This document shows positions 1-64,000 of a stretch of 64,000 bases of DNA, piece after piece; the first letter of the stretch is position 1, and each line of letters starts with the position of its first letter. The stretch is from Lucinisca nassula (taxonomy: Eukaryota > Mollusca > Bivalvia > Lucinida > Lucinidae). The position numbers and the translations under genes are program-made. The stretch spans positions 122,299,223-122,363,222 of the forward strand of contig OY757025.1 in assembly GCA_963580285.1 (NCBI GenBank), read 5' to 3'. Below the pieces are notes generated by a model. It had not been told where the DNA came from and searched no databases. It saw only the letters and a program-made list of their open reading frames with translations.

Positions 1-442
1 GTCACCAAATTGGTAGATCAGTTAAAGTAAATGAATACATGAAGATTCATGGGTAAGAAAAGTCATCATTCAGTGACCTGGGACCAAGATTAACCAGGTT
101 CCATATTTCAAACAGTTTTTTCTCAGAAACCGCTGGCCCAATTCAAGTGAAATTTGATATGGATCCTTTATATGATGAACAAATGAAAATTTGCTCATAT
201 GGTCCAGGTCACATGACCAAGATGGTGGCCATGCCCATATATGGTAAAAACACTTCGAAATTCTTCTTCTCCAGAACCGTAAGGCAAATGACCTTGAAAC
301 TTGGCAGGAAGCATCTGGTACACGGGCCTATCATAATTTGTTCAAATGGTCACCCTGGGTTGACCTTTACCTATTTTACGGCAATGTCAAATTTGCGGAC
401 TTAGGCTTTTGCTTGGGAAAAAGTGAAAAATAATTGATTTTT
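1..442 (-). repeat. Fragment of a dispersed element (family of 42.2-43.9 kb), opposite orientation
   Basis: The text about calling a 'catatatgg' stretch, 'cttctccagaacc' and 'ccttgaaa' matches the reverse complement of the 468-bp units at 42190-43911. The left edge runs out of the window. No coding sequence is supported; the short ORFs here sit inside repeat sequence. Confidence 0.6.
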
Positions 443-476
443 AGCTCACCTGAGCCTTTAGGCTCATAGGTGAGCT
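443..476. repeat. Terminal hairpin (AGCTCACCT cap)
   Basis: AGCTCACCT and AGGTGAGCT pair around a second AGCCT/AGGCT pair. It is followed by a CCGTCCGTCC tract. The same cap recurs at 9220, 10082, 40259 and 43878, always at one end of an array-bearing element. Confidence 0.8.
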
Positions 477-960
477 TATAGTATAGCCATGGTCTGTCGT
501 CCGTCCATCCGTTGTCCGTCCGTCCACCATTTTCAAAGATCTTTTCCTCCAAAACAGGGAGGCCAATCAAAGCCAAATTTCATGTGGAGCTTCAGTAGGA
601 TGGGGGAACGAAAGTTTGTTCACGGGGTCTGGGTCACATGACCATGATGGCAGCCATGCCCATATATGGTATAAAGCCTTCAAAAATCTTCTTCTCCAGA
701 ACCATGAAGCCAATGACCTTGAAAGTTGGCTTGTAGCATCTGGTACTTGAGCCCATCATAGTTTGTAAAAATGGTGACCCTGGGATGGCCTTGACCTATT
801 TTATGGCTATGTCAAATGTACACCAGGACCAGGTGTCAGGTGAGTGTTTACAGGACCACTGGTCCTCTGGTTACAATCTTCTTTTTCACAAAGTTACAGC
901 ACAACCTCATAAATTGATAGCACTGTATGTTATAACATTGTTATGGATATTAAAGGATCC
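477..960 (-). repeat. Body of a hairpin-capped dispersed element
   Basis: It begins with the tract rich in CCGTCC next to the hairpin at 443-476 and continues with one diverged unit of the 468-bp type (compare 'ctccagaacc' and 'ccttgaaagttgg' with 42.2-43.9 kb in reverse). The right boundary is not clear. Confidence 0.55.
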
Positions 961-1433
961 CAAAAATGGCTAGAATATATAGAACAAGAATTCCACCAAA
1001 GGCTTTGTTGTGCCTGTAGTAAACTAGGGTGGTCGCAAATGCTGTAGTAAACTGGGCCATTTGGGTGACAGCTAGGGTGGTCGCGAATGCTGTCAGTTTC
1101 ACAGACGGACAGAAATTTGTTTTTAGGAGTCCTGTTCTCTATCTGCTGGTTTCCTGTGTCTACTCATTGAGGCCATCATTCTTATGAGTTCACCCAACAT
1201 ATCTTTTCCTGTTTATATGATGTCACATCTGAGAATAAATAAAGTCACGGTAATCTACAGGTGGATTAAATATGCAAATTAGTTAGATACATCATGTAAT
1301 GTTATATGTATGATGCTTTTAATGAAGGTGCGTTTACTATAGCCTTTCGAAATACAGTGAGACGTGAATGCACTTTTAATTTTGGACTCGTCCATGTTTC
1401 AGGTACATCGCCTTAGTTGGGATTATACATTGA
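961..1433. other. No recognisable feature
   Basis: A short imperfect duplication around 'ctagggtggtcgc' occurs at about 1025 and 1072. I see no coding exon, tRNA or element ends. Confidence 0.4.
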
Positions 1434-1441
1434 GCGATATA

Positions 1442-1758
1442 CAGGCCCCGATAGCTCAGTTTGCAGAGTATCCGCTCCGGGGAACGGGAGGTCACGGGTT
1501 TGATCCCGGGCCGCGACAAACTAAAGTCGTTAAGAATGGTACTAGCTGCTCCTCGCTTGGCACTCAGATTTACGGGGTAGAGCTAGGACTGGTCGACCCA
1601 GTGTCAGGATAATGTGACTGGGTGTGGTATCATGTAATGTGTCTGGGACATGAAACTTCAGTGAGGCAGCACTATAAAAGTGAGCATTGAGCTCCCTGTC
1701 TCAACCAGACACCATTGTGATATGACTGAAAAATTGTTGAAAGCGACGTTAAACCCGA

Positions 1759-1795
<37 letters not shown>
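1442..1795 (+). mobile_element. tRNA-derived SINE, family A, full-length copy
   Basis: The 5' end is tRNA-like: a box A (GATAGCTCAGTTTGCAGAG) and a box B (GGGTTTGATCCC) 40-50 bases apart. A non-tRNA body of about 240 bp follows and the copy ends in a (CA)n tail at 1761-1793. An 8-bp flank GCGATATA appears at 1434-1441 and 1796-1803, a possible target duplication. Other copies are at 37242-37570 and 23723-23996. Confidence 0.85.
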
Positions 1796-1890
1796 GCGAT
1801 ATAGTTTTAGTGAGTTTCTTAGTGCATCACATTAACCACTTGTCCATGACTTCTACATAATGACATTGTCAAAAAAACTTATCTTTTTTA

Positions 1891-3170
1891 TACCTCCGCA
1901 TACGAAGTATGCTATGGGGGTATATAGTTTTTGTCCTGCCTTTCGTCCGTTCATCCGTCCGTCTGTGTATTTCTCACGGATGTATACTTATGTGGCTATT
2001 TTTGGCAGGATTGATACTTAAGTGGCTACTTTTAGCCACTGAAAAGAAGTATTTTCGGTGTCTAACGGAATAAATCCCATAGACTTACATTGATTCTGTC
2101 CATTTACATAGCCACCTAACTATACATTTGTTGGTGCGGGTCCGTCATTTCGTCCGTCCGTCTGTCCATCTGTTAACATTTTGGTTAAAGTTTTACGTCA
2201 AAGTTTCTAAGAGATTGTATCTTCTGAACCCTTTGATACATTTAGTTGATACTTACACTGAAGTTACATACTGGTCCAAAGATGTCATTGATGCATGTCC
2301 CACCCCCCTCTTTGACCTAGGGGTCAAGGTCACAGACTTAGAAATTTTATGTTTGGTTACAGTTTTACGTCAAAGTTTCTAAGAGATTGTATCTTCTGAA
2401 CCCTTTGAAAGATTTAGTTGATACTTACATTGAAGTTACATACTGATCTAAAGATTTCATTGATGCATGTCCCACCCCCACAGTGACCTTGAGGTCAAGG
2501 TCACAGACTTAGAAATTTTACATTTGGTTGAAGTTTTATGACAAAGTTTGTAGATCCCTGTTTGTCCTAAACTCAAAGACAAATCCAGTTGATGCTTGCA
2601 TCGGTCTTAAGATTTCATTGATGCATGTCCCACCCCCCACAGTGACCTTCGGGTCAAGGTCACAGACTTAGAAATTTTATGTTTGGTTAAAGTTTTACGT
2701 CAAAGTTTCTAAGAGATTGTATCTTCTGAACCCTTTGATAGATTTAGTTGATACTTACACTGAAGTTACATACTAGTCTAAAGATTTCATTGATGCATGT
2801 CCCACCCCCAACAGTGACCTTGAGGTCAAGGTCACAGACTAAGAAATTTTACATTTGGTGTTTTATGACAAAGTTTATAGATCCCTGTATGTCCTAAACT
2901 CAAAGACAAATCCAATTGATACTTGCATCGATCTTGCATACCAGTCCAAATATTTCATTGATGTATACCCAACCCTGCTGCTTCAGTAACATTGATGCCT
3001 CCACCCCTTCAGTAACTTTGATGCCATCAATCCCTTGGTCCATATGAAAATTTTATTTTTGGTTTAGGTTTTACAAGCACATTTACAGATTCTTATAGCT
3101 TGCATATTACATACAATTAAGCTCTAAAGATATATTAGAGGGTGGCGCTGGCCGGGGGTATACTTATGTT
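1891..3170. mobile_element. Hairpin-capped element with tandem array of about 160-175 bp units
   Basis: The cap hairpin is at 1891-1923 (CCGCATAC ... GTATGCTATGGGGG) and is followed by a TCCGTCCGTCTG tract at 1945-1965. About 4.5 tandem units follow (repeats of 'gttttacgtcaaagtttct' near 2190, 2365, 2692), each carrying TGACCTTGAGGTCAAGGTCA-type motifs. It ends near a GGGGGTATAC at about 3157-3166, inverse to the start. The layout resembles Helentron-associated elements (inference). Confidence 0.65.
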
Positions 3171-3179
3171 AGATCCTCT

Positions 3180-3625
3180 AAATCAGTAATTTATTTTATC
3201 CCTTTTCCTCAACTCGTTTAATAAATTCAATAATACATGAGCACTCATGTAAGATCCTCTATTATTAAACTGGTTGAGGAAAAGGGATAAAATGCTCGGC
3301 ACACCCTCACATTTTATCCCTTTTCCTGATCTCGTTTAATAAATTCAATAATACATGAGCACTCATGTAAGATCCTCTATTATTAAACTGGTTGAGGTAA
3401 AGGGATAAAATGCTCGGCACAGCCTCGCATTTTATCCCTTTTCCTGAACTCGTTTAATAAATTCAATAATACATGAGCACTCATGTAAGATCCTCTATTA
3501 TTAAACTTGTTGAGGAGAAGGGATAAAATGCTTGGCAAAGCCTCGCATTTTATCCCTTTTCCTCAACTCGTTTAATAAATTCAATAATACATGAGCACTC
3601 ATGTAAGATCCTCTATATATGGATG
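3180..3625. repeat. 118-bp tandem array of palindromic units
   Basis: ATTTTATCCCTTTTCC starts at 3193, 3311, 3429 and 3547, exactly 118 bp apart. Within each unit the first half (CCTCAACTCGTTTAATA) pairs with the second half (TATTAAACTGGTTGAGG), so the array can fold as serial hairpins. A single inverted copy lies at 14946-15105. Confidence 0.9.
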
Positions 3626-3957
3626 TCTAGAACTATGAGAAGAAATCCCCAGGAACTCAAGAGAAAGTTTCTTGCACACCAGATAAGGAAATCCATAGTT
3701 TTAGCTTGGGATAGAAATTCTGTTCCACCCCTGTTGTTCTTACCCATAATCAAATATTCTCCCATGTTTGATAAATGCACTGGTTGAATACCGCCTCATG
3801 CGCCGGCGTTAAGGTTGACGTCACAGCATGTTACGTAACATCACTAAAATTCCTGTAGTGTCATCACAATATGGCGGACGTTGGTAACCAAAGTGACTGC
3901 AGCATTAAAAATCCGTGCTTAAAATGGAAGGTTTGCAAGAAAAAGAATGCTACATGA

Positions 3958-4073
3958 GTGTGAGGGGTGGATAGAAAATCCGTCCCAAGGGATCACTGTC
4001 TGGCATCACTTGGCAAGCCAAGTGATGCCAGACAGTGACCCTTGGGATGGATTTTTCCATCCACCCCTCACAC
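3958..4073. repeat. Near-perfect 57-bp hairpin
   Basis: Arms 3958-4014 and 4017-4073 pair around a 2-base loop (AA), with only about five mismatches or gaps. The outer arm begins GTGTGAGGGGTGGAT. It is probably a foldback MITE; no target duplication is evident. The 80-residue ORF through it is an artefact. Confidence 0.85.
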
Positions 4074-4868
4074 CCATAAAAGATTCTTATAATCTAACCA
4101 TGGTGAACAAACCACATGTGCTTGAGCCATTGAAGTTTATATGTGTTTATCTTGTTTTTGCTTTCTGGCAAAGAGCATTGGAAGAGTAATTAAAACTGAT
4201 GATGATGATGATGATGATATTTAAACATTCTGAAAAAGCTTGACAATGATGATGATTTAATAGTCTGAAAAAAGAATAGTGGGAAAAAACAATGGGAACC
4301 GTGATCATGTTGATGATAATCATGATTGAACAATTCTGAAAAAAGAAATTGTAAAGCCTGATGTCTTTAAAATTGGCAAATGAAATAATATGAAACTTGG
4401 AGGAATATTATGTGTGCCTTGTTAAGAGATAGATCAGCTCTAGCAATGATCTGATGTGAGTGTAATAAATCATAGTTTGAAGGTCATTTGTAAAGTTGAT
4501 AAAAATCAGAAGCACATACCGCAAGTGAATTGTCTTCTTAAAACTGTGACTTATCAATGAAAAAATTACATTAGAGCTGATGTATTTCGATTCGAACACA
4601 CTAAAAAATTTGCCTATATTTTTTTTTGTTTCCTTTAAATTCTCCCTACCTTTCTCCATTGTTAAAAGAAATCTTGCCAACATTATTACACTGATGATGT
4701 CCTTTTGTCATGCTGTTGATTTGAGAAAATAATACTTCATAGTCTGAAGTCATAGAAACTTGGAGTGATGTCAGGAAATGGCAGCTTTTTCTGCCACGCT
4801 GTTTCACTGCATTGACTATCTTGAATCTTGTATTTGCATGACTTCAATTTAATTTTGGTTTCTTTCAG
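4074..4868 (+). other. Intron upstream of the terminal exon of gene 1
   Basis: AT-rich, non-coding sequence with a (GAT)n microsatellite at about 4198-4218 and diverged GATGATGAT runs up to 4320. It ends in a good splice acceptor: a pyrimidine-rich stretch and CAG at 4866-4868. The donor of this intron lies upstream of the window, or was not recognised. Confidence 0.6.
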
Positions 4869-7612
4869 GCAGTTTGAGCTCCATAGGGAAATCCCGTGTA
4901 TCAAAATTACCATCAAGTCCAACAGGAAGTACAAAAAAGGAGGCACAACCTACCCCTACCCAGGTCCCGCAATCGCCTACAATCTCAGTGTCGTCTGCTC
5001 CAAGGTCACCTCTCGCTTCTCCAAGGTCAGAAACATCTCAAGAGCATGCCCAGAAAATTGATTTACAAATGAACATGCCAACGCCACCCGGCAGCTTGAG
5101 CAGACGGCGTAACATGGAAAGTCCAAGGGATTCCAGAAATCCTCTAAAGAAAATGGGTGGTAATTCCTTGAAAGACTGTATATCTAGCCAAGGACCACCA
5201 TCTGATATCTCATCCACATACACCAGAGTGGATTCCCCTGAACTGCCAGCAATACATTTCCGCAATGTAAAAATGGGTGGAGAAAATGATGAAAGAAAAT
5301 CTCAAGCAATACAGAATGATTTATTTGACAGCCTTAAAGTTGGTCTTGATGTTAAACACAGTGATAAGGGACAGAAAGTGAAAAAGAAAAAAGAGAACAA
5401 TAGGGCTTCGAACCCAGTGCCAGAAACTACTAGCAATATTGTGAAAGTCAAAGAATCACCGAACAATAATAGATATTCATTGAATGAGGAAAACAGATCC
5501 AAAAAGGTTTTAAACAATGAAGTTCCACCACCATTACCAAAGAAACATAAAATCGAAAATCAGGCAAGAGGTCATGGACATGTTCAAGGTCAACATTTCA
5601 ATAACCTTCAAGGGCAGACACCTCATGGACGTCCAATCGTGCCGTATCAGGTTAGCAATCCCATAGTGCCACAGATTCGACCAACTCCACTGGTTTATGC
5701 TGGTGTCTCAAATCAAATTAATCAACCTATTCGAGCAGCACCTTTGCAGTCACCTCAGAAAATTTTGCCTCCACCGCCACCGTTATTTTACCACAATCCT
5801 CATGCTCAGCCAATGGGAAATGACCTGCCCAGTATTGATGAGCTGCCTCCAATTCCTCCAGAAGAAAGGATGAAAATGAACACTATGTTACAAGAACTAG
5901 GTCAAGTGGTCCACCCCAGTCACCCAAACAGGCCAAAGTTGAAAACAAATCCACACAAAAACCAAAATATACCAAAAGATATGGCTCCAAAGACAGATCC
6001 CCAAGATCAGTTTGTAACTGCAGTGTACAGGGAACCCCTCACTGGCCCCTCAACTCCTCAGAAGAGCCCCATGGGAACCCCTCCAAGGATTACTCAGACA
6101 CATACCCAGAAGAACACGCCCAGAACAACTCCAAACTCCTTTGAAACTCCTCTTGTTGCAAATTATGATCAGAGGCCATTAACAAAGTTGCCACCAAGGC
6201 CTGAGTTACCACCGAGACCACATGACATAGCAACAAGACCACATGACCTAGCAACAAGACAATCAGACCCTGACAACCATAGAATTTCAACCGGTTCTCA
6301 CAACAGCAGCAACAGTTCTCAGTCGACACTGACACCTACTTCGGCAATGCCAGTTTGTGCTAGTATTGACGGAAAAATGATGTCGCTTCTTCCTCCCCCA
6401 CCGGAAACAGATGACACAGAAAACAAACTAATATCTGTTTTGAAGCGGTCTCCATCTGATAGTTTTAAAGACAATAGACAGAACAGAAAATCAGTGCCAC
6501 AAGTAAAAAGAAGTAACTCTAGTCCAAAACTCCGCCCAAAAGTGTTCACTTATCCCAAACCCAGGAACGATCAATTCAGTTATTTTACGTCAGATGAAGA
6601 CATTGAATCTAATGCGTCTCATCAGTTAAGTGAAAATTCGTCAGTGGTGCTCTTACAGCCAATAGAGCTTAAACTTGCCCGGCCTGCCTATGTAAGACAA
6701 ATTTCTACTCCTGACCATCATCTAAAATCTTATATTCAAAATTCAAACTTTATGACTCCAAGCATGGATAGACAGTTGTCTCGTTCGAGTGACACAATTT
6801 CTAGTATTCCCCTGGGACAACAAACACCGAAGTTCCCACTGTCCTCGTCAATTTCAACATCACTGACTCAACTTCTCCAGGAACTTGCTGATGATCACCC
6901 TTCTCTTGATATTAACCTAAATAAAGACATTTTAGGAGAAAATGATTCTGATATTGAAGATTCATTAGGGGAGATAATTCAGAACGGTGTGTCTGAGCCT
7001 TATAACCAGGCTAGTGGTGCTAAGAACAAGAATGTAAAAGCTGAAAAAGACAAACATGGTGATAATGTGGTAACTGACAAAGATTCTGGGAAAGGTGAAA
7101 AGAAAATGCAAATAAACAGAGGTGTGCCAAATCCTTATCAGGTTAAACGTAGACAGAATTACACGATGCCACCGCGGCATTGTCGTAGTTTGGATTACAT
7201 CCCGAGTGACAGGGAGGACAATGTCTCCAATCAGTCCTCTGCCTGTGGTAGCCCGCAGCAAAAACATCAAAATCCCATACACGCTTACTTGATGCCTATG
7301 TTTTCGGGAAGAAATGCAATGGGTATAGAAAGCATAAGTGTATCGTCTATAGCATCAAGTAGTGAAATGTCTAAAAGTGACCCTGCGCTAAATATTGCCG
7401 AAGTGGGCTCTTCCGCGTATGAATCCGAGTATGACAATTATAGACCCGGTATGTTAAGTGATGAGGATTTCTACGTGCCTGACCCGATCAGTGACATTGA
7501 TATGGAACTATATGATGATATGAATGTTGATAATGTAACGGTCAGTGATCAGTACAGTATAGATTTACCTCCCCTGCCTGTATTTCCAAAGAAGAAAATT
7601 ACCGATGTATAA
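4869..7612 (+). CDS. 3'-terminal coding exon of a large proline/serine-rich disordered protein
   Basis: The exon is open for 914 codons from the acceptor at 4867-4868 to TAA at 7610-7612. It begins with two bases completing a split codon, so the preceding intron is phase 1 and the true N-terminus is outside the window. There is no in-exon ATG start: the first in-frame codons read GC-AGT-TTG. Numbered from that TTG, visible features are SH3/WW-type proline motifs (PPPLPKKHK near 218, PPPPPLFY near 300, ELPPIPPEER near 323, LPPRPELPPRPH near 438), a lysine-rich patch near 165-175, a serine-rich centre, a conserved-looking block RSLDYIPSDRED near 770, and a very acidic C-terminus (SEYDNYRPG, DEDFYVPDPISDID). 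No transmembrane segment or folded domain is visible. It could be the cytoplasmic tail of a large adhesion receptor (for example a Fat-type cadherin) or a scaffold protein; that is a weak guess and I do not recognise the gene. Confidence 0.85.
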
Positions 7613-8030
7613 TGCTTGTTTGCCTGTAACTGCTAAAACTATACACAAATCTCTTTTAAACATGACTCTGTAACACATTATTATAACACAGTTTTGGATG
7701 TATACATGAGTCTCTTTATAATACATTTCATTTAAACACAATTTGGGATACATAAGGGTTAAAAGATGGATCAAAAAAATGTATAGATTATATAGATTTT
7801 TCTATATAATCTATTCATTTTTCTTTGAATATAACATGGTTGTTTTACTAATAAACTTAACATGGTTTCAAGATGGATCCCAAAAAATGTATAGACTATA
7901 TAGAAAAATACCCATAAATGGTCATTTTTCTATATAACCTTTTCATTTTGGTTTGGATATAACACAGTTGTTTCATTAAGATGGTTTCTGCTTTGGGCTC
8001 CAATTATCATGTTAACAGGTATGTGAAATG
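7613..8030 (+). other. Probable 3' UTR of gene 1 with polyadenylation signal and a local duplication
   Basis: An AATAAA is at 7850-7855, 238 nt after the stop. The stretch 7766-7870 is imperfectly repeated at 7871-7985 ('aaatgtataga', 'tttttctatataa', 'ataacatggttgtt'), with small TATA-rich palindromes. The end of the transcript cannot be fixed from sequence alone. Confidence 0.5.
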
Positions 8031-8035
8031 AATAT

Positions 8036-8285
8036 AGAGAAAAGTGGGGTTTACAGGGGAAAATATTATTTTCTTTGTTTTCACAAAAACATAGATTGTG
8101 GATATTTGTTAGAATCGCTTAGGTTGTGATAAGTTGTTAGAACCATCTCAGTGAGTACCAACGATCTATGGCTTGGAACAGAAATAAGGTTAATAATGTA
8201 TATCCCGGCAAACCCGTGTTTTCTGTATGTTAATTGGGGTTAACAGCCGTGTTCATTACATAGACTTGTTAACATGATCTTATGC
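8036..8285. mobile_element. Foldback MITE, family G, degenerate copy
   Basis: It carries the family landmarks: 'gtggggtttacagggg', 'atagattgtgg', a decayed central hairpin ('gttagaatcgc' / 'gttagaaccatc'), and a final 'acttgttaacatgat'. Better copies are at 13416-13701 and 36829-37114. Confidence 0.55.
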
Positions 8286-8339
8286 TCAAACAAAGCTCTA
8301 ATTAATAATTAATTACAACAACTTTTGCAGGGGTCGCAA

Positions 8340-8575
8340 CATTCTTTCATGGAGATTGATCATGAAATCTTTTCTACTGTCATTCTGATTTAAGAAGGGT
8401 AGTTGTCAGTTTCTGGCAAAAGAATGTGCGGTGTACTGCTTAACAGCTTATGTATAAGCCTGCCCAGGAAAAGTGTGGATAGGTAAACTGACCTGCTCAA
8501 AAATGACCTAAATAGTAATCACTGGGCCATTAAACTCCAATACAAACTATCAAGAACAAGAAATACATAAGGAAT
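8340..8575 (+). mobile_element. SINE family F, 5'-truncated copy
   Basis: It matches the non-tRNA body of the - strand copy at 41125-41420 ('gattgatcatgaaatctttt', 'gaatgtgc.gtgtactg', 'taagcctgcccaggaaa'). The tRNA head is missing. Confidence 0.6.
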
Positions 8576-8599
8576 AGGACTGGAATGAAAGCATGTTTG

Positions 8600-8900
8600 T
8601 TTATTTTATACTTCCCTTGCAATAAAGCTTGAGACATTTACAGTTCTAACAAGAACCCACAATCAATATTTTAGAACAAGAATAATGAAAATATTGTTTA
8701 CCCTTGTAAACCCCACTTTCTGTAAACATACACAGATAAAATAAAGTGTATTTTGCCCTTTGTAACCTTAGCTGTTGGTGGAACGTAAAACTCAAACCTT
8801 CACTCACTCACCAAGAAGCAAATGTTGTGGATATTTGTCAGAATTGCCTCAGCAAAGTGATTCTAATAAATATCCACAACATTCGTTTCGTAGAGTGTGA
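8600..8900. repeat. Patchwork of family G fragments and a family E SINE tail
   Basis: Pieces of family G ('gttctaacaagaacccacaatca', 'cccttgtaaaccccac') flank 8760-8815, which matches the family E SINE 3' tail ('ccttagctgttggtgg', 'cgtaaaactcaaac', 'cactcactcacc'). Confidence 0.5.
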
Positions 8901-9116
8901 TTTGATACAATATTTTTTCTATCTTAATCAGTCCGTCTAATCTGAGCTTAAGATTTCTTCCATAGAAATTGTCATTATAATGAGTTTTGCCATGATGTTG
9001 AATTACGTTATAAAGAGGGTTGATTGTGCTAGTGGTCTAACTTATCCAGAGGCTAAAATCTGGCCCAGAGGTTACAAAACTTTCTTCGTGCTCAACTCAC
9101 TTGAGCATGAAATGTG

Positions 9117-9177
9117 TCTGCTCATAAATTTTAAAATGCCAACAATTGTGGGCATTTTTAAAATTTATGAGCAGGAC
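9117..9177. repeat. Perfect-stem hairpin (CTGCTCATAAATTTTAAAAAT arms)
   Basis: CTGCTCATAAATTTTAAAAT and its complement surround the ACAATTGT centre. The nearby TTGAGCATGAAA (9102-9113) has a partner at about 10838-10850, so it may belong to an element split by the two capped elements between them. Confidence 0.75.
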
Positions 9178-9219
9178 AAACAACATTATATACTGATCAG
9201 AGCAGTACAATTGTCTGTT

Positions 9220-10081
9220 AGCTCACCTGTCACATAGTGACAAGGTGAGCTTTTGTGATCACATTTTTTTTTTGTCCGTCCTCCGCCGTGCGTGCGTGCG
9301 TCCGTAAACAATTTCAAATAAGTATATCTCTAATACCCCATGGCCAACCTTGATCAAATTTCATGAGCACATCATCAGGTAGGGGGAAAGGCTGCATAAG
9401 GTTTTTGGGCTGATCAGATTGGAATTCTGGTTGCCATGGAAACAAAAAGGTTCCATAGACTTATAATGGGGAAAACGACGTCTCCACTTTTTCTCGGCTA
9501 TTTCTGATCCAATCTTCATCAAACTTGCAGATAACCAGGAGGGGCTTACAGTCTACGTCGAGTTCGAATTTGGGCTGCAGGAGACAAACAGCTTTGGAGG
9601 TACCTGCCCTTGAGCATAAATATAAGTGAAAAATGGTGTCTCCAGCTTTTCTCAGCCGTTTATGATCTGATCTTTTTGTAATTTTTCATAAACGAGGACA
9701 AGCATAAAATCTCGGACAAGTCCGAATTTGGTTTCAATCTGACCAGCGGTTTTCCAGTTAATGCCCTTGAGCGTGAAAAATTTTCCCATAGACTTAATTA
9801 TAATGGGGAAAACGACGTCTCCACTTTTTCTCTGCCATTTCTGATCCGATAATTTTCCCATAGACTTATAATGGGGAAAACGAGGTCTCCACTTTTTCTC
9901 AGCCATTTCTGATCCGATCTTCATCAAACTTGCAGATAACCAGGAGGGGCTTAGTCTATGCCGAATTTCGAATTTGGGCTGCACGGGACAAACTGCTTTG
10001 GAGTTACCTGCCCTTGAGCATAAATATAAGTGAAAAATGGTGTCTCCAGCTTTTCTCAGCCGTTTATGATCTGATCGTTTT
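9220..10081. mobile_element. Hairpin-capped element (cap 9220-9251)
   Basis: The cap AGCTCACCTGTCAC/GTGACAAGGTGAGCT is followed by a TCCGTCC/GTGCGTGCGTCC tract. The body has about 300-bp repeated text ('cttataatggggaaaacgacgtctccactttttctc' type phrases at about 9461, 9796, 9865). It abuts the next capped element at 10082. Confidence 0.7.
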
Positions 10082-10806
10082 AGCTCACCTGAGCCGAAGG
10101 GTCACAAGGTGAGCTTATAGTATAGGTAGGCATCCGGCATCTGTCCGTCGTCCGTCTGTCGTCCACACCTTTGAACTTGAATATCTAAGTGACTAGCTGG
10201 CCAATCCCAATAAAATTTTATGTGCAGCATCACTGGGTTAGGGGATTGATTGCATTAGGTTTTGGACCAGTTTTGATCAGAACTGTGGTTGCCATGGAAA
10301 CAGAAAGGTTCCATAAACTTATAATGGGGAAAATAATGTCTCCACTTTTTCTCCGCCATTTCTGATCTGATCTTTATCAAACTGGCAGATAACCAAGAGG
10401 GACATACAGTCTACATAGAGTTCAAATTTCGGCTGCATGAGACAAACAACTTTGGAGTTACCTTCCCTTGTTTATTGATTTGAGGTTTAACATCCTTGAC
10501 GACAGTGTAGGTCATTTTGGAGACGTTGCTTCTAGTTTTGTGGGACTTTTGCCTGACATCGAGATGAAATTATATCTAAGGCCCTTTCCACCCAATGAAA
10601 CCAATAGGGTCATTATGCATGGATGGTCCAACTGGCACCAATTTCCTGGGCAGGCTTAGAACCTGTTTACCAGTACTCATGTGTTCCAGCTCTGCATAGA
10701 AGCACCATGTAGCCCAATCTATTTCTTCAAGCCCCGATGGGCATTCTTAAAACATCATTAATGATTTTCTGGTACACAGGTGAGCAATATAGGGCCATTT
10801 GGCCCT
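10082..10806. mobile_element. Second hairpin-capped element with family D sequence inside
   Basis: The cap hairpin is 10082-10115, followed by GTCCGTCGTCCGTC. The body is homologous to 9.3-9.6 kb. From about 10466 it runs into family D sequence ('ttgatttgaggtttaacatcc' to 'ccccgatgggcattc'). Confidence 0.65.
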
Positions 10807-10931
10807 CTTGTTAGCATTACAATTTTCATGCTCAGTTGAGTTGAGCATGAAAAAAAGTTTTATATCTTTTGAGCCTGGTCTCATGTTGCCTAGCTTATTG
10901 CTTTATAATCCATCTCTTGACAACTGCGTCA

Positions 10932-11015
10932 GGGTGTCGACTCTTTGGCTCAGTGGTTTGAGTAATTGACTTCCCCCCCCTAGTGGCTCAGGTTCGAATT
11001 CCACGCTAGGTGGGG
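10932..11015 (+). mobile_element. tRNA-like SINE head
   Basis: A box-A-like TGGCTCAGTGGTTTGAG and a box-B-like GGTTCGAATTCC are separated by a loop with a run of Cs. The acceptor stem does not pair well and no CCA or intact fold is apparent, so a SINE remnant is likelier than a tRNA gene. Confidence 0.5.
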
Positions 11016-11124
11016 ATATTTTTTTCAGCTGTGTTTCTTTCCCTTATGCCTTTCATGTGTAAGACAATAAAATAGGTTTTAAAACATCTTGTCTTGTATT
11101 TATGGTCTATGATCAAGTTTTATG

Positions 11125-11405
11125 TTGTGCTCATAAACATTACACATCTGTGTGACTTAGTGCTACTTTTGATGAAAATTTGGGATATTTTTCTTAATTT
11201 TACTCCAAACCTAAGTTTTTGGTGCTCGTTAGAACCGCCTCAATGTGGTGCTTGTTAGAACCGCCTTAATGAGGCGGTTCTAACGAGTACCTACAACCTA
11301 TGCCTTGGAGCAAAAATAAACAAAATAATATATACCCCTGTAAACCCCCCAGTAGTGGGGTTTAGTAGGGTGTTCATTTCATGGACTTGTTCACGTGATG
11401 TCTTT
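11125..11405. mobile_element. Foldback MITE, family G
   Basis: Terminal matches are 'attacacatctgtgtgacttagtgct' on the left and 'catggacttgttcacgtgatg' on the right. The centre has hairpin arms AGAACCGCC...GGCGGTTCT, here with the left arm duplicated (11226 and 11255). Confidence 0.65.
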
Positions 11406-11509
11406 ATTGTGAAAGGCAATTGTGATACACATTTTACATTACAAACAGTCTATGCAATTTTAGAGTCCTGTTTCTCCTTTTAAATATATACATTTTGCTT
11501 TATACCCTT

Positions 11510-11690
11510 GGTCCTTAATTTACGGGCAGTTGTCCGTATATGGCAAAAGAATGTGCACTGTACTGGCAAACCACTTACAGATAAGCCTGCCCAGGAAAAG
11601 CGTCGAGAGGTAAATTGACCGGCTCAATGTGGCCTTTACACAGTTGACTGGGCTTTCAAACTCAGAACCAAACCAAGTCTTTGTAATACT
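11510..11690 (+). mobile_element. SINE family F fragment
   Basis: It shares 'cagttgtccgtatatggcaaaagaatgtgcactgtactgg' type text with 8400, 20205 and the reverse strand of 41180-41280. Head and tail are incomplete. Confidence 0.55.
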
Positions 11691-11770
11691 ATGTACCCTT
11701 GTATCTTGGAAATTTGTCTTTTTTTGTAGCATATACCATAATGATCCTAAGTATTGGGACAGACAGGCCT

Positions 11771-11840
11771 AAGCAAACAGTGCAGACCCAGATCAGACTG
11801 CTCCTGAGGAGCAGTCTGATCAGGGTCTACACTTTTTGCC
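11771..11840. repeat. Short palindrome, family H
   Basis: Arms AGCAAACAGTGCAGACCCAG and complement meet at a CTCCTGAGGAG centre. The right arm is repeated again at 11843-11880. See the finding on co-varying hairpins. Confidence 0.8.
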
Positions 11841-12084
11841 AATGAGGAGCAGTCTGATCAGGGTCTACACTCTTTGCCAATCCACCTGCACCTATTGGAC
11901 TCCTTGCTAGCCTGTAAAAGAAATTCAAAATTTTGGGAAAATTACAGCCAGTCCTCAAGCTGTCCAAATTTTTAGGATTTATATGGTACATGTAGTTGCA
12001 TTTTGTCCCATACTAAGACATGGTCATCTGCATTTGAATAAATGCTATGGTTGCTATTTGTTAGTTTTTAGGTGCAAAAATCAA

Positions 12085-13412
12085 ACTACATGTACTGATA
12101 TTTGTTGTTTGGGGGTGAACAAACTGGAAAATGATATTTGTTGTGTTTAGATGTACAAGTCAAGCAATTTGTTAATTTGGGATGTACAAGTCATGCAATT
12201 GATATTTGTTGTTTTTGGGTGTACAAGTCAAGCAACAGGTTTTTGTTAATTTTGGATGTACAAAACAAGCAACTGATATGTGTTGTTTTTTTTATGTACA
12301 ATCAAAGCAACAAATATTTGTTAATTTTGGATGCACAAAACAAGCAACTCATATTTGATGTTTTTGGGGTGTACAAGCCAAGCAACATATATTTGTTAAT
12401 TTTGGCTGTACAAATCAAGTAACTGATATTTGTTGTTTTTGGATGTACAGGTCATGCAACTGATATTTGTTGTTTTGCGATGTACAAGTCATGCAACTGG
12501 TATTTGTTGTTTTTGGATATTGAAGAAAAAATAGAAGTGAAGGCTGAACGGGGATGAAGCAACTGATATTTGTTGTTTTGGGTGTACAAGTCAAGCAACT
12601 GGTATTTGTTGTTTTGGGTGTACAAGTCAAGCAACTGATATTTGTTGTTTTGGGTGTATAAGTCAAGCAATTGATATTTGTTGTTTTGGGTGTATAAGTC
12701 AAGCAATTGATATTTGTTGTTTTTGGATGTACAAGTCAAGCAACTGATATTTGTTGTTTTGGGTGTACAAGTCAAGCAACTGATATTTGTTGTTTTTTGA
12801 TGTACAAGTCAAGCAACTGATATTTGTTGTTTTGGGTGTACAAGTCAAGCAACTGATATTTGTTGTTTTGGGTGTATAAGTGAAGCAATTGATATTTGTT
12901 GTTTTTGGATGTACAAGTCATGCAATTGATATTTGTTGTTTTGGGTGTATAAGTCAAGCAATTGATATTTGTTGTTTTTGGATGTACAAGTCAAGCAACT
13001 GATATTTGTTGTTTTTTGGATATACAAGTCAAGCAACTGATATTTGTTGTTTTGGGATGTACAAGTCATGCAACTGATATTTGTTGTTTTCGGAAGTTGA
13101 AGAAAAAATAGAAGTGAAGGCTGAACGGGGATGAAGCAACTGATATTTGTTGTTTTAGGTGTACAAGTCATGCAATTGATATTTGTTGTTTTGGGTTGTA
13201 CAAGTCAAGCAACAGGTTTTTGTTAATTTTGGATGTACAAAACAAGCAAGTGATATTTGTTGTTTTTTGGATGTACAAAACAAGCAACTCCTATTTGATG
13301 TTTTTGGGTGTACAAGTCAAGTAACATATATTTGTTAATTTTGGATGTACAAAACAGTATTTGTTAATTTTGTGTGTAGAAGTCAAGCAGCTGATATTTG
13401 TTGTTTCTTCGG
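12085..13412. repeat. 36-38 bp tandem array (minisatellite), about 30+ units
   Basis: The unit is close to CAACTGATATTTGTTGTTTT followed by GGGTGTACAAGTCAAG (36 bp). Because 36 is 12 codons, long spurious ORFs arise on the - strand. Outer units are more diverged ('ttgttaattttggatg'), inner ones more uniform, as expected of homogenising arrays. A 40-bp foreign block (GAAGAAAAAATAGAAGTGAA...) occurs at 12521 and again at 13098, 577 bp apart, showing a larger duplication. Confidence 0.9.
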
Positions 13413-13415
13413 TGG

Positions 13416-13701
13416 CATTACGAAAACACGCCTATACAAATACATTGCCACCTTTATCGCCCAAAAAATGAAAATTTTATGATGAAAAATTGTAATATTT
13501 TTCTTATTTCTGCTCAAAATATAGCTTGTGGGCACTCGTTAGAACCGCCTCGATCTCATCGAGGCGGTTCTAACAAGTATCCGCAAACTATATTTTAGAC
13601 CAGAAATAAGAAAAATAAGGTATACCCCCGGAAACCTCCGTTTTACTATATAAAAGTGGGGTTCAAGGGGGTCAAAATTATATAGGTGTGTTTTTGTGAT
13701 G
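13416..13701. mobile_element. Foldback MITE, family G, well preserved
   Basis: Terminal inverted repeats are CATTACGAAAACACGCCTAT (13416) and the complement ending ...TTTTTGTGATG at 13701. Nested arms: 'tttcttatttctgctcaaaatata' pairs with 'tatattttagaccagaaataagaaa', and the centre has TTAGAACCGCCTCGAT.CATCGAGGCGGTTCTAA. A second smaller hairpin holds TTACTATATAAAAGTGGGG. No transposase, so non-autonomous. Confidence 0.85.
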
Positions 13702-13779
13702 AAAGAGATCTGCAGAAGCCTATTGATCTAAATATTGATCTGAATTTTCGTTTGGATGTTTTGCTTTATTTACACATAA

Positions 13780-14160
13780 ACAGCTTTATAAGACTGTCCA
13801 CATAATTGATCTTGTCAAATTTGACAATATTGATCATGTGGACTGTTAAATTTGACAAGATTGATTATTGGGATTGTCAAATTTGTCAAGATTATGTTGA
13901 CTGTCGAATTTGACAAGGTCAATTATTGGGACTGACAAATTTGCCAAGTTAGATTCAACAAGGTTGATTATTTGGACAGTCAAATTCAACAAGATTATTT
14001 GGACAATCAAATTCAACAAGATTATTTGGACTGTCAAATGCTACAAAATATATAAATTTGGACTGTCAAATTTGACCAGATCAATTAATTGGCCTCAAAT
14101 TTGACAAGATTATTTCAATTTTGGGCTGTCTGATTTGACAAGATCAATCTTGCAGTTTGT
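13780..14160. repeat. Degenerate ~30-bp tandem array (GACTGTCAAATTTGACAAGAT)
   Basis: Roughly twelve irregular units built round 'ggactgtcaaatttgacaaga' with the small palindrome TCAAATTTGA. Spacing is uneven. Short ORFs in both strands come from the repeats. Confidence 0.75.
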
Positions 14161-14473
14161 TTGACAACTATCGTTGAATTTGGATTTTGAATTTGGCAGT
14201 TCAATATATGTGGAAACTTGAAATTGTTTAAATGAAAGCAATGATCAGGAATCAATACACTTAACCCACATCTTCCATCAGAGACACTAACGCCTAAGTA
14301 CAGTGACTGTGCAATTATGGTAGGGAATAATAAACCTGCACAGGGGATGACCCCTGCAGAGTAGGGCTCCAGTTAAAGTCCCTACCTGAAGGATGGCAAA
14401 ATATCTGGCAAGCATCCCAGCAAATACCAGTGGATCAGTCACTGGATCAGCCTTCCAGCGGACGTCTTATGAT

Positions 14474-15306
14474 TGTTTATCATATGACGTCGTTGATAAG
14501 CAGTGGATAACGTCGTGTAATAAAATCGTATGATCACACGTGTAATAACACTTTGGCGGGATTAAGTAACGTCATGACGACGTCCATGTCAACCATGCAT
14601 TTTTGTGGGGAAAATGTCAAATTTAAAGGCGATAAAATCCAAGTAAAAGTGGTCATATGATAAACAGAATCTTACACTCGTGGTCATTTCATATGAAATT
14701 TATGAAACTCGCCAAAGGCTCGTTTCATAAATTTCATATGAAATGACCACTCGTGTAAGATCCTCTATATATACAACATGGTTGTTTGTTTCCAGCAATA
14801 ATGTTAAATCAAGGTTGTGGATTGTGCTAATATGGGTGCATTTGAGCCACGGCATGCGAAAACCTGTTCTTACCACTATGACAGGCAGACAACAAAGATG
14901 CATATCAGCCTGTTCACACTGATCAGCACCTTCAACACATTGATAAAATAGAGGATCTTACATGAGTGTTCATGTATTATTGAATTTATTAAACGAGTTG
15001 AGGAAAAGGGATCAAATGCGAGGCTTTGCCGAGCATTTTATCCCTTTTCCTCAACGAGTTTAATAAATTCAATAATACATGTGCATGAATGCAAGATTCT
15101 ATTTATCATATGACACTTAAAACGCATTTTATTCACGATTGTTTACAAAAATGTCAATATTCCACCATTAGTAAACGGGACGTCGTTAAGGACGTCGTAC
15201 ATGTAACGTATCTAGCTAATTTGCATATTTAATTCACTAGTGGATTATCGAAAATAATACATGACGTTATTACACTCTCAGACGCGACGTCATATGATAA
15301 ATCTGT
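14474..15306. mobile_element. Composite of nested inverted repeats with TCATATGACGTC ends
   Basis: TTTATCATATGACGTCG at about 14476 is inverse to CGACGTCATATGATAAA at about 15286-15302, suggesting element ends. Inside, 14670-14760 is a hairpin (CATTTCATATGAAATTTATG arms), and 14946-15105 is an inverted copy of the 118-bp palindromic unit of 3.2-3.6 kb. Confidence 0.6.
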
Positions 15307-15364
15307 GTAATGAATACCCCACTTTATATAGAGAAAACTCGGGTTTGCAGGAATATATATTATT

Positions 15365-15550
15365 TTGCTTATTTATGCTCCAAGACATCAGTTCTGGGAG
15401 GGCCCGTGCTCATTGGGGCTAATAGATTGGGCTGCATGGTGCTACCATGCAGAGCTGAAAGTGACCGCAAGTGATACTGGTAAACTGCTAAGAAGGTCTA
15501 AGCCTGCCCAGGCAAAGTGGTGCAATCAGACCATCCCTGCATATAAACCC

Positions 15551-15581
<31 letters not shown>

Positions 15582-15880
15582 GGTTTTGGTTTTACGGACC
15601 TTTCAAGATTATTTCACTCATATCGAGCCGATCGTTAATCAGAGGTGGGCGAAAACCGGAGAAAAACCACCTGACCTTCCGTTGCAGAACTTGGCGTCTC
15701 ACATATGACCCGAGCGAGGCTCGAACCACAGCGGTGAGAGGCCTGATGATCAAGAGTCAGCGCTCTTAACCACTAAGCCACGCATATAAACCCTATTGGT
15801 TTCATTGGGCAGCAGGGCTTGAGATGTCATTTCATCCCAATGTTGGGTAAAAGTCCCACAAAATTTAAAGCAACATCTCC
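15365..15880 (-). repeat. Family D dispersed repeat, split by a SINE
   Basis: This is the reverse complement of the common repeat beginning 'tttgatttgaggtttaacgtcc'. Its 15365-15554 and 15798-15880 parts join cleanly once the SINE at 15555-15781 and one target copy are removed. Confidence 0.75.
15555..15781 (-). mobile_element. tRNA-derived SINE with 16-bp target-site duplication
   Basis: On the - strand it reads GTGGCTTAGTGGTTAAGAGC (box A), TGGTTCGAGCC (box B), a body, and an A-rich tail (the T run at 15553-15581). It is flanked by GCATATAAACCCTATT at 15539-15554 and 15782-15797, a clear target duplication of reverse-transcription-primed insertion. Confidence 0.9.
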
Positions 15881-15941
15881 ACAATGACCTGAATAATGTT
15901 AATAATAATTATAATGGACCTTATTTACAGAGGGTAGCACA

Positions 15942-16929
15942 TTTAGTACTAGAACTTAACTTCCGTGTGGCCCTCTTTTTCCTGGCTAGGAACCACTACT
16001 AAGCAATTTGGATAAATTCTCTTGCTCAAGGAAACAACACTTGGTGCTTGCGGGGATCGAACCGGCTACCTCTCTATCTCAAATCAGATGCATTACCACT
16101 GGACCACAGTGCTCCACAGTGTTATTTGTTTGATTTAAGCTTTAATGTCCCCATCAACATGTAAAGGTCATTTTGGACATGTATGTTAAACCTCAAATCA
16201 AACAAACAAAATAAAGGTTGTGAGTACTCGTTAGAACCGCCTCAATGAGGCGGTTCTAACAGGTACCCACAACCTTTCTTTGGAGTATAAATAAGACGAA
16301 TATCACAAATTTTCATCAGAAAAATGACCGTTTTGAAGAAATGAAAGCGTGCACTATGTCTTTGTTTGAGTTGAGGTTTAACGTCTCCGTCAACACTGTA
16401 AAGGTCATTTTGGAGACGTTGCTTCCAATTTTGTGGGACTTTTACCCGACATTGAGATGAAATGACATCTCAAGCCCTGTCGCCCAATGAAACCAATAGG
16501 GTTTATATGCATGGACGGGCCGACTCGTACCGCTTTGCCTGGGCAGGCTTAGATCCTATTACCGGTTTACCAGTACTATGTCACACATGGATGTGTTATT
16601 GTAATGTATGTACGCTTCTTGGATGAAACAATAGGTTTTATGTCAAGGTTTTCAAGACTCTTGCTAGTCTGTGTAGCTGAGCAGGCTGGTTTGTGTCTTA
16701 TATGGTTGAACAATCTAGAACATAGGTTTTCTTATATCAGGGCTTGTCTTATTGTGTGCAATATGTATGGCATTTATATGTAACAATTTTGTTTTTTTAT
16801 GCTTTCTATGAAGCCATCTGATCTGATCTACTGTAATGATCTTGAGTATTGGGACAGAAGGCCTTGGCACACAGTGTAAACCTTGATCATACTGCTCCTT
16901 GCAAACAGTGAAGACCCAGATCAGACTGC
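15942..16929 (+). repeat. Direct duplication, copy 1 (988 bp)
   Basis: It is nearly identical to 19106-20091, with a constant offset of 3164 that drops to 3162 after a 2-bp indel (TCACACATGG versus TCACATGG). Content: a - strand SINE C, a family D fragment, a family G remnant and a second family D piece. Only a handful of differences are visible. Confidence 0.92.
16044..16120 (-). mobile_element. SINE family C tRNA-like head
   Basis: On the - strand it has GTGGTCCAGTGGTAATGC (box A) and CCGGTTCGATCCCC (box B). The body continues to 'aagttctagtactaaa' at the left edge of the duplication. The second copy at 19208-19284 is part of the duplicated block. Confidence 0.75.
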
Positions 16930-16971
16930 TCCTGAAGGAGCAGTCTGATCAGGGTCTACACTGTTTGCCAT
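16899..16971. repeat. Short palindrome, family H
   Basis: TGCAAACAGTGAAGACCCAG pairs with its complement ending GGGTCTACACTGTTTGCCA, centred on CTCCTGAAGGAG. It straddles the right end of duplication copy 1; the second duplication copy keeps only the left arm. Confidence 0.8.
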
Positions 16972-17812
16972 TCCGTCTGCATGTTTTGGACTCTTTGCTG
17001 GATCGTGAAACAAATTTGTCAAAGGGGGAGTTCCAGCCTATAGTAAATTTCCATAGGGTTCTGCCCACGCACAGATTTCCATGATATTGTGCATAATTAA
17101 TGCCTGGTAAATGATTGTTCATTACGTAGCGATTTCACTGTCATATCTGTTTTCATTATAAATCTACAAAGTTTTGTTTATTTCCACTTTCGAAAATAGG
17201 GGTACCCTCAAACAAGTGTTTATATACATAACAGCTTCTTATGTTTTGGAGTTATTTTGTTCTCAGGCATCTTTGTAGTCATTTGTGATTATTTTTGTAT
17301 CACATTTGCTAATGTTCAGTTGAAGTTCCATAGACCATGATCAATTTCATATGGAGCAGACCCCAGATTTCACAACCATAAAATCTTTTGAAGTATGTTT
17401 GACTTTTGATTTCACATTGTTGCAGTTCTTGTCACCTCATCATTTTAATATGAAAATTGCCCATGTATATGAAGAACATTGTCAAACTTTCTTGAAAATT
17501 TGAGACCGGTAACATACTGCATTTGAACATTGAATAGTAGTGGTCAGATGTTTTGTTTTTTTTCAAACCCTTTGTAGATATGGTATAACATTTTTAATCG
17601 AGAAATTGCTCACCAATATATATATACACATGAATATATACTACTCAAAGTTTGATAGGGATCACTTTTTATATACCAAATTTTGCACTGAAAATTTAAA
17701 ATTTCTTGACAGAATTTGTACTCGGTATATTGGTAAATATCTGAAACAGAAACTCATGTGCAGTTCAGTTCTCATAAAAGTGCACACTTCTCACACTTCG
17801 CAAATGAATTCA
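16972..17812. other. No recognisable feature
   Basis: AT-rich sequence left of the Tc1 relic. A 121-residue ORF (17540-17905) has no recognisable domain and runs into the transposon end. Confidence 0.4.
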
Positions 17813-19044
17813 TGCACCCCCAAAATCTTGCGTAGCACTGCTTTCAAACAGACCAATCAAACTTGTCAGTGTTCCTTTACCAAGCGTAAAATGGACTTCA
17901 TTTGAGTTTGTGAAACGCTAAAATGCCTAGAGGACAATTAAGAAACCGTCTGAGCCCCGAAGAAATGATTCGTGGCGTCGAAATGTTGGAATCTGGCGTC
18001 TCTCAACGTCGTGTTGCTTGGATTCTGAATGTGTCCAGAGCGTGGTTTCCCGAATGTGGAGTCGGCATCTTGCCCATGGAAATCCTTCAAACAGACACGG
18101 CGGGGTCGAGAAAGGGCTACAACTCAACGTCAGGGCCGTTTCTTGTTGATTCAGTCTCGACGTCAACGGTTCATGAACGCTACACGTTTGCATAACGAGC
18201 TTAGGAAAAGAACTGGAGTACGAATTTCTATACAAACTGTCAGAAACGGGCTCCACAAGTTCGGACTTGATGCCGTGAGGCCTGCTGTACGTGTTCCGTT
18301 GACGAGACAGCACGTACTAGACTGGTTGGACTTTGCCAGAACTCACGTCAGGTGGACGGTTCGTGACTTGACGCCAGTACTGTTTACTGAGGAGTCCAGA
18401 TTCTGTCTAAACTTCACTTATAAACGTCAGTTAGTGTGGCGAATGTCTGAAGAGCGATTCGATGACTTGGATGTGGCAGAACATGATCACTATGGAAAGG
18501 GGTCTGTCATGGTTTGGGCTGGGATAAGCGTGAACGGTAAAACTGACTTGTGCGTCGTTGAAAACGGAACGTTAATGGCAGTGAGGTACTGTAATGCGAT
18601 TCTTGATGAGTTTGTGAGACCATATGCAGATGCTATCGGCACGGACTTTATTCTGATGGACGATAATGCCCTCCCAACCGTGCCAACGTCACTGATTCCT
18701 ATCTGGAACGTGAGACAATCGTTCGTATGGACTGGCCTACTCGGTCACCGGACTTAAATCCGATTGAGCATGCGCAGGACATGTTTCAGCGTGCTGTTTC
18801 AGCCCGACCTGTGCATCCGGGGACTTTACAGGAGCTCAAAGATGCATTGGTTGCTGAATGAAAGCTGATTCAACAAAACCGGATACAGACTCGGATTACG
18901 AGCATGCGCAGGCGATGTGTTACTGTAATTGATGCCCGTGGATGCCATACACGTTATTAGGCAAGTTATTCTAAACAAATTTGGAAATTTGTGAAAAATC
19001 AGTTGTCCAAATTCCTTCGTGTTACGGCAAATTTTGGGGGTGCA
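17813..19044 (+). mobile_element. Tc1-like transposon relic
   Basis: TGCACCCCCAAAATCTTGCG at 17813 is inverse to GCAAATTTTGGGGGTGCA at 19027-19044, enclosing a decayed transposase. I see no flanking TA directly outside these repeats, so they may be inner repeats of longer decayed ends. The element lies between the two copies of the 1-kb direct duplication. Confidence 0.75.
17923..18960 (+). pseudogene. Tc1-family transposase pseudogene (DD34E type)
   Basis: It starts at ATG 17923 (MPRGQLRNRLSPEEMIRGVE). The N-terminal helix-turn-helix (RRVAWILNVSR) is followed by a frameshift near 18030 into the frame that carries RTGVRISIQTVRN, the GSVMVWAGIS block and LMDDNA. A second frameshift near 18665 moves the last part (SPDLNPIEHA, residues around 18750) to another frame, ending at TAG 18958-18960. 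An in-frame TGA follows VAE near 18859. The first catalytic position reads FTEESRF where the family has Asp, so a key residue is also changed. Not functional. Confidence 0.9.
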
Positions 19045-19105
19045 AAGACGGTTGCTGTTGTCACGCTTGAATGTAGTACCAGTTGACAAAATTAATCACT
19101 AGGTT

Positions 19106-20091
19106 TTTAGTACTAGAACTTAACTTCCGTGTGGCCCTCTTTTTCCTGGCTAGGAACCACTACTAAGCAATTTGGATAAATTCTCTTGCTCAAGGAAACA
19201 ACACTTGGTGCTTGCGGGGATCGAACCGGCTACCTCTCTATCTCAAATCAGATGCATTACCACTGGACCACAGTGCTCCACAGTGTTATTTGTTTGATTT
19301 AAGCTTTAATGTCCCCATCAACATGTAAAGGTCATTTTGGACATGTATGTTAAACCTCAAATCAAACAAACAAAATAAAGGTTGTGAGTACTCGTTAGAA
19401 CCGCCTCAATGAGGCGGTTCTAACAGGTACCCACAACCTTTCTTTGGAGTATAAATAAGACGAATATCACAAATTTTCATCAGAAAAATGACCGTTTTGA
19501 AGAAATGAAAGCGTGCACTATGTCTTTGTTTGAGTTGAGGTTTAACGTCTCCGTCAACACTGTAAAGGTCATTTTGGAGACGTTGCTTCCAATTTTGTGG
19601 GACTTTTACCCGACATTGAGATGAAATGACATCTCAAGCCCTGTCGCCCAATGAAACCAATAGGGTTTATATGCATGGACGGGCCGACTCGTACCGCTTT
19701 GCCTGGGCAGGCTTAGATCCTATTACCGGTTTACCAGTACTATGTCACATGGATGTGTTATTGTAATGTATGTACGCTTCTTGGATGAAACAATAGGTTT
19801 TATGTCAAGGTTTTCAAGACTCTTGCTAGTCTGTGTAGCTGAGCAGGCTGGTTTGTGTCTTAGGTGGTTGAACAATCTAGAAGATAGGTTTTCTTATATC
19901 AGGGCTTGTCTTATTGTGTGCAATATGTATGGCATTTATATGTAACAATTTTGTTTTTTTATGCTTTCTATGAAGCCATCTGATCTGATCTACCATATTG
20001 ATCTGAAGTATTGGGACAGAAGGCCTTGGCACACACTGTAAACCCTGATCCGACTGCTCCTTGCAAACAGTGAAGACCCAGATCAGACTGC
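19106..20091 (+). repeat. Direct duplication, copy 2 (986 bp)
   Basis: Same content and orientation as 15942-16929. The left junction is 'ttaatcactagg' and the right junction 'agactgc|aaaggtagg', both different from copy 1. It contains SINE C, family D and family G pieces in the same order. Confidence 0.92.
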
Positions 20092-20189
20092 AAAGGTAGG
20101 CTGTATCCTGGTTCAACAGGACAAGGGTGTGTTTGAGTTTTATGTTCCACCAACAGCTAAGGTCAAACGGAAATTGGTCTCGGTTTAAA

Positions 20190-20345
20190 GTCCACTGGTT
20201 CAAAATGGGCAGTTGTCAGTTTCTGGCGAAAGAATGTGCACTGTACTGGTTAACTGCTTACGTATAAGTCTGCCAAGGAAAAGGGCAAATAGGTAAACTG
20301 ACCGGATAAAAATGACCTAAAGTCCAATACAAACAATCAAACAAA
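20190..20345 (+). mobile_element. SINE family F fragment
   Basis: It shares 'cagttgtcagtttctggcgaaagaatgtgcactgtactgg' type text and 'aggtaaactgacc' with other F copies. The left neighbour 20132-20165 is a - strand family E tail fragment. Confidence 0.55.
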
Positions 20346-20427
20346 TCTCTTTTTAAAGACACATCTGAAGGTCTGGAGAAACCAGGGATTGATCCCAAAA
20401 ACCTTGGTTTATGAAGCGAGTAGCATA

Positions 20428-21765
20428 AGAGAACTGTTCAAATATGAATGCAAGTAGAACGTTTTCTCATGCACTAATGCGAAAATCACCTGAAAATAAA
20501 TATCACAGCGTAGAAAAACATTTTACCTATACATTGATACCAAACCTGTTAAAATCCCTTGACTTTAGCCATGTATATCATTCGATAAACACTGTCTACT
20601 CTTGTATACTAATACAAAACATGGTTGGAAGAAGGTCAGAGTACGCCGTTGAAATACGGTCCTATATTAAGAATCATTGTATTCTTGGTATACAGTGCAA
20701 AGACATTTTTGATGAAATATGTTCGGTTTATGGGCATAATGAAATGTCTTTTCCGACAGTTTTTCGTTGGTGTAAGAAATTCAGCTGTGGGCTAGGCTCA
20801 ACAGAAGATGCTCCACATGGTCGTCGGCCGAAAACAGCAACATCTGCCAAGATGGTTGCTAGAGTGAAAGAAATAGTTGCTACCGATGCACGATACACCA
20901 CTAGGCAAATAGCTAGTATGGTTGGCATCTCATTAGGAGCAGCTCATACAATTCTGAAACAGTATTTGAAAATGAGAAAGATCTGTGCTAAATGGATTCC
21001 CCATCTGTTGACAGATGAGCAGAAAAAGACACGTGTTCAGTGAGAAGAAGCTCCTAAAAAAGTCTCCAAATTACATTGGACTGTCTTTCGCTAATGTCGT
21101 CACCGGTGACGAGACATGGGTTCACTTTTTTTAGCCAAAACGAAAGATTCAGAACAAAATATGGGCAACAAAGTATTGCAAAAGACCATGCATTGCAAAG
21201 CGGACCATGAGCGTCAAGAAGGTAATGTATGCCATATTCTTTTCAAATCAGGGCCCTGCTATTCAGGTTGCTGTGCCTAAAGGCAAATCTGTAAATGCGA
21301 AGTTTTACAAGAAAAAAGTTCTTTGAAAATTGAAGAAATATTTCAAAGAGTGAAGACCCGCAACTGGTTTGGCCAATGTCAGATTGCCACATGACAATGC
21401 GTCATCACTCAAGGCGTTCATTGTGCAAGACTATCTGAAGCAGGAAAAGGTTGTTGAACTCCCTCACCCCCTGTATTCCCCTGACCTTGCCCAGTGTGAC
21501 TTTTTTTTGTTCCCGGGGCTGAAAAAATACCTTTCTGGTCATAAATTTGTACAGCGCAAACACCTAGGTTCTGCAATATTCCAGTGTCTTCATAGGATAC
21601 CTCGAAAAGACTACCAAAATGCATTCAATGATTGGATCAGAAGACTGAAAGTTTGTATATCTGTTGAAGGGGAATACTTTGAGGGGACAAAATAAAATTT
21701 TCATCGAAATCTATCACAGAATCATTTTTATGTGCTTAGTTGCATCCATATTTGAACAGTCCTCG
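20428..21765 (+). mobile_element. mariner transposon, 1338 bp, inside a SINE
   Basis: Inverted ends: AGAGAACTGTTCAAATATGA at 20428 and, on the other strand, CGAGGACTGTTCAAATATGG from 21765. TA target duplications are at 20426-20427 and 21766-21767. Length fits mariner (about 1.3 kb). Confidence 0.95.
20621..21695 (+). pseudogene. mariner transposase pseudogene (DD34D type)
   Basis: ATG 20621 opens a 141-residue stretch with the N-terminal helix-turn-helix region and the family signature WIPHLLTDEQK near its end. It is then broken by TGA at 21041-21043 and further stops and shifts. Later pieces show GDETWVHFF (about 21108), followed at once by a stop, then LPHDNASS (about 21379) and HPLYSPDLAQCDFFLFP (about 21470), ending at TAA 21693-21695. 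All three catalytic Asp motifs are recognisable although the frame is broken. Inactive; the ends could still be mobilised in trans (inference). Confidence 0.92.
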
Positions 21766-21999
21766 TAACCACTACATCACAGAAGCTCCTAACAGAACAA
21801 GGGCTAAAATATCATTACTGAGGTGGTTCTAATGAGTACACACTATCATGTTTGTTTTTAAGCAGAAATAAAATGCCCTGCAATAAGAAAGCATCAGTGT
21901 TGCTCCCAAGACCTCAGATGTGGCTTCTCTTTAAGAGGATTTTGGCCTGTCATAAAGTGATATGACAATAAAGACAGGTGGACAAACATTCAGAGTAGG

Positions 22000-22110
22000 A
22001 AACTCTCTCAAAAATGCTTCTGATTCCCATATAAATAAGGGTCTACTCTTAAAGGAAAGAATTTGGGGGCAAATTCCTTCCTTTAAGGGTGGATCCCCCT
22101 TTGAAAGGGT
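22000..22110. repeat. Hairpin family I copy
   Basis: GTCTACTCTTAAAGGAAAGA pairs with TCCTTCCTTTAAGGGTGGAT around a TTTGGGGGCAAA centre. Related copies are at 34090-34270 and, interrupted, at 38300-38446/40315-40365. Confidence 0.7.
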
Positions 22111-22194
22111 CTCTGTTTACAGCAGAGAAAATAGGAGTTATGAAAAATGTCAGCCAGACAAAATGGCAGCAATGTCAACCAGAAAAACCATAGG

Positions 22195-22440
22195 ATAACA
22201 CATATGTGCAACATAGTGCATTTTTCAGACCTCCAAAACAGTTTCTGATGAAAATATATATGGTATTATTCTTATTTATGCTCAAAGCATAGGTGCTCAA
22301 TCAGGCAGTTCTAACGAGTACCTCAACCTGTCTTTGAGCAGAAAAAAGAATAATGTATACCCTGTAAACCCCTTTTTCACTATATAAAATGGGGTTTACG
22401 GGGTGTTTTCATGGACTTGTTAATGTGATGAGGCAGAAAA
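22195..22440. mobile_element. Foldback MITE, family G
   Basis: Left 'ataacacatatgtgcaacatagtgca', centre with one surviving arm ('gcagttctaacgagtacc'), right 'tttcatggacttgttaatgtgatg'. The left arm of the central hairpin is largely lost. Confidence 0.6.
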
Positions 22441-22556
22441 TATCAGCCATCAAAAAATGGACGAAAATTTCAGCCACAAAAGATGGCAGAAAATGTCAGC
22501 CATCTAAAATGGTAGAAAATGTAAGCCATAAAAATGGCAGGAAATGTCAGCCGTGG
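22433..22556 (+). repeat. Short ~27-bp tandem array (GAAAATGTCAGCCATC)
   Basis: Five imperfect units of 'ggcagaaaatgtcagccat'. Two stray units appear at 22140-22185, on the other side of the family G MITE, so that MITE seems to have inserted into this array. Confidence 0.65.
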
Positions 22557-22814
22557 GCATTCTGTTTTAATTTGTGATTGATAATAAAGGGTGTATATTC
22601 TTGATCCATGAACTACTGTGCTTTGTGAAATGCATTTGTAATTTATAGACTTTGTTAATATGCACATGTTTTTTTTCACATGTAAAAATAAATTATTTGA
22701 AAAGAAGAGAGTTAGTTGTTTCCTTGGATACCAGTCCTGTTCTGTTTCATACTGGGGCACTATTATTCAAAGCTTCCCGAGCTAGTCAGTGTGTTCTAGT
22801 AAGTACAACTGATA

Positions 22815-22893
22815 CAGTGGTATTTTTGCAGACAAAATGTGAGCAGCTTTTGCATTAGAAAAAGCTGCTCATATTTTTCTGCAAAAATGTTAG
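22815..22893. repeat. Hairpin (TTTTTGCAG...GAGCAGCTTTT)
   Basis: ATTTTTGCAGACAAAATGTG and GAGCAGCTTTT pair with AAAAGCTGCTCATATTTTTC TGCAAAAAT around a short GCATTAG-type loop. Confidence 0.7.
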
Positions 22894-23025
22894 CATACTT
22901 GCCATACCGGTATCTATTTATTAAATGATCAAAGTGTTTACCTTAACTAGTGGCATTGTTAGTTTTAAAAAACTTGCCCAAGACCACATCTTTGGAGCAT
23001 TGTCCACACTAATTAAAAGCCTCCA

Positions 23026-23186
23026 TGGTGTAGTGGTTATGCTACTCGCCTTGTAAACCAGGGATCGCAGGATCGATCCCGGGCTTCTCCAGACTTTCGG
23101 ATGAGTCTTTAAACTGAAGTTCCGTCTACGTAAGACCTTAGCTGTTGGTGAGACGTAAAACTCAAACACTCACTCACTCACTTATC
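23026..23186 (+). mobile_element. tRNA-derived SINE, family E
   Basis: The head reads CCTCCATGGTGTAGTGGTTA (box A) and GGATCGATCCC (box B). The short body ends in the tail 'ccttagctgttggtgagacgtaaaactc' with CACT repeats. Second full copy 24496-24655; split copy at 20346-21787; tail-only fragments at 8760, 20132 and 27724. Confidence 0.85.
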
Positions 23187-23540
23187 CATACTAAATCCAT
23201 TATATGGTTTGGAAATATGGTCATATAAACTTTAAGATGTCACCTAAGCGACATTTCTGTGAAGTTTGAATGAAAATGGCCAAAGGGTACAATAGTTGAC
23301 ATTTAAAGATTTTTCTATTTTTAGCTCTGGAGGCCATCTTGTTCATAGGAACGAAACAATTTTAGTTATATTGGTTACGGAGCCACCCAGGCAACATTTC
23401 TGTGAAGTTTGAATTAAATTGGCCCAAGGGTTTAGGAGGAGTTTGCATTTAAATCAAATTGTTGACGACGCACAATGCACAACAGACATTCACTCATCAC
23501 AATACCTCACATTGAGCACTTCGTGCTCAGGTGAGCTAAT
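23187..23540. mobile_element. Hairpin-capped element, short copy
   Basis: Two diverged units ('cgacatttctgtgaagtttgaatgaaaatggcc' type text at 23248 and 23388) end in the cap CTCACATTGAGCACTTCGTG / CTCAGGTGAG at 23507-23535. A T-run at 23549-23565 follows outside. Confidence 0.6.
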
Positions 23541-23722
23541 AAGCACTATTTTTTTTTTTTTTTCTTCACAAAAGTCACTCTTTATGAAATAAAATGTGAC
23601 TTTTTGTAAAAATAGACTAATTTCTAGGTTCATTACCTTGACCTCAAGGTCATGGGCAAGGCTATTGACAAACAAAACTTTGAACCTATATCTATAATCA
23701 GACCAACTCTGAAACTATATGG

Positions 23723-23996
23723 GTTCAATCCCTGGCCGCGACATACCAAAGTCGTTAAAAATGGTACTAGCTGCTCCTCGCTTGGCACTCAGATTTATGG
23801 GGTAGAGCTAGGACTGGTCGACCCAGTGTCAGGATAATGTGACTGGGTGTGGTATCATGTAATGTGTCTGGGACATGATACTTCAGTGAGGCAGCACTAT
23901 AAAAGTGAGCATTACGCTCCCTATCGCAACCAGACACCGTCATGGTATGACTGAAAAATTGTTGAAAGCGACGTTTAACCCGAATTTACACACACA
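23723..23996 (+). mobile_element. SINE family A, 5'-truncated, with target duplication
   Basis: The copy starts inside box B and runs to a CACACAC tail. The flanks CTGAAACTATATGG at 23709-23722 and 23997-24010 are identical, a 14-bp target duplication. Confidence 0.9.
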
Positions 23997-24261
23997 CTGA
24001 AACTATATGGTCTGGAAAATATGAACTCTGAAATTATGCTAAGGTACAGGGTTTGAACTGATCCAGAAATTTGGGAAGAAGTGATTTCTCTCTTGACAAA
24101 CAGGGAGAAGTTTAATATATATACAGTAGAACTTCCATGGCTGGAACACCGATGGCTCGTTTACCATGGCTGAGTCGAACCCGTTCTTGAGTCCCTAGGG
24201 AATTTCTGTACTTAAGAAATAGGGAGAGTAAAATTAGGTTTTTTAAGTCTTTTATCTTGCA

Positions 24262-24330
24262 AATGTATGCTGTGTGTACTCATTAGAATCGCCTCGATGA
24301 GGCGATTCTGAGGAGTACACACAGCATACA
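24262..24330. repeat. Family G central hairpin
   Basis: GTATGCTGTGTGTACTCATT and AGAATCGCCTCGATGAGGCG with matching complement to 24326. The stem has AATCGCC/GGCGATT in place of the usual AACCGCC/GGCGGTT, a paired change. Confidence 0.75.
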
Positions 24331-24495
24331 TTTTCATTACAGAACACTGAAAATGTCCAAAAGTATCTCATTATGCCTCCTGGAAGTAATCTCAGTGGCT
24401 CGAACATCCCCTGTCTCGAACAAATTTTCATGGTCCCAAAGGGGTTCGAGCCATCGAAGTTGGACTGTATATTCTATACATTTTGACTTCTAGAC

Positions 24496-24655
24496 GCGCC
24501 ATGGTGTAGTGGTTCAGCTACTCACTGCCTAAACCAAGGGTTGTGGGTTTGATTCTGGGCTTCTCTGGACTTTTGGATGAGTCTTTAAACTGAGGTCCCA
24601 TCTCTGTATGATCTTAATTGTTGGTGGGGCATAAAACTTAAAGTAAACACACAAA
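24496..24655 (+). mobile_element. tRNA-derived SINE, family E, second copy
   Basis: GCGCCATGGTGTAGTGGTTC head, GGGTTTGATTCTGGG box B region, then 'gatgagtctttaaactgaggtcc' and the tail 'ttgttggtggggcataaaac'. Confidence 0.8.
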
Positions 24656-24779
24656 CACTTCCATTTCTCGCTCAGCTAGAAAATGGAAAAAGACAGCAAG
24701 TGCTGTGTAAGCCGTTAGCTCAGAGGAGATAAAAGGAAAATGGTAGTCACAACATTGTCTCCCTTCTAAAAATGGCTGA

Positions 24780-24915
24780 AAATATGTTGTGTATCCATTT
24801 TTATCAGTCACCTATACTAATTGCATTGCAGCACATTGACCTGATAAACATCTGCTATCTCAGGCAAGCCGCGCGATTCAACAAGCGTTCTCGAAGCCTT
24901 GCCTGATAAACTTGA
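24780..24915. repeat. Fragment of the foldback element of 30.7-33.8 kb
   Basis: 'ttgcattgcagcacattgacctgataaacatctgctatctcagg' matches the ends of that element. The subterminal stem is AGGCAAG...CTTGCCT, about 60 bases apart. Confidence 0.6.
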
Positions 24916-25061
24916 TATCAAAAGACACTCACCTGGTATTCTCTATTCCTTAACCCTTATCCTACTGAATAAATTAATTTAACCACACCCATTTCTGATT
25001 ATTCACCAACCAAATTAGTTGAGCTAATGTGTTTTGTTCAATTCACAAACTGCATAATAAA

Positions 25062-25113
25062 CAGTATAGATCCTGATCAGATGGCCATCTGATTAGGATC
25101 TACACTGTTTGCA
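25062..25113. repeat. Short palindrome, family H
   Basis: AAACAGTATAGATCCTGATC and its complement meet at GATGGCCATC. It leads straight into the 74-bp tandem array, whose units carry only the right arm. Confidence 0.75.
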
Positions 25114-25440
25114 AAGGTAAGGGTTGTCATGAACAGCAGGATAAGGGTTCTTCAGAAGCCATCTGATTTTGATCTGCACTGTTTGCAAAGGTAGGGGTTG
25201 TCATGAACAGCAGGATAAGGGTTCTTCAGAAGCCATCTGATCTGGATCTACACTGTTTGCAAAGGTTGGAGTTGTCATTAAACAGCAGGATAAGGGTTCT
25301 TCAGAAGCCATCTGATCTGGCTCTACACTGTTTGCAAAGGTAGGGGTTGTCATGAACAGCAGGGTTAGTGTTCTTCAGAAGCCATCTGATCTGGATCTAC
25401 ACTGTTAGCAAAGGCACAGGTTGTCATGAGCAGGGGGATA
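25114..25440 (+). repeat. 74-bp tandem array
   Basis: About 4.5 units of CAGAAGCCATCTGATCTGGA plus 'tctacactgtttgcaaaggtaggggttgtc' and 'aacagcaggataagggttctt'. Each unit is one arm of a family H palindrome plus a spacer. Confidence 0.85.
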
Positions 25441-25507
25441 GGGGTAAACTATGACCAGCTTTTTCCAGGAGTTTGTGTTGCGGTTTTGCAACGCCGTCAA
25501 CATTATT

Positions 25508-26640
25508 AGCTCGCCTTACGAAAGTAAGGGGGAGCTATTGCCATACCCCCGGGCGTCCGTCATCAGCGTCGACATTTGGTTAAAGTTTACCTGCAAGCTC
25601 TTATATGTGATGTTTTACAAGTTTATTTTGAATATATAATTCACAATTGGTAAAAAACAATATTTAACATTATCATTTTACTTCATTTTACAGGTTTTTT
25701 GGCTTAAATTGGTCTTTTTGAGAAGTTAATATTTTCCTCTGTATTACCTCCCTTGAAATCCTGTGTTAAGTTTACCTGCAAGCTGCGTGAGTTCAAATCC
25801 CGGGGGAGGCATGTTTTTTTTTTTTTTTCTTTTTAAAAACATAGCGGGTCTGGGGCTCAAGGTCAAGGTCACTCGCTATTTTTAGAAAAACATTGTAATC
25901 ACTATAGCGCCTTCATTTATTGATGGATTTTAATATAACTTGGGACATAATGATATCTCGAGTGACTTTGACTTTCAGGGTCTGGGGCTTAAGGTCAAGG
26001 TCACTACTTTCAGGGTCACTGGGTCAAGGTCACTGTGTCTATTTTTAGAAAAACATTGTCATCGCTCTTGCACCTTAATTTATTGATGGATTTTAATATA
26101 ACTTCACACAAATGTTGGGTATGATTATATCTCTAGCAAGTTCAACTTTCAGGGTCTGGGGCTGAAGGTCAAGGTCACTGTGGCTATTTTTCGAAAAAAC
26201 TTTGTGATCGCGGTAGTGCCTACATTTATAAATGGATTTTAATATAACTTACACAAACGTTGGGTTTGATGATATCTCGAGCTCGTTCGACTTTCAGGGT
26301 CTGGGGCAGAAGGTCAAGGTCTCTGTGGCTATTTTTAGAAAATCTTTTTCATCGCTCTTGCGCCTTTATTAATGGATGGATTTTTATATAATTTCACACA
26401 AATATTGGGTATGATGATATCTCGAGTGACTGACTTTCAGGTTCCGGGGCTGAAGGTCAAGGTAACTGTGGCTATTTTTAGAAAAACTTTGTGATCGCTC
26501 TAGTGCCTACATTTATGAATGGATTTTAATATAACTTTACACAAATGTTGGGTATGATCATATCTCGAGCGAGTTTGACTTTCAGGGTCTGGGGCTGAAG
26601 GTCAAGGTCACTGTGGCTCTTTTTTGATAACATGCCCTCA
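25508..26640. mobile_element. Hairpin-capped element with ~143-bp array
   Basis: The cap is AGCTCGCCTTAC/GTAAGGGGGAGCT at 25508-25536, followed by 'gggcgtccgtc'. Units with 'ggtctggggctgaaggtcaaggtcac' start near 25848, 25977, 26152, 26296, 26438 and 26582. The tRNA-like 'gagttcaaatcccggg' at 25789 is an isolated box-B-like text. Confidence 0.7.
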
Positions 26641-26689
26641 TCCATCTTAGGCCCCCAAAGGCGAGCTATGTTGTCTTCTGACAACTCTT

Positions 26690-26935
26690 GTTTAGGAGAT
26701 GCTGCTTCCGATTTTGTGGGACTTTTACACGGCACTGAGATAAATGACATCTTAAACCCTACGGCCCCCAAAATTTGCTGGGGTTTAAGGAGCAGTCCAA
26801 CTCGCACCAATTTTCCTGGGCAGGCTTAGACCCAAGTGGTTTAATAGTACTCAAGTTCGGTTGGTTTCAGCTCTGCCTGGAATCACCATGCAGCTCAATC
26901 TATTTCTCGAAGCCATGATGGGTGAGGCGCCTTTA
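26690..26935 (+). repeat. Family D fragment
   Basis: 'gattttgtgggacttttac', 'ctgggcaggcttagaccc' and 'aagccatgatggg' mark a degenerate copy without its start. Confidence 0.6.
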
Positions 26936-27102
26936 TCCATGAGATAAAACACAACTTGGGTGAAAAATGAAATATTTATTTACAAACTTGTACAATTTTT
27001 CATGCATTCATCATACCATCTAGCCATCACTAATAAACTGTTGCATTTCATTATTCCACAAAAATCGTAAGACCATGCTAGATATCACTGGTTAATCCTT
27101 TT

Positions 27103-27315
27103 GTACCAAATGGAATTTTCCTCCTTATATATAGCAGGAGTCCATTTCAAAATTTAGGGGTGTCAGGTTGTGTTTTCTTCAAAATTTATCCGGAAAATGG
27201 CTTAACTTTTTCGCAAACATTGTAGGCCCTGATCGGACGCCGCGTTCTGCGGCGTCTGATCTGGGCCCGCACTGTTTGCCACTTACCCCTTTTGGGGTTT
27301 CCGGTACCAAATAGG
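27103..27315 (-). repeat. Extended family H element, - orientation
   Basis: The hairpin 27212-27281 (GCAAACATTGTAGGCCCTGA arm, CGCCGCG centre) plus about 110 bp of flank is the reverse complement of 62091-62282 ('atatatagcaggagtccatttcaaaatttag'). Confidence 0.8.
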
Positions 27316-27449
27316 TTAAAAAGACATGAAAGGTAGTGACATTGTTGTAACACAGAAGTTAACAGTATCAACTTTTAGGCAATAAAAGCGTATTTTTAGA
27401 AATTCATCACAGAAGGCCTTTCATAAACTTCTTATGACATGACCACTTG

Positions 27450-27725
27450 TGTATTTGTTTGTTTGATTTGAGGTTTAACGTCCCCGTCAACACTAAAGGT
27501 CATTTTGGAGATGTTGCTTCCAATTTTGTGGGACTTTTACCCGACACTAAGATGAAATGACATCAAGCCCTGTCGCCCAATGAAACCAATAGGGTTTATT
27601 AGCATGGACGGTCCGATTGCACCGCAATTCCTGGACAGGCTTTGATCCTCTAAGCGGTTTACCCGTACTAGTGAGCGGGCCAGAATCAGCTCTGCATGGA
27701 AGCATCATGCAGCCCATATATTTCT
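27450..27725 (+). repeat. Family D dispersed repeat
   Basis: It begins TTTGTTTGATTTGAGGTTTA and runs through 'ggacttttacccgacac', 'caatgaaaccaatagggttt' to 'catgcagcccatatatttct'. A non-coding dispersed repeat of unknown class; 45145, 30948 and 37840 are other copies. Confidence 0.8.
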
Positions 27726-27905
27726 CCTTAGCTGTTGGCGAGACGCAAAACTCAAACACTCTTTGGAGTTTTAAGTGAATGCCCAGTCAATGCTATTTAT
27801 GGCATATTGATCAGGTCAGTCTACTTAATCACACTGGGCAGGCTTATACATAAGCAGTTAACCAGTACAGTGCAGAAACTGACAGCTTCCCTTCTTGAAC
27901 CAGTG
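27724..27905 (-). mobile_element. Family E tail fragment followed by SINE F fragment
   Basis: 27724-27760 has the E tail ('ccttagctgttggcgagacg'). 27770-27905 is family F in reverse ('cttatacataagcagttaaccagtacagtgca'). Confidence 0.55.
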
Positions 27906-27924
27906 GAAGGGAGAGAATGATCAT

Positions 27925-30034
27925 AAAACTAGAAATGTGTCCAGACGACACAGATGCCCCCGCCAAGGGCCCCACCTCACCCCAAAAATCCATGTTGCAA
28001 CAAAATTTTCTAAGTGTGTGACCTTGTCATCAGGAACATTTGTGAGAAGTTATATTGAAATTGGTGAAAAAATTTAAGCGCTAGAGCAATGACAAAGTTT
28101 TTCTAAAAATAGCCACAGTGACCTTGACCTTGAAAGTCGAACTCGCTCGAGGTATTGTCATAAGGAACATTTGTGTGAAGTTATATTGAAATCAGTGAAG
28201 AAATTTAGTCGCTGGAGCGATGACAAAGTTTTTCTAAAAATAGCCACAGTGACCTTGACCTTGAAAGTCGAAATCGCTCGAGATATTGTCATAAGGAACA
28301 TTTGTGTGAAGTTATATTGAAATCGGTGAAGATATGTAAGCGCTAGAGCGATGACAAAGTTTTTCTAAAAATAGCCACAGTGACCTTGACCTGGAAAGTG
28401 GAACTTGCTAGAGATATTGTCACAAGGCACATTATTGTGAAGTAATATTGAAATTGGTGAAAAAATGTAAGCGCTAGAGCAATGACAAAGTTTTTCTAAA
28501 AATAACCACAGTGACCTTGACCTTGAAAGTCAAACTCGTTCGAGGTATTGTCATAAGGAACATTTGTGTGAAGTTATTTTGAAACCAGTGAAGAAATGCA
28601 GGCGCTAGAGTGATGACAAAATTTTTCTAAAAATAGCCACAGTGACCTTGACCTGGAAAGTCGAAATGGCTCGAGATATTGTCATAGGGAACATTTGTGT
28701 GAAGTTATATTGAAATTGGTGTAGAAATGTAAGCGATAGAGTGATGACAAAGTTTTTCAAAAAAAATAGCCACGGTGACCTTGACCGTGAAAGTGAAAAT
28801 CGCTAGAGTTATTGTCATAAGGAACATTTATATGAAGTTATATTGAATAGGTGAAGAAATGTAAGCGCTAGAGCGATGACAAAGTTTTTCTGAAAAAAGC
28901 CACAGTGACCTTGACCTTGAGGTCATGACCTTGAAAGTCAAACTCTCTCGAGATATTGCCATAAGGAACATTTGTGTGAAGTTATATTGAAATCAGTGAA
29001 GAAATATAGACGCTAGAGCTATGTTGTGCGAGGGGATAATTAAAAATTTTTAAGTCTGCGACCTTGACCTTGAGCTCATGGGCATTGGTGGGGGTATCGC
29101 TGAATAAAATGGACAGGTATCTAACATCATACCAAATATCAACTCAATCCATCGCACGATTTGGAAAATATCAACTCTTAAAATATCTAATTAAAAATTT
29201 CTAAGTCTGTGACCTTGACCTTGAAGCCATAGGCATGAGTGGGGGTATTGCCAAATAAACATTTGGACCTGTATCTATCATCATAGCATACATAAGCCAA
29301 ATCCATAATATAGTTTGGAAAATTTGAGCTCTTTAAAATCTTTCACATTAAAATTGTCTAAGTCTGTGACCTTGACCTTGAGGTCATAGGCATGGGTGGG
29401 GGTATTGCTGAATAAAACATTGTACCTATATCTATCATCATATGAACCAAAGCCATCATAAAAGTTCAGGTTCTACCAGGTACAAATACCTTAACTGGAG
29501 TCTTTAACATGGAAAATTTCTAAGTCCATGACCTTGACCTTGAGGCCATGGGCATGGGTGCGGGTATCGCTGAATAAAACTTTGGACCTATATCTATAAT
29601 CATACCAAATATGAACCAATTACATCAAATGGTTTGGAAAATATGAGTTCTAAAATGTTCAAGTCTACCTGTTACAAAAACCTTAACCTGAGTCTTTAAC
29701 ATTGAAAATTTCTAAGTCTGTGACCTTGACCTTCAGGTCACAGGCATGAGTGGGGGTAGTGCTTAATAAAACTTTGGACCTATATCTATCATCATACCAA
29801 AGATGAACCAGTTCCATCAAATGGTTAGGAAAATATGAGTTCTAAAAGTTCAGGCTCTACCTATTACAAAAACTTTAACCTGAGGTTACAGGATCACGTA
29901 CGTACGTACGTACGTACGTACGTACGTACGTACACACACACGTACAGACGGAGGTACACATGTACGCACGTACACACGTACGGAAAACCGAAAAACTATA
30001 TGCCCCCGGCATCATATGATGCGGGGGCATAAAA
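27925..30034. mobile_element. Hairpin-capped element with two different tandem arrays
   Basis: It starts 'aaatgtgtccagacgacacagatgcccccgcc' near 27931. Array 1 (28080-29040) has about eight ~131-bp units with 'tttttctaaaaatagccaca'. Array 2 (29050-29890) has five ~170-bp units with 'aagtctgtgaccttgacctt'. A (CGTA)n microsatellite at 29897-29936 and the cap hairpin at 30000-30030 (ATGCCCCCGGCATC/GATGCGGGGGCAT) close it. The starting ATGCCCCCGC is inverse to the cap. Confidence 0.75.
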
Positions 30035-30084
30035 AACTACTAAACTAATCTTCATGAAAGAACTTGCCGGCTTGGCAGGTATCA

Positions 30085-30145
30085 TCAAACCCAAGACCTC
30101 CTGATAACAAGTCGGACAGGCATCCAACTGAACTACAGAGGCAAC
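30085..30145 (-). mobile_element. tRNA-like SINE F head
   Basis: On the - strand: GCCTCTGTAGTTCAGTTGGA (box A) and CTTGGGTTTGATGATACC (box B). Related heads with bodies are at 41345-41420 and 46890-46975. Confidence 0.6.
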
Positions 30146-30656
30146 CCCTGAACTTAGCTGCCTACGAGGAAATAATGAAAGTTTAAACAAAACTACAGGT
30201 ACACATTTAAACTTCACTGACTCAAACACTGATGACATGTTTACCATGGCAACGTCTAATCTGGTTTCTAGTCCCTGGGAATTTTTCTCACAGCCTGCGA
30301 TAAGAAATACAGTAGTGTGTTCTACTATATGTCCACAAAACGTATTGTGGGTACTTATTAGAATCACCTCAACAACTATCTTAATGATCATAAGTATTGG
30401 GACAGATTGGAGTAAGCAAACTGTGCAGACCCTGATCAGACTGCTCAGGGTCTACACTGTTTGCCATTTGGTCATCACTTTTTGGACTCCTTGCTTGATT
30501 GCAAAACAAATTTGTTAAATTTTATGAGAAATACAACAAGTGCTCAAGGTGTCCGATTTTTTAGGACTTTTACTGGAGTAAAAAGTACCCACAACATATA
30601 TGTTTCTAGCAAAAAATATGAACAATTATCTCTTAGTAATCCTCATAATAACTTTT

Positions 30657-33600
30657 ATCAGTTACCCCCTGTATATATTGCATTGTAATGCATTGACCTT
30701 ATAAAGATATGCTATCTCAGGACAAGTGAGCTTTATCAGGTCAACATGACATTGCACTTTTATGAATGAACCGGCGTACTCGAAAATGACAAAAAATGTC
30801 ATTGTAACTGGGAAAAATGGCAATATTACTTGAAAAAAGAATATCATAGGAAAAACATGGTCAGCTGATATTAAATATATCGACCACCAGAATGTTTTGA
30901 TGCACTGAGGACCATCAATAACTGACCGTAAATTGCTAATTTAAGAGTGTTTTTTGTTTGATTTGAGGTTTAACGTCCCTGTCAACACTGTAAAGGTCAT
31001 TTTGGAGACGTTGCTTCAATTTTGTGGGACTTTTACCCGACATTGAGATGAAATGACATCTCAAGCCCTGTCGCCCAATGAGACAAATAGGGTTTATTAG
31101 CATGGACGGTCCGGCTCCCACCGCGGTTCCTGGACAGGCTTAGATCCTCTAAGCCGTTTACCAGTACTGGTGTGCGGGTTGGATTCAGCTCTGCATGGAA
31201 GCATCATGCAGCCCATATATTTCTACAAGCCCCTATGGGCGGGGGCCGAACTTATCTGGAGCTAAGGTCAAGGCTGATCTACATGTAATTGATCACAATC
31301 TCTTCATTTTTGAGTTCAAAGACCTGGTAAACATTTTCAAGGTCGTAATGAGCAAGTCGGTTAACCCGAGAAACACACATTTTCTGGACAGGTCCAGTTC
31401 TTCTATTAAAGTGGTTTACCGGTACAGAGTACATTCTTTTGGCAGTAACTGGCAGGCAATTGCTCTTACTGAATCAGTGGAAGGGCACGAATATATAGAG
31501 AATACCAGCTTTGTGTCTTTTGATATAAAGTTTAACAGGCAAGGCTTCCAGAACCCTTGTAGGCTTGCTAGGCTTGCTGAACGATTCTACATGTGTTCTC
31601 AAAGCCGAGTCTGATGAACATGAAATCAAATTATACTAGAATTTGTTTTTCTACAAAAACACAGATGTCTCCCCCGTTTTTTACCTCTAAGTATGACCTT
31701 GACATTGGAGGTATTGAGCTGGGTCTTGTGTGCAACACATCATCTAATGAAGATGAACTTTCTGCAAAGTAACTTTAAAAATGTTCATAGAGAAACAAAA
31801 AAGTTATTGGCCGTACACAAAAAAGCCCTTTTTTACCTTTGACCTCTAAGTATGGCCTTGATCTTTGAGGTACAACACATCGTCTCATGATGGTTAACAT
31901 TTCTGCCAAGTAATTTCACAATCCATCAAAAAATAAGGAAGTTATTGACTGTCCCTTTTTTTACCTTTGACCTCTAGGTATGACCTTGACATTGGAGGTA
32001 TGGACCTTGGTCTTGCACATGACTCATGGTCTAATGACGGTGAACATTTCTGCATGGTTACTTTATAATGTCCATTCAGAAATAAAAAAAGTTATTGACT
32101 GGACACAAAAAAAAGCAAACTTTTTTTAACTCTGACCTCTTAGTATGACCTTGATCTTGGCGGTATTGACCTAGGTCTAGTGTGCACCACATCATCTCAT
32201 GATGGTTAACATTTCTACCAAGTAATTTCACAATCTATCCAGGAATAAGAAAGTTATTGACTGAACACTAAATAAGGCCCCTTTTTGTCCTTTGACCTCT
32301 TAGTGCGACCTTGACATTTGAGGTACCAACTTGGGTCATGCACGCAACACATTGTCTCATGGTGGTTAACATTTCTGCCAAGTAATTTCAAAATCCATCT
32401 AAAAATAAGAAAGTTATTGACAGAACACAAAAAAGGCCCCTTTTTATACCTTTAACCTCTATGTATGACCTTGACCTTTCAGGTACCAAACTGGGTCATG
32501 CGTGCAACAAATCATCTCATGGTGGTTAACATTTCTGCCAAGCAATTTCAAAATCCATCTAAAAATAAGAAAGTTATTGATCAAAAACGAAAAAATGCCC
32601 CTTTTATTTACCTTTGACCTCTATGTATGACCTTGACATTTGAGGTACCAAACTGAATCATGCATGCAACACATTGTCTCATGATAGTTAACATTTTTGC
32701 CAAGTAACTTCAAATTCTATCTAAAAATAAGCAAGTCATTGACAAAACCCGAAAAAAGGCCCCTTTTTTTACCTTTGACCTCTAAGTATGACCTTGACCT
32801 TTGAGGTACCAACCTGGGTCATGCACGCAACACATTGTCTTATATTGGTTAACATTTCTGCCATATGATTTCAAAATCCATCTCAAAATAAGAAAGTTAT
32901 TGACCAAACACGAAAAAAAGGTCCCTTTTTTGACCTTTGACCTCTAAGTATGACCTTGACCTTTGAGGTACCAATCTGCCTCATGCGCACCACACATGGT
33001 CCAATGGTTTTTAATATTTCTGCCAAGTAATTTTAAAATCCATCTCAAAATTAGAAAGTTATTGACCAAACACGAAAAAAGGCCCCTTTTTTGACCTTTG
33101 ACCTCTAAGTGTGACCTTGACCTTTGAGGTACCGACCTGCCTTATGGGCACCACACTTTGTCTCATGGTTGTTAATATTTCTGCCAAGTAATTTTAAAAT
33201 CCATCTGAAAATAAGAAAGTTATTGACCGGACACGATTTTCCCATACATATATACATACCGACAAACTTCCAAGGGAGATAATTCAAAAGGTATAAATGT
33301 GAGAGTTATAGTTCTTGCACACTGCACGTCGTCTAATGCTGATTAATATTTATATGCAGTTTCATGAAGATAGCTTGAACGGTTTTCAAGTTATAGAGCG
33401 GACACGAATGTGTGACAGACGGACAGACAGACGCCCGGGGGAAAAACAATATGTCTCTCCGAAAAAAAATTTTCGGGGGAGACATAATGAATATGGTATC
33501 CCCTTGTACACTCTTAAACTAGCAATTTATGATCAGTTATTGATGGTCCTCAGTTCATCCAAATATTCCGGCGTGCAATAATTGGTCAATATATTTAGCA

Positions 33601-33809
33601 TCAGCTGACCATTTTTTTTGCCTATGATATTTTTTTCAAGTATTTTTTCCAATTGTCCAGTAATAATGACACTTTTGCCATGTTTTCCAGGAGTCCAGCT
33701 CATTCATATTTGTGCAATGTCACAATGACCTGATAAAGCTAACTTGTCCTGAGATAGCATATCTTTATCAGGTCAGGGTGTTACAATGCAATTAATATAA
33801 GGGGTAACT
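30657..33809. mobile_element. Foldback element with ~290-bp inverted ends
   Basis: 30657-30947 and 33512-33809 are inverted copies ('cagttaccccctgtatatattgcattg', 'gatatgctatctcagga', 'cagctgat.ttaaatatat', 'ggaccatcaataactgacc'). The interior is filled by a family D repeat (30948-31240), a SINE F-like fragment (31330-31500) and a capped array (31655-33493). No transposase is visible. Confidence 0.8.
31655..33493. mobile_element. Hairpin-capped element with ~155-bp array
   Basis: It starts GATGTCTCCCCCG near 31663 and ends with the cap ATGTCTCTCCGAAAA/TTTTCGGGGGAGACAT at 33451-33485, preceded by 'ggacagacagacgcccgggg'. About ten units carry 'gacctctaagtatgaccttgacc'. The related array at 47.9 and 59.8 kb shares this unit. 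Confidence 0.75.
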
Positions 33810-33863
33810 TATAATTAGGCTTACATGTGCATAAGCCAGGCCATGAGAAAACCTTCTTTCTGC

Positions 33864-34080
33864 CACTGGCGATCATGAAAGACACAGATCAGACTGCGCA
33901 TTTGCGCATTCTGATCCGAATCTTTGTGTCCGCTATTTGGCTAGTTCATTACCTCTGGTTCTTGGATCTAAAATTTCAAAATTCATGTTAAAAAAATCGC
34001 AAATTGACACTGGCGAAAATTGTAGACCCTGATCAGGAAGAATGCAGCCACTGAACAGGGTCCAGACTGTTTGTTTGATT
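33864..34080. repeat. Two diverged family H palindromes
   Basis: 33871-33930 has AGACACAGATCAGACTGCGC with pairing arm around CATTTG. 34010-34075 has 'gtagaccctgatcagg' with 'gaacagggtccagactg'. Both arms are more decayed than in other copies. Confidence 0.55.
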
Positions 34081-34089
34081 AAAATACAG

Positions 34090-34270
34090 GAATTCAAGAG
34101 TTAAACGAAACAGTCTTAAGGGGAATGGATACACCTTAGGGGGAGGCAACTCCTGTAAAAGCATTTCTGTCTCCCATGTCAATAGGGGTCAACTCTTAAA
34201 GGAAAGAATTTGCTCCTCAGGGGCAAATTCTTTCCTTTAAGAGTAGACCCCTGTCAATAGGGGTGATGTC
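34090..34270. repeat. Hairpin family I, best copy
   Basis: AGGGGTCAACTCTTAAAGGA at 34184 pairs with the arm ending TTTAAGAGTAGACCCCT at 34252, around TGCTCCTCAGGGGCA. The left flank 'ggggaatggatacacctta' recurs at 38343. Confidence 0.75.
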
Positions 34271-34508
34271 AGTGCTTTGCTAACCATTTGGGATCTATAA
34301 AGGTGTAAATTTCACAGACTTGTTGAGAAAATTATGACCCTCTGGAGAAAAATGCAACAACCATCAAGCCCCTCTCCTTATATTAACCCTCACCATGCTG
34401 CATATTTCAACAGGTCCGATTTTCATTTGTGTTGCATCATTTCAAAATTAACTCCTTCCCGATTTTCAGTTGTGTTGCATCATCACATAATTGACCATGA
34501 ATGGAAAA

Positions 34509-34572
34509 CAGTATAGATCCAGATTAGCTGGCTTCCCAGAAGCCAGCTAATCTGGACCTATACTGTTTACAA
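34509..34572. repeat. Short palindrome, family H
   Basis: AACAGTATAGATCCAGATTA and its complement around GGCTTCCCAGAAGCC. The inner stem differs from other copies but still pairs fully. Confidence 0.8.
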
Positions 34573-35169
34573 CTATTAATTGTGTTTGTAAAAACACTAT
34601 GCCCTCAAGCATACGTTTACTTCTAAATGCCAAAATTTTCAAAGGTCTATAACTGAAGACAATATTTCAGATTTTTTTTTCAAAAGTTAATCAGCAGGTC
34701 ATCTACTCATCATTAGCAATCTTACATGTATTACCAAACAGCAAGACATTAACACTAACTGTTTTTGAGATATTATGCTGACAAGGAAATTAGGCCCAAA
34801 TTTACAAAGGGCCTTAATTCAAGAATTATTTTTTAAAGAAGTTATTCAAAAGTTTATCAGGTCCTATACTTGTCACTAGCAATCTAAGTAATACAAATCA
34901 AGGCTCTTCAAGTGATTTAAACATATTTTGCTGACAAGGTAAAAATGCCCTAATTTATAAAGGGCCAGAACTCATGAAGAATTTTTCAGAATTTATTCAT
35001 AAGTTAATCAGGTCATCTGTTAAAGGCATTTATTCTGTAACATTGGGACACACCGTGTGTCCATAATTGTTTTATTGTCCCCTGTGATATACTGACTATA
35101 GCAGATCAAAGGCGGCCCTTAATAGGGTGATTAGTAGCTCTTGTTGAATCCCCTGACTGAGACACTTAA

Positions 35170-35764
35170 CCCTTTACCACTCAGGGATTTTGTGAATTTT
35201 CACAGTGTTGCACCTGACAGCAACTTCAACTAGCCAGTTTCATAATGGATGGTCTGTTTTACACCAAACTCGGTATGAATGTTCATTGGGCAGTAGCCTT
35301 TCAAATTCAACCTTTCATGACTTGATCATTGTTGTCATGGTAAAGAGGGGGCATCTCAAAGTTGGCAAAAAGTGTGTTTTCACATGAATTTTTGACCACA
35401 TTTTAATCTTCACACAGTTGTCAAGGCAACAATTAAGGTGTTTGGCACTGGCCATTTTCACTGTTTGCAGCATGTTTTATCAGCATCAATTTTCAGGCAT
35501 TTTTGACTCCAGACACCCTCAGATATAAATTTAAGCGGCCGGTTGGGCCATAAACCCAAAATTTTTCGGGATCCCCCCCCCCCCCCCCAGACTATTTTTA
35601 GTGGGGAGGCACGCGAAAAAACAGGTCACTTTTTTGCCCAACAAATCCTAAAGCAAACATAACTATCCAGGAGTAGAAATGCAGATTTTAGGTGCTTCTG
35701 GGGCTTAAAATTGGGGGGGGGGGGGGTGCAGACACATAAAAACACGTATCTGAGTGGTAAAGGG
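35170..35764. mobile_element. piggyBac-like MITE (TTAA target), inner
   Basis: The ends are CCCTTTACCACTCAG at 35170 and CTGAGTGGTAAAGGG at 35750-35764, a perfect 15-bp inverted repeat, flanked by TTAA at 35166-35169 and 35765-35768. It contains a C run (35575-35589) and a G run (35713-35726) in inverted arrangement. Confidence 0.85.
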
Positions 35765-35807
35765 TTAAGGAGAAAATCAATAATGTACACCAGTCAACAG
35801 TAAGTAA

Positions 35808-35813
35808 TTTATT
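35808..35813 (-). promoter_or_regulatory. Candidate polyadenylation signal for PYM
   Basis: On the - strand it reads AATAAA, 265 nt after the PYM stop, inside the outer TTAA element. Further AATAAA sites follow at about 35080 and 35028. The site actually used is not known. Confidence 0.45.
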
Positions 35814-36077
35814 GATTTTCCCCAAGGCGGACCCTTACCTGTTGAAGACAGAGGACTTCTCTTCTGTGAGCACTGAGGGCTACATAATATTATGTAATGA
35901 AATGATAGTCCTTAATAATCAAGAATAAATGCCTTTAATGATTAATAATATTAGGCTCTAGATCCAATGGTTTTTGAAATATTCGCATAATATTAAGGCT
36001 CTAACTTCAATACTTTTTGAGATATTTTGCTGGCAAGATTTCATCCAGCACAGTGAGGGTTAACATTTAAAGACTTG

Positions 36078-36579
36078 CTACAAGTCCTCTAAATCTAATT
36101 CCAAGTCTTCAATTTCTGATAAAACTGAATCTTTCTTTGATATTTTCTCTAACTGTTCCTTTTCTGGGTTTTTAAGTTCACCACTCTGAATCCTTTTTTC
36201 CAAATCTTCAACCTGTTTTAATTTCTTTCTCAAGTTTCTAACTTTCTTAACAATCTCTGCTTTTTCTCTGCCCCCAGATTCTGATTGGCTGGAAGCATGT
36301 TTTGAATCACCTGATTGCTCCAGACCTAATCTAGACTTCTCTGATTGGCCAGAGCTAATTTTAGTCTCTGACAAGGCTTGAGTGACATTGTTCACATGTT
36401 TTTCAGCAGCACCTTGTTGCTTCTTCTTTTCTTTTCTTTTTGCATTCTTCTTTGCTGCTTTTGACATCGGAATGTTGGGATCTAGTGTCTTCTTGCTACT
36501 GGTATCGGCATCTGCTGGGTTCAAACCTGGTGGTAATGTGGGCTTGCTTTTCAACCATTGCATCCCTCTGTTTTCATAC
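36078..36579 (-). CDS. PYM1: PYM exon 3 (C-terminal, with stop)
   Basis: The acceptor is at 36582-36580 (TTTTTTACAG on the - strand). The first base completes the Val codon split with exon 2, then [20 protein letters not shown] follows. The stop TAG is at 36080-36078. It encodes residues from about 51 on: basic region, linker and C-terminal coiled coil. Upstream open frame in the intron is not coding. Confidence 0.95.
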
Positions 36580-39500
36580 CTGTAAAAAAGAAGTTCTATG
36601 TCAACAGGTACACTCCAACTTCTTTGAAACACCTTTTTTGGGATCCAATACAAATCTGTTTTAGTTAAACAATTGCGTTCTATCCACAAAAAATATACGT
36701 ATTTTCCATATATTCTTACATTTTTCACGCTTCATCTTCAAACTGTGTTATGTTATATTCAAAGCAATGTTACATTGAAACTTGAAAAATGTTTTAAAAA
36801 GGTTAACCCTTATCCTGCTGTTCATAATCATAATGCAAACACGCCTATACAAATACATTGCCACCTTTATCGCCGAAAAAATGAAAATTTTATTATGAAA
36901 AATTGTGATATTTTTCTTATTTCTGCTCAAAATATAGATTTTGGACACTCGTTAGAACTGCCTCAGCAAGGCGGTTCTAGCGAGTACCCACAATCTATAT
37001 TTTAGAGCAGAAATAAGAAAAATAAGGTATACCCCCTGAAACCCCAGTTTTACTATATAAAAGTGGGGTTCAAGGGGGTCAAAATTATACATGTATAGGC
37101 GTGTTTTCGTGATGCAACCCCTACCCTTGTAAGCAGTGTAGATGACCAGATGACTCCTTCAGAAGCCATCTGATTGGGATCTACACTGTTTGGAACTCAG
37201 TTTCTTAATTTCAATGAATATACGTGTATGTCATCAAGTGACCGGCCCCGATAGCTCAGTTGGTAGAGTGTCCGCTCCGGGGAACGGGAGGTCTGGGGTT
37301 CGACCCCGGGCCGCGACATACCAAAGTCGTTAAAAATGGTACTAGCTGCTCCTCGTTTGGCACTCAGATTTACGGGGTAGAGCTAGGACTGGTCGATCCA
37401 GTGTCAGGATAATGTGACTGGGTGTGGTATCATGTAATGTGTCTGGGACATGATACTTCAGTGAGGCAGCACTATAAATGTGAGCACTGAGCTCCCTGTC
37501 GCAACCAGACACCGTCGTGATATGACTGAAAAATTGTTGAAAGCGACGTTAAACCCGAATTCACACACACATGTCATCAAGTGATTTGATAGGTTGCTAG
37601 TCAGAAATGGGTGTGGCAAATTAACTTATTCACCAGGATAAGGGTCAAGGTGTTCTAATCATTACTAACAAAAATGATTTTTTCGACATCAGCATGCAGT
37701 GGAAATTTGTGGCAGTATCTTTAGCAATAAACTGTCAGTAAACATCTTGCTCTTGAAATATCTTCAACAATAGAGCTGACACAAAGACTGACACACTATA
37801 ATTAGTCTATTTCAAAGTCTGTGAGCCTAGGCCATTATTTGTTTGATTTGAGGTTTAACATCCCCGTCAACTCTATTTAGGTAATTCTGGAGATGTTGCT
37901 TCCAGATATATGGGACTTTTACCCGACACTGAGATGAAATGACATCTCAAGCCCTGCCGCCCAATGAAACCAATAGGGAATATATGCACTGGATTGTCCG
38001 ATTTGCACCACTTTGACTGGACAGGCTTTGTTTACCAGTACCCATCTGCAGTCAATTTCAGCACTGCATGGAAGCATCATGCAGCCAAATCTATTAATCC
38101 AAGCCCCGATGGGCAGCGGCACACCAAGACCATTAATGAAGCTCTAATAGCCCTTCAGAAACAGAATTGAACATTACGGAGAATGCTACATGTAGGGTTG
38201 TTATAAAGTCAGTGAACCATGAAATGTATCAATATGCCAAGGTTAAAAATAGATGCTTGTATTAAAGTTGCCATTTCTAGATACATGTTTGTTCCAAGTA
38301 TCATTAATGAGGCTCTTATAGTCCTTGAGAAATGGACTTGAACATTAAAGGGAATGGGTACACCTTCAGGGGAGACAATTCCTGCAAAAGTATTATTCTC
38401 TCCCATGCTCCAACTCTTAAAGGAAAGGAAAGAATTTGCTCCTGAGAATGGAGCGTGATAGCTCAGTGGTTAGTGCACTTGCCTCTGATGCTAGAGGTCC
38501 CGGGTTCAATCCCGGCAGCGGCGATAAAATTTCGGTGTGCGAACACGCTCCATTGGCATCATTTGCAGGGATGAATGTCACAAAGTGCACCGTCCTTCGG
38601 ATCGGGACGTTAACTAAAGGCCCTCTGTGCAGGGAGAACCATCCCCTGTGCAGGTTAAAGACCCCTACCGTAATTACATGATTACTGTGTAGGCTTTCAT
38701 CCTGCAAACCTGGTGAATATGTAATGTACACCTGCGAGTAATGGTCAGATGTGACCGATAGTACAAGAGGGCCCAGAGGGCCCTGAATCGCTCACCTGTG
38801 TATCAGTGTCTCTCGTACATTCTTGGCCCAAGAGCTATAATTTGAAAAAAAACTTGGTAGTGGTCCACTATGTGAAGCTTCATACCAAATATCAAAGACC
38901 TGGGCCTTCTGGTTTCAGAAAAGAAAATTTTTAAAGGTTTTCCCTATATAAGCCTATGTAAAACTACTGGGCCCTGGCGGGGGACACTTTTGGTGACAGG
39001 ACCATAATTTGAACAATCTCAGTAGAGGTCCACTAGATAAAGCTTCACGCCAAATATCAAAGACCTGGGTCTTCTGGTTTCAGACGAGAAGATTTTTAAA
39101 GTTTTTTTTCAAATATAAGCCTATGTAAAACTAGTGGGTACCGGCGCGGGCACATTTTTGGCCTCAGGGCAAACATCTAAACAATCTTGATAGAGGTCCA
39201 CTGGATGAAGCTTCATACCAAATATCACAGACCTAGGCCTTGCTGTTTCAGAGAAGAAGATTTTCAAAGATTATCTCTATATAAGTCTATATAAAACCAA
39301 AGGGCCCCTGGGCGGGGGCATTTGTGGCCTGAGGGCTATAATTTGAACAATCTTGAAAGAGGTCCACTAGATAAAATTTCACACCATATCAAAGACCTAG
39401 GCCTTGTGGTTTCACAGAAGATTTTTAAAGATTTTCCATGTATAAGTCTATGTAAAACCAAAGGGTCCCGGAGCGGGGGCATTATTGGGCCCAGGGCTAT

Positions 39501-42500
39501 AATTTTAACAATCTTGGTAGAGGTCCACAAGATGAAGCTTCACACCAAATATCAAAGATATTTGCAGTTTTGGACAAGAAGATTTTTTTAAAGATTTTCC
39601 TTATAGATATGTAAAACCAAAGGGAGCCGGGGCGGGGACATTTTTGGCCTCAGCACTATAATTTGAACAATCTTGGCAGGGGTCCACTAGTTGAAGCTTC
39701 ATACAATATAGCAAAGACCTGGGCCTTGCTGTTTCATAGAAAAAGATTTTTAAAGATTTTCCTTATATAAGCCCATGTTAAACCAAAGGGCCCAGCACAA
39801 TAAGTTGAACAATCTTGGTAGGGGTCCACCAGATGAAGCTTCATACCAAATAGCAAAGACCTGGGCCTTGCGGTTTCAGAGAAGATTTTTAAAGATTTTC
39901 CCAATATAAGCCCATGTAAAACCAAAGGGCCCCGGAGTGTGGGCATTTTTGGCCCCAGCACTATAATTTGAACAATCTTGGTAGGGGTCCACTAGATGAA
40001 GCTTTATACCAAATATCAAAGACCTTGGCCTTGTGGTTTCAGAGAAGAAGATTTTTTAAGTTTTCGGTGAAAAAATCTATTTTTGGCTCCTGTGACCTAG
40101 ATGTGCAATGGAATGGAACCATTTGAACAACTTTGAAAGGGGACCACCTAAGGATCATTCCTGTGAAGTTTGGTCAAAATCCGATGAGTGGTTTAGGAGA
40201 TGTCGTTTGAAGAAAAAGTTTGCGGACGCACGCACGACGGACAAAAAGTGATCCCAAAAGCTCACCTCGTCACTACGTGACATGTGAGCTAACAAGAAGA
40301 AAGAAAGGAAGAAAAGGAAATTCTTTCCTTTAAGAATAGACCTCTGTTTCATTGGGGCAGGGCTTATAGAAAAGCGAACAGGAAGCCCAAAACTTGTCTC
40401 CCTTTGAAAAATGGTGGAAAAAACTGCCAGGTGCTCCAATTCATCTTAAGGCGGATGCTAGGGTTGTCTCAAATGTTGACATATTGACAAATGGAAGAAC
40501 ACACAGAAAGCCAGACTCCTACAGGCTACACCATGCAAAACTTCACCTAAATACATGTAATATGTTCCCTTTAAACTCCACTTTTAAATAGTTAAACTGG
40601 TGTTTACAGGAGTATACATTATTTTTCTATGGTTCTAATGAGTACCCACAATCCATGTTTAGTGCAGAAATATTAAAAATATCAGAATTTTTATCTGAAA
40701 AATTTTCTTATGGTAAAATTTTCAAGGTATTTGAATAGATGAGCACCCCCGCCCATAGGGGCTTGAAGAAATATATGGGCTACACGATGCTTCCACGCAG
40801 AGCTGAATCCAGCCCGCACACTAGTAGTGGCAAACCGCTTAGAGGATCTAAGCCTGTCCAGGAACCCTGGTGCGAGGCGGACCGTCCATGCTAATAAACC
40901 TTTTTGGTTTCATTGGGCACCAGGGCTTGAGATGTCTTTTCATCTCAATGTCGGGTAAAAGTCCCACAAAATTGGAAGCAACGTCTCCAAAATGACCTTT
41001 ACAGTGTTGACGGGGACTTTAAACCTCAAATCAAACAAACAAAAATTTGAATAGATGAGTTTCCGTAATGAGGCACAACATTAATGATCTCGAAATTACT
41101 CTTAGCACTGCTACTGCTTGTTTTTTTGAATTGGCATTTAATGGCCCAGTCAACACTACTTTAGTTCATTTTGTCAGTTTTCCTATTCACACATTTCCTG
41201 GGTAGGCTTATACGTAAGCGGATAACCAGTACAGTGCACATTCTTTTGCCAGAAACTGACAACTGCCCTTCTTGAATCAGCAAAAGGGAGATAGTGACTG
41301 TATAAAAGATTTCATGATCAATCTTCACAAAAGAATGTTGCCGAACCCCGGCAGGTATCGAACCCGCGTCCCCCTGATCACCAGTCAGACATGCATCCTA
41401 CTGAGCTACCAAGACCGGCATCCTTAGTACTGTTACTGCTTGTGGAACTATGTAGACATATACAAATTTAGCACAAAAGAGCCTTTAGAATCCAAATGAA
41501 TGACAGAAAATATTTTCCCCAGAAAACATGAAATAAAAATTTCCAGGTTTTATCAAACAAATTAGGTAGGGGTGGGGAACCCCCAAACAGACATTTTTTT
41601 TTATTTGAAAGCAATTGTCAACTCACACAGGGACTTCATCTTGTGGAACATAGCCATCTTTAACTCGTCTTGCCTTCCTCCAGGTTCCATCTGGTCGCTG
41701 GCTGGCAGGAATAAATGCCTCACCTGAGAAATAAAAAAACATGAGGAAAAGCCTTCGAGCTTACAAACCAGAGGACCAGTGGTCCTGTAAACGCTCACCT
41801 GACACCTGTTCCTGGTGTACATTTTAATGTTTTTATATATGTTTTTAGCCTCAGAGCAGGGGTACACAATTTGTGGGGACAAAATTCTTATGTCTAACAA
41901 TGTGATAAAACTTTCCACCTATTCCTACCTTTCTGACAGTTCGAAGGCCATGCTTTCATTATGGTTTATTCCATTTGTCATATTTTTTTAACTTTTCATA
42001 TTATTTAGGGAATGTCTGATTGACAAATATGAAGCAACGTCTCCAAAATGACCTTTACAGTGTTGACGGGGACGTTAAACCTCAAATCAAACAAACAAAT
42101 GTCTGATTGACAATGTGCTGGGAAAGAGCACTTGACTCCTTGATTTTCCACTTGTACAGTTTTACTTAATACCATCTACATTGTAAAAACTATGACGAGC
42201 CTGAGTACTATATGATATATGCCAAGTTTCAAAGCCATTGGCCTTACGGTTCTGGAGAAGAAAATTTTTGAAGGTTTTTTACCATATATGGGCGTGGCGG
42301 CCATCTTGGTCATGTGATCTAGACCGTACTGGCAACTTTTCATTTGTTCAACTCACAAAAGCTCCATATTGAATTTCACTTAAATTGGCTCAGTAGTTTC
42401 TGAGAAAAATTTTTTTTTATGAAATATGAAATCGGAGTGACCTTGGTCTAAGGTCAATGAATGACCTTGACCTTTCTTACCCATAGATCTTCATCTATTC

Positions 42501-43931
42501 AGTTACTTTACCTAATCTACAAATTTTGGTGACACTGTCTTCAATGGTTTCCCTAAATATCCATTATTTTCACTTTTTCCTATGCAAAAGCCTAAGTCAG
42601 CAAATTTGACATTACTGTAAAATAGGTCAAGATCAACCCAAGGTCACCATTTGAACAAATTATGATAGGCCCAAGTACCATATGCTAAATGCCAAGTTTC
42701 AAGGCCATTGGTCTTACGGTTCTTGAGAAGAAGAATTTCAAAGTTTCTTTACCATATATGGGCTTGGTGGCCATCTTGGTCATGTGATCTAGACCATGTT
42801 GGCAGCTTTTCATTTGTTCAACTCCCAAAGGCTCCATATTGAATTTCACTTCAATTGGCTCAGTAGTTTCTGAGAAAAAATGTTTGAAATATGGAACCTG
42901 CGTGACCTTGGTCTAAGGTCAATTAATGACCTTGACCTTTCTTACACATAGATCTTCATGTATTCAGCTACTTTACCTTATCTACTAATTTTGGTGACAC
43001 TGTCTTCAATGGTTTCCTAAAAATCCATTATTTTCACTTTTTCCCATGCAAAAGCCTAAGTCGGCAAATTTGACATTGCTGTAAAATAGGTCAAGGTCAA
43101 CTCAGGGTCACCATTTGTGCAAACTATAATGGGCCTGAGTACCATATGCCACATGCCAAGTTTCAAGGCCATTGGCCTAACGGTTCTGGAGAAGAAGAAT
43201 TTTTAAGGCTTTTTACCATATATATATAGGCGTGACGGCCATCTTGGTCATGTGATCTAGACCATATTGGCATTTTTTCATTTGTTCAACTCACAAAGGC
43301 TCCATATTAAATTTCACTTAAATTGGCTCAGCAGTTTTGGAGAAAAAATGTTTGAAATATGGATCCTGAATGACCTTGGTCTAAGGCCAATGAATGACCT
43401 TGACCTTTCTGATCCATAGATCTTCATGTATTCAGTTACTATACCTGATCTACAAATTTTGGTGACACTGTCTTCAATGGTTTTCCTATAAATCCATTAT
43501 TTTCACTTTGCCCCATGCAAAAGCCTACTTCGGCAAATTTGACATTGCTGTAAAATAGGTCAAGGTCAACCCGGGGTCACCATTTGTACAAACCATGATG
43601 GGCCCGAGTACCATATGCTACATGCCAAGTTTCAAGGCCACTGGCCTTATGGTTCTGGAGAAGAAGATTTTTGAAGGCTTTTTACCATATATGGGCATGG
43701 CGGCCATCTTGGTCATGTGATCCAGACCCCGGGAACAAACTTTCGTTCCCCCATCCCACTGAGGCTCCATATGAAATTTTGCTTTGATTGGCCCTGCAGT
43801 ATAGGAGAAGAAGATCTTTGAAAATGGTGGACGGACGACGGACGGATGGACGGACGACGGACCATGGCTATACTATAAGCTCACCTATGAGCCTAAAGGC
43901 TCAGGTGAGCTAAAAAAACAAACAAACAAAA

Positions 43932-43962
<31 letters not shown>

Positions 43963-46900
43963 GGAACAGATAAGCAGGGTATTTGCGTAAATTTAAAGAA
44001 TACCCAATTGAAAATTAAATTAAAGGGTAACAAAACCCAGATGAAAATCAAAGATACCCAAATCTAACTGACATACTTGCATATAATTCTTAAAGATTTG
44101 ATACTTTCAGTTACCTTTATGTATAATAACCTGCACACAGTTGTCATTTATTTTGCTTTTTTAGATGCTTGCTTTTAGTGATGTACATGAGGGGCGTGAT
44201 AGCTCAGTGGTTAGTGCACTTGCCTCTGATGCTAGAGGTCCCGGGTTCGATCCCCAGCAGCGGCGATAAAATTTCGGTGCCTGAACACGCTCCATTGGCA
44301 TCATTTGCAGGGATGAATGTCATAAAGTGCACCGTCCTTCGGATCGGGACATTAACTGGAGGCCCCCTGTGCAGGGAGAACCATCCCCTGTGCAGGTTAA
44401 AGATCCCTGCCGTAATTACATGATTACTGTGTAGGCTTTCATCCTGCAAAACCTGGGGTGTATGTAATATACACCTGCGGTAATGGTCAAATGTGACCGA
44501 CGCAGTATCAGAAGATAGATAGATATGTACACAACAGTTTACTGTAAAACACTTACATTTGCCGGCCATTTTATTTTGGCGCTATTGGAAGCCAAGGTAA
44601 AAATGCCAATAAACATAAAAAAGAATACCAAATTGACAGAAATTTATTTCCAATACACATCACAAGTATGATATAGGGAGATACGTTTTATCAAGTCTTT
44701 CTCTTTGCTTAACTTGTTAATTACCTGGTATTAAGCCATTTAGCATGCTCAACAAAGCTGAATAAAAGCAAAAACTATGTCAAAAATCGTATAATTGATA
44801 TCGATTGATGGCTTTGCCTGCGAATAAACTGACAAATCAAAGAACAATAGAACTGATTTGTTTTTGCACACACAAAGAACAATGCAATGTGGAAATTGGA
44901 AAACAGTTGAAAATCACTGTATATGACTTTCAAATCGCCATTTTAAACTCGTTCCGGTATGCATAAGACAGATAGGGGTACGTAAGAAATCACGGATTTT
45001 TTTTTTAATTTTTGAAAATCGAAAATCCGCCAAAAGGTCCACTCCTGAAAACCGCCAAAATTTGCTGTTGCCAAATTTTAGTGTCTTACAGTAAGCAAAA
45101 AACATTGGAGAGATGCATTTAGGCCTCTGTCAAGTTATATATATGGTTTTGTTTGTCTGATTTGAGGTTTAACGTCCCAGTCAACACTGTAAAGGTCATT
45201 TTAGAGACATTGCTTCCAATTTTGTGGGATCTTTACCTGACATTGAGATGAAATGACATCTCAAGCCCTGTCGCCCAATGAAACCAATAGGGTTTATTAG
45301 CATGGACGGTCCTCCTCACACCACAGTTCCTGGACAGGCTTAGATCCTCTAAGCAGTTTACCAGTACTAGTGTGCAGGCCGGAACAGATAAGCTTTTGTA
45401 TGGAATTGGGTATACTCACTATATTCAACTTTAATTGGGTATCTGAAGAGATGACTGGGTATCAGCTCATATTTTGTTTAATTGGATAGCTGATTATTTA
45501 AGCTAGTACCATACAACTTGATGGCCCCCGCCCACAGGGGCTTGAAGAAATATATGGGCTGCAAGATGCTTCCACGCAGAGCTGAATCCGACCCGCACAC
45601 TGTGTTCTGTATAGTGTCAAATGAGATTTTTGAATATTATCCGTGAAATTAAACCAAAACTAATGTTTAACATTTTGGGTTTTTGAAGTTTTAAACATTA
45701 TGGAACCAGTCTCTCCTGACATTTATTTGCTTATTTTGTTGCCTAAAAGGCATTTTAAAACTACCTACCATCATGACAAAATGTAGTCGATGTGCCTTAT
45801 TAACAAACAGAAATAAGATTAAAGCAGGTATATTTTTTGTCTAAATTTATTCGAAGAAAGAAGTAGTTGAATGTACAAAATGACTTGTGGCAAACACTTT
45901 TAAAAGGATGACGGTTTAACAATACATGTAGTAATTGCAGAAAATAATTAATGCTTTTGTTTGATTTGAGGTTTAACGCCCCAGTCAACACTGTATAGGT
46001 CATTTTGGAGATGTTGCTTCCAATTTTGTGGGACTTTTACCCGACACTGAGATGAAATGACACCTCAAGCCCTGCTGCCCAATGAAACCAATAGGGTTTA
46101 TACAATGGTAGAGTATGGAATCGTAAGTTATTTTGCTCACCAGAGAAAATGAGGCTAAGGACCTATTACCTTGTGTCACGTAGTCCAAAGATGTGTCCAC
46201 TCTCATACAGTCGTTTTTCGTGGGCGGACTATTTTATTATTTACTATAGTAAGATACCTTTGTGTTACCTTTGTTTGTTTTGGAGTTCAATGGTCAACAC
46301 TATTTAAGTTAATTTTTGTACCGGTCACATTTAAGGCTGCCAAGATTAATGGTATAATCGATTAATCGATCGATAAATTCCACAAAAATGATTATCATTT
46401 CTGATTTGCTTTTAATCAATTACTTGATAGGTACAATTTACTACCCAAAGTTACATGTATGCCTAAAATAGCTGGATGAGGGACAAACAGTGCAGACCCT
46501 GATGAGATGCCGCATTATGCAGCGTCTCATCTGGGTCTACACTGTTTGCTCAGGCCTGTCTGTTCAAATATACATATGGTAAGACAAGTAAAGCATAGCA
46601 TAGATAAGAAAGCAAGACAAGTAAAATTATAACAACAACCTTAGCGATTACTAATCGATTATCGATTGTAATGACAGGACTGATAATCAATTATCTTTTC
46701 AGCTCCGATTAGCCAGCCCTAGTCACGTTACCTATCCACACTTTTCCTGGACAGGCTTGTACATAAGCAGTTAACAAGTACAGTGCACATTCTTTCACCA
46801 GAAACTAACAACTGCCCTTCTTGAATAAGCAGAAGGGAGAGAATGACCGCAGAAAAGATTTCATGATCAATCTCCATGAAAGAATGCTGCTGACCCCGGC

Positions 46901-49900
46901 AGGTGTCGAATGAGTGTCCTACTGATCACCAGCCAGGCGCGCATCTGACTCAGCTACAGAGGCCAGCCATGCATGTTACATTTATGTCATCAGGAAAACA
47001 CTGTCTTCCTCGTGTAAACAGTAACGGTAAAGTAACAAATGGGTGCCCAAAATCCTTTGATCTCCTGACTGTTTTGTGTCGGTGTTGTGTCATAAATAAA
47101 TTATACAGTCATTTTTTTTATTGCAATAAGTGCCAATTAGGATTACAAAAGATTATGAACCTTACAGGTATAACTCAGGGTTCCACATTAACTTTTTAAA
47201 TAACTGGACAAGGTGGTCCTGTAACTTTTGGGATGCATTGGACCTGATCTTAGTTCAACTGCCATCAAAAGAAATGATGAAGATACATAAGTTCTAGTCA
47301 TCAGACTGTTTCCACACAGTAAAATGAAAACAAAAATTTTATGGAATTTGAGTTAAAAACATGGACACCGAAATAATCACCGCCTCTGGGGGATCGAACC
47401 GGGGGCCTCTAGCATCAAAGGCACGTGCACTGGTTCCGGGACGTTTCGCCCCAAACCATTTCCTCCCCTAGTCCTTTCGCTCTTCAAGACGTTTCCTTCC
47501 TGGTCGTTTACCCATAGTCGTTTCGCCCACTTTTCAATGTAAGACCAATTTTCACTGTTGAACTTTTATTAGAGGTGAGAAGAGGCAAATATTTAAGTAG
47601 CATCATCGCCTAAGTATCCGTATTTGTTCTTTAAGAGACGTCATTCATACATGTAGTTTAACATTATGTCTCTGGTGGCGGGTGAAAAAGATCAAGGGGG
47701 AAATATAGGAAAGAAAGAGAAATAGTGGACATAAAAGAAAGATTCCAGCCTGCTTTTTCAAATCATCATTGGAAACCAGACCTCTCTGGCTACAGTAGCT
47801 GCAACTGGATATGGTCGCCCAACCGACACAGGTTAAACTAGAAATGCGTCCATGGGACACGGATGCCCCCGCCTGAAAATATGTCTTTGTTCGTATTCAT
47901 CCATAGAAAGTCATTGACCGTGTTTAAGTTTTGGACCCTTTTTTCACATTTGACCTCTAAGTATGACCTTGACCTTGTAGGTAAGGACCTTGGTTTTGTG
48001 TGAAGCAGATTGTCTCATGATGGCCAACATTTCTGCCAAGTAATTTCAAAATCCATCCAGAGATAAGAAAGTTTAAGTTTCGGACCATTTTTTTTTACCT
48101 TTGACCTCTAAGGGTTCCGGGTCATTTCGGCCCATAACAAAATCGGCCCATAGCAATTTCGACCCATAAATGATTAAAAGGCTGTTATAGGGGTAAATTA
48201 TCAGCCAAAATTAAAAAAAAGTGAAAGATATAGTTAATTTATGATAAAATACATGCATGTACAATTTATTTTTACTCCTTTTCACCGCTCGGCATCTGTA
48301 TCATTATCTTAAATAAATACCTCCCTCAGATGTGAGTTTTCTTGCAATGCAACCTTTGTAATGGAAGATAAGAAATAAAAATAATATAATGTTTATTTAG
48401 CAAAAAAATGTATATTTATGAACTTGAAAATACTAGTTCTAGGGTCATTGCTTATAAATATATATATTGTTGGCACATGTCGTTATGCAAAATGATTAAT
48501 AATCATTTCAGGTTGTTGCTTTTATCGACACGTGCCTTAAAGCAACAAATGGAACGATTATCTCTTTACTCAAACCTCAGTCATTAATGGGGCACGTGCC
48601 AATCATCCATAAGTCTATGTCTCCTAATGTGTGTCTTTAATTCTTTCTTTGTTTCTTTTCTGTTTCGTTTTATGAATGTTATTGGACAGGGGCGCATCAA
48701 CAGCTATATGTGGGCCTTGCGCCGGGGCCCAACGAAAGACTCACATCAGCCTGTGCATCCGGGCAGTCTGATTTGTGTGTAACTATGAATCATAAAGTAG
48801 CCAAAGCTACCTCATGCCTCCAGTGATCATGACCATACTGTGTGGCTGAGCAAGTCGAGCTGTGTATGCTGGGCTTGTGGAGTAGCCAAGGCTTCCTCAC
48901 GCCTCCAGTGATCATGACCATACTGTGTGGCTGAGCAAGTCGAGCTGTGTATGCTGGGCTTGTGGAGTAGCCAAGGCTTCCTCATGCCTCCAGCGATCAT
49001 GACCATACTGTGCGGCTGAGCAAGTCAAGCTGTGTATGCTGGGCTTGTGGAGTAGCCAAAGCTTCCTCATGCCTCCAGCGATCATGACCATACTGTGCGG
49101 CTGAGCAAGTCAAGCTGTGTATGCTGGGCTTGTGGAGTAGCCAAGGCTTCCTCACGCCTCCAGTGATCATGACCATACTGTGTGACTGAGCAAGTCGAGC
49201 TGTATATGCTGAGCTTGTGGAGTAGCCAAGGCTTCCTCATGCCTCCAGTGATCATGACCATACTGTGTGGCTGAGCAAGTCAAGCTGTGTATGCTGGGCT
49301 TGTGGAGTAGCCAAGGCTTCCTCATGCCTCCAGTGATCATGACCATACTGTGTGGCTGAGCAAGTCAAGCTGTGTATGCTGGGCTTGTGGAGTAGCCAAG
49401 GCTTCCTCATGCCTCCAGTGATCATGACTATACTGTGTGACTGAGCAAGTCAAGCTGTGTATGCTGGGCTTGTGGAGTAGCCAAGGCTTCATCACGTCTC
49501 CAGCGATCATAGCCATACTGTGTGGCTGAGCAAGTAGAGCTGTGTATGCTGGGCTCGTGGAGTAGCCAAGGCTTCCTCATGCCTCCAGTGATCATGACCA
49601 TACTGTGTGGCTGAGCAAGTCAAGCTGTGTATACTGAGCTCGTGGAGTAGCCAAAGCTTCCTCATGCCTCCAGTGATCATGACCATACTGTGTGGCTGAG
49701 CAAGTCGAGCTGTGTATGCTGGGCTTGTGGAGTAGCCAAGGCTTCCTCATGCCTCCAGCGATCATGACCATACTGTGCGGCTGAGCAAGTAGAGCTGTGT
49801 ATGCTGGGCTCGTGAAGTAGCCAAAGCTTCCTCACGCCTCCAGTGATCATGACCATACTGTGTGGCTGAGCAAGTAGAGCTGTGTATGCTGGGCTTGTGG

Positions 49901-52900
49901 AGTAGCCAAGGCTTCCTCACGCCTCCAGTGATCATGACCATACTGTGTGGCTGAGCAAGTCGAGCTGTGTATGCTGGGCTTGTGGAGTAGCCAAAGCTTC
50001 CTCACTCCTCCAGTGATCATGACCATACTGTGTGGCTGAGCAAGTCGAGCTGTGTATGCTGGGCTTGTGGAGTAGCCAAAGCTACCTCATGCCTCCAGCG
50101 ATCATGACCATACTGTGAGGCTGAACAAGTCGAGCTGTGTATGCTGGGCTTGTGGAGTAGCCAAAGCTTCCTCACTCCTCCAGTGATCATGACCATACTG
50201 TGTGGCTGAGCAAGTCGAGCTGTGTATGCTGGGCTTGTGGAGTAGCCAAAGCTACCTCATGCCTCCAGCGATCATGACCATACTGTGTGGCTGAGCAAGT
50301 CGAGCTGTGTATGCTGGGCTTGTGGAGTAGCCAAAGCTTCCTCATGCCTCCAGCGATCATGACCATACTGTGTGGCTGAGCAAGTAAAGCTGTGTATGCT
50401 GGGCTTGTGGAGTAGCCAAGGCTTCCTCACGCCTCCAGTGATCATGACCATACTGTGCGGCTGAGCAAGTCGAGCTGTGTATGCTGGGCTTGTGGAGTAG
50501 CCAAAGCTTCCTCACGCCTCCAGTGATCATGACCATACTGTGTGGCTGAGCAAGTCGAGCTGTGTATGCTGGGCTCGTGGAGTAGCCAAGGCTACCTCAT
50601 GCCTCCAGTGATCATGACCATACTGTGTGGCTGAGCAAGTCGAGCTGTGTATGCTGGGCTCGTGGAGTAGCCAAAGCTTCCTCATGCCTCCAGCGATCAT
50701 GACCATACTGTGTGGCTGAGCAAGTCGGGCTGTGTATGCTGGGCTTGTGGAGTAGCCAAGGCTTCCTCACGCCTCCAGCGATCATGACCATACTGTGCGG
50801 CTGAGCAAGTCGAGCTGTGTATGCTGGGCTCGTGAAGTAGCCAAAGCTTCATCACGTCTCCAGCGATCATAGCCATACTGTGCGGCTGAGCAAGTCGAGC
50901 TGTGTATGCTGGGCTTGTGGAGTAGCCAAGGCTTCCTCACGCCTCCAGTGATCATGACCATACTGTGTGGCTGAGCAAGTCGAGCTGTGTATGCTGGGCT
51001 TGTGGAGTAGCCAAAGCTACCTCATGCCTCCAGTGATCATGACCATACTGTGTGGCTGAGCAAGTCGGGCTGTGTATGCTGGGCTTGTGGAGTAGCCAAG
51101 GCTTCCTCACGCCTCCAGTGATCATGACCATACTGTGTGGCTGAGCAAGTCGAGCTGTGTATGCTGGGCTTGTGGAGTAGCCAAAGCTACCTCATGCCTC
51201 CAGTGATCATGACCATACTGTGTGGCTGAGCAAGTCGAGCTGTGTATGCTGGGCTCGTGGAGTAGCCAAGGCTTCCTCACCCCTCCAGCGATCATGACCA
51301 TACTATGCGGCTGAGCAAGTCGAGCTGTGTATGCTGGGCTTGTGGAGTAGCCAAGGCTTCCTCATGCCTCCAGCGATCATGACCATACTGTGCGGCTGAG
51401 CAAGTCGAGCTGTGTATGCTGGGCTTGTGGAGTAGCCAAGGCTTCCTCACTCCTCCAGCGATCATGACCATACTGTGTGGCTGAGCAAGTCGAGCTGTGT
51501 ATGCTGGGCTCGTGGAGTAGCCAAGGCTTCCTCATGCCTCCAGCGATCATGACCATACTGTGTGGCTGAGCAAGTCAAGCTGTGTATGCTGGGCTTGTGG
51601 AGTAGCCAAGGCTTCCTCACGCCTCCAGTGATCATGACCATACTGTGCGGCTGAGCAAGTAGAGCTGTGTATGCTGGGCTCGTGAAGTAGCCAAGGCTTC
51701 ATCACGTCTCCAGCGATCATAGCCATACTGTGCGGCTGAGCAAGTCGAGCTGTGTATGCTGGGCTTGTGGAGTAGCCAAGGCTTCCTCACTCCTCCAGTG
51801 ATCATGACCATACTGTGCGGCTGAGCAAGTCGAGCTGTGTATGCTGGGCTTGTGGAGTAGCCAAAGCTTCCTCACCCCTCCAGCGATCATGACCATACTG
51901 TGTGGCTGAGCAAGTAGAGCTGTGTATGCTGGGCTTGTGGAGTAGCCAAGGCTTCATCACGTCTCCAGCGATCATAGCCATACTGTGCGGCTGAGCAAGT
52001 AGAGCTGTGTATGCTGGGCTCGTGAAGTAGCCAAGGCTTCATCACGTCTCCAGCGATCATGACCATACTGTGCGGCTGAGCAAGTCAAGCTGTGTATGCT
52101 GGGCTTGTGGAGTAGCCAAGGCTTCCTCACCCCTCCAGCGATCATGACCATACTGTGTGGCTGAGCAAGTCAAGCTGTGTATGCTGGGCTTGTGGAGTAG
52201 CCAAGGCTTCCTCACCCCTCCAGCGATCATGACCATACTGTGTGGCTGAGCAAGTCGAGCTGTGTATGCTGGGCTTGTGGAGTAGCCAAGGCTTCATCAC
52301 GTCTCCAACGATCATGACCATACTGTGCGGCTGAGCAAGTCGAGCTGTGTATGCTGGGCTTGTGGAGTAGCCAAAGCTTCCTCACGCCTCCAGCGATCAT
52401 AGCCATACTGTGCGGCTGAGCAAGTCGAGCTGTGTATGCTGGGCTTGTGGAGTAGCCAAGGCTTCATCACGTCTCCAGCGATCATAGCCATACTGTGAGG
52501 CTGAGCAAGTTGAGCTGTGTATGCTGGGCTTGTGGAGTAGCCAAGGCTTCATCACGTCTCCAGCGATCATAGCCATACTGTGTGGCTGAGCAAGTCGAGC
52601 TGTGTATGCTGGGCTTGTCGAGTAGCCAAGGCTTCCTCACCCCTCCAGCGATCATGACCATACTGTGTGGCTGAGCAAGTCGAGCTGTGTATGCTGGGCT
52701 TGTGGAGTAGCCAAGGCTTCATCACGTCTCCAACGATCATGACCATACTGTGCGGCTGAGCAAGTCGAGCTGTGTATGCTGGGCTTGTGGAGTAGCCAAA
52801 GCTTCCTCACGCCTCCAGCGATCATAGCCATACTGTGCGGCTGAGCAAGTTGAGCTGTGTATGCTGGGCTTGTGGAGTAGCCAAGGCTTCCTCACGCCTC

Positions 52901-55900
52901 CAGCGATCATGGCCATACTGTGCGGCTGAGCAAGTCAAGCTGTGTATGCTGGGCTTGTGGAGTAGCCAAGGCTTCCTCACACCTCCAGTGATCATGACCA
53001 TACTGTGTGGCTGAGCAAGTCGAGCTGTGTATGCTGGGCTCGTGGAGTAGCCAAGGCTTCCTCACTCCTCCAGCGATCATGACCATACTGTGTGGCTGAG
53101 CAAGTCGAGCTGTGTATGCTGGGCTTGTGGAGTAGCCAAGGCTTCATCACGTCTCCAGCGATCATAGCCATACTGTGCGGCTGAGCAAGTCGAGCTGTGT
53201 ATGCTGGGCTTGTGGAGTAGCCAAGGCTTCCTCACTCCTCCAGCGATCATGACCATACTGTGCGGCTGAGCAAGTCGAGCTGTGTATGCTGGGCTCGTGG
53301 AGTAGCCAAGGCTTCCTCACTCCTCCAGCGATCATGACCATACTGTGTGGCTGAGCAAGTCGAGCTGTGTATGCTGGGCTTGTGGAGTAGCCAAGGCTTC
53401 CTCACTCCTCCAGCGATCATGACCATACTGTGGGGCTGAGCAAGTCGAGCTGTGTATGCTGGGCTTGTGGAGTAGCCAAGGCTTCCTCACTCCTCCAGCG
53501 ATCATGACCATACTGTGAGGCTGAGCAAGTCGAGCTGTGTATGCTGGGCTTGTGGAGTAGCCAAGGCTTCCTCACGCCTCCAGTGATCATGACCATACTG
53601 TGTGGCTGAGCAAGTAGAGCTGTGTATGCTGGGCTTGTGAAGTAGCCAAGGCTTCCTCATGCCTCCAGTGATCATAGCCATACTGTGCGGCTGAGCAAGT
53701 CGAGCTGTGTATGCTGGGCTCGTGGAGTAGCCAAAGCTTCCTCACGCCTCCAGCGATCATGACCATGACCTGAATGCCAGGGTGCTTAAAGAATGTGGTG
53801 CTGAAATTTCACCTGTGCTGGCCTTTATCTTCAATGAATCACTCGCCCAGGGCACTGTACCAGATGACTGGCGACAAGCTAATGTTACCCCGGTCTATAA
53901 AAAAGGAGAAAAATATGATGCAGCAAATTATAGACCAGTGTCGCTAACATGCATCTGTTGCAAAACCCTGGAGCATATAATAGTTAGTAACATCAATAAG
54001 CACCTAGCCTTAGAGAGCATTCTTGCTGACTGTCAACATGGTTTCCGAAGTCAAAGGTCTTGCGAAACTCAATTAGTTCAGTTTTACCATGACATTGTGA
54101 GCAATCTGGATGGGGCCACAAACCGTGGCCACAAACAGACTGACTTGATTATCATGGACTTCGCTAAGGCCTTTGACAAGGTACCTCACAGGAGGCTATT
54201 GTATAAATTGGATTCCTATGGGATAAGAGGATCCACACACAGGTGGATTAGCTCATGGCTCTCAGGGCGCTCACAACAAGTTGTACTTGATGGCCAAGCG
54301 TCTGATCCAGTCCCTGTTTTATCTGGTGTCCCCCAAGGTTCGGTCCTTGGACCGGTCCTTTTCTTGGTATTCATTAATGATCTCCCTGATAACATCAGGT
54401 CATCTGTCCGTTTGTTTGCTGATGATTGTGTCCTTTATAGGAATATATATTCTTCTTCTGACTGTCTTATTCTACAAGATGACCTGAATCAACTAGCACA
54501 GTGGGAGGCCGATTGGCAGATGAAGTTCAATGTGGCCAAATGTCATTCAATGAGGGTGTCGCGACACCCTCCTGACAAACAAATTAAGTTTGACTATAAA
54601 CTACACCAGCAAATCTTGGAGCAGGTTCAATCCGCCAAATATCTTGGTATCACCATCACTGATGATCTTGATTGGGGTCAACACGTTTCAGAAATTACAT
54701 CAAAAGCAACTAGGACTTTAGGATTTCTTAGACGAAACTTGGCTTTTGCACCTAGGCAGACAAAGGATGTTGCATATAAAACATTGGTTCGCCCTCAGCT
54801 AGAATATGCATCACCCATTTGGCATCCCTATGTTAAAACTCAGATTCAGCAGGTGGAGAAGGTGCAGAGGACAGCTGCTCGATGGACCTGCCGACGATGG
54901 CGCAATAGAAGCAGCGTCGGTGACATGCTTAACGAGCTAGAATGGCCGTCCCTAGAGGCCCGTCGTGAGCAGTCCTCTTTAACCTTCTTCTATAAGATAC
55001 ATTCAGGTACAGTGGCCGTTAATAAAGATAAATACTTGACCCCTGTGACAGTTTCAACTCGAACAAGGGCATCAAAAGTAAATAACTCACAGTATCACAG
55101 GTACCAGTCCTACAGTGATGCCCTGAAAAATTCCTTCTTCCCTAGGACTATTCCCCAGTGGAATAGTCTTCCCTCTTCTGTGGTGAATGCTAAGACTGCA
55201 GAGGAGTTCAAAGCCCATACAGTGTAAGATTGAGACTCAGAGGTATGCGTTTTAGTATACCTCTGTTATTCAGATTGTAAATAGTTTTAAGGACCCATCC
55301 AGTGACTTCTCTTTTTTTTTTTTTTTTTTTTTTTTTCAGCTAAATTCTAAATTTAGCTACGCACCCAACTGAGGTAATGGCCAAATATGACCGACTCAGT
55401 ATAAGAAGATAGAGATAGATACTGTGTGGCTGAGCAAGTTGAGCTGTGTATGCTGGGCTCGTGGAGTAGCCAAGGCTTCCTCACGCCTCCAGTGATCATG
55501 ACCATACTGTGCGGCTGAGCAAGTCGAGCTGTGTATGCTGGGCTCGTGAAGTAGCCAAGGCTTCATCATGCCTCCAGTGATCATAGCCATACTGTGCGGC
55601 TGAGCAAGTCGAGCTGTGTATGCTGGGCTCGTGGAGTAGCAAAGGCTTCCTCATGCCTCCAGTGATCATGACCATACTGTGCGGCTGAGCAAGTCAAGCT
55701 GTGTATGCTGGGCTTGTGGAGTAGCCAAGGCTTCCTCACTCCTCCAGCGATCATAGCCATACTGTGCGGCTGAGCAAGTCGAGCTGTGTATGCTGGGCTC
55801 GTGAAGTAGCCAAGGCTTCCTCACGCCTCCAGCGATCATGACCATACTGTGAGGCTGAGCAAGTCAAGCTGTGTATGCTGGGCTCGTGGAGTAGCCAAGG

Positions 55901-58900
55901 CTTCCTCATGCCTCCAGCGATCATGACTATACTGTGTGGCTGAGCAAGTCGAGCTGTGTATGCTGGGCTCGTGGAGTAGCCAAGGCTTCCTCTCGCCTCC
56001 AGCGATCATGACCATACTGTGCGGCTGAGCAAGTCGAGCTGTGTATGCTGGGCTCGTGGAGTAGCCAAGGCTTCCTCTCGCCTCCAGCGATCATGACCAT
56101 ACTGTGCGGCTGAGCAAGTCGAGCTGTGTATGCTGGGCTCGTGGAGTAGCCAAAGCTTCCTCACGCCTCCAGCGATCATGACCATACTGTGTGGCTGAGC
56201 AAGTCGAGCTGTGTATGCTGGGCTTGTGGAGTAGCCAAGGCTTCCTCACGCCTCCAGTGATCATGACCATACTGTGCGGCTGAGCAAGTCGAGCTGTGTA
56301 TGCTGGGCTTGTGGAGTAGCCAAGGCTTCCTCACTCCTCCAGTGATCATAGCCATACTGTGTGGCTGAGCAAGTCGAGCTGTGTATGCTGGGCTTGTGGA
56401 GTAGCCAAGGCTTCCTCACGCCTCCAGCGATCATGACCATACTGTGTGGCTGAGCAAGTCGAGCTGTGTATGCTGGGCTCGTGGAGTAGCCAAGGCTTCC
56501 TCATGCCTCCAGCGATCATGACTATACTGTGTGGCTGAGCAAGTCAAGCTGTGTATGCTGGGCTTGTGGAGTAGCCAAGGCTTCATCACGTCTCCAGCGA
56601 TCATAGCCATACTGTGTGGCTGAGCAAGTCGAGCTGTGTATGCTGGGCTTGTGGAGTAGCCAAGGCTTCCTCACGCCTCCAGTGATCATGACCATACTGT
56701 GTGGCTGAGCAAGTCGAGCTGTGTATGCTGGGCTTGTGGAGTAGCCAAGGCTTCCTCACGCCTCCAGTGATCATGACCATACTGTGTGGCTGAGCAAGTC
56801 GAGCTGTGTATGCTGGGCTTGTGGAGTAGCCAAGGCTTCCTCATGCCTCCAGTGATCATGACCATACTGTGAGGCTGAGCCAGTCAAGTTGTGTATGCTG
56901 GGCTTGTGAAGTAGCCAAGGCTTCCTCACGCCTCCAGCGATCATGACCATACTGTGTGGCTGAGCAAGTCGAGCTGTGTATGCTGGGCTTGTGGAGTAGC
57001 CAAGGCTTCCTCATGCCTCCAGTGATCATGACCATACTGTGCGGCTGAGCAAGTCGAGCTGTGTATGCTGGGCTTGTGGAGTAGCCAAGGCTTCCTCACT
57101 CCTCCAGTGATCATGACCATACTGTGTGGCTGAGCAAGTCGAGCTGTGTATGCTGGGCTTGTGAAGTAGCCAAGGCTTCCTCACCCCTCCAGCGATCATG
57201 ACCATACTGTGTGGCTGAGCAAGTCGAGCTGTGTATGCTGGGCTTGTGAAGTAGCCAAGGCTTCCTCATGCCTCCAGAGATCATGACCATACTGTGTGGC
57301 TGAGCAAGTCGAGCTGTGTATGCTGGGCTCGTGGAGTAGCCAAGGCTTCATCACGTCTCCAGCGATCATGACCATACTGTGTGGCTGAGCAAGTCAAGCT
57401 GTGTATGCTGGGCTCGTGGAGTAGCCAAGGCTTCCTCATGCCTCCAGCGATCATGACCATACTGTGTGGCTGAGCAAGTCAAGCTGTGTATGCAGGGCTT
57501 GTGGAGTAGCCAAGGCTTCCTCACCCCTCCAGTGATCATGACCATACTGTGTGGCTGAGCAAGTTGAGCTGTGTATGCTGGGCTTGTGGAGTAGCCAAGG
57601 CTTCATCACGTCTCCAGCGATCATGACCATACTGTGTGGCTGAGCAAGTCAAGCTGTGTATGCTGGGCTCGTGGAGTAGCCAAGGCTTCCTCTCGCCTCC
57701 AGCGATCATGGCCATACTGTGCGGCTGAGCCAGTCGAGTTGTGTATGCTGGGCTTGTGGAGTAGCCAAGGCTTCCTCACGCCTCCAGTGATCATGACCAT
57801 ACTGTGTGGCTGAGCAAGTCGAGCTGTGTATGCTGGGCTTGTGGAGTAGCCAAGGCTTCATCACTCCTCCAGTGATCATAGCCATACTGTGTGGCTGAGC
57901 AAGTCGAGCTGTGTATGCTGGGCTCGTGGAGTAGCCAAGGCTTCCTCACGCCTCCAGCGATCATGACCATACTGTGTGGCTGAGCAAGTCGAGCTGTGTA
58001 TGCTGGGCTCGTGGAGTAGCCAAGGCTTCATCACTCCTCCAGTGATCATGACCATACTGTGTGGCTGAGCAAGTCGAGCTGTGTATGCTGAGCTTGTGGA
58101 GTAGCCAAGGCTTCCTCATGCCTCCAGCGATCATGACCATTCTGTGCGGCTGAGCAAGTCAAGCTGTGTATGCTGGGCTTGTGAAGTAGCCAAGGCTTCA
58201 TCATGCCTCCAGCGATCATGACCATACTGTGCGGCTGAGCAAGTCAAGCTGTGTATGCTGGGCTTGTGGAGTAGCCAAGGCTTCCTCATGCCTCCAGTGA
58301 TCATGACCATACTGTGTGGCTGAGCAAGTCGAGCTGTGTATGCTGGGCTTGTGGAGTAGCCAAAGCTTCCTCATGCCTCCAGTGATCATGACCATACTGT
58401 GTGGCTGAGCAAGTCGAGCTGTGTATGCTGGGCTTGTGGAGTAGCCAAGGCTTCCTCACGTCTCCAGCGATCATGACCATACCGTGCGGCTGAGCAAGTC
58501 GAGCTGTGTATGCTGGGCTTGTGGAGTAGCCAAAGCTTCCTCACGCCTCCAGCGTAGAAATTGCTGGGCCCTTACTTACTCATTTACTTTGTGTTTGAAT
58601 CGGCCTAATGTTCAAACCCAGCAAATGTTAATGCACGAAAACCTATGCGTGATTCCTGTAATAAAATTGAAGATTTTCTGCTGAAAACTAATCAATGCGC
58701 CTCTTATTCATAGCGTAGGACATTACGTAAATCTAAGTGTTGAAAAGCAGAGATAAGAAATACAATGTTCAATGGAACCCTTAACAATTTCATAAGCCCA
58801 ATGTGACTGTGAACAGCGTTTGATGTCAGACTGCAGTGAAAACAATCAAATATCAAATAGCTTTAAACATTTTCAGAAAATTCTTAAGAGTGCATTTTCT

Positions 58901-61900
58901 ATCTATCAGATAGCCGATACTCCATAACCTCCGAGGATGACTTTCGGAAGGGGTTCCAGTATACCAAGTACTGAAGGGGGTTAGTTGAAACAAAAGATAA
59001 GTATAGCAGGTGAAATGAGTTTGTACAGTGCTAGGCGAGTGTTAGTACAGTTAAAAGTAAAAAAAAACCAGAGGCCAGTGACTTGGGGGACACATGCCAC
59101 ACCCGGCACACAGCATCACTAAACTGTGCCATGGTTGGGAGCAAGACCATTTAGCGGGGTAGAGCATTCCAACGCGGGCCAATCAATACCAGTATTGATG
59201 GGTCCGAGATTCCAATGAAAATTTGTAGTAGTTTGTAGGGGTAGTGATGAGTCTGTATGCCAAAGGGTGGTTTTGACTAGAGTCCCTCCTGATATGTGGA
59301 TATGTGGTTCTTTCTTATATACCCATTACGAAAACACACCTGTGTGACATAGTGCATTCTTTCATTATCTCCAAAATGACTACTTTTCCTACACAAAAGA
59401 GATATTCGTTTTATTTATACTCCGAGCATGCGGTGGCGGTTCTATCGAGTTCCCACAACATATGTCTTGGATCAGAAATAAGCACAATAACATATACCCC
59501 TTAAAACCCCATTTCTCTATATAAAGTGGGGTTAAGGGCGGTATTATTTTCTCGGACTTGTTAACACGTTGTGATTTTTTATCATCAGAGGAAAGTATAT
59601 AAATTTCTCAAACTGAACATATTTTTTTCTTTTTATCCAGTTTTCGACTTACATGCTACTGATTTAATTGGCCGTGCAAGCAAATCAATTATATGCAAAC
59701 ATAATAATTATACCATCATTAAAATTGTGGATCGAAATTGCTATGGGCCGAAATGTCCAGGGACCCCTCTAAGTATGACCTTGACCTTGGAGGTATGGAT
59801 CTGGGTTTGCACGTGACACATCGTCTCATGATGGTCAATATTTCTTCAAAGTAATTTTAAAATCCATCCAGAAATAAATAAGTTATTGACTGCGTTTAAG
59901 TTTCAGACCCTTTTTTGACCTTTGACCTCTAAGTATGACCTTGACCTTGGAGGTACGGACCTGGGTTTTGCACATGACACATCATCTCATGATGGTTAAC
60001 ATTTCTACAAAGTAATTTCAAAATCCATCCAGAAATAAGAAAGTTATTAACTGCGTTTAAGTTTCGGACCCTTTTTTGACCTCTAAGTATGACCTTGACC
60101 TTGAAGGTACGGACCTGGGTTTTACATGTGACATGTCGTCTCATGATGGTTACCATTTTTGCCAAGTAATTTTAAAATCCATCAAGAAATAAGGAAGTTA
60201 TTGGCTGTGTTTAAGTCTCAGACGCACAATCGGACAGACAGGGGCAACGCTATATGCGCTTTCCACCATTCTTCGAATGGCTGGGGCATTAAAATCCCTC
60301 AGATGTTACTAACAGACCGGCCCCTACCTAGCTGTTAAAAAGAGAGATTCGGAGAGAGTGGACGGTCCCTGCTTGAATGATACCAAGTCGGGGGCCTCAG
60401 CAATAGATGTTGGTAAAGAATTCCAAACGGGCAAAGTCCTAGGGAAGAAGCTGTACTCGAATGCATCAAGCAAACCAAGTTGTCTGATCAGGGTCTGCAC
60501 TAGTTGCTTACAAGTTACAGTTCAGAAATTACTGGGCCGGACACCGCAAATCTGCTCAAGGTATACACAGATTGCTGACAGAACATTGATGAAAGGGGTC
60601 GACTTTATTATGTTGCATCGGCGTTGACGCGTCGTTGCGTAGACGACATTTGGGGCAATACTTAACCATGTATAACCTAGTGGGCACACAATGTGTATGC
60701 AACGTCGTATCAACGCTAATGCAACTGTATTACGTTGCATCAGCGTTGATGTGACGTTGCCTAGACGGCATTTGCAATGTATTACTGGCTGACTCTGTAA
60801 ACAAACCAACCGACCAATTTAAAACAAAACTGGTAAAGGTGCTTTGGTGTTTAACTTTGCAAAGAGTGCATGTTTTCACACTCATCATTAATGGCATTAA
60901 TTTCGTGATTAATGAGTCAAATCAAATAAACAATGTGATTAACGGTATTGATCAAAGCAGGTAATACTTATCATAATTCCCAATTAATATTTTCATCAGA
61001 TTAAAGCAAATTTTATTACATATACCTTTTCAATGATATACAGGTTATTGACCACAAAAATGGAGCAGTTTGAGAAAAATAGGATTAAGACCAGTGACCC
61101 TTGAAATATGTGGAAATTCCAGTTGATAATAGACAGGTACAGGAGCTTTTTTTCTTGACATACTTCCGGTTCTAAAAATAGAACGGGAAAAGCCCTGGCC
61201 GTCAGCTGTCGTATTGCTTCAAAGCAGTAGGACAGATAAAGTGTTAATTACAGTGTAAAACAGTGGAATTCTTTTAAACTTTTGGCGAATTCTAATGTAA
61301 GACAATAGGAGAAACACTGATATGCTTCCAGGTGTGAAATTTCGCATTACGAAATCATGCCTATACAAATACATTATCAATTTTTCGGCCAAACATGGAA
61401 ATTTTAAGATGAAAAATTGTGATATTTTTTTCTTATTTCTGCTCAAAACATAGATTGAGGGAACTCGATAGAACAGGCTGGACGAAATAAGAAAAATAAT
61501 GGTTACCCCTGTAAACCCCAGTTTTACTATAAAAAAACTGGGGTTTGAGGGGTTAAAAATCGCGGCAAATCCCAAGTGTTATTCTTTTGACTATTCTTTT
61601 AGTTAGCTGCTGCTCTTAAAGATATATTGCATGTACGACCCAACAGTGTCCTCTCTCTCTCTGATTGTGCCATGGTCTACATGTTGCTCTCTCTCTCAGT
61701 GAACCAGCAATTATCGAGCGTAGGTAAATGTAAATTACAGTTTATCGTTAAATAACTCCACGTCAACCGACATGTAACGTGTCAACAACGCTGTGTCTAC
61801 ATCAAACCAACATCAAAGCGATACACTGAATCTGACTTTGCAACATCGATGAAACGTCAGAACGTTGCGTTGGCGATAATACGGCGTTGCTTAATAAGTA

Positions 61901-63585
61901 TCAGTTGCCCAGTGCTTGCACCCATCAAGACTGAGTGGGATAATTGGAACATTAAATTCAAAACAAACGTAGAACACCCTTTCAGTGCATGAGAATGAAA
62001 CACTCATTCGCAAGTTCAAGATTTTACAGTAAAATCTGGTAGATTTGTAGAACCTGCCCAGCCCTTACATGAACCCAATATTGTTAAATGGCAAACAGTG
62101 CAGGCCCAGATCAGACACCGCAGAATGTGGCCTCTGATCAGGACCTACACTGTTTGCAAAAAGTTCAGCCATTTTACAAATAAAATTGAAGAAAATACAA
62201 CCTGACATCCCTAAATTTTGAAATGGACTCCTGCTATATATAAAAGGAGGAAGATTCCGTCTGGTACAAAAAGGGTCAATGGCTTATTAGCTTAGTTCTA
62301 CAATATCTTCTTGGATACAGGGATCAGTCAAACCACTCTCATCTCAACGGTAACGTGACATTGAAGTTAACTGAAGCGGGTGTCAACGGCATGATGTCGA
62401 GCCATGTTCACTTGACGCCCGTCTGTCAGTATGTTTATTTGTCTGTCTAACTGTCCGTTCGTTCGTCTCTTAGTCAGTCATTCGTCGTCAGTTTGTCAGT
62501 CAAACCTCTCCCTCTCATCTCAACGGTCATGTGACATTGAAGTCAGTTAGAGTGGGTGTCGACGGATAGATAGATAGAAAGTTACGTAAAAACTTATTTT
62601 GTAAATAAGCTTTCGTGAATAACGGTATCTCAGGTCATATTGACAAGGGTCATTCATGAAGAGATTTTTGTTAATTAAAAACAGATCCAGGAAAAATGAA
62701 CTTCAGTAATAAAAGCAAAATATCATTCTTTCCTTTTCGAGGCATTATTTCAATGTAAATGGGTATATTTTCTTTCAAAATGTCTGAATATTGTTAGCAG
62801 TTTAAGTTCCGCCAACGCATTTGAATAGCGATGGCCGTTTCAATTGACGGCCAGTGGTTTGCACATGCGCAAGAATGACGTCATAAACGGAATTCCTAAA
62901 ACCTCCTAGGTATTGGGGTTGCTAATATTTAGGTCAATTTTCACTGAAAAAATAAAATACCCCTTTTTGAAAATCAAAAACCCCTTATTTGGGTCCAAGA
63001 AAATATCACACGTATGATAATCTAAATGGAGCGTGATAGCTCAGTGGTTAGTGCACTTGCCTCTGATGCTAGAGGTCCCGGGTTCGATCCCCGGCAGCGG
63101 GGATAAAATTTCGTCTTCCAAACACGCTCTATTGGCATCATTTGCAGGGATGAATGTCATAAAGTGCTCCGTCCTTCGGATCGGGACGTTAACTGGAGGC
63201 CCCCTGTGCAGGGAGAACCATCCCCTGTGCAGGTTAAAGATCCCTACCGTAATTACATGATTACTGTGTAGGCTTTCATCCTGCAAAACCTGGAGTGTAT
63301 GTAATATACACCTGCAGTAATGGTCAAATGTGACCGACGCAGTATCAGAAAAAAGATAGATAGATGCATCAAATACGTATTAAACACGTTTCTTTTCGCT
63401 TGTCGAATTTTAGTAACATTCGAACAAATAGACTTTGTCTGTAGTGATTTTGTTAGAAATTATTAAGGAATTAAACTATAAAACGGGATAATTTATTCTT
63501 CCAAAGCTTTGTCAATTTAACACTTATACCTACCAGAATTTTCGTCCACGATCACTCCCTCACGATCAATAGGGGCAGATGCCAT
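36078..63585 (-). CDS. PYM1: PYM homologue (partner of Y14 and Mago), three coding exons
   Basis: Joining 63585-63534, 41723-41627 and 36579-36078 gives 651 bp, 216 residues plus stop; human PYM1 is 204. PYM (WIBG) binds the Mago-Y14 core of the exon junction complex, strips it from translated mRNA, and contacts the small ribosomal subunit. The Mago-binding segment spans residues 18-53 and is strongly conserved: [19 protein letters not shown], then [16 protein letters not shown]. Next come [11 protein letters not shown], a basic stretch ([17 protein letters not shown]), a variable Ser/Gln-rich linker, and a C-terminal coiled coil ([20 protein letters not shown]) with the closing acidic [12 protein letters not shown]. 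The start ATG has an in-frame TAA 12 bases upstream. Both introns are GT/AG; intron 1 is phase 1 and intron 2 phase 2. Intron 1 is 21,810 bp, intron 2 is 5,047 bp. Confidence 0.96.
36829..37114. mobile_element. Foldback MITE, family G, well preserved
   Basis: Ends CATAATGCAAACACGCCTAT and, on the other strand, CATCACGAAAACACGCCTAT. The centre has GTTAGAACTGCCTCAGCAAG / GCGGTTCTAGCGAG. It sits within 'cctgctgttcat|caacccctacc', which elsewhere (25.1-25.4 kb, reverse) is continuous, so the insertion site is evident. Confidence 0.85.
37130..37192. repeat. Short palindrome, family H
   Basis: 'agcagtgtagatgaccagatg' and 'catctgattgggatctacactgttt' pair around CTCCTTCAGAAG. It belongs to the 74-bp repeat text of 25 kb. 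Confidence 0.65.
37242..37570 (+). mobile_element. tRNA-derived SINE, family A, full-length with 14-bp target duplication
   Basis: Box A GATAGCTCAGTTGGTAGAG and box B GGGGTTCGACCCC are both intact. The tail is CACACACAC. Flanks ATGTCATCAAGTGA at 37228-37241 and 37571-37584 are identical. It is the best candidate for a young copy. Confidence 0.93.
37840..38125 (+). repeat. Family D dispersed repeat
   Basis: Starts TTTGTTTGATTTGAGGTTTA, ends near 'aagccccgatgggcagcgg'. Lies in PYM intron 2. Confidence 0.8.
38300..38446. repeat. Hairpin family I, left half, interrupted
   Basis: The left arm CTTAAAGGAAAGGAAAGAAT up to 'tgctcctgag' is separated from the right arm (40315-40340, 'attctttcctttaagaatag') by a SINE and a capped element (38448-40293). 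Those two inserted in the loop. Confidence 0.7.
38448..38760 (+). mobile_element. tRNA-derived SINE, family B
   Basis: Head GTGATAGCTCAGTGGTTAGT (box A) and GGGTTCAATCCC (box B). The body runs to 'taatggtcagatgtgaccgata', where the terminal part is cut by the next element. Other copies 44190-44527 and 63026-63365. Confidence 0.85.
38761..40293. mobile_element. Hairpin-capped element with ~165-bp array
   Basis: It opens with a GAGGGCCCAGAGGGCCCT palindrome and 'gctcacctg'. About eight units carry 'aacaatcttggtagaggtccactagatgaagcttc' and 'gacctgggccttg'. It closes with 'cgcacgacggac' and the cap at 40259-40290 (AGCTCACCTCGTCAC/GTGACATGTGAGCT). Confidence 0.75.
40590..40680. repeat. Family G fragment
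   Basis: 'aaactggtgtttacaggagtatacattatttt' and 'ggttctaatgagtacccacaatccat' without the other arm. Confidence 0.45.
40745..41045 (-). repeat. Family D dispersed repeat, - orientation
   Basis: Reverse complement of the standard copy, from 'cccgcccataggggcttg' to 'aaacctcaaatcaaacaaac'. Complete-looking copy, about 300 bp. Confidence 0.8.
41125..41420 (-). mobile_element. tRNA-derived SINE, family F, full-length
   Basis: On the - strand: GTCTTGGTAGCTCAGTAGGA (box A), CGCGGGTTCGATACC (box B), then the body 'tgatcatgaaatcttttata', 'tgtcagtttctggcaaaag', 'tgtactggttatccgcttac' and the end 'gccattaaatgccaattc' with an A-rich tail. Confidence 0.8.
41627..41723 (-). CDS. PYM1: PYM exon 2 (Mago-binding segment)
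   Basis: 97 bp with a pyrimidine-rich acceptor (TTTATTTCTCAG, ending at 41724) and donor GTGAGT at 41626-41621. It begins GT (completing Gly with exon 1) and ends GT (first two bases of Val). It encodes [20 protein letters not shown] and [11 protein letters not shown], the hallmark of the PYM family. Too short to stand out as an ORF. Confidence 0.97.
42030..42100 (-). repeat. Family D terminal fragment
   Basis: 'gaagcaacgtctccaaaatgacctttacagtgttgacgggg' to 'ctcaaatcaaacaaac'. Flanked by TGTCTGATTGACAA at about 42012 and 42101, a 12-14 bp direct repeat that looks like a target duplication. Confidence 0.7.
42190..43911. mobile_element. Hairpin-capped element with ~468-bp tandem units
   Basis: Three and a half units of about 468 bp ('gccaagtttcaaggccattgg' near 42222, 42692, 43158, 43626), each with 'ggccatcttggtcatgtgatctagacc' and 'tgaccttgacctttct'. 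It ends in 'gacggacgacggacggatgg' and the cap 43878-43911. Confidence 0.8.
43912..43963. repeat. A-rich and CA microsatellite
   Basis: AAACAAACAAAC, an A run, then (AC)n directly after the cap hairpin. Confidence 0.8.
44190..44527 (+). mobile_element. tRNA-derived SINE, family B, full-length
   Basis: Head with GTGATAGCTCAGTGGTTAGT and CGGGTTCGATCCCC. It ends in 'gtgaccgacgcagtatcagaagatagatagata', matching the end of the LINE at 55380-55420. A 6-bp ATGTAC occurs on both sides, a weak target duplication. Confidence 0.88.
44528..45140. other. No recognisable feature
   Basis: AT-rich intron sequence. A few 'acaaatc' texts, no exon or repeat family seen. Confidence 0.4.
45145..45400 (+). repeat. 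Family D dispersed repeat
   Basis: From TTTGTCTGATTTGAGGTTTA to 'ctagtgtgcaggccggaac'. The missing end of D appears inverted at 45520-45600 ('ccgcccacaggggcttgaagaaatatatgggctgc'), which suggests a broken or rearranged pair. Confidence 0.7.
45955..46112 (+). repeat. Family D fragment
   Basis: Starts TTTTGTTTGATTTGAGGTTT, stops after 'ccaatagggtttata'. Confidence 0.75.
46487..46552. repeat. Short palindrome, family H
   Basis: ACAAACAGTGCAGACCCTGA / TGGGTCTACACTGTTTGCT with inner stem GATGAGATGCCGC...GCAGCGTCTCATC (one mismatch). Confidence 0.8.
46735..46975 (-). mobile_element. SINE family F copy
   Basis: The head (on - strand GCCTCTGTAGCTGAGTCAGA) is at 46950-46970, the body reaches 'ttttcctggacaggcttgtacataag' at 46741. 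The tail is missing. Confidence 0.65.
47388..47431 (-). mobile_element. SINE family B head fragment
   Basis: On the - strand it reads CAGTGCACGTGCCTTTGATG and CCCCGGTTCGATCCCC, the tRNA-like head of family B. It abuts a transposon-like terminus at 47432. Confidence 0.6.
47432..47530 (+). repeat. Terminus-like sequence with ~16-bp subrepeats
   Basis: GGTTCCGGGACGTTTCGCCC resembles the left end of the 11.65-kb element (GGTTCCGGGTCATTTCGGCC). It continues as irregular 'gtcgtttcgccca' units. No matching right end was found. Confidence 0.5.
48796..53766 (+). repeat. 85-bp satellite array, left block (about 58 units)
   Basis: Unit start 'actgtg' recurs every 85 bp (48837, 48922, ...). The unit contains TGAGCAAGTCGAGCTGTGTA, 'tgctgggcttgtggagtagc' and 'gatcatgaccat'. 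Units are nearly all full length, with point variants at fixed positions. 85 is not a multiple of 3 and stops are frequent, so it is not coding. Confidence 0.97.
53767..55227 (+). CDS. LINE reverse transcriptase, partial ORF2 (Jockey/CR1-like)
   Basis: The frame is open from the truncation point ([11 protein letters not shown]) to TAA 55225-55227, about 486 codons, with no internal stop. RT blocks in order: [75 protein letters not shown], the catalytic [10 protein letters not shown] (Asp-Asp pair intact), then [12 protein letters not shown]. The C-terminal part includes [13 protein letters not shown] and IPQWNSLP. In such elements this enzyme copies its own RNA into DNA at a nick. The true start, an apurinic-type endonuclease domain and any promoter are lost, so the copy cannot be autonomous. 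The intact frame suggests a fairly recent insertion. Clade placement is by resemblance only. Confidence 0.92.
   Translation, partial: DLNARVLKECGAEISPVLAFIFNESLAQGTVPDDWRQANVTPVYKKGEKYDAANYRPVSLTCICCKTLEHIIVSNINKHLALESILADCQHGFRSQRSCETQLVQFYHDIVSNLDGATNRGHKQTDLIIMDFAKAFDKVPHRRLLYKLDSYGIRGSTHRWISSWLSGRSQQVVLDGQASDPVPVLSGVPQGSVLGPVLFLVFINDLPDNIRSSVRLFADDCVLYRNIYSSSDCLILQDDLNQLAQWEADWQMKFNVAKCHSMRVSRHPPDKQIKFDYKLHQQILEQVQSAKYLGITITDDLDWGQHVSEITSKATRTLGFLRRNLAFAPRQTKDVAYKTLVRPQLEYASPIWHPYVKTQIQQVEKVQRTAARWTCRRWRNRSSVGDMLNELEWPSLEARREQSSLTFFYKIHSGTVAVNKDKYLTPVTVSTRTRASKVNNSQYHRYQSYSDALKNSFFPRTIPQWNSLPSSVVNAKTAEEFKAHTV
53767..55420 (+). mobile_element. 5'-truncated non-LTR retrotransposon (LINE) inside the satellite
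   Basis: It interrupts the 85-bp unit exactly between GACCAT and ACTGTG, with no base lost or gained and no clear target duplication. It carries the reverse-transcriptase part of ORF2, a 3' UTR with a T run at about 55312-55336, and ends in 'agaagatagagatagat'. The endonuclease and the upstream ORF are missing. Confidence 0.93.
55421..58554 (+). repeat. 85-bp satellite array, right block (about 37 units)
   Basis: It resumes in phase at ACTGTGTGGC right after the LINE and ends mid-unit at 'gcctccagcg' 58554. The same unit variants as in the left block occur. Confidence 0.97.
59327..59580. mobile_element. Foldback MITE, family G, inside the right arm of the big insertion
   Basis: Left CATTACGAAAACACACCTGT, right 'tctcggacttgttaacacgttgtga'. 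The central hairpin retains only 'ggcggttctatcgagt'. The 'cccttaaaaccccatttctctatataaagtggggttaaggg' hairpin is present. Confidence 0.65.
60600..60800. repeat. Two copies of an ACGTTGCATCAGCGTTGA motif block
   Basis: 'atgttgcatcggcgttgacgcgtcgttgcgtagacgacattt' at about 60610 recurs at about 60733. Related GTTGC-rich text is at 61755-61900. It may be the ends of a decayed element; no boundary fixed. Confidence 0.5.
61346..61563. mobile_element. Foldback MITE, family G, right end lost
   Basis: CATTACGAAATCATGCCTAT left end, 'cttatttctgctcaaaacatag', a decayed centre, and 'ccccagttttactata...actggggtttgagggg'. Confidence 0.65.
62091..62282 (+). repeat. Extended family H element
   Basis: Hairpin 62091-62160 (GGCAAACAGTGCAGGCCCAG arm) plus 'cctgacatccctaaattttgaaatggactcctgc' text, matching 27103-27315 in reverse. 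Confidence 0.8.
62325..62570 (+). repeat. Short direct duplication separated by a GTC-rich tract
   Basis: 'tcatctcaacggt.a.gtgacattgaagt.a.t' occurs at 62339 and 62515. Between them lie many GTCTGTC, GTTCGTTCGTC and CAGTCA words. Confidence 0.7.
63026..63365 (+). mobile_element. tRNA-derived SINE, family B, full-length
   Basis: Head GCGTGATAGCTCAGTGGTTA and CCCGGGTTCGATCCCC. Ends 'gaccgacgcagtatcagaaaaaagatagatagat'. It lies 170 bp inside PYM intron 1, close to exon 1. Confidence 0.88.
63534..63585 (-). CDS. PYM1: PYM exon 1 (start)
   Basis: ATG at 63585-63583 opens [17 protein letters not shown] plus one base, then donor GTAGGT from 63533. An in-frame TAA lies 12 bases before the ATG. Splicing to exon 2 joins ...[11 protein letters not shown]. 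Exon 1 is poorly conserved in the family, so this assignment rests on the matching splice phase and position. Confidence 0.85.
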
Positions 63586-63670
63586 CGATGCAATGATTTA
63601 CTGGAGTGCGAGGAAATTCAAAGGGAAGTAAACATAGAGGGAAGCTATTTGTACAATTACCGTGGGTTTC

Positions 63671-63755
63671 TGGTCAACTCGTACCTTAGTAAACTCGTAC
63701 CTGAGTTTGGTCAACTCGTACATTAGTCAAGTCGTACCTAAGTCAACTGGTATCC
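63671..63755. repeat. ~17-bp tandem repeats (GTCAACTCGTACCTTAGT)
   Basis: Five or so irregular copies of 'caactcgtacctnag' lie about 85 bp upstream of the PYM start codon, in the likely promoter or 5' UTR. Confidence 0.7.
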
Positions 63756-64000
63756 TTGTAACAAAAATCTGTTTTGGTGTAAGTTTAACTTGTACGCATA
63801 TATACAGGTCAATTTTGTGGTCTATGCAGACTCCTGACCCTTTCCCGGACGACGAAGACGATGCATAGTGTGTGCATTATACTCCATTACATCAGTGGGC
63901 AAAAAATGGCGCCTTACATGTGTATGATCCCCATATCCCTTTAGCCAGAGGATTTTATTATCTGACTAGTATCCAGACATAATTTATGGGTGGCCGTTAG

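Follow-up and report, generated by a model that had tools for sequence, protein, structure and literature searches.

A transposon-borne 85-bp satellite in Lucinisca nassula that probably rose from about one to 95 units within the lineage of a single Merlin-like element

The 85-bp satellite array found within a 64,000-nucleotide stretch of the Lucinisca nassula genome, hereafter the window, is transposon-borne satellite DNA. It lies in an insertion at positions 48113-59765 that has terminal inverted repeats (TIRs) and an 8-bp target-site duplication (TSD), and across genomic copies of this element the unit is found between like flanks, in numbers from 1 to 95. The satellite appears to have risen from about one to 95 units within the lineage of the window copy, because four siblings sharing its truncation point hold one unit plus 30 bp, and this growth probably followed the insertion.

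The element begins with GGTTCCGGGTCATTTCGGCCCATA at 48113; its other end, at 59765, is GGTCCCTGGACATTTCGGCCCATA when reverse-complemented, and the two agree at 21 of 24 bases, which bears out the inverted-repeat ends of the original prediction. When the two 700-bp ends are aligned locally in inverted orientation, the top alignment covers 27 bp in a subterminal position and scores 44, against a maximum of 35 in 500 mononucleotide shuffles. The duplicated target that had also been proposed is likewise present, as the 8-bp sequence CCTCTAAG (Table 1). Identical 8-mers lying 200-30,000 bp apart form 278,963 pairs in the window, of which five, the insertion included, are accompanied by inverted matches at 21 or more of 24 bases; the other four fall between dispersed tandem repeats (2495/2826 and 29375/29537). 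When the insertion is removed in silico, the joined flanks align without a break to uninterrupted host units of ~160 bp, and excision thus restores a continuous host unit, as had been expected.

Table 1. Positions of the insertion's components and of the surrounding host repeat in the window
Feature	Position	Strand	Remark
Host ~154-160-bp tandem repeat, left of insertion	47952..48112	+	
Left TSD CCTCTAAG	48105..48112	.	
Left terminal inverted repeat and ~16-bp subterminal repeats (CGGCCCATA motif)	48113..48159	+	Like starts in other genome copies
Left flank of element (683 bp), without detected coding sequence	48113..48795	+	Common to genome copies
Satellite block 1 (85-bp units): 58 full units and 41 bp of unit 59	48796..53766	+	
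5'-truncated LINE fragment (RVT_1) within unit 59	53767..55420	+	Junction uncertain by ~2 bp
Satellite block 2 (85-bp units): remaining 44 bp of unit 59 and 36 full units	55421..58524	+	
Truncated 30-bp end unit; junction CCTCCAGCG/TAGAAATTGC	58525..58554	+	Truncation point common to 4 siblings
Right flank of element (1,211 bp), without detected coding sequence	58555..59765	+	Common to genome copies
Right terminal inverted repeat	59722..59765	-	
Right TSD CCTCTAAG	59766..59773	.	
Host ~154-160-bp tandem repeat, right of insertion	59766..60223	+	

Searches of the species' own 2.93-Gb genome support the reading of this insertion as a transposon, and the grounds originally proposed for refuting it (ends shared by no other copy, or a unit confined to places outside such ends) do not apply. 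All 40 candidates scored, from 1,225 and with the window included, match the left-end query. Of 20 fetched copies, 12 yielded a right end, and in these the two ends are paired at the variable distance that had been anticipated, here 1.4-3.7 kb. Exact TSDs flank 15 of the 16 other copies in which both ends could be placed, eleven being of 8 bp and four of 9 bp, with the sixteenth matching at 7 of 8 bases; 18 loci had entered this count, from which L042 (no left end) and L047 (left end misplaced, and no TSD as called) were dropped. The TSD sequences of these copies are mutually different. With TIRs and a TSD of fixed length at differing genomic sites, the element is a non-autonomous TIR DNA transposon. 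Exact patterns gave no matches in viral contigs, and a 19-mer gave three bacterial matches in genome contigs, about the level of chance by our own estimate; among the papers listed by a literature search with the letters of the end, none looks relevant by title.

Both termini read 5'-GG in the window copy and in 15 of the 16 placed copies, the right end of L025 being AG. Merlin elements are described as having 5'-GG termini, TSDs of 8 or 9 bp and TIRs that are sometimes very imperfect (PMC8101967), and the present ends appear to fit Merlin-type transposons, the 5'-GG and the 8-9-bp TSDs being what suggests the type of transposase. The Merlin copies of a Symbiodinium contain a 163-bp tandem repeat in 3-4 units (PMC8101967). 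In the window element no transposase of the DDE_Tnp_IS1595 type (PF12762) was detected. Merlin transposases are numerous in the genome (150 scored of 304 candidates); at the six loci inspected no match to these ends, and no autonomous partner with them, was found, other TIRs being resolved at two of the six. Helitrons and Helentrons (HINE), which are defined by having neither a TSD nor TIRs, with Helentrons also having no TIR transposase, are ruled out by the presence of both features. The DTC84 MITE and the pearl family have pearl-type ends, and Mutator elements may have TSD lengths similar to those of Merlin. A TSD of 8 or 9 bp is therefore not exclusive to Merlin, those of Tetris, for which Mutator has been suggested, measuring 8-10 bp (PMC4079207).

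The predicted interior of about 8.1 kb, with some 95 units of 85 bp, proved accurate: the array totals 95 units plus 30 bp, or 8,105 bp, and is made up of 58 full units (48796-53725), another that the LINE divides into 41 and 44 bp, 36 full units (55465-58524) and the 30-bp partial unit. The splitting sequence, a reverse-transcriptase LINE fragment of ~1.65 kb, was absent from the original prediction. The 94 uninterrupted units comprise 77 distinct sequences and are spaced at exact 85-bp steps with no phase slips. The array is well mixed, as though drawn from a pool. LINE aside, it has no ORF of at least 130 aa; in the 683 + 1,211 bp outside it no listed stretch free of stops exceeds 75 aa, and a Pfam scan of the ten longest of 22 listed flank stretches returned sub-cut-off noise for four and nothing for six. 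A coding array or transposase relic was rejected for lack of an ORF of this length in the array and of any above-cut-off match in the ten stretches scanned. The folding of two units is not unusual (z = -0.28), and a rolling-circle origin from a multi-unit circle was rejected, since no higher-order period stands out clearly at lags up to 39. CpG decay in the array, which has CG/TG alleles at five sites, hints at methylation as its driver.

Among the 20 fetched copies, the 85-bp unit is found at the matching internal place in the 12 where both array edges are visible: two units in ten, about one in one and three in one. Four close siblings, 5.1-5.7% divergent from the window copy and with a flank divergence from it of 57 of 1,218 columns, share its truncation point and all hold exactly 115 bp between their flanks. 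In L055 one base differs just before the truncation point, and the two 30-bp arms of L054 are identical at 28 of 30 positions. The original reading left two options, an array that came along with the element and one that expanded once the element was in place; these siblings favour expansion within the lineage, while growth could predate the insertion given their divergence and because no pre-expansion allele of the window site was seen. Eight loci picked for apparent length contain 3, 3, 3, 4, 5, 11, 14 (in two blocks) and 15 units. In all eight the right flank lies at most 24 bp from the last unit, and some left flank is present in six. No transposed long array with the window junction occurs among the scored unit candidates, and another may exist because these number 40 of 674.

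Taken as a whole, it is likely that a non-autonomous, Merlin-like TIR transposon inserted into one unit of an older tandem-repeat array, and that exchange took its satellite from a seed to 95 units. The progenitor seed would have been one 85-bp unit joined to the initial 30 bp of another. These would be direct repeats that arose when the second unit usual in the family was truncated, and slippage or unequal exchange between them would have generated hybrid units. Further exchange, a presumed mechanism whose scale is likewise presumed, may have acted on many units at once or together with gene conversion, enlarging and mixing the array in steps of exactly 85 bp, with both outer junctions left unchanged. 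A LINE fragment inserted into unit 59.

The majority of internal units have the look of hybrids between the end unit and the first unit, as unequal exchange would produce. Position 14 is T, as in the end unit, in 89 of the 95 window units, and the GTGTAT of the first unit is retained in 94; the 14A of unit 1 survives in six, all within units 1-29. A unit order of first, hybrid and last is seen in L021 and L047, the only two with clear hybrid order among six copies with 3-5 units. Position 14 is nevertheless an imperfect marker, since among 22 loci the first unit has A there in 14 and T in 8, and two siblings have C. In the older arrays L040, L041 and L044 the inner units mostly have end-type 3' halves instead, and length variants are present in L040 and L041.

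Simulations of exchange (24 runs per setting) exclude single-unit slippage acting alone, which gives an adjacent/overall ratio of 0.11 against 0.93 observed; blocks of ~3 units give 0.58 and blocks of ~8-15 units 0.97-1.05. The low association observed between sites (r2 0.054, four-gamete 0.82) is not reproduced by block exchange (0.11-0.14 and 0.50-0.51) but is reproduced by strong conversion (0.02-0.03 and 0.76-0.82), which however yields too few singletons and lower adjacent ratios. Runs inside both spatial bounds amount to 4/24 for blocks of 8, 5/24 for blocks of 15 and 3/24 for the strongest conversion setting. Block matches within the array are weak, being reached by 20/300 and 42/300 permutations. 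The growth models ignore CpG hypermutability, and no model fits every statistic. The absence of indels in the array is unremarkable because there are only 12 singletons.

These same statistics bear on an unlikely alternative, namely that the long array was formed in a progenitor copy and was then carried here when the element transposed. The 5% divergence from the siblings leaves space for an unseen intermediate, and the 12 singletons among 37 variants are unlike a fresh small-step burst from one unit, which is rejected with simulated means of 26-56. Large-block bursts are possible, however, with 15 or fewer singletons arising in 0% of 60 runs at block sizes of 1 and 3, in 8% at ~8 and in 27% at ~20, and Tajima's D at non-CpG sites, -1.48, also tells against the alternative. 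The flank divergence allows time for turnover in place, and neither the scored copies nor the four siblings include a long array at the window junction. Tandem arrays are prone to mis-assembly, and the array length given here is that of the assembly; a true length far below or above it is nonetheless very improbable, as simple collapse or duplication would sit poorly with the number of distinct units, the lack of phase slips and the presence of just one LINE marker, and intermediate lengths occur at other loci. Although mobile elements take up satellites in other systems, as described in PMC12628747, and the well-mixed array could resemble a pool, capture of an unrelated outside satellite, or ends flanking an old array by chance, is scarcely credible and was set aside, the unit occupying the matching internal place between like flanks in other copies and 20 of 38 listed non-window unit places adjoining family flanks by our own count.

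The original statement that a satellite is seldom found so cleanly within a mobile unit goes too far, because arrays in non-autonomous elements have been described in several papers (PMC7492417, PMC5139131, PMC4079207, PMC12628747). The Xenopus Tc1/mariner MITE miDNA4, which drives a satellite DNA (Scalvenzi and Pollet 2014, as cited in PMC12628747), is similarly a non-autonomous inverted-repeat element whose satellite is a single monomer or a variable array, with growth inside the element proposed there too; it differs in superfamily, and its ancestral MITE is proposed to have captured the tandem repeat (PMC12628747). Compared with that account, the window family has its seed state, truncation point and hybrid-type units visible in siblings, and one 95-unit copy with ends and TSD intact. 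Tetris, a Drosophila virilis foldback transposon with TIR-220 repeats that its authors suggest to be a Mutator, also amplifies short internal repeats, with alleles of 3 and 4 repeats and arrays of up to 66 copies, but these lie within long TIRs, whereas the repeats of the window element are central and its TIRs short (PMC4079207). The non-autonomous Cg_HINE Helentrons of Crassostrea gigas share central satellite-like arrays between fixed flanks, but have mostly 140-180-bp monomers and, in the account of PMC7492417, a longest reported array of 29.3 monomers against 95 here. In Donax trunculus, DTC84, like the pearl family, is a bivalve MITE-like element with a short tandem core, of up to six monomers, for which the description in PMC5139131 includes no large expansion in one copy.

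Satellites born in transposons are thus already known, but so clear a before-and-after pair seems uncommon. The origin of satellite DNA is an old question that has mostly been argued from finished arrays. In this one genome, like flanks enclose a start of one unit plus 30 bp, intermediates of 3-15 units and a product of 95 units. One can therefore read in which direction the change went, what the first hybrid unit was and how the growth was timed relative to the flanks. Growth at one site is open to testing in other individuals. More tentatively, and less probably than not, the family may be a satellite nursery, in which independent copies repeatedly amplify one seed by exchange between first and last units, and in which the cutting back of the end unit to 30 bp would have lifted a limit on length in one lineage, so that it reached 95 units with its ends, and perhaps its mobility, intact.

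Re-measurement of the insertion enclosing the 85-bp satellite (the window copy) bears out the figures of the original prediction for its ends, flanking duplication, host continuity and unit number. The ends match as inverted repeats at 21 of 24 bases, CCTCTAAG flanks the copy on either side, its target site duplication (TSD) is 8 bp, and the alignment of the joined flanks runs through the junction onto uninterrupted 154-160-bp units of the older host repeat. The copy comprises a left flank of 683 bp, 58 full 85-bp units, one more that a LINE fragment interrupts, 36 full units, a 30-bp partial unit and a right flank of 1,211 bp, an array of 95 units + 30 bp with the LINE excluded. This LINE fragment (PF00078, E 3.9e-37, 486-codon open frame) had been left unmentioned in a prediction otherwise correct in its unit count; judging by sequence, it likely forms a LINE/SINE pair with the SINEs of the window, with a common 3' end. 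A stretch of the right flank resembles approximately nine further places in the window, which implies that the family has a module in common with another repeat.

Coordinates of the window copy and other features of the window
Feature	Position	Observation
Window copy	48113-59765	inverted-repeat ends, duplicated flanking sequence
Satellite variation	48796-58554	CG vs TG or CA segregating at five sites per unit
LINE fragment	53767-55420	last ~55 bp, GATA-type tail included, common to both SINE copies
SINE copies	63028-63362; 44191-44525	tRNA-like, closely alike
Right-flank stretch	59327-59566	found in many family copies
Related end	47432-47530	GGTTCCGGGACGTTTCGCCCC, 680 bp upstream of the window copy; subterminal motifs similar by eye; no partner found within the window, <=5 errors allowed
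118-bp tandem unit	3193-3616	3.6 copies, 96% matches; unit by eye resembling an inverted-repeat element itself
Open frame, 912 aa	4874-7612	28 relatives in protein collection, best five 77-82% identity over 91-100% of length; no Pfam family
Tc/mariner-type transposase helix-turn-helix fragments	18029-18757; 20444-21043	PF01498; PF17906
Host ~160-bp tandem repeats	31953-33236; 47952-48112; 59766-60223	presumably of the kind found in bivalve Helentron or pearl-type elements

A search of the same genome (2,926 Mb, 696 contigs) with the left end returned 1,225 candidates, and all 40 scored, the window included, were matches. The next 20 in order of the 39 outside the window were fetched; the right end is detectable in 12 and both array edges in 12, these being different sets. 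TSDs were sought at 18 loci, with ends re-read in longer context and six later loci added; dropping L042 (no left end) and L047 (left end misplaced, no TSD) left 16 placed copies, with exact duplications of 8 bp in 11 and 9 bp in four; in the remaining one (L056) 7/8 bases match. The recurrence of the left end, with exact TSDs in 15 of 16 placed copies, supports the transposon reading of the insertion. Recent mobility is indicated by copies L022 and L027, which lie on zero-length branches of the left-flank tree, yet differ in TSD. At another locus (contig C3, about 45,637,188-45,647,590; placed by hand), the left flank breaks off in L020 at position 143 and is taken up in L043 from position 142, and these appear from their sequence to be a single copy interrupted by a ~10.4-kb insertion.

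By its ends and TSD length, judged on criteria from PMC8101967, the family would most likely belong to the Merlin superfamily. Merlin-type transposases are plentiful across many contigs (150 scored of 304 candidates); many of them have open frames and score identically. Membership is not claimed because none of the six transposase loci inspected matched the family ends. Two such loci, L050 and L052, have terminal inverted repeats GGAACACATTTACTTTACCGG / GGGTAGAATTTACTTTACCGG and 8-bp TSDs. The kind of phenomenon is already known, as published accounts describe miDNA4, a satellite-bearing MITE of Xenopus (PMC12628747), the Tetris element of Drosophila, whose repeats reach 66 copies (PMC4079207), the oyster Cg_HINE elements, in which arrays run to 29.3 monomers (PMC7492417), and the pearl-type MITEs of bivalves (PMC5139131). 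No account recognisable as this family was found among the matches listed, within the open-access literature searched.

The family includes a short seed state as well as the 95-unit product. Two-unit copies, L014 and L022 among them, consist of unlike units: the first has A at 14, T at 20 and a 3' half with CGAGCT then GTGT, while the end unit carries T and C at these positions, with CTGGT followed by GTCT and, last, GAAT-TG ahead of the right flank. The position-14 marker is not absolute: across 22 loci, 14 first units carry A and 8 carry T. The end unit of the window copy breaks off after 30 bp, abutting the right flank. When the right flank served as query (40 of 606 scored), four copies stood at 95% identity and the others lower; all four siblings share this truncation point, with exactly 115 bp (one unit + 30 bp) between the flanks, although in L055 one base differs immediately before it. 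Divergence is 0.24-1.44% among siblings and 5.1-5.7% between them and the window copy.

Longer arrays also exist. A two-unit query (40 of 674 scored) matched the window array and 38 other places, by our count of the matches listed 27 single ~two-unit matches and 11 larger. Eight of the latter were fetched, and their unit numbers are 15, 11, 5, 4, 14 (two blocks), 3, 3 and 3. The right flank lies <=24 bp from the array in all eight, and some left flank was detected in six. In three-unit copies L021 and L047 the order is first, hybrid, last, the hybrid combining 5' marks of the end unit with the first unit's 3' half; L045 is consistent with this order, L042, L043 and L046 are indecisive, and inner units of the older arrays L040, L041 and L044 are mostly end-type. 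The internal units of the window copy are mostly of the hybrid kind (14T in 89/95, GTGTAT in 94/95), and the 14A of unit 1 is retained in six, all within units 1-29.

The 94 uninterrupted units, spaced at exact 85-bp steps, comprise 77 distinct sequences with a mean pairwise identity of 93.9%; 54 of 85 positions are invariant, 12 variants are singletons and the bulk of variation falls at fourteen sites. Of 91 site pairs, 75 show all four allele combinations, r2 averages 0.054, and units at the array edges diverge no more than the average unit. Neighbouring units are almost as unlike as remote ones (adjacent/overall difference ratio 0.93, near/far 0.94), the effect of distance being weak (p 0.013, 300 permutations). 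Tajima's D (-0.87 overall, +0.32 at CpG sites, -1.48 at other sites) would be compatible with a past expansion. The array has a CpG observed/expected ratio of 0.36-0.38, vs 0.65-0.81 in the flanks of the element; methylation decay may have affected these sites, a single repeated unit constituting a single sample.

No one simulated model of growth accounts for every array statistic. Blocks of ~8-15 units reproduce the spatial pattern and singleton count (means 12.4 and 10.8 vs 12), but miss the low linkage (r2 0.11-0.14 vs 0.054; four-gamete 0.50-0.51 vs 0.82). Strong conversion reproduces the linkage, with too few singletons (5.8-7.6 vs 12). A burst by ~20-unit blocks gave <=15 singletons in 27% of 60 runs, and in a small-step burst from one unit singletons exceed the 12 observed. 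Blocks of ~3 units and single-unit slippage were rejected, with adjacent ratios of 0.58 and 0.11 vs 0.93 observed.

As no short allele was seen at the site of the window copy and a minority of candidate loci was scored, that growth came after insertion is what we infer. In the least costly history, a one-unit-plus-30-bp element would have inserted into the host repeat, and misaligned exchange via its 30-bp arms, identical at 28 of 30 positions in sibling L054, would have yielded hybrid units. Continued exchange would then have taken the array to 95 units while the outer junctions stayed fixed, and a LINE would have inserted.
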